Virus record (IMG/VR): IMGVR_UViG_3300007725_000020
Location: 1-27,664 of that record
Reading direction: 5' to 3' (one strand)
Origin: a virus
DNA length: 27,664 bases
Shown here: positions 1 through 27,664 of the stretch, in pieces
Layout of the letters: each line of letters starts with the position of its first letter
How positions within the stretch are numbered: the first letter of the stretch is position 1
Translations under genes and position numbers: made by a program
The notes under the pieces: generated by a model
The model's input: only the letters and a program-made list of their open reading frames with translations
Databases searched by the model: none
What the model was told of the DNA's origin: nothing

Positions 1-566
1 AGAGCTTCTCCAGCATGACGAGCTTTATAAGTCTTAGTAATATTATTAGTTTTTACTTGCCAGTTACCAAAAGCTTCTTCTACTGATTCTTTAGACAATT
101 CTACTTCTTCATTTTTCTTTTTAGCACGTAGCATTGCTAAATCATGACCATCGATCTTACCATTTTTATTATGATCGATTTTCTTTTGCTTAGGAGAAAG
201 TTCTTCTGATTTAGTCTTAATTACGTCTTGGCCTTTTTCGTCATGTCGGACAGCTTTAGTTCTTTTCATGACTGTTCTAACTTTGCCATCTGGTCCAGTT
301 ACATTTACTGGCTTTTTAGTAGCAGACAACGTAGTTTCTTCTAGGTCAACTTCTTCCATTTTCATGACATAAGCTTGATCGTAAGCATCGTCGCCTTCTT
401 GGTCAGCTCGACGTTTTTGTCTTGGCTTTTGTATGTCACCTGAATGTTGATGAGGTTCAGCCACAGGATGGTCGATAACTTCTACTTCATGCTGATCTTT
501 GAAACGCTTTTCCTCTTCAGGCTTAGGCTCTGCGACTTCAGCAATGTAGCTTTTAAAAGACTTCAT
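1..566 (-). CDS. Prohead/core-associated protein, 3' end beyond window (putative)
   Basis: An open frame starts with ATG at 566-564 behind a good Shine-Dalgarno (AGGAGA) and stays open to base 1, so at least 188 residues are present and the C-terminus is missing. The protein begins MKSFKSYIAEVAEP and is highly charged, with many E, K and D residues and little hydrophobic content. A calcium-loop-like motif, DHNKNGKIDGHDLAML, sits at about residues 130-145 and resembles a dockerin or EF-hand loop (D-x-N-x-G-x-I-D-x-x-D). It follows the portal gene directly. In T4-like phages this place is held by prohead core, scaffold and protease genes (gp67, gp68, gp21), so a prohead core or scaffold-associated role is inferred from position and charge. 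I cannot assign a T4 gene number. Confidence 0.6.
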   Translation of the reverse strand, partial: MKSFKSYIAEVAEPKPEEEKRFKDQHEVEVIDHPVAEPHQHSGDIQKPRQKRRADQEGDDAYDQAYVMKMEEVDLEETTLSATKKPVNVTGPDGKVRTVMKRTKAVRHDEKGQDVIKTKSEELSPKQKKIDHNKNGKIDGHDLAMLRAKKKNEEVELSKESVEEAFGNWQVKTNNITKTYKARHAGEA

Positions 567-595
567 TAATCTTCTCCTGATAAAATATTTTGTTT

Positions 596-602
596 TATTT
601 AT
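596..602 (-). promoter_or_regulatory. Putative T4-type late promoter (GATAAATA)
   Basis: On the minus strand the sequence reads GGATAAATAAAAC. This matches the T4 late-promoter octamer TATAAATA in seven positions and overlaps the stop codon of the portal gene. It lies about 30 bases upstream of the start of the prohead-associated gene. Its place in a gap and its likeness to the other octamers of this window support it, but a seven-base AT-rich match alone is weak. Confidence 0.45.
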
Positions 603-2179
603 CCGTTTATATTATTCGCTGTTTCTACTGGACCTTCACCATCTTCCTGATCCGCATCTGCCTCGGCGTCTGGATCAGGATATTCGTCCTTTTCAGCTTC
701 TATTTGTTTCTTCATCTCTTTCATGTCTTCTTCAGACATCATAAGAACATTCTTAATTACCCATTCTCTTGAGTAGTAAGTACCAACGTGCTCTTCAACT
801 TCGCGTAGAGTAGAAAGTCTTTCACGTATAATTTCTGCTTCTTTCAATTCTTGGAAATAGTTATCTTGAATGAAGTCGTAACGTAGGTCGTTTCTAATTT
901 CAGCAAATTCTTCGGGTGACATAATACCTTTAAGAATAAGTTGCTTTTCTAGAACCTGAGTGAATACATTAGAAAAACGTGCTCTTAGTCTTTGAATGAA
1001 TTTGCTAAATTTCAATTCATCACGAGTAATTTCTGATACTCGACCAAATGAGTACATTGTTTCTGGTTCTAAACGAGAAAGAGGTACACGTAATGCTTTA
1101 AAGAGTTTACGTTGGAAGTATTGTAGATTATCATCATTTGATAGACCTGCTGCACTACCACCGGCTAGAGTATCAACCTCGGTAGAACGTTCGCCACCAC
1201 GACGTGGGAACCAAAAATCTTCGGTCATTGTCATCATCTTACGAGCATCTGTAATTTCGCCGGTAGCTGAATTATACTGAAGCTTATTCTTATGACGAGT
1301 CATCATATCTCTTAGATATTGTTCTGCCTTAGACTTAGGCAAGTTACCAACGTCAATATAGAAAATTCTTCTTTCAGGAGCTCGAGTAAGAGTGTAGATG
1401 ATTGTTGCATCTTCCAACATTCTTAATTGGTTGAGAGGCTTGATTGCAGGGTGTAGGTATGAAAGAACTAATGAGTTGTTCTCATTCATCAAGCCTGAAG
1501 TAATTCTTGCGATTGAATCTTTCGCGATTTTAAATCCAGTAGTACCAGTAGTTGTTGAAGATGAACCCCTTGCATCGCCTACAAAACCAGATTCAGAATA
1601 CATGTAGTATTCGTTTTTAATCTTTTTAATTGGTATACCAGAATGTGGATCCTTACCTTTCTTATCGATTTCACGAATAAGTTTAAGTTTGCGAGGATCT
1701 ACATAACGTAATTCTTGGATGCCTTCTTTAATATTTTCATTATCAATAATGATATGATAATTTAGACGGCCATCGACATAAAACTTACTAAAGATATCGT
1801 ATCCATTATTTGTAAAATCGAACAAAGAAAGAATTTCATCAAACTCTTCAGTAATAACTTCTTTAACTTTATCCGGTAAATCTACATCATCTAATACGAT
1901 TTCTACTACTTTATCATCAGTATCAACATTAATAGCTTCATTAACAACTTCATCAATTGCTTGTGTAATTTCTGGCTGTTGTGCTATTGTTCTATAACGA
2001 GTGACTAGTTCAGATTCAGTCTTAGCCGAATCTTCCATGTCTAGGATAGTACTATAGAAACCACCTACGGCATTATCTACCGTAATGGCACCATCGTCAT
2101 TTTGCGGAGACACGAAAGAGACTGGCTGGTTGCCAGTCTCGTCATCTTCGCGTTTTATTTCGAATCCAAAAATCTTCAC
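599..2179 (-). CDS. 20: Portal vertex protein gp20
   Basis: The 526-residue product is close to the length of T4 gp20 (524). The portal is the dodecameric ring at the unique head vertex through which DNA is packaged and released, and it also nucleates prohead assembly. The sequence shows the myoviral portal core: a segment around LRYVDPRKLKLIREI, the stretch beginning RAPERRIFYIDVGNLPKSKA, and the strongly conserved SRLEPETMYSFGR followed by an ITRDELKFSKFI helix. The C-terminal 25 residues are acidic and rich in D, E and P. It follows the tail tube gene by 21 bases, the T4 order 19-20. ATG start. Identification rests on recognising the family and on synteny, and both agree. Confidence 0.96.
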   Translation of the reverse strand: MKIFGFEIKREDDETGNQPVSFVSPQNDDGAITVDNAVGGFYSTILDMEDSAKTESELVTRYRTIAQQPEITQAIDEVVNEAINVDTDDKVVEIVLDDVDLPDKVKEVITEEFDEILSLFDFTNNGYDIFSKFYVDGRLNYHIIIDNENIKEGIQELRYVDPRKLKLIREIDKKGKDPHSGIPIKKIKNEYYMYSESGFVGDARGSSSTTTGTTGFKIAKDSIARITSGLMNENNSLVLSYLHPAIKPLNQLRMLEDATIIYTLTRAPERRIFYIDVGNLPKSKAEQYLRDMMTRHKNKLQYNSATGEITDARKMMTMTEDFWFPRRGGERSTEVDTLAGGSAAGLSNDDNLQYFQRKLFKALRVPLSRLEPETMYSFGRVSEITRDELKFSKFIQRLRARFSNVFTQVLEKQLILKGIMSPEEFAEIRNDLRYDFIQDNYFQELKEAEIIRERLSTLREVEEHVGTYYSREWVIKNVLMMSEEDMKEMKKQIEAEKDEYPDPDAEADADQEDGEGPVETANNING

Positions 2180-2200
2180 AAATTATTCCTTCATTTTATA

Positions 2201-2734
2201 TTAGGTGGTTGAGATGCCAGTAGCGCCTTCAACTCTCCATAGATCGTATTCGAATGTTACAGAGAACTCTTCGATTTGGTCAGTGGCGCTCCAATCCATC
2301 GCGATACCGTCGATAGAAATAGGATGCATACCCTCAAAGATGTAAGTACGTAGTGGACTACCATCTTTACTAAACTGGGTAATTTGACCAGTTGATTTGT
2401 ACTGCTGTGGTAAAGCTCTTGTATTAGAGTCATGCGAATTAATGAAATTCGACCATGCTTCTAGAGCATTACGAACGGCAAAGTCTTCATCGTTAATAAC
2501 AGTTACAGTCCAAGGTGCAAAAGTTCTATCGCCAGCATATTTAACTTGGCGGCCAAAGTATGGGACAATAAATTGCCCCAATGTTGACTCTGGAATACCA
2601 GCTGAACGTACCATGAAAGGTACTTTAATATCAGCTTCCGGCGCTACCGGGTTGGTAATCTGAACTTGGAATAGCGTAGGACGTGCACCGCCACCGACGA
2701 GTTCTGATTTGAACTGGTTGATATTGAATGCCAT
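2201..2734 (-). CDS. 19: Tail tube protein gp19
   Basis: The 177-residue protein (T4 gp19 has 163) forms the hexameric rings of the inner tail tube. It starts MAFNINQFKSELVGGGARP, a typical start in T4-like marine phages, and continues with the FQVQITNP strand. The C-terminal part (DQIEEFSVTFEYDLWRV) matches the closing strands of the tube fold. A Shine-Dalgarno (AGAGGAGA) and a late-promoter-like octamer at 2760-2767 precede it. It lies between sheath and portal genes, the order expected for T4-like phages. Confidence 0.95.
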   Translation of the reverse strand: MAFNINQFKSELVGGGARPTLFQVQITNPVAPEADIKVPFMVRSAGIPESTLGQFIVPYFGRQVKYAGDRTFAPWTVTVINDEDFAVRNALEAWSNFINSHDSNTRALPQQYKSTGQITQFSKDGSPLRTYIFEGMHPISIDGIAMDWSATDQIEEFSVTFEYDLWRVEGATGISTT

Positions 2735-2759
2735 TTTTTCTATTCTCCTCTTTAAAATC

Positions 2760-2767
2760 TATTTATT
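2760..2767 (-). promoter_or_regulatory. Putative late promoter upstream of gp19
   Basis: The minus strand reads TTAATAAATAGATTT. AATAAATA differs from the T4 late octamer TATAAATA only at the first base. It spans the stop codon of the tail sheath gene and lies about 30 bases before the gp19 start. The context TTAATAAATAGA recurs almost exactly upstream of gp18. Confidence 0.55.
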
Positions 2768-4727
2768 AAGCGATCTGACCAACGATTTCGTCAAACTCTA
2801 CACCGGTACGAGTCGCTACAAATGTTAGTTCAATAACATTGATTGAGCGAGCAGGCTTGATGAAGATGCTTGCACGGAACTTGTTCTGATCAATGATTTC
2901 AGGAGTATTCACAGTGGCGTCAGAAATTACTCTAAAGTCAATAATACCGCGACGGCCTTGGATATCACGTAGGAAAGGCTCTACGATATTTCTGAACTGA
3001 GTCTGTGTAAACTCGTCGTTAAGTTCGAACAAGAAGCTTTCAGCTGCAGAAGCAATAGATTTTTCGACTGCAATGAATAGACGACGCACGTTCAAACGAT
3101 CAAATGCGCTAGTTAGACCTAAACCAGTCTTATCGCCAAATAGGAGAATACCTTGACCAGCTTGTGACATAACAGGGTTGATGTCTGCACTGTAAAGTTG
3201 ATCTCTCTGTGCTTTATTAGGATTGTATGCTAGTTTAACAACATTCTTAATTACACCTTTTCTGAAACCAGCTGGTGATTCCCAAGGCTCAACTCGTGAA
3301 GCTAGACCAGCCATGTCACCATTTAGAGGTACCCAACGATATACGTCATTGTACTTGTCGTAACGATATTTGTAACCACTATCCATGAACCAGTAAGAAG
3401 AATTCTGAATCTTGTTACGGTACGCAATAGCGTTATTCATCTTAGCATTTGTTTTGAGTTCGTCAACAACTGCTTCTTTAGATGGTGATAGGAATGCTAC
3501 ACAATCTTTTCTTGATTCACATAGATTAGAAACGATGTAGTTAGCTCTGTTACCAGCATCATCACCTTTACCTTGAAGAATGAATGATACATCGATTTCA
3601 TTTGCATTTACTAGAGTATCGTATGCAAAACCTAGAGCAGCAAGAGTTGCGTTAGATTCAGTTTGTGCATCTGAGCCGCCTGCAAATACTTCGTATACAG
3701 ACTTAGCAGTACTAGCATCACCGATAGGAGCAGTGTTTGCTATATTTACCCAAGAAGAGAAATTGTTAATAACGTCTTTAAAGTAATTGGTAGTACCTTG
3801 TGGTAATTTAGCGCCCGGAGTAGTTGAAATATTTTCAAACTTCTCAACGATTGTACCAGCTGCGCCACTAATTGAACCAGCAGTATCAATTACTGCAACG
3901 TGGATATTACCGGCAGCAGGAGCTTTACCAAAAATACCAGCATTACGCCAACGGTTAGTAATTGCTAGTGCGCTTAGATCTGTTTCTTTTAGAGTGTAAC
4001 GATTAGCAAAACCAATGTTGTACTCGTTAGCAACAAGAATTTCAGTGTTTGCTTCATCAACAATTTCGGTTTCTGACCATGCAGAAATAGTTATTTCTTG
4101 ATAGCCTACAGAATCGTTACCAACAACCAATACATCACCGACAGCCAATTCAGCTAATTTTTCATCAGGCTGAGTTTCGAATTTAACTGCATTTGCGTTA
4201 AATGCAATAGTTTGACTGATTGAAGTATTAGAAACAGCATTAGATGGAATACGTCCACCAGTTTGACCTACTAGATAATTAGATGAATAGCCGGTGCTAG
4301 TAACCCATGCAACTTCAATTGAGTTGCCTAGTTCACCTGGATATTTTGCTTCAAAAGCGCCGTAGAATGAGTTAACTACATCTACTTGACCACTAATATC
4401 ATTGTTTGCTTCATCTACAGTTCCGTCTGGAAATACGACAAGATCTGTTGCAGTAGCGGTAGCTGAACCATTATCAGCACGAACAACGTATAGTGCGTTT
4501 GAGTACGCCAAAAAGTCTGCTGCAGTAAAGAAAGTCTCATAGTTGTCGTCGGTAGGCTTACCAAAACGATTAACTAGTTGATCTTCTGAAGTAATTAGAA
4601 TAGGTTCATTTACAGGACCCCATCTGAAAACCCCAGCCATTGCTGCAGGAGGTGTGGCTACCGCTGGTACAGCGGCTGTGGCGTCCACTTCACGAACAAT
4701 TACGGAAGGACTTACGGAAAAAGCCAT
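2766..4727 (-). CDS. 18: Tail sheath protein gp18
   Basis: The 653-residue protein is almost the length of T4 gp18 (659) and is the contractile sheath subunit around the tail tube. It begins MAFSVSPSVIVREVDATA, the usual sheath N-terminus with its handshake strand. The C-terminal domain includes GIIDFRVISDATVNTPE, FIKPARSINVIELTF and ATRTGVEFDEIVGQ, the most conserved part of the sheath family. The middle is a variable, surface-exposed insertion. ATG start with an AAGGAGA Shine-Dalgarno, preceded by an 80-base leader holding a late-promoter octamer. Confidence 0.96.
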   Translation of the reverse strand: MAFSVSPSVIVREVDATAAVPAVATPPAAMAGVFRWGPVNEPILITSEDQLVNRFGKPTDDNYETFFTAADFLAYSNALYVVRADNGSATATATDLVVFPDGTVDEANNDISGQVDVVNSFYGAFEAKYPGELGNSIEVAWVTSTGYSSNYLVGQTGGRIPSNAVSNTSISQTIAFNANAVKFETQPDEKLAELAVGDVLVVGNDSVGYQEITISAWSETEIVDEANTEILVANEYNIGFANRYTLKETDLSALAITNRWRNAGIFGKAPAAGNIHVAVIDTAGSISGAAGTIVEKFENISTTPGAKLPQGTTNYFKDVINNFSSWVNIANTAPIGDASTAKSVYEVFAGGSDAQTESNATLAALGFAYDTLVNANEIDVSFILQGKGDDAGNRANYIVSNLCESRKDCVAFLSPSKEAVVDELKTNAKMNNAIAYRNKIQNSSYWFMDSGYKYRYDKYNDVYRWVPLNGDMAGLASRVEPWESPAGFRKGVIKNVVKLAYNPNKAQRDQLYSADINPVMSQAGQGILLFGDKTGLGLTSAFDRLNVRRLFIAVEKSIASAAESFLFELNDEFTQTQFRNIVEPFLRDIQGRRGIIDFRVISDATVNTPEIIDQNKFRASIFIKPARSINVIELTFVATRTGVEFDEIVGQIA

Positions 4728-4748
4728 ATTTTTCTCCTTTATATTTTA

Positions 4749-4760
4749 GAAACGCGTTTC
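4749..4760. repeat. 12-base palindrome in the gp18 leader
   Basis: GAAACGCGTTTC is a perfect palindrome between the putative late promoter (4788-4795) and the gp18 start, so it would lie in the 5' untranslated part of the sheath transcript. As RNA it could form only a four-base stem with a CGCG loop. Function unknown. Confidence 0.4.
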
Positions 4761-4787
4761 GCTTAATCTTATTGTAGTTGCTGTTTC

Positions 4788-4795
4788 TATTTATT
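4788..4795 (-). promoter_or_regulatory. Putative late promoter upstream of gp18
   Basis: The minus strand reads TTTTTAATAAATAGAAAC, containing the AATAAATA octamer. It sits in the 80-base gap after gp17 and about 60 bases before the sheath start. A dedicated promoter fits the high expression expected of a tail sheath gene. Confidence 0.6.
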
Positions 4796-4807
4796 AAAAA
4801 GAACATT

Positions 4808-6421
4808 TTAATAGAGAGCCCAGTTTTGGCGTTCAATATCTAGTTCAAGGCCTTCGTCATCCACGTCCGAGCCGTCATCAATAAAACCAAAAGGAAGCAT
4901 TTCTTCTTCAATTTGTTCTTCTGTTTTTTCTCTTAATTTCATCAATGTATTAATATCAGTCATATCCTTAAAGTAACCTTGATCAGTTAACCAAGCAAAT
5001 ATGACTAAATTCATTACTAGGTCGTCATGTGACCCAGATTCGGCTTCGTATGAGTTTCCCTTTTTAGAAAATCTGGATAATTCTTGAATAGTATCGTAAT
5101 CATTAATTATCAATTGATTTTGTTCTATTAGCATTTTGAGAATAGAACATCCAACAGATTTTACACTTTTGGTAGTCCTTATACCAGTATCAACGTTCTT
5201 ACCGAAACCTGCTGAAATGCGTTTACCACTTCTTCCGGCGCTTTCTGTTGAAAGTAAATTTTCATACCCATAATCCATTAGTAGAGTATCGGAAACTTGC
5301 TCGCCGATATCGTTAATCTCTACAAGGACTGAGGCTTCGTTGTAGAGTCTACCCATTCTATATATAATTGACGCAAAATCTATAGGCGTCATCATATTGT
5401 CTCTAAATGTAGCAACTTGTTTATATGGCATATTTGTAATATCAATAATAGTAAAAGTAGAATAGTCTAAACCTTTACCACGAGAGACGTCAACAGTCAT
5501 AGCATACGCATGACCTTCTTTAGGTTGTTCGTATTGATTGATATTGTTCTGTTGTACTAAAGGTCTAGCAGGATACAACTCTTTTAATTTACCACCATCA
5601 ATAAGTGTACCAGAACTTCCAAGGAATCCGCACTCGTATTCTTGAACGAATTTTTGTTCATCATGATCTAAAGCAGAGAGAGTTTCTTGTCTCCAATTTT
5701 CATCACGGCCGGGTACATCATACCACATAACCTTAACAAATTCGTAACCATTTGTACCTTCTTCAGCACCTTTACAAGTTTTCCAAAAGTGATTTAATCC
5801 GTTAGGTGTAGAAGTCATCAGAAGCTTTGTAGATTCACCGGATGAAATAGTTGGGTACACTGAAGCGAAGAATTCATCGTATCCCTCAATGAACGCCACC
5901 TCATCTAGATACAGGAAGTTAACAGATTTACCACGAATTGCACTTGAAGATGTAGTACCGGCCAATACTTGGCAACCATTCTCTAGTGCAATATTACCTT
6001 TGTTCCATTCCTCCACGCCCTGCTGGAGCCATTTTGGAAGAGCTTCATAGGCCAACTTAACCCTAGCAAGAACCTCTCTGGAGGCATCTCCTTTGTTTGC
6101 AAGGATAGCTACGGTTTTAAATTCATTAAAAAGTATGTAGTGTAGGATAACCGCAACTGCTGTTGTAGTTTTACCTGACTGACGAGCAGTCAATACGGCA
6201 ACACGTCTGTTATTAAAAATCTTATTACAAATTTCCTTTTGGTAATCATACATTTTAAAAGGTATGAGACCACGGTCTACATGTACAATTTTAATGTATG
6301 TTAATGCAAAGTACTCAGGATCTTGTGCACATTTCATGTACTCCTTTATAAGATCAGGAGTCCATTCAATATCTTCGGCAACTTTCTTTAAATTGGGGTT
6401 ACCTAAATATCCATCACTCAT
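4808..6421 (-). CDS. 17: Terminase large subunit gp17
   Basis: This is the DNA-packaging motor ATPase and headful nuclease, which acts at the portal of the prohead. With the preferred start (below) it has 537 residues; T4 gp17 has 610. Visible motifs: Walker A TARQSGKTTT at about 78-87, Walker B FLYLDEVAF at about 169-177, coupling motif TSTPNG at about 203-208, and the RNase H-like nuclease with TVDVSRG (D311), EIND (E368) and SHDDLV (D466/D467). An upstream GTG at 6430 extends the frame by three residues. I prefer the ATG at 6421 because AGGTGAGAG sits at proper spacing before it and it overlaps the end of gp16 compactly. C-terminal residues 500-537 are acidic. Confidence 0.97.
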   Translation of the reverse strand: MSDGYLGNPNLKKVAEDIEWTPDLIKEYMKCAQDPEYFALTYIKIVHVDRGLIPFKMYDYQKEICNKIFNNRRVAVLTARQSGKTTTAVAVILHYILFNEFKTVAILANKGDASREVLARVKLAYEALPKWLQQGVEEWNKGNIALENGCQVLAGTTSSSAIRGKSVNFLYLDEVAFIEGYDEFFASVYPTISSGESTKLLMTSTPNGLNHFWKTCKGAEEGTNGYEFVKVMWYDVPGRDENWRQETLSALDHDEQKFVQEYECGFLGSSGTLIDGGKLKELYPARPLVQQNNINQYEQPKEGHAYAMTVDVSRGKGLDYSTFTIIDITNMPYKQVATFRDNMMTPIDFASIIYRMGRLYNEASVLVEINDIGEQVSDTLLMDYGYENLLSTESAGRSGKRISAGFGKNVDTGIRTTKSVKSVGCSILKMLIEQNQLIINDYDTIQELSRFSKKGNSYEAESGSHDDLVMNLVIFAWLTDQGYFKDMTDINTLMKLREKTEEQIEEEMLPFGFIDDGSDVDDEGLELDIERQNWALY

Positions 6422-6884
6422 TACTCTCACCTTTAATCATTTTCAATAAATCAGCGGTTGAAACAATTAAATTATTATTCGTAACATTCGTTTGTGCAGC
6501 TTCTTTTGGACCTAATAATTCTTCGCGCGCAAATTTCTTTTTAGTAGAAATATCTGCTAGATCTTTGTTAGCTTCAAGTAACGTTTTCATTAATGTAGAA
6601 ACAACTTCAAACGCACGAGGCTGCTCAGATTGTTTTGCAATCTCAAGAATCTCATCCATAGCGTCATAGCCAGTGTGTATAATATCTTTAATATTTTGAC
6701 GAACTTCTTCAAGATCTTTAATGTTCTCGTCGTCATCTACTTCAGAAATTACAGCAGGCGGTTTGGCCTCTTCTTTAACTACAGGAAGATTTTCTTCTGG
6801 AAGTTCATGAACTAATTGTTCTTCTTGTTTCACTTCAGAAAATGGTCTAACACCAAGAACTTCTGAAATCTTATCATTACTCAT
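6414..6884 (-). CDS. 16: Terminase small subunit gp16
   Basis: The 156-residue protein (T4 gp16 has 164) is the DNA-recognition and regulatory partner of the gp17 motor. It lies directly upstream of gp17 and overlaps it by 8 bases (with the ATG start), which suggests translational coupling. The N-terminal 55 residues are acidic and probably disordered. Two helical segments follow (about 56-85 and 89-118), the central coiled-coil type region of T4 gp16. The C-terminus has an asparagine-rich linker (TNVTNNNLIVS) and a short tail (TADLLKMIKG). Assignment rests on size, helical layout and strict synteny. Confidence 0.9.
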   Translation of the reverse strand: MSNDKISEVLGVRPFSEVKQEEQLVHELPEENLPVVKEEAKPPAVISEVDDDENIKDLEEVRQNIKDIIHTGYDAMDEILEIAKQSEQPRAFEVVSTLMKTLLEANKDLADISTKKKFAREELLGPKEAAQTNVTNNNLIVSTADLLKMIKGESNE

Positions 6885-8971
6885 TATGCATCCTCAATTA
6901 CGGTGATAATTCCCCAGTCATCAGTGTATTCAATTTGATCGTAAGGTATTGAAGCAACTTCAGGTTGCGTAACAGTTACAGTTGGAACATCTCCATATCC
7001 AGCACCGGGATTAGTAACAGTAACAGATTGTATTTGTCCGTCGTCATCTAAGACAGGAGTTCCCGTCGCGGTTATAGCAAGTGGAGCGTCAATTGTAACA
7101 GTAGGACTAATATAGAATTTACCGCCATCCACAACATTTACACCTGTTAATGTACCATTGGTAATTACAGCAGTTGCAGAAGCTTGCCAATCGGCAGGAT
7201 TACCATCTGGAGCCGAGATAGTAACAGCAGGAGCAATAGTATATCCAGTTCCTGATTCTGTTATTTGAATATCAGTTACTTCGCCATCAGTTACAGTAGC
7301 GGTTGCTGTTGCTCGCACATAATCAAAATTACCAACATATTCAGAGCCTGTCGATGGAGAAGTTGGAACTGTATATGTTGTTCCAGTTGTTAAACCAGAA
7401 ATATTGTTATCAATTACTACGTTATCAACTGCACCAATAAAGCTAGGTGTAGAGTTTCTTTGACCAACTATGAAATCTATACCGCCACCAAATAAGAAAC
7501 CTGCCGGTGTAGATATGGCGCTTGTTATATTACCATTTACAAGCCACTGAGCAGAACCACTATAATCTTCTAATCGACAATGATTCCACTGATTAGGAAG
7601 AAGAGCTCCAGTAGCCGAACGAAGTTCAGGCGCATTTAGAGACGGCCTATAGACAATTGCACCAGTAGGCTCAGTTTCTATACGCAACGATTGACCACTA
7701 AAATGGAAAATATTCAATGTTTGCGAGCTAAACGTTTCTGGGTAAATCCAAAATTCTATAGCAAATCCAGTTCCCGCAGTAATAAAGTTAGTAGTCGTCG
7801 TATGTAATGTTTCTGATGATGTGAAATCATTAGTATAGTAAGCATCATTACCAAATTTAAAACCAACTAAAGATTTTGGAATAGGATTAGCAATAGTAAC
7901 CGAAGCTGAATCGTAGAATGTTCCAGGATTGCTAATATTGATAGAGAAAATGCTACCATTAAAGCCTACCGCGGTGGCTTCTGCATTCGTCACTGGAGCA
8001 TCTGGAGAGCTCACCACGATATTTGGTACAGACGTGTAATATCCTCCACCTTCATTTATTAAAAATGAATCTATGAGCGTATTAGACAATACTGGTGTAA
8101 TATCGGCTGGTAAAGTACTAGGATCTGATACTGTAATAGCAGCATTAGTATTATATCCAGCACCATTATTAATAACTTTAAAATTTGTTACTATACCGTT
8201 ATTAATATCTGCTGTTACAACAGCACTCATTGCTTCATAATCGATCGGATTACCATTTGCATCTAAACCAGGACGAACAGTAACTCGTTCTTCAGGTAAC
8301 GAATCAGATGCGGTGTCAGTCATCAAACTAGCTTCAACAAACTTAATAACTTTCTTTTCTCTTTCAGGTCCAAAGTACCAACCTTTCAAAGTGAATGAAA
8401 GAGTGTAAAGAATTGTAGGACGTTCGGTGTAGTCACCTTCGTATAATTCATCATTAGATACTGAATTAAGAACGACCGGAATATCCAACGGCTCAACATC
8501 AGGCAGCATCCTTGCTGTTACAGTCCAATCAGGCGTAAAAAATGGAAGAATTTGTTCTAGAATTTTAACAGCATCTTCAGAATATTTTGTCATAATATAC
8601 AATGAAAAGTCAATATTATATGGTGTAGGTGAATAGATAAAAGATCTAGAACCACCATTTTCTGGCTTTTCAGGTTTTAACATTTTACGAGTAGTTGCTA
8701 CTTTACGTGTAGGATCGTAAAACATGTTTGTAATTTCGAACGACATGCGTGGCAAACTAATAGCAGGTTTAGTACTATTCAATAAATCAGGATCTTGTTG
8801 CACACGTGATAAAATCTTCTGGAATGGAGCATATGAAAGTGGCACAATCATTGACTGTGTTTCAGATCCATCAGTGGTAGTTCTTTCAATCTTTAATTGA
8901 TTAAAAAGAGTACCAAATAATGCAACGTATTTTCTCGTTGTTTGATTGTAAAAATAGTTTGCTATTGCCAT
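6884..8971 (-). CDS. 15: Tail sheath stabiliser gp15 with large beta-repeat/LamG-like insertion
   Basis: T4 gp15 (272 residues) forms the ring that caps the tail and joins it to the neck. Here the protein has 695 residues. Residues 1-235 look like ordinary gp15: the start MAIANYFYNQTTRKYVALFG, VPLSYAPFQKILSR at 43-56, and PTILYTLSFTLKGWYFGP at 185-202. The last 20 residues (YDQIEYTDDWGIITVIEDA) look like the normal gp15 end. Between them lies an insertion of about 430 residues. It has six [N/E/D]-x-G-x-x-Y type beta repeats (NNGAGY at 268, NEGGGYY at 306, NPGTFY at 348, ESGTGY at 572, DGGKFY at 615, NPGAGY at 654) and a concanavalin/LamG-like domain at about 368-530 (IEFWIYPETF, NQWNHCRLED, AQWLVNGN). 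The insert is likely displayed on the tail neck and may bind carbohydrate. It overlaps gp16 by one base. Confidence 0.9.
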   Translation of the reverse strand: MAIANYFYNQTTRKYVALFGTLFNQLKIERTTTDGSETQSMIVPLSYAPFQKILSRVQQDPDLLNSTKPAISLPRMSFEITNMFYDPTRKVATTRKMLKPEKPENGGSRSFIYSPTPYNIDFSLYIMTKYSEDAVKILEQILPFFTPDWTVTARMLPDVEPLDIPVVLNSVSNDELYEGDYTERPTILYTLSFTLKGWYFGPEREKKVIKFVEASLMTDTASDSLPEERVTVRPGLDANGNPIDYEAMSAVVTADINNGIVTNFKVINNGAGYNTNAAITVSDPSTLPADITPVLSNTLIDSFLINEGGGYYTSVPNIVVSSPDAPVTNAEATAVGFNGSIFSINISNPGTFYDSASVTIANPIPKSLVGFKFGNDAYYTNDFTSSETLHTTTTNFITAGTGFAIEFWIYPETFSSQTLNIFHFSGQSLRIETEPTGAIVYRPSLNAPELRSATGALLPNQWNHCRLEDYSGSAQWLVNGNITSAISTPAGFLFGGGIDFIVGQRNSTPSFIGAVDNVVIDNNISGLTTGTTYTVPTSPSTGSEYVGNFDYVRATATATVTDGEVTDIQITESGTGYTIAPAVTISAPDGNPADWQASATAVITNGTLTGVNVVDGGKFYISPTVTIDAPLAITATGTPVLDDDGQIQSVTVTNPGAGYGDVPTVTVTQPEVASIPYDQIEYTDDWGIITVIEDA

Positions 8972-8977
8972 GTCTTA

Positions 8978-9661
8978 TTAATCCGGAATTGTAATATTTT
9001 CGCTAAATGGATCTATTTCTGAGAAGTCAAGAATATCATCTGCTTCTTTTTCAAAGAATACGTTATCAGCAATTGGATCAGTGTTAGCCAATTCTGTTAG
9101 TGTATTAACATTAGCCGATGTAGTATCAATGTCTGCAAAGTATCCATCAATTTCAGGTCGACCAGTATCGAAACGCTGACCGGAGTATTCAATTAATTCA
9201 CAACGCATATCATAAACTTGTAGAGCGCCAGTTTGATAGAAAATACTTTCATGCTCTACATGCTTGATTTCGTAAATCTTTTCATTGAGTGGGAACCAAA
9301 TTAAATCACCTTCGTAAGGTCTAATTCTACTTTGAGCATCTTTAGTAACGTGTCTTTCGAACGTTCTAATAGCTGTTGTGAATGTAACTTGGTCTCTAAT
9401 TTGTAAACCAAACTTAGATAGGAAATCGCCCTCGCCTTCGAATCCATCTACATTCTTAACATAAGTTTCAAAGAAGTAAACCTCGTCATACATAGGCATA
9501 TCATCTTCGTTAAGAATCTTGTCTTCGCCTTGTAATGTTTGAGACCTAGCAATGTAGATTACATCAATACCATATATTTGAATTGACTCAATGACTAGAT
9601 CGTCAATTAAGTTCTGTTCATATACATTATCATAATTTCGAAAGTACGAGTTTGTTGCCAT
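8978..9661 (-). CDS. 14: Neck protein gp14
   Basis: The 227-residue protein (T4 gp14 has 256) forms the neck ring between portal-gp13 and the tail. It shows the family pattern: an N-terminal Asn/Tyr-rich start (MATNSYFRNYDN), the strand LIDDLVIESIQIYGIDVIY, then YVKNVDGFEGEGDFLSKFG and LQIRDQVTFTTAIRTFE, which are the conserved blocks of gp14 in marine T4-like phages. The C-terminus is acidic. It sits between gp13 and gp15, six bases from each. Confidence 0.93.
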   Translation of the reverse strand: MATNSYFRNYDNVYEQNLIDDLVIESIQIYGIDVIYIARSQTLQGEDKILNEDDMPMYDEVYFFETYVKNVDGFEGEGDFLSKFGLQIRDQVTFTTAIRTFERHVTKDAQSRIRPYEGDLIWFPLNEKIYEIKHVEHESIFYQTGALQVYDMRCELIEYSGQRFDTGRPEIDGYFADIDTTSANVNTLTELANTDPIADNVFFEKEADDILDFSEIDPFSENITIPD

Positions 9662-9667
9662 CGTTTA

Positions 9668-10411
9668 TCACCCAATGAAATTATATGTTAGTGGCTGTAG
9701 GCTACTGATTGCTTCTTCTTCCATACGTTCACGATCTTGACGTGCTTCAGCCAAAATCTGTTCGCCACTAAAACTAACACCGCCGATAAGCTGCATGTTA
9801 TTAAATTTAGTTAGGTTTAGACCCCATTGTTCACGCACAAGAACAGCCGCATAGTTTTGTAACCAGCGATCTTGCCAAACATCAGAGTAAGCATTTGGAT
9901 CAATTATATCATAAGCTTCAATAACAATATACTCTCCAGCCACTAATTTACTCTTAGTCCCATCAATGTATAATCTGTTAATATGCTTATTGTATCTAAT
10001 TAAAGGACGACCTACTAACCATTCTTGTAAGAATTCAATATGAGACATTGTCATGTAATAGTTCTGAATGCTATATCCTGTAATATCAGACATATTGTTA
10101 AGCACAAATTGGTATTGCACGTTAAACATGCCGGTACCAGTCGACATTGAAGTACTTATATCAAATACCTTTGAGATACCCAACAATTGCTGAGGCAATG
10201 TAATATAACCGTTCTCAATATCTTGTTCGGTAAGCTGGTGTTTAATGTAGACTAATTGGCTACCATTATAATGGTAATCACGCCAAAATGAAATAGCCTC
10301 ATCAACACGATCTTCAATTTGTTCTTCAGACACGTTAATTTGAATTACAGGTGCACCAATTTTTCTAAGGATATAATCTTTAAAATCTTCTCTTGATTGT
10401 GGAAGTGCCAT
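9668..10411 (-). CDS. 13: Neck protein gp13
   Basis: The 247-residue protein (T4 gp13 has 309) is the head-completion and neck protein that binds the portal. Typical parts are the start MALPQSREDFKDYILRKIGAP, the helix VSEEQIEDRVDEAISFWRDYH at about 27-47, and the sequence ENGYITLPQQLLGISKVF. The central part carries FLQEWLVGRPLIRYNKH and RLYIDG strands. It precedes gp14 by six bases. The shorter length compared with T4 is usual in marine relatives. Confidence 0.93.
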   Translation of the reverse strand: MALPQSREDFKDYILRKIGAPVIQINVSEEQIEDRVDEAISFWRDYHYNGSQLVYIKHQLTEQDIENGYITLPQQLLGISKVFDISTSMSTGTGMFNVQYQFVLNNMSDITGYSIQNYYMTMSHIEFLQEWLVGRPLIRYNKHINRLYIDGTKSKLVAGEYIVIEAYDIIDPNAYSDVWQDRWLQNYAAVLVREQWGLNLTKFNNMQLIGGVSFSGEQILAEARQDRERMEEEAISSLQPLTYNFIG

Positions 10412-10421
10412 GTGATTCTCC

Positions 10422-10754
10422 TTACGCTAATTGTGCTTTTATGATTACATTAATGTAACCTGTGTTAGGGAAGGTCTCCACTTGGCCATTAGTATAGGTA
10501 ACTTCAAATTCTGCTTTATGAACACCAACAGTTGCGGTATCGCCCGGTTCCCATTTATAAGCTGCAATACCTCTAATGGCACTAACGACAAAGCCGGCAC
10601 CATGATCTACAACAACATTGCCGTTTTCATCAACCATATTGAATGCAACAGTTTGCACATTAGCCAATGATTTTGCTTTACCAGCTGAGTCTGTTAAAAC
10701 GGCTTCGATAGTTGGCGCAGTGTCGTTTTGTTTGATATAAAAACTTGCCGACAT
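10422..10754 (-). CDS. Small beta-rich protein, BppU-N-like
   Basis: A 110-residue all-beta protein. It begins MSASFYIKQNDTAPTIEAVL and carries FNMVDENGNVV, AYKWEPGDTATVG and HKAEFEVTYTNGQVETFP. This arrangement (an N-terminal IKQNDT-type strand, a WEPGDT turn, then a VTYxDGxxxTFP hairpin) is that of the N-terminal domain of phage baseplate upper proteins (BppU) and of small Ig-like structural proteins in many phages. A virion role is likely, possibly head or tail decoration. It lies ten bases before gp13 and behind its own late-promoter octamer. Function is inferred from fold resemblance and position only. Confidence 0.7.
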   Translation of the reverse strand: MSASFYIKQNDTAPTIEAVLTDSAGKAKSLANVQTVAFNMVDENGNVVVDHGAGFVVSAIRGIAAYKWEPGDTATVGVHKAEFEVTYTNGQVETFPNTGYINVIIKAQLA

Positions 10755-10780
10755 GTATTTTCTCCAAATCTTTTTAGTAT

Positions 10781-10788
10781 TATTTATT
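10781..10788 (-). promoter_or_regulatory. Putative late promoter upstream of the gp13-gp17 block
   Basis: The minus strand reads TTTTAATAAATAATACTA. AATAAATA followed by ATACT is close to the extended T4 late consensus (TATAAATACTATT). It lies in a 51-base gap, 27 bases before the 110-residue gene, and could drive that gene and the neck and packaging genes behind it. Confidence 0.6.
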
Positions 10789-10805
10789 AAAAGAAAGACT
10801 GCTTA

Positions 10806-11393
10806 TCAAGGCTGCAATATTCTTACACCATTAGCGCCAGATTGAACAATTTTCATATCGTTGGATTGAACTAGTATTTCCATACTGTTCGTATAATCAT
10901 TTGTAAGAGTAACTATGTTTGCACCAGTTTTATTAATTGAAATAGTGGGTGCATTAATACCAGTTGCTTCTACACTAAAGCTTATAGAAATATCAGAAGA
11001 TTGAATATCTTGTACAACTACAAATGAACCTTTAAAATTAAAATCTAAAGCTTGATCTAATTGTCCTTTAACAATTACTTCACCAGCCGCAGATTGAGTA
11101 AATTCTAAATTATTTCTATATTCAGATTCACCAAAAATTTGTACACCAAAATCTGCAGTTGCGCTTCCAGTAAAACCAAAGCTAACATCTGCAGTACCTT
11201 CAACAATGGGTAAAGCCGCACCAGCTAGAACAGAAAATGGAATTGTTCCAGATGCTTGACCTTTAACGATTACTTGTCCAGCGGTTACAAGAGAAAGATC
11301 AAAATTACCTTGAGCTTCCCCTCCTGTAATAACAGAACCACCACCAAAGAAATCGTAATCTAATGTAGTAGAAAACGTTCCGTTTGCGGACAT
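10806..11393 (-). CDS. Repetitive beta-structured protein, probable virion component
   Basis: The 195-residue protein is not one I recognise. It is rich in G, A, S, V and F and has an internal repeat of about 40-45 residues built on AGxVIVKGQ: AGQVIVKGQASG, AGAALPIVEGTAD and AGEVIVKGQLDQ, each followed by an FxFxG-type strand. It contains no cysteine, membrane segment or catalytic motif. The regular strand pattern suggests a beta-prism or fibre-like assembly. It stands between two other small beta-rich genes directly upstream of the neck genes, so a virion or fibre-associated role is inferred. Confidence 0.65.
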   Translation of the reverse strand: MSANGTFSTTLDYDFFGGGSVITGGEAQGNFDLSLVTAGQVIVKGQASGTIPFSVLAGAALPIVEGTADVSFGFTGSATADFGVQIFGESEYRNNLEFTQSAAGEVIVKGQLDQALDFNFKGSFVVVQDIQSSDISISFSVEATGINAPTISINKTGANIVTLTNDYTNSMEILVQSNDMKIVQSGANGVRILQP

Positions 11394-11409
11394 GGAATAT
11401 TATCCGTTA

Positions 11410-11817
11410 TTATGCACCACCGGCAGTGATAGTGAATGAAGTAATATTGATTTGCTGACCCAGACCAATGTTGGTATTATCTAGCTGTAGATCGCCACCA
11501 CCTGCAGTTTCAGAAACAGTACCTTGCATATGGCAAGCGGTGCCTGAATTGTTATGAATACGGAAGTGACCAGCTACACCTGAAGCATCAGCAGAAAGAT
11601 CTTGCCAAGTACCAGATAGTGTAATAGTACCATTAGAAGGAGCTGCAAACCATTCAGCAGGTAATACCATAGTTGCTAGAACTACACCAGTATTTGCAGA
11701 TGCGCAGTCATCAGGAACAGGACCAGAAGAAATGGTCAAAATAGGATTAGCGCCAACTGTATCTTCAATAGCTTGAAGTGTGGCGTTTCGAGTGTCGATT
11801 GATAATTGGAAAGCCAT
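11410..11817 (-). CDS. Small beta-sandwich protein, probable virion component
   Basis: A 135-residue beta-rich protein starting MAFQLSIDTRNATLQAIEDTV and ending FTITAGGA. It includes the segment DCASANTGVVLATMVLP, SGTWQDLSADASGVAGHFR and SGTACHMQGTVSETGGG-type loops. Proteins of this look are common, without known function, near structural genes of marine phages. No catalytic motif is seen. ATG start with an AAGGAGA Shine-Dalgarno. A TATAAATA late-promoter octamer lies 39 bases upstream, so it is probably the first gene of a late transcription unit. A decoration or tail accessory role is possible. Confidence 0.7.
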   Translation of the reverse strand: MAFQLSIDTRNATLQAIEDTVGANPILTISSGPVPDDCASANTGVVLATMVLPAEWFAAPSNGTITLSGTWQDLSADASGVAGHFRIHNNSGTACHMQGTVSETAGGGDLQLDNTNIGLGQQINITSFTITAGGA

Positions 11818-11855
11818 CGTGTGTCTCCTTGGGATTGATGGGATTTATTTGTAAA

Positions 11856-11863
11856 TATTTATA
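11856..11863 (-). promoter_or_regulatory. Putative late promoter (exact TATAAATA)
   Basis: The minus strand reads TTTTTTATAAATATTTAC and contains the exact T4 late octamer TATAAATA in a 107-base intergenic gap, 39 bases before the 135-residue gene. It is one of two exact octamers seen in gaps of this window. Confidence 0.65.
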
Positions 11864-11871
11864 AAAAACAG

Positions 11872-11899
11872 TTGACAGCTTTCCAGATGTTGGTATAAT
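11872..11899 (+). promoter_or_regulatory. Consensus sigma70 promoter directed against all genes
   Basis: On the plus strand there is an exact -35 box TTGACA (11872-11877), a 16-base spacer and an exact -10 box TATAAT (11894-11899), preceded by an extended -10 TG (11891-11892). The expected start point is near 11906. No plausible plus-strand gene follows; the only immediate reading frame is 25 codons from the ATG at 11906. The transcript would run antisense through the cytidylyltransferase gene and the genes beyond. It may be an early-type promoter making an antisense or small RNA. Confidence 0.6.
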
Positions 11900-11924
11900 A
11901 GGGTTATGCCCTTAAAAATAATAG

Positions 11925-12680
11925 TTAATGTCTTCTTTCAATATCATCCTCAGATAATTCCAATCCCATCCATACTTCAATGACTTTGATTGGTTTATCC
12001 CCAACATTAATTGCCTTATGCCATGTTAATTTAGGAATGTCGATACTTTCACCTGTACTATATATCTTAGATGTTCTGTATCCATCAGCAAACTCAAGAT
12101 CCATTTTAAGCTCACCATCTACGATATGCCAATGTTCAGATCTTTGGAAATGTCTTTGATCAGACAATGATTTACCAACGTCAATTGATAATTCTTTTAC
12201 TTTCCAATGGCCATTTTTATCCAATTCACGATATTTACCCCAAGCTCTTTCAGTTGTTGGTTTATCCCAATTAGATAGAATCCATGATGAACTATTCTTT
12301 TTATTTTCGCCACCAACACCAAAAACAAATTCAACATTATCATAAACCATTTCAGGAATATTATCCTTAGTGCGATCACCACCATTTGCAAAAATGATTT
12401 CTGAATTAGGAGGGAAATTTTCTTTTACATGTTTAATAGCATCAATTGCTGAATCATCACTATCGTCAAAACCAAAAGTATATCCTACACATTTAATATT
12501 TTCAATAATAGCTTTACGTTCTTCGAAGGGCATGAATGGTCGTCCCTTTTTACGAGTTAACCATTCATTACTATTTATGCCGACACACAAAATGTCTCCG
12601 AGCTCACGGGCTGCTTTAAAATATTCGATATGTCCGGAATGAAGAGGATCGAATCCACCTGTTACAATAACTACTTTCAT
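11925..12680 (-). CDS. Cytidylyltransferase fused to a phosphomannose-isomerase-type cupin
   Basis: The 251-residue protein has two domains. Residues 1-135 are a nucleotidyltransferase of the glycerol-3-phosphate/phosphoethanolamine cytidylyltransferase type, with VTGGFDPLHSGHIEY (HxGH at H14-H17) and a KKNSSSWIL segment in place of the family's ISSTxL motif. Residues 140-251 are a cupin like that of type II mannose-6-phosphate isomerases: QRSEHWHIVDGELKM, GESIDIPKLTWHKAIN and KVIEVWMG. It likely activates or presents a small phosphorylated alcohol or sugar, perhaps for surface or virion glycan decoration. I chose the ATG at 12680, which overlaps the previous stop by one base (TAATG) and is followed at once by the MKVVIVTGG strand. 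A start nine codons earlier would add residues unlike the family. Confidence 0.85.
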   Translation of the reverse strand: MKVVIVTGGFDPLHSGHIEYFKAARELGDILCVGINSNEWLTRKKGRPFMPFEERKAIIENIKCVGYTFGFDDSDDSAIDAIKHVKENFPPNSEIIFANGGDRTKDNIPEMVYDNVEFVFGVGGENKKNSSSWILSNWDKPTTERAWGKYRELDKNGHWKVKELSIDVGKSLSDQRHFQRSEHWHIVDGELKMDLEFADGYRTSKIYSTGESIDIPKLTWHKAINVGDKPIKVIEVWMGLELSEDDIERRH

Positions 12681-13918
12681 TATATACCTTTCATCATATA
12701 GTTCCAAGCAAAGTTGGTTTGTTCTGGTGCTTTAAGCATTCTCTTATTATTTACAAATCCTGGATGCACCCACCAGTCTTCGTAATTATTATGCTCGTCT
12801 ACTGCAACATCAGGAACGTAAAGAACATAACCAATTTTACTTAACACTTCTCGAGTTTTATCACGGAGATCATTACCCCACCAACAAGCATTATGTTGTA
12901 TTTGAATAATAGTAAATTCGTAATCGTGGTAAGGAATAGCTTCTATAGCTTTTTCAGTTGCACCTTCGGCATTAATACGGAGGAAATCAACATTATTCTC
13001 TAAACAATTTTGCTTAAACAAATAGTGGTAATTAATAGAAGCTGCATCATCTAGAACTATAGTGCTCTTTCTTTTGCGAGAATATTCAGCACACATTCTT
13101 TCTGAATTATCAATTGAGATACCTTTCCAATCAAAGTCTTTCTCGAGCAATAATGTATTATTGAATAACTCGGGATGGCCAGAACCAATTTCAATAAAAG
13201 TACCTTCTCGTTTACCATTTAAGAAAGATAATACAAACATATCTTGAAAATGACGAGAGTAATTTCTTTCTACTTTTTCAAGTCCTTCGAACGGAAATTT
13301 GTAATCTTCTTTCTGGTCCTTTGTATAAGCTAAAGTACTAGGGTAGCCAATTTTATTTAATAGCTTACTAATTTCTTCGTTTACTTTTGGCGAAATCTTT
13401 TCTTTATATTTAAGATCGAATAGGATATTCTTAGAATCATCACGACCATCAGTTTTCCATTTAGAATGACCATACAAAAATTTAAGCTCATCTATGCCAG
13501 GAAACTCTAGGTCATTGTCTAATTGTACTTCGTCTGGTTTATAATAATCTACACCAATTTTAGAATACATTAATGCATCACGCCATTCACTTCTTTCTAT
13601 ACAATGTTTGGCGAGAAAATAATAACCTTCTGGTCTTTCAGGTAAGATAGTTAGTGCCATTTTAAGCATGCCACTTACGGTATGAGCACGATCACCATTG
13701 CGCTCCATTAGTTTAGCGCCAAGAATAATAGACTTATATTGAAGCCATTTTTCTTCAAATGTTTTGCCTTCACAAAAGTCTGCAGCTCGTAAATACCAGC
13801 CAAACCCTGCTGCCCCTTGTAACAGTTTATCATATTCACGGGCTAGGGCATACATTTTAAATGGATTAGAATAGTCTAAAACAACGTCATTCAACGCTTT
13901 CATATTTGTAAATTTCAT
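12680..13918 (-). CDS. FkbM-type methyltransferase with helical-repeat N-terminus
   Basis: The 412-residue protein has an alpha-helical N-terminal half (about 15-130) with TPR-like helix pairs: ALAREYDKLL, FEEKWLQYKSIILGAKL, GMLKMALTILPERPEGYYFLA and WRDALMYSKIGVDYY. This recalls the repeats attached to many glycosyltransferases. The C-terminal half is a SAM-dependent methyltransferase of the FkbM class: motif I GTFIEIGSGHPELFNNT at about 239-255, acidic ISIDNSE at about 267-273, and VDFLRINAEGATEKAI at about 310-325, which corresponds to the FkbM D-x-E-G block with N-A-E-G here. The likely role is O-methylation of a sugar. It sits between the GH130-like and cytidylyltransferase genes, consistent with a glycan-modifying unit. 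Confidence 0.82.
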   Translation of the reverse strand: MKFTNMKALNDVVLDYSNPFKMYALAREYDKLLQGAAGFGWYLRAADFCEGKTFEEKWLQYKSIILGAKLMERNGDRAHTVSGMLKMALTILPERPEGYYFLAKHCIERSEWRDALMYSKIGVDYYKPDEVQLDNDLEFPGIDELKFLYGHSKWKTDGRDDSKNILFDLKYKEKISPKVNEEISKLLNKIGYPSTLAYTKDQKEDYKFPFEGLEKVERNYSRHFQDMFVLSFLNGKREGTFIEIGSGHPELFNNTLLLEKDFDWKGISIDNSERMCAEYSRKRKSTIVLDDAASINYHYLFKQNCLENNVDFLRINAEGATEKAIEAIPYHDYEFTIIQIQHNACWWGNDLRDKTREVLSKIGYVLYVPDVAVDEHNNYEDWWVHPGFVNNKRMLKAPEQTNFAWNYMMKGI

Positions 13919-13926
13919 TTTATACC

Positions 13927-14958
13927 TTACCTAGTCAAGAAATCAAAGAACACTTTTTGCGGCATTCTTAATATATATGACGCGTTATCTTGCCATCCAA
14001 ATGAGATAAGAATATCATTACCATGCATTGCGGCGCCGGTAACAAATTCAATATTGTAATCTTCGCTTCTTACATGATCGTAATATGTACCAAGAAAGTG
14101 AAATTCTCGTGAAGCATGAATTAGATTCCAATCATTATCCCATACAACTACTCGGTGCGCATAGTTGCCATCTTTGCGCATAAAAGGATCTTTTAATAGA
14201 TTGGTTTCATGACAAAAAGCTATACGTTGATTATCATTAATACGTAAAACTTGCGAGCCACCTCTTAAATCTTTACCCATTTCAACAATTTTCTTAGGAT
14301 CATTTACAACATCAGTAGTAACTCTATTTTCAATGTCATAATGAATAAGCTGTGTTGGGTTAGTCCACTTTACAAAATGGTATGGCATATCTAAAACAGG
14401 CATCCAGTTCTTTTCACAGTAACTAGAATCATCACCCGGCGCAGGAATAGGATTACGAGAAATTTCTTTCCATTGACCATCTACAAAATCAATTTCAGCC
14501 ATTTCCATTCGGCCTTTACCTTTGTCGTCATAACAATCGCGACGTACACCGCAAAGGTACATTTTATCTTCCCAAGAAAATAGACGAGCATCCTCAAGAC
14601 CGATAAAATTCCAGGTTGGCTCAGTGTCAAAAGTCATGTGAACACGTTGCGCGCTTTTTAAATTTAGATTATGATCTAATTCACACATAACATTATGGGT
14701 GCGTAATGTAACATCATTTTCAGGATGTACGTATACTAAAGGACCCCATTGATGTGGAAAACGTTTACCTTCGGAATGGTAGAGTGTGTAGTTCACGTGG
14801 CGTACATTAACAAAGATTTTGCCTTTATGAACAAAAATCGAGGGGTTCATAATACCTGACTCGTTTCCAAGTACTTCCTTAGGAAGAATTAAAGGATGTA
14901 ATGAACCACCTCGTTTTAAGGCATAGGTGGCCAAACCACCCATGTGTAGATCATGCAT
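13927..14958 (-). CDS. GH130-like five-bladed beta-propeller protein
   Basis: The 343-residue protein resembles the GH130 family of mannoside phosphorylases and related five-bladed propellers. Family-like blocks are IMNPSIFVHKGKIFVNVRH at about 36-54, GLEDARLFSWEDKMYL at 120-135 (the GxEDxR block) and EKNWMPVLDMPYHFVKW at 182-198 (the EKNWxP block). LRGGSQVLRI and FVTGAAMHGNDILISFG further on match later blades. Known family members cleave or phosphorolyse beta-mannosides, but similar proteins of unknown activity occur in phages near structural genes. I cannot confirm the catalytic acid. It starts with an ATG behind a GGAG Shine-Dalgarno and leads the three-gene carbohydrate module. Confidence 0.75.
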   Translation of the reverse strand: MHDLHMGGLATYALKRGGSLHPLILPKEVLGNESGIMNPSIFVHKGKIFVNVRHVNYTLYHSEGKRFPHQWGPLVYVHPENDVTLRTHNVMCELDHNLNLKSAQRVHMTFDTEPTWNFIGLEDARLFSWEDKMYLCGVRRDCYDDKGKGRMEMAEIDFVDGQWKEISRNPIPAPGDDSSYCEKNWMPVLDMPYHFVKWTNPTQLIHYDIENRVTTDVVNDPKKIVEMGKDLRGGSQVLRINDNQRIAFCHETNLLKDPFMRKDGNYAHRVVVWDNDWNLIHASREFHFLGTYYDHVRSEDYNIEFVTGAAMHGNDILISFGWQDNASYILRMPQKVFFDFLTR

Positions 14959-14996
14959 AACAACTCCATTATAAAAAACAAAAGACTTATTATATA

Positions 14997-15329
14997 TTAA
15001 TTCCAGTTAGGAGTATAAGTCTTCATTATATTTTTTTCAAGTTTCTTGGCAAGCACGTTATCTATCATTTTAACATCTGACGGAGATAAGCTTGCTTCGA
15101 TCCAACCGACTACATGCTCTTTAGTCACTGAATCAAGAGCAATAAACTCAGAAGAGGTAACCTCAGCAACTGAGAATTTAGATTTTCCCAAGTATGTTGC
15201 AGTGTTACCAACTTCATCGGTTGCAATTTTTTTCCAGTGAACATATACAATTGAATCAGGCATTAATTCGCCATCAGGACCTGTTAGGTCTTGAGTACCA
15301 AGTTTTAATATTTGATATGTATAATTCAC
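14997..15329 (-). CDS. Small protein, paralogue of the 15349-15738 gene
   Basis: A 110-residue protein of unknown function with a GTG start at 15329-15327 behind AAGGAA. It aligns over nearly its full length with its upstream neighbour. Shared pattern: Y-T/W-x5-L, a short linker, a V-x-x-W/F-W-K strand, A/G-T-D-E-x-G-N, a F-x-A/V-A-x-V block, E-F/S-I/F-A-L/F-x-S-L/V, then a V-x-x-W-I helix. Such W-K-G-T/A-T-D-E-x-G-N proteins are common small conserved proteins in marine T4-like phages and may be virion parts. The pair points to tandem duplication followed by divergence. Confidence 0.7.
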   Translation of the reverse strand: MNYTYQILKLGTQDLTGPDGELMPDSIVYVHWKKIATDEVGNTATYLGKSKFSVAEVTSSEFIALDSVTKEHVVGWIEASLSPSDVKMIDNVLAKKLEKNIMKTYTPNWN

Positions 15330-15348
15330 GATATGTTCCTTAGATTAG

Positions 15349-15738
15349 TTATGCTTGAGGAGCAGTGTTTGCTTCTTCTTCAGCAGGAGCCCAAGGCAAT
15401 TCAGACGAAGATTTCTCAATAGTAAGAGAAGCATTAATCATATTCGTAATTTGTTGGTCAATATGCGCTTTGTAGTTTGCGTCAGAATTTACTACATTTT
15501 GAATCCAGCTAATAACATCAGCTTCTTGTAAAGATTCAAAAGCAGTAAATGAACCTGCAGGAACATTAGCAGCAGTAAAAGGGGTTGCTCCTGAGAAGTG
15601 TCCTTCATTACCATTTTCATCGGTACCAACAACTTTCCAGAAAGTTTGTACTACAGCATTAGGAAGGGTTGCACCCTCAGAGTTTACTTCATCACGAACC
15701 TTAAGGCTGGTGACAGACCAAGTGTAAGTTAGTGCCAT
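15349..15738 (-). CDS. Small protein, paralogue of the 14997-15329 gene
   Basis: A 129-residue protein that begins MALTYTWSVTSLKVRDEV and ends in an acidic Glu/Ala-rich tail (PWAPAEEEANTAPQA) which its paralogue lacks. The shared core includes QTFWKVVGTDENGNEG and a helical VISWIQNVV segment. There is no cysteine and no catalytic motif. It is the first gene behind two late-promoter-like octamers and a stem-loop, with a GGAGAA Shine-Dalgarno, which suggests strong late expression and a structural role. Function unknown. Confidence 0.7.
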   Translation of the reverse strand: MALTYTWSVTSLKVRDEVNSEGATLPNAVVQTFWKVVGTDENGNEGHFSGATPFTAANVPAGSFTAFESLQEADVISWIQNVVNSDANYKAHIDQQITNMINASLTIEKSSSELPWAPAEEEANTAPQA

Positions 15739-15771
15739 TATTTTTCTCCGTTAGATTAAGTTCGGTAATCT

Positions 15772-15779
15772 TATTTATT
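15772..15779 (-). promoter_or_regulatory. Putative late promoter, proximal copy
   Basis: The minus strand reads TTTTAATAAATAAGATT and contains AATAAATA, about 34 bases before the 129-residue gene. It follows directly on the stem-loop at 15785-15803, so the oligo-T after the stem and the promoter overlap. Confidence 0.55.
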
Positions 15780-15784
15780 AAAAC

Positions 15785-15803
15785 GGGTTTCGCTACTAAA
15801 CCC
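15785..15803 (-). terminator. Stem-loop with T run: weak terminator or 5' RNA hairpin
   Basis: On the minus strand GGGTTT, a seven-base loop (AGTAGCG) and AAACCC form a perfect six-base stem, followed by G and TTTT. It could end transcripts of the radical SAM island, though the T run is short. Alternatively, RNA started from the upstream TATAAATA (15814-15821) would carry this hairpin at its 5' end. Confidence 0.5.
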
Positions 15804-15813
15804 CTATAGATTC

Positions 15814-15821
15814 TATTTATA
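15814..15821 (-). promoter_or_regulatory. Putative late promoter, distal copy (exact TATAAATA)
   Basis: The minus strand reads GTATAAATAGAATC with the exact T4 late octamer. A start about six bases downstream of it would place the 15785-15803 hairpin at the very 5' end of the RNA. It overlaps the stop codon of the possible 19-codon ORF. Confidence 0.55.
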
Positions 15822-15876
15822 CATCTGTATCGTCATGTTTTGAGAGCAACTTTGTATCTCGCTTTTCTTCACTCAT
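15817..15876 (-). CDS. Possible 19-residue peptide (micro-ORF)
   Basis: ATG at 15876-15874 overlaps the end of the 2OG-oxygenase gene, with AGAGG about five bases before it. The frame encodes MSEEKRDTKLLSKHDDTDV and stops with TAA at 15819-15817. It is very charged and has no cysteine. The overlap and spacing look like coupled translation, but length alone gives little support and it may be chance. Confidence 0.25.
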   Translation of the reverse strand: MSEEKRDTKLLSKHDDTDV

Positions 15877-16435
15877 GTAAACCTCTATATAAAATAAGAT
15901 CAACAGGTAAGCAAACCCTCATATTAGAATAATCTGGATTTACTTGATGATAGGTAAAACTTGGAAATATTTTAAACTCTCCTGATTTTGGTGCATATAC
16001 CTTTTGTTTAAATAAAACATTAAATGCAGGATCATATCCACGATTTGCATTTGTTCTAGGATCCGAAAAGATAATTTCACCACCTAACTCATTTGCGCCA
16101 GCTAGTACATAGAATACAGCTGATAAATGAGAACCTCGATGATTATGAATAGGCATACTATATGGATTATTATTTGTTATCCATGAACGCATTGAATAAT
16201 CATCAAAATCTTTTATTGACTTGCCAATAGTACTAATCATATATTCGTCAAACTTTGAATAAGCTATAGCTTTAAAATCTTGTATAGCTTTATCTTGATT
16301 ATCGAATAAATTGCCACCGTCAGTTTCAGATTGTAGATTATTTAAATCGTAATTTATTAGAATATAATCTAATAAACCTGGAACTTCAAATTCACCCGAT
16401 CCAATTACTGTTGGCCACAAATTCTCAAAATTCAT
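15869..16435 (-). CDS. 2-oxoglutarate/Fe(II) oxygenase-like protein
   Basis: A 188-residue protein of the phage-type 2OG-Fe(II) oxygenase group (the family often named 2OG-FeII_Oxy_5). The family pattern is visible: PIHNHRGSHLSAVFYVLAG at about 95-113 with candidate metal His residues, a GGEIIFSDPR strand at 118-127, then PKSGEFKIFPSFTYHQVNP at 149-167 with the distal His at H163, and R173 as a candidate 2-oxoglutarate ligand. The substrate is unknown; family members hydroxylate proteins or small molecules. It overlaps the preceding gene by four bases (ATGA) and closes the radical SAM island, so it may modify the same substrate. It could also be a virion-associated oxygenase unrelated to the island. 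Confidence 0.82.
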   Translation of the reverse strand: MNFENLWPTVIGSGEFEVPGLLDYILINYDLNNLQSETDGGNLFDNQDKAIQDFKAIAYSKFDEYMISTIGKSIKDFDDYSMRSWITNNNPYSMPIHNHRGSHLSAVFYVLAGANELGGEIIFSDPRTNANRGYDPAFNVLFKQKVYAPKSGEFKIFPSFTYHQVNPDYSNMRVCLPVDLILYRGLHE

Positions 16436-17130
16436 GATGTAACCTTTTTCTTTAAATAATATCTTCCAAAGAATGTAGATGGGAAATTATCTAAAAGATC
16501 CGCAATTGTATTACGATCTGTTAAATGATTTTTAATTTCTACTTTTTTATCAGTCATTGGATACATTGACATTAAAGGAGTTCCATATTTTAATAAAACT
16601 TCATATGGTTCTTCTTTTACAGGAAATACTAAAAAGACATTAATTGTGTGTTGTTCGTAAAAGTTTAAAATTCCTGGTGATACCAAAATATCATGCTTTC
16701 TTAAATCTTCTGTATAATGACATTCGGTTAACATAAACTCTGTTTTATCAGAACCCTTAATAGCCCACGGTACGTGCAATTTTAAAATAGCTCGGTTTGC
16801 ATACAGCTCATTACCAACTTGTTCGTTAGAGTGTTGAGATGCTTCAAACTTCAATGGGCTGCGTTCAGGATTAACATATTTTACAGAACCGTTTGGATTG
16901 ACTTTAAAAATTACATCGGACCACAATTTAAAAACAATAGGTTTGCGAATGTAATTAACAACACCTGGACAAGCCTTTACTGTAGGACATGGGACGTGTA
17001 TACCAGACCTTGGATCAAATTCCTTAATGGTATTTTTGAGTTTTGACCACCAAGACGGTGTTTGCATTTTTATTTCTAGAGGCTGTAATTCAAAAACATT
17101 TCTATCATAAGTATAAGCATCTAATTTCAC
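16432..17130 (-). CDS. DUF6065-like protein of unknown function
   Basis: The 232-residue protein shows TPSWWSKLK (about 24-32), TVKACPGVVNYIRKPIVFKLWSDVIFK (about 49-75) and FLVFPVKEEPYEVLLKYGTPLMSMYP in the C-terminal half. The CP-GVVNY...PIVFKLWSD arrangement recalls DUF6065, a domain found in phage and bacterial clusters with Fe(II) oxygenases and known only by sequence. There is no clear catalytic motif. It overlaps the radical SAM gene before it and the 2OG oxygenase after it by four bases each, so all three are probably made together. The DUF6065 link is from memory of the pattern and is moderate only. Confidence 0.6.
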   Translation of the reverse strand: MKLDAYTYDRNVFELQPLEIKMQTPSWWSKLKNTIKEFDPRSGIHVPCPTVKACPGVVNYIRKPIVFKLWSDVIFKVNPNGSVKYVNPERSPLKFEASQHSNEQVGNELYANRAILKLHVPWAIKGSDKTEFMLTECHYTEDLRKHDILVSPGILNFYEQHTINVFLVFPVKEEPYEVLLKYGTPLMSMYPMTDKKVEIKNHLTDRNTIADLLDNFPSTFFGRYYLKKKVTS

Positions 17131-18212
17131 TGTTTATTTCCATCCATATAATTGAACCATAATCGCATTACACAATCAGGTAAATCTCTCACTCTATTTT
17201 TCCAATCCCACTGTGTATAACATCTAAATCCACATTTATTCCACCACTTACAAGATAAGCATCCATTCTCATCCATATATGCTTGCATCATTGAAGCGTT
17301 GTCTTTTCTATTTAGTGGTGTATTAAAATCTTCTTTTGTATATCTATCCCAACGACAGTTTGATGTAGAGTTATCAGGAAAGATAGTAACCTTATTTAAC
17401 GCTAAACAATGCATGTGGTTGTTATCATTATATATGAGATCTTTTATGGGATTGATGTCAGGATAGTTATGATATATGAATTTCAAAAACTCAAGATACT
17501 GACTATCTGATGGTATCAAATGATCAAAACCTTTATCAGGAATATAATCATCAAAATAAAAGTCATCAAACTTTTCGTATAAGTAATGAAAATATTCGTC
17601 GTCGTTCTTCATAAATTTTTCAATAGAAGGAACAGTTGCGACCATATTAATTGATGTAATATAATCTGCAAAGTATTCTATATTTTTGGCATATGGACCT
17701 TTAGTAGGACGACCGTCAAAATCATACGAACAAATAATATAAGACGGGATACCAGCATCGTTTAATTTATCAAGCAAGTTTCTAACTAACTCTCTTTTAC
17801 TAAATTGAAATGAAGTTACCCATACCACTTTAATAACATGATTATGTTTATCATATAACTTTTTAATTTCAAGTAGGAAATCGTAATATACATCGTAAGC
17901 CCAATCTGATATTCTATCTTGAAACAGCTCACCACCTACCATATTAATTTGACAAATTTGTACACGATCTTTTACTTTAATTAAATGTTCTTCAACAAGA
18001 GGCAGCTTTGAGAATATATCTTCGCGCGATAGACCAACAGTTGATGCTTTATCGTGGTGACAAAAATCGCAATTTAAATGACAGTTTTCAAATAACGTTA
18101 ATTCAATTTCGGCAATAGTAGGTCTCTTACTTTCTAGCAAGATCTTAGTCATTTCAAATTGTTTAGGATCGCCATCAGTAACATCAACTACTTCAATAAT
18201 ATTAGAGGCCAA
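17127..18212 (-). CDS. Radical SAM/SPASM enzyme (RS1)
   Basis: The 361-residue protein has a radical SAM cluster CHLNCDFC (C44, C48, C51) and a GGE motif (MVGGELF, about 91-97). A complete SPASM pattern follows: C269, C286, C318, C321, C327, C331, C347, with CX2CX5CX3C at CLSCKWWNKCGFRC. Such enzymes make radical modifications of peptides, using two auxiliary [4Fe-4S] clusters. The start is TTG at 18212. It lies eight bases after a strong AGGAGA and gives an 11-base overlap with the preceding gene; the next ATG is 20 codons in. Substrate unknown; the CHxS proteins of this island are candidates. Confidence 0.9.
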   Translation of the reverse strand: MASNIIEVVDVTDGDPKQFEMTKILLESKRPTIAEIELTLFENCHLNCDFCHHDKASTVGLSREDIFSKLPLVEEHLIKVKDRVQICQINMVGGELFQDRISDWAYDVYYDFLLEIKKLYDKHNHVIKVVWVTSFQFSKRELVRNLLDKLNDAGIPSYIICSYDFDGRPTKGPYAKNIEYFADYITSINMVATVPSIEKFMKNDDEYFHYLYEKFDDFYFDDYIPDKGFDHLIPSDSQYLEFLKFIYHNYPDINPIKDLIYNDNNHMHCLALNKVTIFPDNSTSNCRWDRYTKEDFNTPLNRKDNASMMQAYMDENGCLSCKWWNKCGFRCYTQWDWKNRVRDLPDCVMRLWFNYMDGNKQ

Positions 18213-18600
18213 ACCACATCTCCTCTTTGTAGTATTCGTAAATATCCGGCACCATGCCTTTATCTTCTTTGAAATCTAGTTTGCTTAAAATAGTGTCATA
18301 TGTTTCTTTGTCTTCTGAATAAGGAACAAAATATGGATCATTATTAAACAATAAACCAGGATCATCAAGTACTTCATAAAAATTTTCCCGGTAATCTCGC
18401 TCTAACCATTTTGCATAACAAATAGCAACAGCATAAGATTTGGCAGGATATATCCATTGATCTACATATTCATTAAAATGACGTAATGCATCTTCTATGA
18501 TATTATCAGACACGACAATATCTACCTTATTCAAGTCATCGGTATATTCTTTATGTATTAAATGAAACGCGGCTTGTCTAGCTTTCCAATCTTTCATCAT
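18202..18600 (-). CDS. Unrecognised small helical protein in the radical SAM island
   Basis: I do not recognise this 132-residue protein. It appears mostly alpha-helical and rich in aromatic and acidic residues (IIEDALRHFNEYVDQWIYPAKSY, WLERDYRENFYEVLDD, DIYEYYKEEMWFGL). One cysteine, no catalytic motif, no membrane segment. It overlaps the end of the previous radical SAM gene by 23 bases and the start of the next by 11, so it is embedded between two such enzymes. A partner or substrate-binding role is possible but not shown. The ATGATG start leaves two possible first codons. Confidence 0.65.
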   Translation of the reverse strand: MMKDWKARQAAFHLIHKEYTDDLNKVDIVVSDNIIEDALRHFNEYVDQWIYPAKSYAVAICYAKWLERDYRENFYEVLDDPGLLFNNDPYFVPYSEDKETYDTILSKLDFKEDKGMVPDIYEYYKEEMWFGL

Positions 18601-19489
18601 ACCAATCTAATAAACCTTTATATCCATTACAACTATTATCTAGATCTTTGACATAACGATAGTGTTCTGTTAAACAACCACCGTAATATTTGCAGTTGCG
18701 ACATATATCGGATACATTTTTCTCTGGTTCCATTTTAGCCCAAAGTTTGTATTCCTCATATGTATCGTATTCTAAGAAGTACTCTTTATCATATTTATCG
18801 AACTCTAATACAGCAAATTTACCGTTAGGCGTAATGTAAACATGATCATCGCTGAATGCACTGTACTTACCATCTAAAGCGTCTTCAATTAAAAACTCAT
18901 TTATAAAATCAAAGTTCTTTGGTGTTTTGGCTGTTATCCATTTTTTAACAAATTCTTCAAAATCTTTATGAGTAACATTATGCGCATTTGCTTGGTTAAT
19001 AGAATATGGTTTAATTTCTACCGAAGCAACTTGAGCACACATATTTAAAGTAAAGATCATGAACTCAACATCCATTTCTAAAACCTTTGGCGAAGCCAAA
19101 ATTAAAACCGCAAGTGGCTTAACCGAACTCATAATATTATTCAGAACGAACTGTTCTTTTTCACGAGCAGAAAAATCGTATGATACACTTATAGTAATGT
19201 CATCATCATTAAAGAAATCAGGTAATGCAGAGTAATTCGTATTTACATTAATTGGTCCGTCGTAATATTTTCTCATTACTTCTTTAATAGAATAAAAATA
19301 TTCAGGAGTTAACAAACCAATTTCACCTCCATATAAATCAATATGATCTATTGGATCGGTTATTTTTGACATTACTTCGTCTAATTTTTCTGGACTTATT
19401 CTATTCCTATTTGCTAATTGCTCAGGAGTAAGATAACAAAAGTCGCATCTAAAATTGCAGTAATAAGTTGGATTTATAGATAGGTTCAT
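18578..19489 (-). CDS. Radical SAM enzyme with twitch-like C-terminus (RS2)
   Basis: A compact 303-residue enzyme with CNFRCDFC (C11, C15, C18) almost at the N-terminus and a GGE motif (DLYGGEIG, about 51-58). The C-terminus carries CRNCKYYGGC and one later Cys (C263, C266, C272, C287). This is CX2CX5C...C without the fourth close Cys, so probably one auxiliary cluster (twitch type) instead of full SPASM. A TPNGKFAVLEF hairpin before it fits the twitch strand. It overlaps RS3 by four bases (ATGA). Substrate unknown. Confidence 0.87.
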   Translation of the reverse strand: MNLSINPTYYCNFRCDFCYLTPEQLANRNRISPEKLDEVMSKITDPIDHIDLYGGEIGLLTPEYFYSIKEVMRKYYDGPINVNTNYSALPDFFNDDDITISVSYDFSAREKEQFVLNNIMSSVKPLAVLILASPKVLEMDVEFMIFTLNMCAQVASVEIKPYSINQANAHNVTHKDFEEFVKKWITAKTPKNFDFINEFLIEDALDGKYSAFSDDHVYITPNGKFAVLEFDKYDKEYFLEYDTYEEYKLWAKMEPEKNVSDICRNCKYYGGCLTEHYRYVKDLDNSCNGYKGLLDWYDERLES

Positions 19490-20547
19490 ATCATTTTAAC
19501 CGATATCATATTAGATTCATTTACATAAGGGGTAACCAGCGACGGATCCAAACCATTCATTTGAAGAATACTTGGCGCTAATGTTTTCATTTGACGGCAA
19601 TGATCTTCTACAATTCCTTCACGCTTCATATCACGAATAGTTTTCTTGCAGCCATTACATATCTGGAACATTGGGCAAGTGAAACATGCCATCTTCATTG
19701 ATTGAATATTAGGATCTTGTTGAAGCGGCGTTACAAAACCACCTGACATTTCTTCTTCAAAATCTATAGGATAATCCATATCATCAGCAAATGATCCGCA
19801 ACTATAGTAATCACCACCCGGATTAAATGCTCTAATACCCGTATCGCAACTTCTATTTTGAGGACAAGTTGTACTGCAACCTCTATCTCTTAAATTACGA
19901 ACCATTTGTTTAGTGTTGTATTCCCACTCCGTCAATCCGCGTTCATATATTTCAACATATATTTTATAGATCTTACTTAAACGAAAAGTACTACCTTGTA
20001 CACCAGACGCCATAGCATAATTCAGTTTACACTCAACACCCATTTTCTTCGCAAGCAAAACATTATCAATTGCTCTATCTTCGTTTTCATCTACAATTAC
20101 AGAAATAAAGTCGGGTCTATATCCAACCAACTCTAGCATTTTATCTGATACTTTCCAAAAGTCTTCTTCACTAAAATCAGAATAATCACCTTTTAAACGT
20201 CCGCCTCCGTATTGGAAAGATGTAGTAATGCCCATTCGTGGATGTCTAAAAAGATCTAACCATTTTTCCGGTTTAACATAAAATGGCCAAAGATTACTAG
20301 TAAAGCTAATAGTGGCCGGCATATCGTGTTCATCTAAAAATTCTATAATTTTCCAATAGTATTGTGGATCTACCATTAACGGATCACCGCCATTTACAAT
20401 GATAGTATTTGTATCCGGGTATCGTTTTAGAAATCTAAAGATATAATCTAGATCTAACAATCCAGCGTTATCTGGGTCGATTGCAGTTGACGAACAAAAT
20501 GTGCATTTAAAGTTACACACTTCGGTTGGCTTGATGATTAGGTCCAT
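19486..20547 (-). CDS. Radical SAM/SPASM enzyme (RS3)
   Basis: The 353-residue protein has CNFKCTFC (C11, C15, C18) and GGD at 53-55 in place of GGE. The C-terminal SPASM set is C234, C250 (with GX4C at GGDYYSC), C288, C291, C297, C300 and C317. Two further cysteines (C224, C228) precede it, so an altered or additional metal site is possible. The close block is CX2CX5CX2C (CFTCPMFQICNGC), one residue shorter than usual between the last two. It follows RS4 by 17 bases and overlaps RS2. A late-promoter-like octamer lies inside the end of RS4. Peptide or protein substrate inferred from SPASM. Confidence 0.9.
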   Translation of the reverse strand: MDLIIKPTEVCNFKCTFCSSTAIDPDNAGLLDLDYIFRFLKRYPDTNTIIVNGGDPLMVDPQYYWKIIEFLDEHDMPATISFTSNLWPFYVKPEKWLDLFRHPRMGITTSFQYGGGRLKGDYSDFSEEDFWKVSDKMLELVGYRPDFISVIVDENEDRAIDNVLLAKKMGVECKLNYAMASGVQGSTFRLSKIYKIYVEIYERGLTEWEYNTKQMVRNLRDRGCSTTCPQNRSCDTGIRAFNPGGDYYSCGSFADDMDYPIDFEEEMSGGFVTPLQQDPNIQSMKMACFTCPMFQICNGCKKTIRDMKREGIVEDHCRQMKTLAPSILQMNGLDPSLVTPYVNESNMISVKMI

Positions 20548-20564
20548 GATATACTCGATATACT

Positions 20565-21641
20565 CTATAGCTGTTTCACTGGGATTATATTACTATTTAT
20601 TTTGTATTCTGCAGATTTTATCCATCCTTTTTCTGCGGCTAATGTCATCATCAAAGTTTTAGGCGCAGGACATACATCATCCATCCAAGTAAGTTGGTGA
20701 CAGTCAGAATGGCAATATTGAAATACGGGACAACTATAACAACGTTCATCACGTTGGTGAAGTTCTTTGTCAATAATATCCATGCGTTTGGTGCAAGTTC
20801 TTACAATACTCGGTGGTTCATCAATAGTTCCATACCAATCAGTAGGAGCCGAGTTAGGGCAACCTGCAACAGTTCCATCAGCATTTATTGTATGCAATTT
20901 TTGTTCGCAATCCCTACAAAATGTTCCACTGAAAAATAGATTATTATCGAATTTATCGTATACTGTTCTAAGGAAATTATTCTCTACTGGATGGCCCTTA
21001 GTTGTCTCGTGCATTTTCATCCAAAACTTATCTAAGTCTCGGTTATGAGGAAAGATTGCTGGATTGAGTTCAGCATTACCATTATGAGTTAGACGTTCGT
21101 ATGAAATACTATCGACACCTAATGAATGCATGTAATCAGCAATCTCAAGTGGATCCATTTTTACGACATCAGTAGATACAGAAATGAAACATTGAACATA
21201 TATTCCTTCTGCAACTAAACGTCTTACATTATCTTCCCAAAGCTTTCTTTGCTTATCATTTGCAAAACGAATGTTAGGATCCCATGATGTACCAAGGGAA
21301 TTTAGGTTTTCCTTGAAGAATTTAATGTGCTCAGGTTTGAGCTTATAGGTAAGATTTGTTGTAATACCATGACCGCATCTATCACCCCATTTTTCTTTGG
21401 TCATATTATAGAAGGTCATAATATCATCTATAGGAGCAAGCATCGGCTCACCCCCGTGGTATTCAAAATGGATTTGATTATCTCCGGTATCTAACCCATT
21501 ACACCAATTAGCAGTCTTTACTGGATCAAAATATATTTTTCTACCATTTGTACCGGACGTAAAACAATGAGAGCAATTGAGGTTACAAGTCTCCGTTGTT
21601 TTCACGTATACGATTAAGTGTTTCTGAGTCGCCAATGCCAT
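20565..21641 (-). CDS. Radical SAM/SPASM enzyme, anSME-like (RS4)
   Basis: The 358-residue protein has CNLNCSHC (C19, C23, C26) and GGE (YHGGEPML, about 61-68). A full SPASM set is C245, C261 (GX4C at GTVAGC), C301, C304, C310, C314, C324, with CYSCPVFQYCHSDC. The order of motifs resembles anaerobic sulfatase-maturating enzymes and other peptide maturases, which oxidise Cys or Ser or form crosslinks. A third nearby Cys (C242) precedes the set. The ATG at 21641 lies inside the previous gene (59-base overlap) and lacks a clear Shine-Dalgarno. I keep it because it adds the usual first strand (HLIVYVKTT) before the CxxxCxxC; a GTG shortly before the cluster is the alternative. Confidence 0.9.
   Translation of the reverse strand: MALATQKHLIVYVKTTETCNLNCSHCFTSGTNGRKIYFDPVKTANWCNGLDTGDNQIHFEYHGGEPMLAPIDDIMTFYNMTKEKWGDRCGHGITTNLTYKLKPEHIKFFKENLNSLGTSWDPNIRFANDKQRKLWEDNVRRLVAEGIYVQCFISVSTDVVKMDPLEIADYMHSLGVDSISYERLTHNGNAELNPAIFPHNRDLDKFWMKMHETTKGHPVENNFLRTVYDKFDNNLFFSGTFCRDCEQKLHTINADGTVAGCPNSAPTDWYGTIDEPPSIVRTCTKRMDIIDKELHQRDERCYSCPVFQYCHSDCHQLTWMDDVCPAPKTLMMTLAAEKGWIKSAEYKINSNIIPVKQL
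20594..20601 (-). promoter_or_regulatory. Possible internal late promoter before RS3
   Basis: AATAAATAGTAATA on the minus strand lies within the last codons of RS4, about 47 bases before RS3. The octamer fits the set seen before virion genes, but it is inside coding sequence (Lys-Ile-Asn-Ser-Asn codons), so chance is likely. Confidence 0.25.
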
Positions 21642-22053
21642 AAGATACTATCAAACCTTTTTCATAATTTAGTGCACGATGTTTTGTGTTGCTTTTTATA
21701 TATGCGAACTCGCCGGACTTAAGCGACACATGTTTACCATCTATTTCTAGATCTTTAATTCCATCTAAACATTTTATTATAACATCAACTGGGTCAGTAT
21801 GTAAACCAAAAGTTGGGCCATTTTTCTTATTGAAGAAGATATGAGCAGTACCGTTTATATCAAGGTTCTTTTCATATTGCTCAACCTTTATTGTAAAATC
21901 TGATAGAATGTAACTAGATATCTTTGCTTGGTAAACCCAAAAGTTTTCAGCATCGACATAATGTTGTTTGCCGTCATGATCTATAATAGAAACATCGTGA
22001 TTATTAAAGCATTCTTCGCTCAACAAAAAAGTTTCAAATTCCAAAAAGGTCAT
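21583..22053 (-). CDS. Cupin/JmjC-like Fe(II) oxygenase candidate
   Basis: The 156-residue protein has the single-domain cupin layout of small JmjC/cupin_8-type oxygenases: GLHTDPVDVIIKCLDG with H85 and D87, then a GKHVSLKSGEFAYIK hairpin and KHRALNY with H125. Together these form an HxD...H facial triad, as in 2-oxoglutarate/Fe(II) enzymes. Some cupins with this motif bind metal without being oxygenases. It overlaps the RS5 gene by four bases (ATGA) and extends 59 bases into RS4. Its place between two radical SAM genes suggests it acts on the same substrate. No substrate can be named. Confidence 0.72.
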   Translation of the reverse strand: MTFLEFETFLLSEECFNNHDVSIIDHDGKQHYVDAENFWVYQAKISSYILSDFTIKVEQYEKNLDINGTAHIFFNKKNGPTFGLHTDPVDVIIKCLDGIKDLEIDGKHVSLKSGEFAYIKSNTKHRALNYEKGLIVSYGIGDSETLNRIRENNGDL

Positions 22054-23207
22054 AAGTTCTTTCCGGCAAATATATCTTTTATTTCTTGTAGTTCATTGTC
22101 ATCATGGATAGCAAACTTTCTTCTATAACCATTCTTATCTGCTTCAACTGAGTAATCGGTCCAATCATACATTTTAATAGCAGATAAATTATAGTTGTGC
22201 ATATGTTTAATCATATTATCTTTTGGTGCAATACACCTATTGACACCAAGGTAATCTCGTAGTAAAATAATCTTACGATTATAGCAACTAAAAAACATTG
22301 GGCAAGTTTCACATTCAGTACCTTTTGCTCTTTCAATTTGAGAGTCAACTGCTATCTTCACATCTTCAAATTTTTCAATTTTAAATATATCATCGTACAC
22401 TGACATATTTTCATATAGGAAAGGAGATATCCACCATTCGCCTCTCTTATAATTCAAAACAGTATAATTGATACCAGCGTGTGAATGATCTATCATAATG
22501 TTGTTTATTCTAGTATCTTTACTTAGTACATTAAAGTAATCATTAAATGTATCAAGTGATTCTAAAATAATATTTGGTTTATGTGATCTTGAAACTGACG
22601 GAATAAAATCAATTGTGGTACTAAATTCTTTTACAATATCGGCATGTAATTTAGAATAGTCTAATCCATAATCTTTTATATTTACTAGAAATGTAAAGAC
22701 TACGTCATGCTCACTATTTTCACTAATATAATTTAGTTTACGTCTAATATTTTCTACATAATTAATATGATAAAATTTATGTGGATCAATTGCAATACCA
22801 ATTTCAATTTCGGTATTTAAACTAATACTATTTCTTAACCAATCACACCACTTATCTAATTCATCATCAATAAGAGTAGTAATAAAAGCAAGGATAGGAG
22901 AATGCTCATTAATCATGTCGACTAAATGAGGCATTACATCATAGAAGTTTTCGGATGATAGAAAATCAGTTGGGCCTATAATAATTTCATCTATTAATAG
23001 ACCCTTATTGTGAATATCGTTTATAAATTCAATTGCTTTTTCTAATTGATGTTCATCACTTGCATTACCGCGTCTATGAACAAAACATCCTGGACATTGG
23101 TGACGACAGCCATCAAGAACATCTAATTGTAACTTTACCGCCGAGACCGGTTTTGTCACAGTCTCGGTTGTAAGAGCGTGATAAAGATTATTCTTGATTA
23201 TCGGCAT
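22050..23207 (-). CDS. Radical SAM enzyme, IGPTDF subfamily, twitch-like C-terminus (RS5)
   Basis: The 385-residue protein has CRHQCPGC (C34, C38, C41). In the usual GGE place it has IIIGPTDFLS (about 76-84). The C-terminus carries CETCPMFFSC and C325 (C299, C302, C308, C325), a four-Cys twitch-like set. It is clearly paralogous to RS6 (25130-26308): both share C..xC.GCFV, IGPTDF-[LF]-S, and a CX2CX5C block followed by a helix and a final Cys. A 60-residue tail after the last Cys has no motif I know. Function unknown; a peptide modification role is inferred from context. Confidence 0.85.
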   Translation of the reverse strand: MPIIKNNLYHALTTETVTKPVSAVKLQLDVLDGCRHQCPGCFVHRRGNASDEHQLEKAIEFINDIHNKGLLIDEIIIGPTDFLSSENFYDVMPHLVDMINEHSPILAFITTLIDDELDKWCDWLRNSISLNTEIEIGIAIDPHKFYHINYVENIRRKLNYISENSEHDVVFTFLVNIKDYGLDYSKLHADIVKEFSTTIDFIPSVSRSHKPNIILESLDTFNDYFNVLSKDTRINNIMIDHSHAGINYTVLNYKRGEWWISPFLYENMSVYDDIFKIEKFEDVKIAVDSQIERAKGTECETCPMFFSCYNRKIILLRDYLGVNRCIAPKDNMIKHMHNYNLSAIKMYDWTDYSVEADKNGYRRKFAIHDDNELQEIKDIFAGKNL

Positions 23208-23215
23208 TTACTTGC

Positions 23216-24022
23216 CTATTCTGTTTCTTCTACAAAAGGCTCAACATCAATAGTAACAAAGAAACCTATCGGCATCATTTCAATTATTCTATTAACAAAT
23301 TTAGTTTGATTCATCATATAGAATAAATCTTTTGCATAGTACTTCGGCGCATCATTAAAAATAGATTTATTATATTCCATTTTAAGACCAACACGATTAA
23401 GTACCAAGAAAAATGCATCGATACCCATTGTGACAATATTAATGATATTAGGACCGCACTGAACCGGTTTATCTAAAACTTTTATTTCGTCCACAACACC
23501 TTTTAAATCTAATTCTTTTTCTTTAGATTCATCAGACATATTTTCATAAATTTTAGATAATGCAAATGGAACAGTTTGCGCAATAGTATCTATTAAGTCA
23601 TTTACCAATTTTTCATTATCTTTGATATATTCAAAAATTTGTTCTTCATTAAATAATGCGTACAACTCTTTATCAACCGGTGTTAACTCATGATCGAGTC
23701 TATGCTTAATGATGTTTGCAACAATACGATCTAATAAAGGACATTCTACTAAAAACTCTGAAGTAATATATTCAGTAATTAAGTCAGAGTCAACAGCAGA
23801 AAACGATGCCTTAAAGTTTGTATTAGCTAGATAAATTATGATGTGTTTAGCAGATAGCTTTTCACGTGATTCTGCGTAGTTAACCCACAATTCAAAATCT
23901 TCTTCAGATTCTTTTTGTTTATAGATTTCTACTAAATCTTGAGGTGATAGCGGAAGAGGATAGCACTTTGCATCTACCTCATCCGCCGTTTTGATTCTTA
24001 CTTCAATTTGTTCATCATTCAT
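23216..24022 (-). CDS. Unrecognised protein in the radical SAM island (268 aa)
   Basis: I do not recognise this protein. It is mixed, mostly helical and acidic (EIYKQKESEEDFELWVNYAESREKL; LIDTIAQTVPFALSKIYENMSDES), with a central segment DKPVQCGPNIINIVTMGIDAFFLVLNRVG and a C-terminal hairpin (MPIGFFVTIDVEPFVEETE). There is no catalytic or membrane motif. I chose the ATG at 24022, preceded by AAGGTG at seven bases; a GTG nine bases earlier is the longer alternative. It lies ten bases after the 366-residue gene and eight before RS5. It could be a peptide-binding partner of the radical SAM enzymes, but no RRE (PqqD-like) fold is evident by eye. Confidence 0.65.
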   Translation of the reverse strand: MNDEQIEVRIKTADEVDAKCYPLPLSPQDLVEIYKQKESEEDFELWVNYAESREKLSAKHIIIYLANTNFKASFSAVDSDLITEYITSEFLVECPLLDRIVANIIKHRLDHELTPVDKELYALFNEEQIFEYIKDNEKLVNDLIDTIAQTVPFALSKIYENMSDESKEKELDLKGVVDEIKVLDKPVQCGPNIINIVTMGIDAFFLVLNRVGLKMEYNKSIFNDAPKYYAKDLFYMMNQTKFVNRIIEMMPIGFFVTIDVEPFVEETE

Positions 24023-24032
24023 GTATATCACC

Positions 24033-25133
24033 TTACAATTTATATTTGTGTATCAAGTATGGAATACGATTTTGTCTTTTAGCAAAGAACTGAACGTCTG
24101 TATCCAGTAATTTAATTTCCTCGGATAGATTATTTATGTCCCAATTACGTTCTAAAACCTTTTTAACGGTTGGCAATAAGTGATTAATTTCATTATATTG
24201 ATCGTTATATTCCCAGCCATCAATAGTATCAGTTTTACTTGTATGAGCAGCTTTAAAGTTTGGATCATCTTTTACTTTATTCCACAAATCAATCAATTTG
24301 TAGATGGCAACTGAGTAATTGCCAGTATTAGCTGCATCAACATAAACATCTTTTAGGAATTGTTTTTTATCTGTAGCATATCCATTTTCAGGTGTTGCAT
24401 TCTCGTTCATCCAGTCAATAACTGCACAAATATAACCTAGATCTCTTCTTTGCGCTGTAAATTGTTGAATTACATCTTTTGCGATTTCAGCCGAATGGAT
24501 GGTAAATTTTTCAATTAATAAACTTCTAACATCTACGCATGGGTATTTTTCGTTGAGAAAAAATAATAAATCATAACTGAAGTTTTTACCATTTTCAAAT
24601 ACCACACCATAATCAGGGAATTCAGGATCTGCTAATACAGCTTCACAATGCGCTCGTGCATCAGCCATAGTATCAGAATCACGCATTAGAGTTAAAATGG
24701 TATCTGTTTCAATTACTGTATTTACAAAGTCAACCGCAATTGCATTCACATCGTACGATGGATCTGTGTAAAAATTAGAAGCACGCAATAGACCAGCAAT
24801 GTATCTTACATACACATTTAACATTTCACTTTCATGTGTATATACTATAATAGCTTTTTCGCTATTTTGTATAAAATCAATAGAACTTGCTTCATCCCAT
24901 TGGATGAAATTTAAATATGTAGAAGCGCCATCTCTAATAGCGTTAGCAAGTTCTACATACTCAACTGTAGCAAGCTGAGCTCCTTCTAATGAAGGACCAG
25001 GATGAACCACAAAAATTTTGCGAGGATCTTTATTGTGGTAGAATGAATTTAATTCGGCAACAACAGTCTGGATATTTGTCGTATTCGTAATATACTTTTT
25101 GTTGTTTAAGTAATATAGGCTTTGGCCGATCAT
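24033..25133 (-). CDS. Unrecognised protein in the radical SAM island (366 aa)
   Basis: I do not recognise this protein. Residues 39-51 (KIFVVHPGPSLEG) look like a strand-loop-helix of an alpha/beta fold, and a later strand AIIVYTHESEML could belong to the same sheet. The C-terminal two thirds are helical (ALTYAKDV-type segments such as SAEIAKDVIQQFTAQRRD). There is no nucleotide-binding or Fe-S motif. It overlaps the RS6 stop by four bases (ATGA) and is followed by the 268-residue gene. Its coupling to RS6 suggests a shared role. This is the second gene of the island after the CHxS proteins. Confidence 0.65.
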   Translation of the reverse strand: MIGQSLYYLNNKKYITNTTNIQTVVAELNSFYHNKDPRKIFVVHPGPSLEGAQLATVEYVELANAIRDGASTYLNFIQWDEASSIDFIQNSEKAIIVYTHESEMLNVYVRYIAGLLRASNFYTDPSYDVNAIAVDFVNTVIETDTILTLMRDSDTMADARAHCEAVLADPEFPDYGVVFENGKNFSYDLLFFLNEKYPCVDVRSLLIEKFTIHSAEIAKDVIQQFTAQRRDLGYICAVIDWMNENATPENGYATDKKQFLKDVYVDAANTGNYSVAIYKLIDLWNKVKDDPNFKAAHTSKTDTIDGWEYNDQYNEINHLLPTVKKVLERNWDINNLSEEIKLLDTDVQFFAKRQNRIPYLIHKYKL

Positions 25134-26308
25134 CCCGCTTTTCCTCCTAGGATTTTTAATGCGTCATCATTCCAAGTAAATGCGAATGGATTGTAGTGAT
25201 CTAACACTTCTTTATTAAGTACACAACCATCGATGTTCAAAGTTTCCTGCGCTTCAAATATTAATCTGTTGGCGCAAGCAACCGCAAATTTACAACCGGA
25301 ACAATCTTTAACTTTCGTAGATCTATTTATCCCTTTGGCTACTAATTGATTTTTTCTTTCAAGGATCTCTTCAAACGATAAACCTGTTACATCAAGATTC
25401 TTATTCTTAAGGAAGAACGCTTGTTCGTGTAACATTACATTTAAATGAGTCGTAGGTCCATTTTCGCCCGGAATAATTGTTAAACCAACAAAGTTAATCG
25501 AGTTACAATATAGGTTAGCCATTGACATAACGGTTTCGTTATAGTTGCCTTCATCAATAACTCGACCTAAGAATTCGTTCCAACTAAATAGGTTACTACG
25601 TTGAACATGTTCTGATTGTGCTCTTGAGAAAGCTGGGTTCATTTCAACGATTGTTTCATATTCTTCAGTAGCTTTCTTAATAATTCTATTGTATGTTTCT
25701 TTATCAATCTTTTTGCCAACAACATTAGATGCTTGTAAAGTCCAAGACCAATCCATTTTCTTAGGAGTGTTTTCTTTAAAAAATTTAACTTTACGCATTA
25801 CTTCTTCGTAATAGATAATATCATCGAGCATCTTATCTATTTTACTAATTGGCATAATAAATTCGATAATCATCTCACGACGGAATTTATCTTCATCATC
25901 TAGAATATTAAAGATTTCTTGGACACGTTCCATAGTTGCAACATCAAATTTGGCAGGTGCCGCAATACGTGCTCCAGTATGCTCACGCATAATTTCTTGA
26001 ACTGTTTTGTTATTAAGAATATCTTCAGTATTGTTTGCACTAAAGAAATCAGTCGGACCAATTACAAATTCTCTTAGATTTAATCCAGTTCTTTTTACAC
26101 CATCGGCTAATTCCTTAGCACGATCTATGATTTGCTGATTCATTGTTGGATCAATATTTTTATCAACGAAACAGCCTAGACACGCCTGTTCGCAACCAGA
26201 TAAAACTTCCATCTGAATTAGTACATCAAATTTAACTGCATCAGAAGGCGGAAGACTCTCTGGTCCCGAATAACGCATTTGTTTACAATATGACTCTTGC
26301 ATTGCCAT
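25130..26308 (-). CDS. Radical SAM enzyme, IGPTDF subfamily, twitch-like C-terminus (RS6)
   Basis: The 392-residue protein has CEQACLGC (C39, C43, C46). A variant second motif FVIGPTDFFS (about 81-90) stands in place of GGE. The C-terminus carries CSGCKFAVAC and C362 (C336, C339, C345, C362). It is the radical SAM gene closest to the CHxS genes, two bases after the second one ends, and its Shine-Dalgarno (GGGAGAAG) lies within the codons for the RGRR end of that gene. It is paralogous to RS5. Being first in the island and immediately next to the putative substrates, it is the best candidate to act on them, though that is inference. Confidence 0.87.
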   Translation of the reverse strand: MAMQESYCKQMRYSGPESLPPSDAVKFDVLIQMEVLSGCEQACLGCFVDKNIDPTMNQQIIDRAKELADGVKRTGLNLREFVIGPTDFFSANNTEDILNNKTVQEIMREHTGARIAAPAKFDVATMERVQEIFNILDDEDKFRREMIIEFIMPISKIDKMLDDIIYYEEVMRKVKFFKENTPKKMDWSWTLQASNVVGKKIDKETYNRIIKKATEEYETIVEMNPAFSRAQSEHVQRSNLFSWNEFLGRVIDEGNYNETVMSMANLYCNSINFVGLTIIPGENGPTTHLNVMLHEQAFFLKNKNLDVTGLSFEEILERKNQLVAKGINRSTKVKDCSGCKFAVACANRLIFEAQETLNIDGCVLNKEVLDHYNPFAFTWNDDALKILGGKAG

Positions 26309-26361
26309 GATTATCTTCTCCCTCTCGATCCATGGCAGCTATAATGACAGCTAGCATGACA
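26300..26361. repeat. 62-base direct repeat, copy 1
   Basis: Identical in all 62 bases to 26689-26750, 389 bases apart. It covers the codons for the CHxS end of the downstream paralogue, its stop codon and the first three to four codons of RS6, including that gene's ribosome binding site. Confidence 0.95.
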
Positions 26362-26697
26362 TAGATAAGCACTAATGTTTCTACTTGTTATTCTTGGTTC
26401 TATCACGTCAACAGTTCTTCTTACAAGCGTTGCTAAGGTGTCAACGATGTCTTGTGGGTAAATAATATTACCAGTTCTGATTCCGGCTGTATCGTAATAA
26501 TTATTATATGTACTATTTGACGCACCTACATATTCAAAACGATGGTAATAGTTTGCATAAGTACTATAACTCCAAGAGCCGCCAGTAGCACGAACATATA
26601 CTCGAACAGTTACCGTAATTGTTCTATCAAAGGTTCTTAACTGAGCTCCACCATATGTTTGAATCCACGAGTTTATATCAGCTGGTGACATTGCCAT
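26311..26697 (-). CDS. CHxS-tailed protein B, putative modification substrate
   Basis: The 128-residue protein has a beta-rich body (QLRTFDRTITVTVRVYVRATGG, WSYSTYANYYHRFEYV, RTGNIIY), a helix (TLATLVRRTVDVIEPRI) and the end CHASCHYSCHGSRGRR. The three cysteines (C113, C117, C121) all lie in the tail in a regular C-H-x-S tetrad repeat; the body has none. About 60% of residues match the upstream copy. The body resembles a small fibre-associated domain. The tail could carry thioether, oxidised or other radical SAM-made changes, or bind a metal through Cys/His. Its SD region (AGGGAGAAG) is formed by the tail codons of the preceding paralogue. I know of no characterised protein with this tail. 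Confidence 0.88.
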   Translation of the reverse strand: MAMSPADINSWIQTYGGAQLRTFDRTITVTVRVYVRATGGSWSYSTYANYYHRFEYVGASNSTYNNYYDTAGIRTGNIIYPQDIVDTLATLVRRTVDVIEPRITSRNISAYLCHASCHYSCHGSRGRR

Positions 26698-26750
26698 GAT
26701 TATCTTCTCCCTCTCGATCCATGGCAGCTATAATGACAGCTAGCATGACA
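26689..26750. repeat. 62-base direct repeat, copy 2
   Basis: Identical to 26300-26361. It covers the CHxS end, stop and following gene start at the first paralogue. The flanking bodies of the two genes differ widely, so this segment is either recently copied, homogenised by recombination or held by selection. Confidence 0.95.
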
Positions 26751-27080
26751 ATATAGAGCACTAATGCTTCTATTACTAATTCTACCTTCTATTAAATCTA
26801 CTGTGCGTCTAACGACACTACTAATTGAACCGATAACATGGCTTGAATATATTATATTGCCAGTATATATGCCGCTATTTAAATAATTATTGTATATAGA
26901 TGTAGGAGCATTTACATATTCAAAGCGCTGATAATAAAGCCCGCTCGTCGTATAACTCCAAGAGCCGCCAGTACCGCGAACATATGCATATACTCTAAAA
27001 TATATAGTTCTGTCAAATGTGCGCAACTGAACGGCTGCTTGGCTTTGCAAATTATTATTTAACGTAGAATACGTTGCCAT
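26700..27080 (-). CDS. CHxS-tailed protein A, putative modification substrate
   Basis: The 126-residue paralogue has the same layout as protein B: QLRTFDRTIYFRVYAYVRGTG, GGSWSYTTSGLYYQRFEYV, YTGNIIY, VRRTVDLIEGRISNRSISA and the end CHASCHYSCHGSRGRR (C111, C115, C119). It overlaps the tail fibre stop by one base (TAATG), so translation is likely coupled to the fibre. The identical 16-residue tail on a divergent body suggests the tail is the functional core and the body a docking or display domain. It could be a small adhesin or fibre-tip subunit. The RGRR end could be a protease site or nucleic-acid contact; nothing seen decides this. Confidence 0.88.
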   Translation of the reverse strand: MATYSTLNNNLQSQAAVQLRTFDRTIYFRVYAYVRGTGGSWSYTTSGLYYQRFEYVNAPTSIYNNYLNSGIYTGNIIYSSHVIGSISSVVRRTVDLIEGRISNRSISALYCHASCHYSCHGSRGRR

Positions 27081-27664
27081 TATACTTTAACCTCAACCTC
27101 ACCATTTTCAGCATTACCTAGTGCAATACCAATTATATCATGATTATTTATTCCTTGAGTGCCATAGTCAACACCCTTACCTTTACCATCACGATCAGCA
27201 ACAACCCATTGACCTTTCTTAACTTCACCATTTACTTTAACAGGAATACGTCCTTTAAGCGCAATAAATGGATTCATCTTAGATTGAATTGAATCGTCAT
27301 CAAGATAATCAATGTGTTCGTTCATACGGTATGCTGGGTTAGTAGATACCGCACCGGCAACTGGCATTCCAGGTTGATATAATGTTACTTCAGAATCACC
27401 GTCAAGATTGATACCTAGTACTGTACCTGGTTCATAGATTTCGTCAGCCTCATAACGTTCCGCCAAGTCCGCCCAACGAGCTGAAGTTGCAGTACCAACA
27501 AATACACCATCATTTGCAATATAAGATCTATCTGAGCCATCTTGTCTAAATTGAACAATACGGTTAGAGTTACCACCTGATACAATGTAGAATCTGTTAG
27601 AGTGGTATTCAATCTTACCTACATCGTTACCTGGGTTGCCAGTCCAAGATTCATCGCCTTCTTC
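27080..27664 (-). CDS. Tail fibre protein, C-terminal end (5' part beyond window)
   Basis: The frame is open from the right edge to the stop at 27080, giving 194 residues of the C-terminus; its start is outside the window. A TTG at 27466 in the same frame is internal, not a start. The sequence has a YHSNRFYIVSGGNSNRIVQ beta segment, then ARWADLAERYEADEIYEPGTVLGI and PVAGAVSTNPAYRMN. This combination (DLAErYeADe-YEPGTV, AGVVSTNPAYxMN) is typical of the distal conserved part of phage tail fibre and spike proteins that end in a folding or trimerisation domain. It binds the host or supports fibre folding. The CHxS genes follow at once. Confidence 0.85.
   Translation of the reverse strand, partial: EEGDESWTGNPGNDVGKIEYHSNRFYIVSGGNSNRIVQFRQDGSDRSYIANDGVFVGTATSARWADLAERYEADEIYEPGTVLGINLDGDSEVTLYQPGMPVAGAVSTNPAYRMNEHIDYLDDDSIQSKMNPFIALKGRIPVKVNGEVKKGQWVVADRDGKGKGVDYGTQGINNHDIIGIALGNAENGEVEVKV
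27145..27152 (-). promoter_or_regulatory. Possible internal late promoter before CHxS genes
   Basis: GGAATAAATAATC on the minus strand holds the AATAAATA octamer, 65 bases before CHxS protein A. It is inside tail fibre codons, so it may be chance; if active it would let the CHxS proteins be expressed above the fibre. Confidence 0.25.

What the first reader, a model, noticed from the sequence alone, without database searches (positions are those of the whole stretch)
15869..26308. Ten-kilobase radical SAM island inside a phage late operon
Seen: six radical SAM genes, two Fe(II)-oxygenase-like genes, a DUF6065-like gene and three unknown genes in one strand, mostly with ATGA overlaps, between tail fibre and neck genes. 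Six such enzymes in one operon is unusual even for bacterial peptide clusters and more so within phage virion genes. Cost to the phage suggests strong benefit, such as altering the receptor-binding tip or evading a defence.
Basis: partly seen in the sequence, partly recalled or inferred. Interest (0 to 1): 0.9.

Follow-up and report, generated by a model that had tools for sequence, protein, structure and literature searches.

The report
Radical enzymes that mature fibre tips
A marine virus of bacteria carries a workshop of rare radical-chemistry enzymes that appears dedicated to chemically finishing a short cysteine-histidine tail on a small protein encoded next to its tail fibre, and the same workshop turns up in unrelated giant phages and in the chromosomes of Bdellovibrio-type bacteria.

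Summary
In detail: six radical SAM (rSAM) genes, a 2OG-Fe(II) oxygenase, a cupin with an oxygenase-like HxD...H triad and four genes of unknown function form one operon in the fibre-neck interval. 'DUF6065' was not confirmed. Two genes just upstream (26311-27080) belong to it: both proteins end in CHASCHYSCHGSRGRR.

Tail and enzymes go together. Tail-first (78 viral stretches): helper family U271 follows in 44 of 44 loci with room, and rSAM 3 precedes in 45 of 45 single-CHxS loci with room. Enzyme-first: tail present in 24 of 24 loci with room. All six isolated phages with the enzymes have it, as do 16 of 18 enzyme-positive Bdellovibrionota genomes, where the cassette is chromosomal and usually beside a prepilin fused to the tail-fibre chaperone domain S74. 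The tail is about 88% identical between pairs; the rest of the protein is dissimilar.

Best reading: a multi-rSAM system that modifies the C-terminal CHxS tail of a fibre-associated attachment protein. Chemistry, virion location and benefit are inferred. It is RiPP-like but fails the HxsA test. Ten literature searches found no description.

The parts
27080..27664 (-). 3' end of tail fibre gene (C-terminal 194 aa; 5' end off the record)
   Evidence: PHROG tail fiber protein E 4e-11; the same domain lies upstream of CHxS in 17 of 17 architecture-B and 16 of 22 architecture-A loci with room
26700..27080 (-). CHxS protein 1 (126 aa): folded domain + C-terminal CHASCHYSCHGSRGRR
   Evidence: AF2 domain pLDDT 79 with the tail disordered
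26703..26750 (-). codons of the 16-residue CHxS tail of protein 1, the proposed modified segment
   Evidence: conserved in 139 distinct proteins
26311..26697 (-). CHxS protein 2 (128 aa), tandem paralogue, same tail
26314..26361 (-). codons of the CHxS tail of protein 2
25130..26308 (-). rSAM 1 (CEQACLGC; CX2CX5C...C auxiliary set)
24033..25133 (-). U366, unknown, seen with the tandem-CHxS architecture
   Evidence: no Pfam or PHROG hit
23216..24031 (-). U271, unknown helper encoded close to CHxS throughout
   Evidence: 44 of 44 loci with room; alignments
22050..23207 (-). rSAM 2 (CRHQCPGC)
21583..22053 (-). cupin with invariant HxD...H and Lys, oxygenase-like
20565..21641 (-). rSAM 3 (SPASM type), the one next to CHxS in architecture A
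19486..20547 (-). rSAM 4 (SPASM type), 59-67% identical to ten aligned homologues from diverse phages
18578..19489 (-). rSAM 5
18202..18600 (-). U132, unknown, PHROG 20737
   Evidence: recurs in cassettes
17127..18212 (-). rSAM 6 (SPASM type)
15869..16435 (-). 2OG-Fe(II) oxygenase PF13759

Best explanation
The island is a dedicated post-translational maturation system. Its substrates are the two small proteins encoded just upstream, each a folded domain ending in three C-H-x-S units and R-G-R-R. SPASM- and twitch-type rSAM enzymes, helped by the cupin/2OG oxygenases and U271, act one after another on that tail, most likely cross-linking or otherwise modifying the Cys/His/Ser units, to give a rigid or metal-binding end. 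The RGRR end, which stays nearly constant while the middle varies, is probably the recognition handle. The finished protein is assembled with the neighbouring fibre and serves attachment. SHOWN: the genes, intact iron-sulphur motifs, exclusive linkage of tail and enzymes in phages and bacteria, linkage to fibre genes. INFERRED: that the tail is modified, the chemistry, incorporation into the virion, and the attachment role.
For: Linkage both ways: U271 in 44 of 44 and rSAM 3 in 45 of 45 CHxS-first loci with room; CHxS in 24 of 24 enzyme-first loci with room, 19 distinct. Among 50,697 phage records the same 7 (6 phages) hold rSAM 4 and rSAM 6, and all 6 have the tail. Bdellovibrionota: the strict tail occurs in 5 of 368 genomes, all among the 18 with rSAM 4; 11 more of the 18 have variant tails ending R(G/S)RR near U271. 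The tail is conserved (median 88% over 16 residues) on dissimilar domains (score 0.19), and the two domain families are not detectably related. 93 of 129 proteins have no Cys outside the tail. The tail is disordered in both AF2 models. Fibre linkage; S74-prepilin linkage. In phiM12, one of the window's nearest TerL relatives among isolates, only two small ORFs, one noted as fibre-assembly-like, lie between fibre and gp13. Atu_ph07: the ESI-MS/MS virion gene cluster is given as CDS 170-215, and the CHxS gene is gp170.
Against: No chemistry has been seen. The Atu_ph07 proteomics table itself was not read, so detection of gp170 is inferred from the cluster boundary. Neither CHxS model resembles a solved fibre or adhesin. 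6 of 22 architecture-A loci lack the fibre-domain match upstream. Bacterial CHxS proteins show no obvious signal peptide by eye, which is awkward for a surface role. 2 of 18 rSAM 4-positive Bdellovibrionota genomes gave no tail (short or cut regions). L036 has a four-unit tail ending SSGGW, not RGRR.
Confidence: 0.66

Rival explanations
1. The CHxS protein is a precursor of a released RiPP-type peptide or metallophore made during infection; the N-terminal domain is a large leader and the tail the product.
For: Peptide-maturing SPASM rSAM resemblance, an isolated terminal core with repeats, oxygenases; disordered tail.
Against: No recognisable peptidase or transporter in the window's island. 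The product segment is nearly constant while the 'leader' is hypervariable. It lies in the structural gene block beside fibres; in Atu_ph07 the CHxS gene opens a virion-protein cluster.
Confidence: 0.14
2. The tail is a metal-binding tip (compare His-bound iron in T4 gp37 and P2 gpV tips, recalled) and the rSAM enzymes serve another substrate; linkage reflects a shared fibre locus.
For: Three Cys-His pairs at a free end; fibre neighbourhood.
Against: Exclusive two-way linkage of tail and enzymes across unrelated phages and bacterial chromosomes with different gene orders.
Confidence: 0.09
3. The enzymes modify a host molecule (envelope glycan, nucleotide or defence component) and the CHxS protein is their scaffold or carrier.
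For: Weak viperin-family resemblance of some rSAM proteins; sugar-type genes follow in this window.
Against: Viperin model 16-26 bits against a cut-off of 180. The same cassette in bacterial chromosomes beside fibre-like prepilins does not look like counter-defence.
Confidence: 0.06
4. Shared ancestry and synteny only: the genes travel together as neighbours in the late operon without working together.
For: Many marine loci are close relatives.
Against: Co-occurrence persists in unrelated jumbo phages and in Bdellovibrionota chromosomes with shuffled order and strands; 0 of 350 rSAM 4-negative Bdellovibrionota genomes have the strict tail.
Confidence: 0.05

Closest known systems
rSAM-dependent RiPP pathways (sactipeptides, ranthipeptides, cyclophane RiPPs such as Grr/Dar/Dyn)
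   Same: A small gene with a conserved C-terminal segment next to SPASM/twitch rSAM enzymes; best, but weak, NCBIfam resemblances are to such maturases.
   Different: Four to nine rSAM genes per locus; a folded domain instead of a short leader; no recognisable peptidase or transporter; nearly invariant tail on variable domains; sits among virion or fibre genes.
His-Xaa-Ser system (HxsA/HxsB/HxsC/HxsD)
   Same: HxS repeats at the C-terminus and two or more rSAM enzymes (system description recalled and in part from PMC9062424); one bacterial variant tail here reads CHSSHSSHSSHSSRGRR (L297).
   Different: CHxS proteins do not match HxsA (no hit, or 16 bits against a cut-off of 121.65); the rSAM proteins are far under the HxsB/HxsC cut-offs.
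Bdellovibrio mosaic adhesive trimeric (MAT) fibres (PMC10769870)
   Same: S74 chaperone domain in a predator's fibre-like protein, here in genes beside bacterial cassettes.
   Different: MAT fibres carry a ~130-aa beta-rich domain after a signal peptide; 'pilin' and 'radical SAM' do not occur in that paper's main text. Ours are prepilin-S74 chimeras with a rSAM cassette.
Anaerobic sulfatase maturases and QhpD-type protein maturases
   Same: rSAM/SPASM enzymes finishing a protein; solved sulfatase maturase 4k37 matches the rSAM 3 profile at E 4e-7.
   Different: Single enzymes for one enzyme substrate (recalled); not for a terminal repeat tail.
Tail fibre assembly genes beside fibre genes
   Same: Occupy the same slot between fibre and gp13 in phiM12.
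   Different: Small proteins, not a ten-gene redox operon.

Membership tests
Radical SAM superfamily | CxxxCxxC cluster motif | tested here: met
   6 of 6 window genes
Radical SAM superfamily | auxiliary-cluster (SPASM or twitch) cysteines as in peptide maturases | tested here: met
   SPASM-type set in 3 of 6, CX2CX5C...C set in the other 3; invariant in the alignments of rSAM 3, 6, 4 and 5
RiPP biosynthetic pathway | ribosomal precursor with conserved core encoded beside modifying enzymes | tested here: met
RiPP biosynthetic pathway | leader/core division with proteolytic release and export | tested here: inconclusive
   no Pfam peptidase, transporter or PqqD/RRE hit among island genes at the thresholds used, but four genes are of unknown function
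RiPP biosynthetic pathway | modified product demonstrated | not testable with these tools
   needs MS
His-Xaa-Ser (Hxs) system | precursor matches HxsA (TIGR03979 or HxsA3) | tested here: not met
   0 of 2 window proteins at E<=0.1; of 6 other CHxS proteins tested at E<=1, only L297 hits, 16 bits against a cut-off of 121.65
His-Xaa-Ser (Hxs) system | rSAM proteins match HxsB/HxsC | tested here: not met
   best 33.3 bits against 370 (HxsB) and 20.6 against 267.9 (HxsC)
Phage virion attachment protein | gene adjacent to tail fibre in the late structural block | tested here: met
Phage virion attachment protein | protein present in virions | tested here: inconclusive
   Atu_ph07 virion cluster starts at CDS 170 = the CHxS gene; Supplementary Table S5 not readable here
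Phage virion attachment protein | fibre/adhesin fold | tested here: inconclusive
   no clear fold match for the window protein and none in PDB for the architecture-A protein; BFVD matches of the latter include an Atu_ph07 protein of 296 aa, the length of its CHxS protein
DUF6065 | match to the Pfam model | tested here: not met
   0 of 11 homologues
Bdellovibrio MAT fibres | S74 chaperone domain | tested here: met
   9 of 10 prepilin-like neighbours tested
Bdellovibrio MAT fibres | ~130-aa beta-rich domain after the signal peptide | not tested
   described in PMC10769870 (passages)

The most novel reading that the evidence does not exclude
A previously undescribed, horizontally shared 'fibre-tip chemistry' system: a battery of radical SAM enzymes builds a modified Cys-His-Ser end on a small tip protein used by tailed phages and by Bdellovibrio-type predators, two unrelated kinds of bacterium hunter, to grip or breach other bacteria.
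Probability: 0.4. Interest if true: 0.96.

Novelty: categorically new. Interest (0 to 1): 0.9.

Why it matters
I know of no phage described as building a virion or fibre component with radical SAM chemistry (recalled; and not found in the ten searches named in the report). Four to nine such enzymes kept beside a fibre gene, in phages as unrelated as marine T4-like and giant Chimalliviridae, imply a strong and general benefit, most simply at attachment. The same module in the chromosomes of Bdellovibrionota, beside pilin proteins fused to a tail-fibre chaperone domain, would link phage and predator attachment. The isolated phages (S13, FLC8, Atu_ph07, DT01, Phosso) make the idea directly testable by gene deletion and mass spectrometry.

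Tried and rejected
DUF6065: rejected. HxsABCD membership: rejected on model cut-offs. Viperin-like counter-defence: only weak shared rSAM-core similarity. Plasmid spread: no rSAM 5 match in 72,556 plasmid records. Myxococcota (another predatory phylum): rSAM 4 in 0 of 377 genomes; without a positive control in that phylum this is weak. Fold of CHxS: no clear match for the window protein (BFVD, none at E<=0.001; PDB best Z 3.6) and none in PDB for the architecture-A protein. Direct profile comparison of the two CHxS domain families: probability 5.5%, not related by this test. Idea that CHxS evolves faster than the enzymes, as a receptor binder might: not supported among the Chiangmaivirus-like loci (CHxS identity 0.81-0.97, rSAM 3 0.85-0.91). 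Genome-contig pattern hits L242, L243, L244 carry no cassette and were set aside as chance. Rows dropped from counts: L043 and L096 (no complete CHxS ORF under the filter), L244 (spurious), L036 (left out of the 139-protein tail table by its four-unit tail, but kept).
Full report
WHAT IS THERE. The window is a 27,664-base IMG/VR virus record with all large genes on the minus strand. The six rSAM genes have intact CxxxCxxC motifs; three carry a SPASM-type cysteine pattern and three a shorter CX2CX5C...C pattern. One gene is a 2OG-Fe(II) oxygenase (PF13759), one a cupin whose HxD...H and a lysine are invariant in 19 aligned homologues. DUF6065 was not confirmed. Five of 14 junctions are 4-base overlaps and no gap exceeds 17 bases.

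CHxS TAIL FIRST. A tblastn with one CHxS protein found only three annotated phages, Burkholderia FLC6, FLC8 and S13, matching little more than the tail. The FLC8 and S13 loci hold the same kinds of genes: cupin, rSAM, CHxS, U271, more rSAM genes and two 2OG oxygenases. A pattern scan of IMG/VR for the tail gave 78 stretches. With HMMs of the window's proteins, 76 loci with a CHxS ORF were scored: U271 lies within 3.5 kb downstream in 44 of 44 loci with room, an rSAM in 43 of 44 (in L033 the rSAM is just beyond), rSAM 3 within 2.5 kb upstream in 45 of 45 single-CHxS loci with room, the cupin in 42 of 45. Two architectures exist: A (cupin-rSAM 3-CHxS-U271-rSAM 6/4/5, usually one CHxS) and B (fibre-CHxS-CHxS-rSAM 1-U366-U271-..., tandem CHxS). 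The window is a B-type.

ENZYMES FIRST. Scans with rSAM 4 (80 of 320 relatives kept) and rSAM 5 (80 of 297 kept) are independent of the tail. Of the loci L097-L239, 24 reach far enough past U271 to include the CHxS place; 24 of 24 have it (19 distinct by U271 sequence). A first count gave 20 of 24 because four have Ala or Asn in place of a Ser. In 50,697 phage records, rSAM 4 (E<=1e-30) and rSAM 6 (E<=1e-8) hit the same 7 records, 6 phages: FLC6, FLC8, S13, Pseudomonas pPa_SNUABM_DT01, Sinorhizobium Phosso, Agrobacterium Atu_ph07. In the last three the ORF between rSAM 3 and U271 ends CHTSCHTSCHSARGRR, CHTSCHASCHSSRSRR and CHSSCHASCHNSRSRR. The closest terminase relatives of the window, the phiM12 group (60%), are not among the 7. 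In phiM12 only two small ORFs, one noted as fibre-assembly-like, lie between fibre and gp13, so the island fills the fibre-accessory slot.

NOT ONLY PHAGES. A genome-contig pattern scan gave 13 loci: several look like phage contigs inside MAG bins, three carry no cassette (L242-L244), and four are Bdellovibrionota-type (L247, L249-L251). Around two of the latter the flanks are ordinary chromosome (by eye). In the phylum of G001, rSAM 4 (E<=1e-40) occurs in 18 of 368 genomes. The strict tail pattern occurs in 5 of 368, all among those 18 and in 0 of the 350 others. Fourteen further regions were read: 12 have an ORF near U271 ending in such a tail, 11 of them variants (for example CHGNFPPPCHGSRGRR, CHTNVPTPPPCHASRGRR, CHSNHCSHSNHGSRGRR, CHSSHSSHSSHSSRGRR, CHSNCYTPPPKSRSRR); 2 (L288, a contig of 8.5 kb; L298, 12 kb read) do not. 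Altogether 16 of 18. The variants were found by reading near U271, not blind. In G113 the cassette lies in a 4.15-Mb contig between respiratory genes and rpsB-tsf-pyrH (gene names by eye). A prepilin-like ORF is present in 11 of 12 bacterial cassette regions on contigs of 14 kb or more (for G358 counted in the adjoining fetched flank L304), against 1 of 9 flanking 20-kb regions, by a motif rule of mine. 9 of 10 such proteins tested carry Peptidase_S74, the tail-fibre chaperone domain; the exception is in L304, and L299 and the second L304 ORF were not tested. Two loci add a 570-579 aa protein, in L258 with weak radical SAM and B12-binding matches. The rSAM 4 tree groups the 14 bacterial sequences with modest support (78/88) among phage ones, so the direction of transfer is open.

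WHY THE TAIL IS THE LIKELY SUBSTRATE. Over 400 random pairs of CHxS proteins, the last 16 residues are 88% identical (median), the rest scores 0.19. In 139 distinct proteins the three C-H pairs and three of the four final R/G/R/R residues never change (the pattern scan selected part of these, but loci were found by other segments). 93 of 129 have no Cys before the tail. AlphaFold models give a folded domain and a disordered tail in both architectures (pLDDT 79 and 86 overall; about 48 at the end). The two domains are not detectably homologous; the A-type model's viral matches include a 296-aa Atu_ph07 protein, the length of its CHxS protein. One tail on different domains, always beside the same enzymes, is what a modification target looks like.

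WHERE THE PROTEIN GOES. The fibre domain lies upstream of CHxS in 17 of 17 B-type loci (within 1.5 kb) and 16 of 22 A-type loci (within 6.5 kb) with room. For Atu_ph07, Attai et al. 2018 (PMC6102473; abstract, passages and the structural protein section read) report virion proteins by ESI-MS/MS mostly in three clusters, one being CDS 170-215. The record's tail sheath gp140 and endolysin gp141 match the paper's numbering, and gp170 is the CHxS gene. That the cluster starts exactly there suggests gp170 was detected; the table was not available to me. S13 needs flagella to infect (PMC11898562, passages); no link to CHxS is claimed.

MECHANISM. Best reading: U271 and/or an rSAM recognises the RGRR end; SPASM rSAM enzymes act on the repeated C-H-x-S units (their weak best resemblances are to thioether-, cyclophane- and sulfatase-maturing enzymes, all far below the curated cut-offs); the cupin/2OG enzymes oxidise further; the result is a rigid or metal-binding tip on an attachment fibre. 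Which bond is made is unknown.

KNOWN OR NOT. Ten searches of the held library (listings read) found no description of the system. The FLC6 (PMC8066314, passages), S13 (PMC11898562, passages) and RP12/RP31 (PMC5468394, passages) papers list individual enzymes only. The RiPP-mining paper PMC9062424 (passages) discusses His-Xaa-Ser motifs in bacteria. The library lacks most subscription papers and preprints.

Noticed in passing
window 11925-15738: A second accessory block follows the island: two DUF7936 genes, a 343-aa and a 412-aa gene without family match, and a cytidylyltransferase-cupin fusion. It recurs beside many island copies but is absent from others.
   Followed up: partly
L256-L258, L286-L299, L304: Bdellovibrionota chromosomes carry CHxS cassettes beside prepilin proteins fused to the tail-fibre chaperone domain Peptidase_S74.
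   Followed up: partly
L257 3571-5310; L258 13568-15280: Two Bdellovibrionota cassettes add a 570-579 aa protein; the L258 copy has weak radical SAM and B12-binding matches, possibly a methylation step on the tail.
   Followed up: no
L256, L258, L286, L290-L293, L296, L299: A small protein (100-132 aa; several start MNRR and look Tat-like by eye, some end in a GW-x-x-S-like motif) recurs beside bacterial cassettes.
   Followed up: no
L036 560-1141: Variant CHxS protein on a 504-kb contig with four repeat units and a SSGGW end instead of RGRR.
   Followed up: no
L006 13842-15057; L007 16873-18050: Two dihydrofolate reductase-type genes sit inside the Burkholderia jumbo phage version of the cassette.
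   Followed up: no
L035 11753-13467: Two long CHxS proteins (309 and 260 aa) in tandem in an architecture-A locus, unlike the usual single copy.
   Followed up: no
window 6884-8971: Long gene in the gp15-like position with a lectin-like middle part by eye.
   Followed up: no

Follow-up and report, generated by a model that had tools for sequence, protein, structure and literature searches.

A fibre-linked Cys-His-x-Ser repeat tail pairs with a radical SAM cassette, its putative modifier, in tailed phages and some predatory bacteria

The stretch of DNA analysed here (the window, 27,664 bases) is a fragment of a T4-like myovirus, with portal, tail tube, sheath, terminase, neck, and sheath-stabiliser genes identified by PHROGs. 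At its right end, the minus strand carries, in order, the C-terminal part of a fibre gene, two tandem genes whose products share one C-terminal tail, and a cassette of radical SAM (rSAM) genes (Table 1). A sequence-only reading of the window had reported both open reading frames of the pair as ending in CHASCHYSCHGSRGRR, and we confirmed them as minus-strand genes with products of 128 and 126 amino acids (aa). That reading put the identity of the two bodies at about 60%, the value that we measured for the proteins, and its link to a tail fibre is borne out by the PHROG match of the gene directly upstream. It also counted six adjoining radical SAM genes; all six encode CxxxCxxC, members have Pfam or PHROG matches, and four of the six reach Pfam Radical_SAM at E ≤ 2e-4.

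Table 1. Tail-bearing genes, upstream fibre gene, and cassette genes in the window
Feature	Position	Strand	Details
Long tail-fibre protein, C-terminal end, cut by the window end	27080..27664	-	phrog_19602 tail fiber, E 4e-11; directly upstream of the pair
Tail-bearing protein 1	26700..27080	-	126 aa, body + CHASCHYSCHGSRGRR
Codons of CHxSCHxSCHxSRGRR tail, protein 1	26703..26750	-	
Tail-bearing protein 2	26311..26697	-	128 aa, tandem paralogue, 60% identical to protein 1
Codons of CHxSCHxSCHxSRGRR tail, protein 2	26314..26361	-	
rSAM subfamily D, CEQACLGC	25130..26308	-	groups with 22050-23207 in phrog_31457
P366, conserved cassette protein, no known domain	24033..25133	-	
P271, conserved cassette protein	23216..24031	-	adjoins tail in 39/39 loci with adequate flanks
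rSAM subfamily D, CRHQCPGC	22050..23207	-	phrog_31457
Cupin protein	21583..22053	-	PF07883, E 6e-7
rSAM/SPASM subfamily A, CNLNCSHC	20565..21641	-	full SPASM cysteine pattern
rSAM subfamily B, CNFKCTFC	19486..20547	-	PF04055, E 7e-9; phrog_1802
rSAM subfamily C, CNFRCDFC	18578..19489	-	PF04055, E 5e-7; phrog_1802
P132, small conserved protein	18202..18600	-	phrog_20737; homologues in Phosso and two Bdellovibrionota loci
rSAM subfamily F, CHLNCDFC	17127..18212	-	phrog_1802 'radical SAM', E 7e-22
Conserved protein downstream of rSAM_F	16432..17130	-	phrog_7084
2OG-Fe(II) oxygenase	15869..16435	-	PF13759, E 6e-11

Two other regions of the window were recorded. The tail sheath stabiliser encoded at 6884-8971 has a long C-terminal extension that matches virion structural, baseplate, and tail-fiber PHROGs. 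Region 11925-14958 encodes a fusion of a nucleotidyltransferase with a mannose-6-phosphate isomerase-type cupin, and the two genes before it have no Pfam match; the genes of this region are possibly a glycan-related part of a host recognition island.

The tail-coding DNA of the two window genes is identical at 48 of 48 bases (51 with the stop codon), whereas identity in the DNA of the bodies is 62%, which points to local gene conversion within a recently homogenised pair. Because the identity of the two tails stems partly from this homogenisation, it is by itself no evidence of constraint, and we dropped it as an indication of function. The AF2 model of protein 2 has a pLDDT of 78, with low confidence in the tail part, and its body fold had no significant match in PDB or BFVD. 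By sequence, no solved relatives were found for the tail-bearing body or for P271.

We scanned IMG/VR with a degenerate DNA pattern corresponding to CHxxCHxxCHxxRGRR, without requiring a stop codon. The pattern is present in at least 119 IMG/VR stretches, and every listed match, when translated, stops exactly at a stop codon. By our own arithmetic, a pattern of ~43 bits should yield ~0.01 matches in the viral collection; given this excess and the stop codons that were not asked for, chance is no explanation. None of the three Cys, the three His, or the final Arg residues varies in a set of 137 distinct proteins; Ser rarely takes the place of the Gly in RGRR, and position four of the unit holds Ser or Asn in nearly every case. 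Synonymous codons in the tails are used nearly evenly (TGC 262, TGT 298; CAT 280, CAC 269) while Cys, His, and Arg remain invariant across phages, which indicates constraint on the tail. The S position of 549 units is occupied by Ser (466), Asn (56), Ala (22), Gln (3), or Arg (2), and never by Gly, Thr, Val, or Ile, though the x position holds Thr 98 times and Gly 79 times. If the two positions drew their non-Ser residues from one distribution, the probability of this outcome would be ~1e-30.

The same tail occurs on groups of bodies without detectable similarity, only three of the eleven groups being merged by profile comparison, and no further Cys is present in 124 of 183 bodies. The PHROG family phrog_35144, of unknown function, ends in the tail and collects unrelated bodies via the tail alone. 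The number of CHxS units ranges from 2 to 14: there are two in L376, three in nearly all proteins, four in L275, 13 in L370, and 14 CH units in L375 (5036-5740, plus strand); the two longest tails have NVPV/NVV spacers and come from contigs of 240-250 kb. In a few natural variants, the RGRR end or one His is missing. The variant CHYSCFTSSCHFSRGRR, examined directly in L227 (L228 has a like layout), contains CFTS, and thus an F-x-S unit; the Cys is kept there even where one His is replaced by Phe. Among isolates, the tail is present in Burkholderia phages FLC6, FLC8, and SURPRISE13, Agrobacterium phage Atu_ph07, Sinorhizobium phage Phosso, and Pseudomonas phage pPa_SNUABM_DT01. In the 151-kb record IMGVR 3300025138_000014, from which loci L075 and L216 derive, there are three copies of the tail, one of them ~18 kb from a tandem pair, and this record possibly holds two cassettes.

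HMMs built from the window and isolate genes were run over the tail loci. Among the matches listed, rSAM genes were found in the fetched DNA at 121 of 126 viral tail loci; the other five had short flanks, and Pfam identified rSAM genes in all five of the whole records. In bacterial and archaeal genomes, 23 pattern matches comprised 15 genuine tails, all with rSAM neighbours, and eight chance frames, which lack both a stop codon at the end and any cassette gene (0/8). Matches of a 4xCHxx DNA pattern at 120 viral loci were mostly chance frames, and cassette genes were present solely where there were genuine CHxS repeats (rSAM genes at six loci, P271 only at one); this pattern also yielded the fusion proteins described below. 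The phages DT01 and KvM-Eowyn are related according to PMC12390700; DT01 has both the tail and rSAM genes, and KvM-Eowyn has neither.

For the reverse comparison, we retrieved 80 relatives of the SPASM enzyme (rSAM_A) with a divergent query. A three-repeat tail is adjacent in 76, a two-repeat tail in one, and the contig ends just after the enzyme in the remaining three. In the first set of close rSAM_A relatives, 67 of 79 loci had no tail within 8 kb, an apparent failure that gene order and contig ends explain: in a marine rSAM_A group, the tail lies ~11.6 kb away on the opposite strand. Of the 33 longer records in this first set, 17 have the tail, two have the variant (L227 and L228), and 14 contigs, checked by coordinates, end before the position; the remaining short contigs are outside this count. 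We found no true exception to the linkage in either direction. The pairing of tail and rSAM genes is thus strong, as far as sequence comparison can establish it. Tails found regularly without a radical SAM neighbour would have refuted the inference in the sequence-only reading that the adjoining enzymes act on the tail; such tails were not found, and the inference is strongly supported by the two-way linkage, with the modification itself unmeasured.

At 39 loci with adequate flanks, the neighbours of the tail, besides the ever-present P271 (Table 1), include rSAM_F (33 loci), rSAM_A (32), P366 (30), the cupin (30), rSAM_B (27), rSAM_D (22), and rSAM_C (18), with some absences due to contig ends. 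Subfamilies A, B, and F are all present in the four isolates examined gene by gene (SURPRISE13, Phosso, Atu_ph07, and DT01). The CxxxCxxC motif and the SPASM pattern CX9-15GX4C-gap-CX2CX5CX3C-gap-C are invariant in nine of nine rSAM_A sequences, and the SPASM HMM scores 25.3 on rSAM_A against a cut-off of 27. P271, a candidate for a substrate-presenting partner, yields a confident AF2 model (pLDDT 90) for which no fold match was found in PDB. Similar 2OG-Fe(II) oxygenases are encoded repeatedly at the cassettes of other phages and of Bdellovibrionota, the phrog_7084 protein is only a probable member of the cassette, and no protease for leader cleavage was identified.

Two isolate cassettes have features of their own. 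In Atu_ph07 (L008, ~14150-14360), gp164 is annotated from an internal start, and, followed further upstream, the open frame takes in the CxxxCxxC motif of rSAM enzymes, which makes this an intact subfamily C enzyme. In SURPRISE13 (L006, 14403-15580), two tandem dihydrofolate reductase genes lie within the rSAM cassette, between F and B.

The sequence-only reading had likened the tail and its neighbours to the His-Xaa-Ser system (HxsA/HxsB/HxsC/HxsD, TIGR03976-TIGR03979). The resemblance holds for the tandem H-x-S target beside more than one rSAM gene and the variable repeat number, and the product is unknown in the Hxs system as well. Membership was rejected on HMM scores: none of eight tail proteins matched HxsA (TIGR03979) at E ≤ 1, or when repeated at E ≤ 0.1; rSAM_A scored 33.3 bits with HxsB (TIGR03978) against a cut-off of 370; and the subfamily B enzyme (19486-20547) scored 20.6 bits with HxsC (TIGR03977) against a cut-off of 267.9. 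Unlike Hxs targets, the units described here open with Cys, the tail ends in RGRR, and the context is that of phages and fibres.

No cassette rSAM qualified for a named equivalog family, as all NCBIfam matches were far below the cut-offs. The curated families nearest to rSAM_A are TIGR04083, CbpB, AmcB, PapB, DynA, and HxsB, and its weak matches to the thioether-forming PapB (6e-10) and the cyclophane-forming AmcB (2e-10) and DynA (5e-9) are about equal. Its nearest solved structures are distant rSAM entries only, anSME among them. The maturases of three-residue cyclophanes (FxsB, GrrM/OscB, AmcB, and DynA) and of ranthipeptides (PapB) resemble rSAM_A in having a complete SPASM motif and an aromatic-x-S target; however, their substrates are small precursor peptides, whereas the substrate proposed here is a folded, fibre-linked protein of ~125-370 aa, and five rSAM subfamilies occur together. 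QhpD, which accompanies the quinohemoprotein amine dehydrogenase gamma subunit, and the anaerobic sulfatase maturases are rSAM/SPASM enzymes that act on a functional protein rather than a peptide natural product, but their motifs and contexts are unrelated, and rSAM_A scores 24 bits against the QhpD cut-off of 453 and 38 against the anSME cut-off of 349. The module shows one RiPP-like trait, in that a ribosomal protein, the presumed substrate, is encoded beside its putative maturase and the two consistently co-occur.

In the literature, rSAM genes are mentioned in several phages as accessory or unusual. The islands described in PMC7029224, for FLC6 in PMC8066314, for S13 in PMC11898562, and for 332-Vera in PMC12390700 contain the same genes or represent the same island type; the parts of these papers that were available name rSAM, cupin, and 2OG-Fe(II) oxygenase genes and do not link them to a target or a CHxS tail. 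In pelagimyophages, the corresponding island is described as the host recognition cluster, with added, variable rSAM cassettes for which the available text gives no target (PMC7029224). We found no paper that ties phage rSAM genes to a tail motif; subscription papers and preprints were outside the coverage of this search. The system thus works like rSAM maturase-target pairs and resembles HxsA repeats, and no precedent was found for the context of a virion fibre or predator adhesin.

The tail gene is repeatedly connected to fibres. Of 64 loci with 4 kb or more of upstream DNA, 45 have a C-terminal fibre domain directly upstream on the same strand. It is placed either just before the tail gene (~340-530 bases) or just before a cupin-rSAM_A-tail arrangement (~2.0-3.2 kb). 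Peptidase_S74 is a self-cleaving fibre chaperone, and one gene (L303, 2486-3433, minus strand) encodes a body, CHTSCHSSCHDSCHGD with four CHxx units, and Peptidase_S74 (E 1.5e-11); it adjoins genes for rSAM_A, rSAM_B, P271, P366, and a 2OG-Fe(II) oxygenase. Upon self-cleavage, the repeats would thus form the mature C-terminus of this protein. Its close relative in L284 (5274-5846) is without the chaperone and ends in CHGDGPGNGGGV. Another protein (L311, 1642-2865, minus strand) carries five CHxS units, then a spacer rich in Pro and Thr, and ends in a region that, judged by eye and without a Pfam hit, looks Hint/intein-like.

ESI-MS/MS of Atu_ph07 assigned most virion proteins to three gene clusters, one of which is 'CDS 170-215' (PMC6102473). 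Under either numbering gp215 is the major head protein, and the tail-bearing protein gp170 comes first in this cluster, an indication that gp170 was among the virion proteins detected; this indication depends on the cluster boundary given in one paper, without a peptide list. The description of the tail-bearing product as a phage structural protein is therefore supported by the upstream fibre genes and the S74 fusion, and indirectly by the Atu_ph07 virion proteome.

The module also appears outside phages. The ten genomes examined further are mostly Bdellovibrionota MAGs, and nine of the ten have no phage sheath gene (PF04984). The tenth, a Bacteroidetes MAG, has the sheath and the tail on one contig, which is probably a phage contig, and the contigs of the archaeal and Rickettsiales MAGs could be phage fragments as well. 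In Bacteriovorax MedPE-SWde C14 (L235), the module adjoins genes for pyruvate kinase and a DsbA-like protein, and in Halobacteriovoraceae SAT2788 C7 (L234), it adjoins a gene for a Peptidase_S74 protein with a prepilin-like leader; ABC transporter genes are also present in these neighbourhoods, and neither genome has a phage sheath gene. MAG binning is a caveat for the bacterial loci, and the pyruvate kinase neighbourhood argues for a chromosomal location despite it. The module is present in unrelated tailed phages and, judging from these gene neighbourhoods, on the chromosomes of some predatory Bdellovibrionota. Bdellovibrio uses S74 fibre adhesins for prey recognition (PMC10769870). Its mosaic adhesive trimer (MAT) fibres are phage-like S74-chaperone adhesins in a predator, and the L234 module has an S74 neighbour; unlike MAT fibres, for which the available part of the same paper describes no radical modification, the tail-bearing proteins here are separate and small.

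We consider it likely that the fibre-linked tail is modified by the adjoining cassette, although this reading is built on sequence alone and the chemistry is unproven, as there is no mass or structure of any tail. In the proposed mechanism, the CHxS repeats would be the substrate of a dedicated cassette consisting of rSAM A (with SPASM), B, C, D, and F, the proteins P271, P366, and P132, the cupin, and the 2OG-Fe(II) oxygenases. Each unit may be viewed as C-[H-x-S], with HxS as the likely reactive sites; P271 would present the substrate, the rSAM enzymes would install a crosslink or other radical-made bond on the unit, and the iron oxygenases would hydroxylate the tail. The most likely bond would run from the His ring to the beta-carbon two residues further along, giving a three-residue cyclophane as in FxS systems, with a Cys thioether as the alternative. 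The finished tail would be a rigid, chemically unusual fibre tip in contact with the surface of the host, for a phage, or of the prey, for a predator. FxsB-type enzymes make F-x-S cyclophanes by bonding at the beta-carbon of the third residue. That Gly and beta-branched residues are excluded from the S position, though x is often Thr or Gly, fits a bond at the beta-carbon of the third H-x-S residue, and the natural F-T-S unit in L227 points to the same F-x-S-type bond. For the H-x-S bond in particular, our confidence is about half of that in modification of the tail as such.

A serious alternative, which we hold to be possible but short of an even chance, is a Cys-centred thioether of the sactipeptide, ranthipeptide, or QhpD type, or a Cys-His bond, in place of the H-x-S cyclophane. 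The weak matches of rSAM_A, about as good to PapB as to AmcB and DynA, leave room for this bond, as does the Cys, which is unchanged even in L227 despite the replacement of one His by Phe; however, the cysteines would need acceptor residues, which the loose x position does not supply, and the sole position that is variable yet restricted is the residue two after His, as would suit a beta-carbon bond. The preference for Ser or Asn at this third position could equally come from hydrogen bonding or metal-site geometry instead. The tip of the T4 long tail fibre has HxH iron sites, and Cys/His clusters often bind metal. Accordingly, the tail might be a metal-binding (Fe, Zn, or Fe-S) or disulfide tip, with the rSAM enzymes acting elsewhere or only assembling the metal site, as the invariant Cys and His, the lack of other Cys in most bodies (124/183), and the abundance of iron enzymes in the cassette would allow. 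We regard such a tip as unlikely, since it would make four to nine rSAM enzymes needless and would leave unexplained the absolute two-way linkage, the expansion to 14 units, and the absence of Gly and beta-branched residues from the S position.

The rSAM enzymes could also have a target other than the tail, be it the body, the fibre, or a small molecule. If the tail were a recognition tag that recruits the enzymes, the modified group would lie on the body or the neighbouring long fibre; a constant tail on differing bodies, ending in an RGRR that resembles a recognition element, is what a tag would look like. Yet 13-14 copies separated by spacers would be unusual for a tag, every unit is constrained at Cys, His, and the S position, and the L303 repeats sit just before a self-cleavage domain, at what would be the mature fibre end, so a tag is in our judgement quite improbable. 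It is harder still to credit that the rSAM genes are auxiliary metabolic genes of a host-recognition island, associated with the tail by chance or hitch-hiking. The description of rSAM cassettes as variable islands in pelagimyophage host-recognition clusters (PMC7029224) is compatible with that explanation, but it is already contradicted by the linkage in jumbo phages of Burkholderia, Agrobacterium, Sinorhizobium, and Pseudomonas and on bacterial chromosomes, and by the absence of any true exception in either direction.

A broader formulation of modification by the cassette has, in our view, about an even chance of being correct: a mobile radical module, common to unrelated tailed phages and Bdellovibrionota, would build a multi-crosslinked Cys-His-x-Ser adhesin tip, with a new crosslink, the new families P271, P366, and P132, and as many as nine rSAM enzymes working on a single short repeat. 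If modification of the tail is confirmed, dozens of rSAM enzymes would have a defined substrate, and the long-noted rSAM islands of pelagimyophages and jumbo phages would be accounted for. The module would offer a compact enzyme-substrate pair, open to direct test, whose product is probably a peptide crosslink not yet known, and the tip chemistry would be lost in recombinant fibres made without the cassette. The presence of the same module in predatory bacteria ties phage fibres to predator adhesins. Viruses would then finish their fibre tips with radical enzymes, yielding a new class of radical-modified receptor-binding tip and a layer of host recognition that is invisible in the gene sequence alone.
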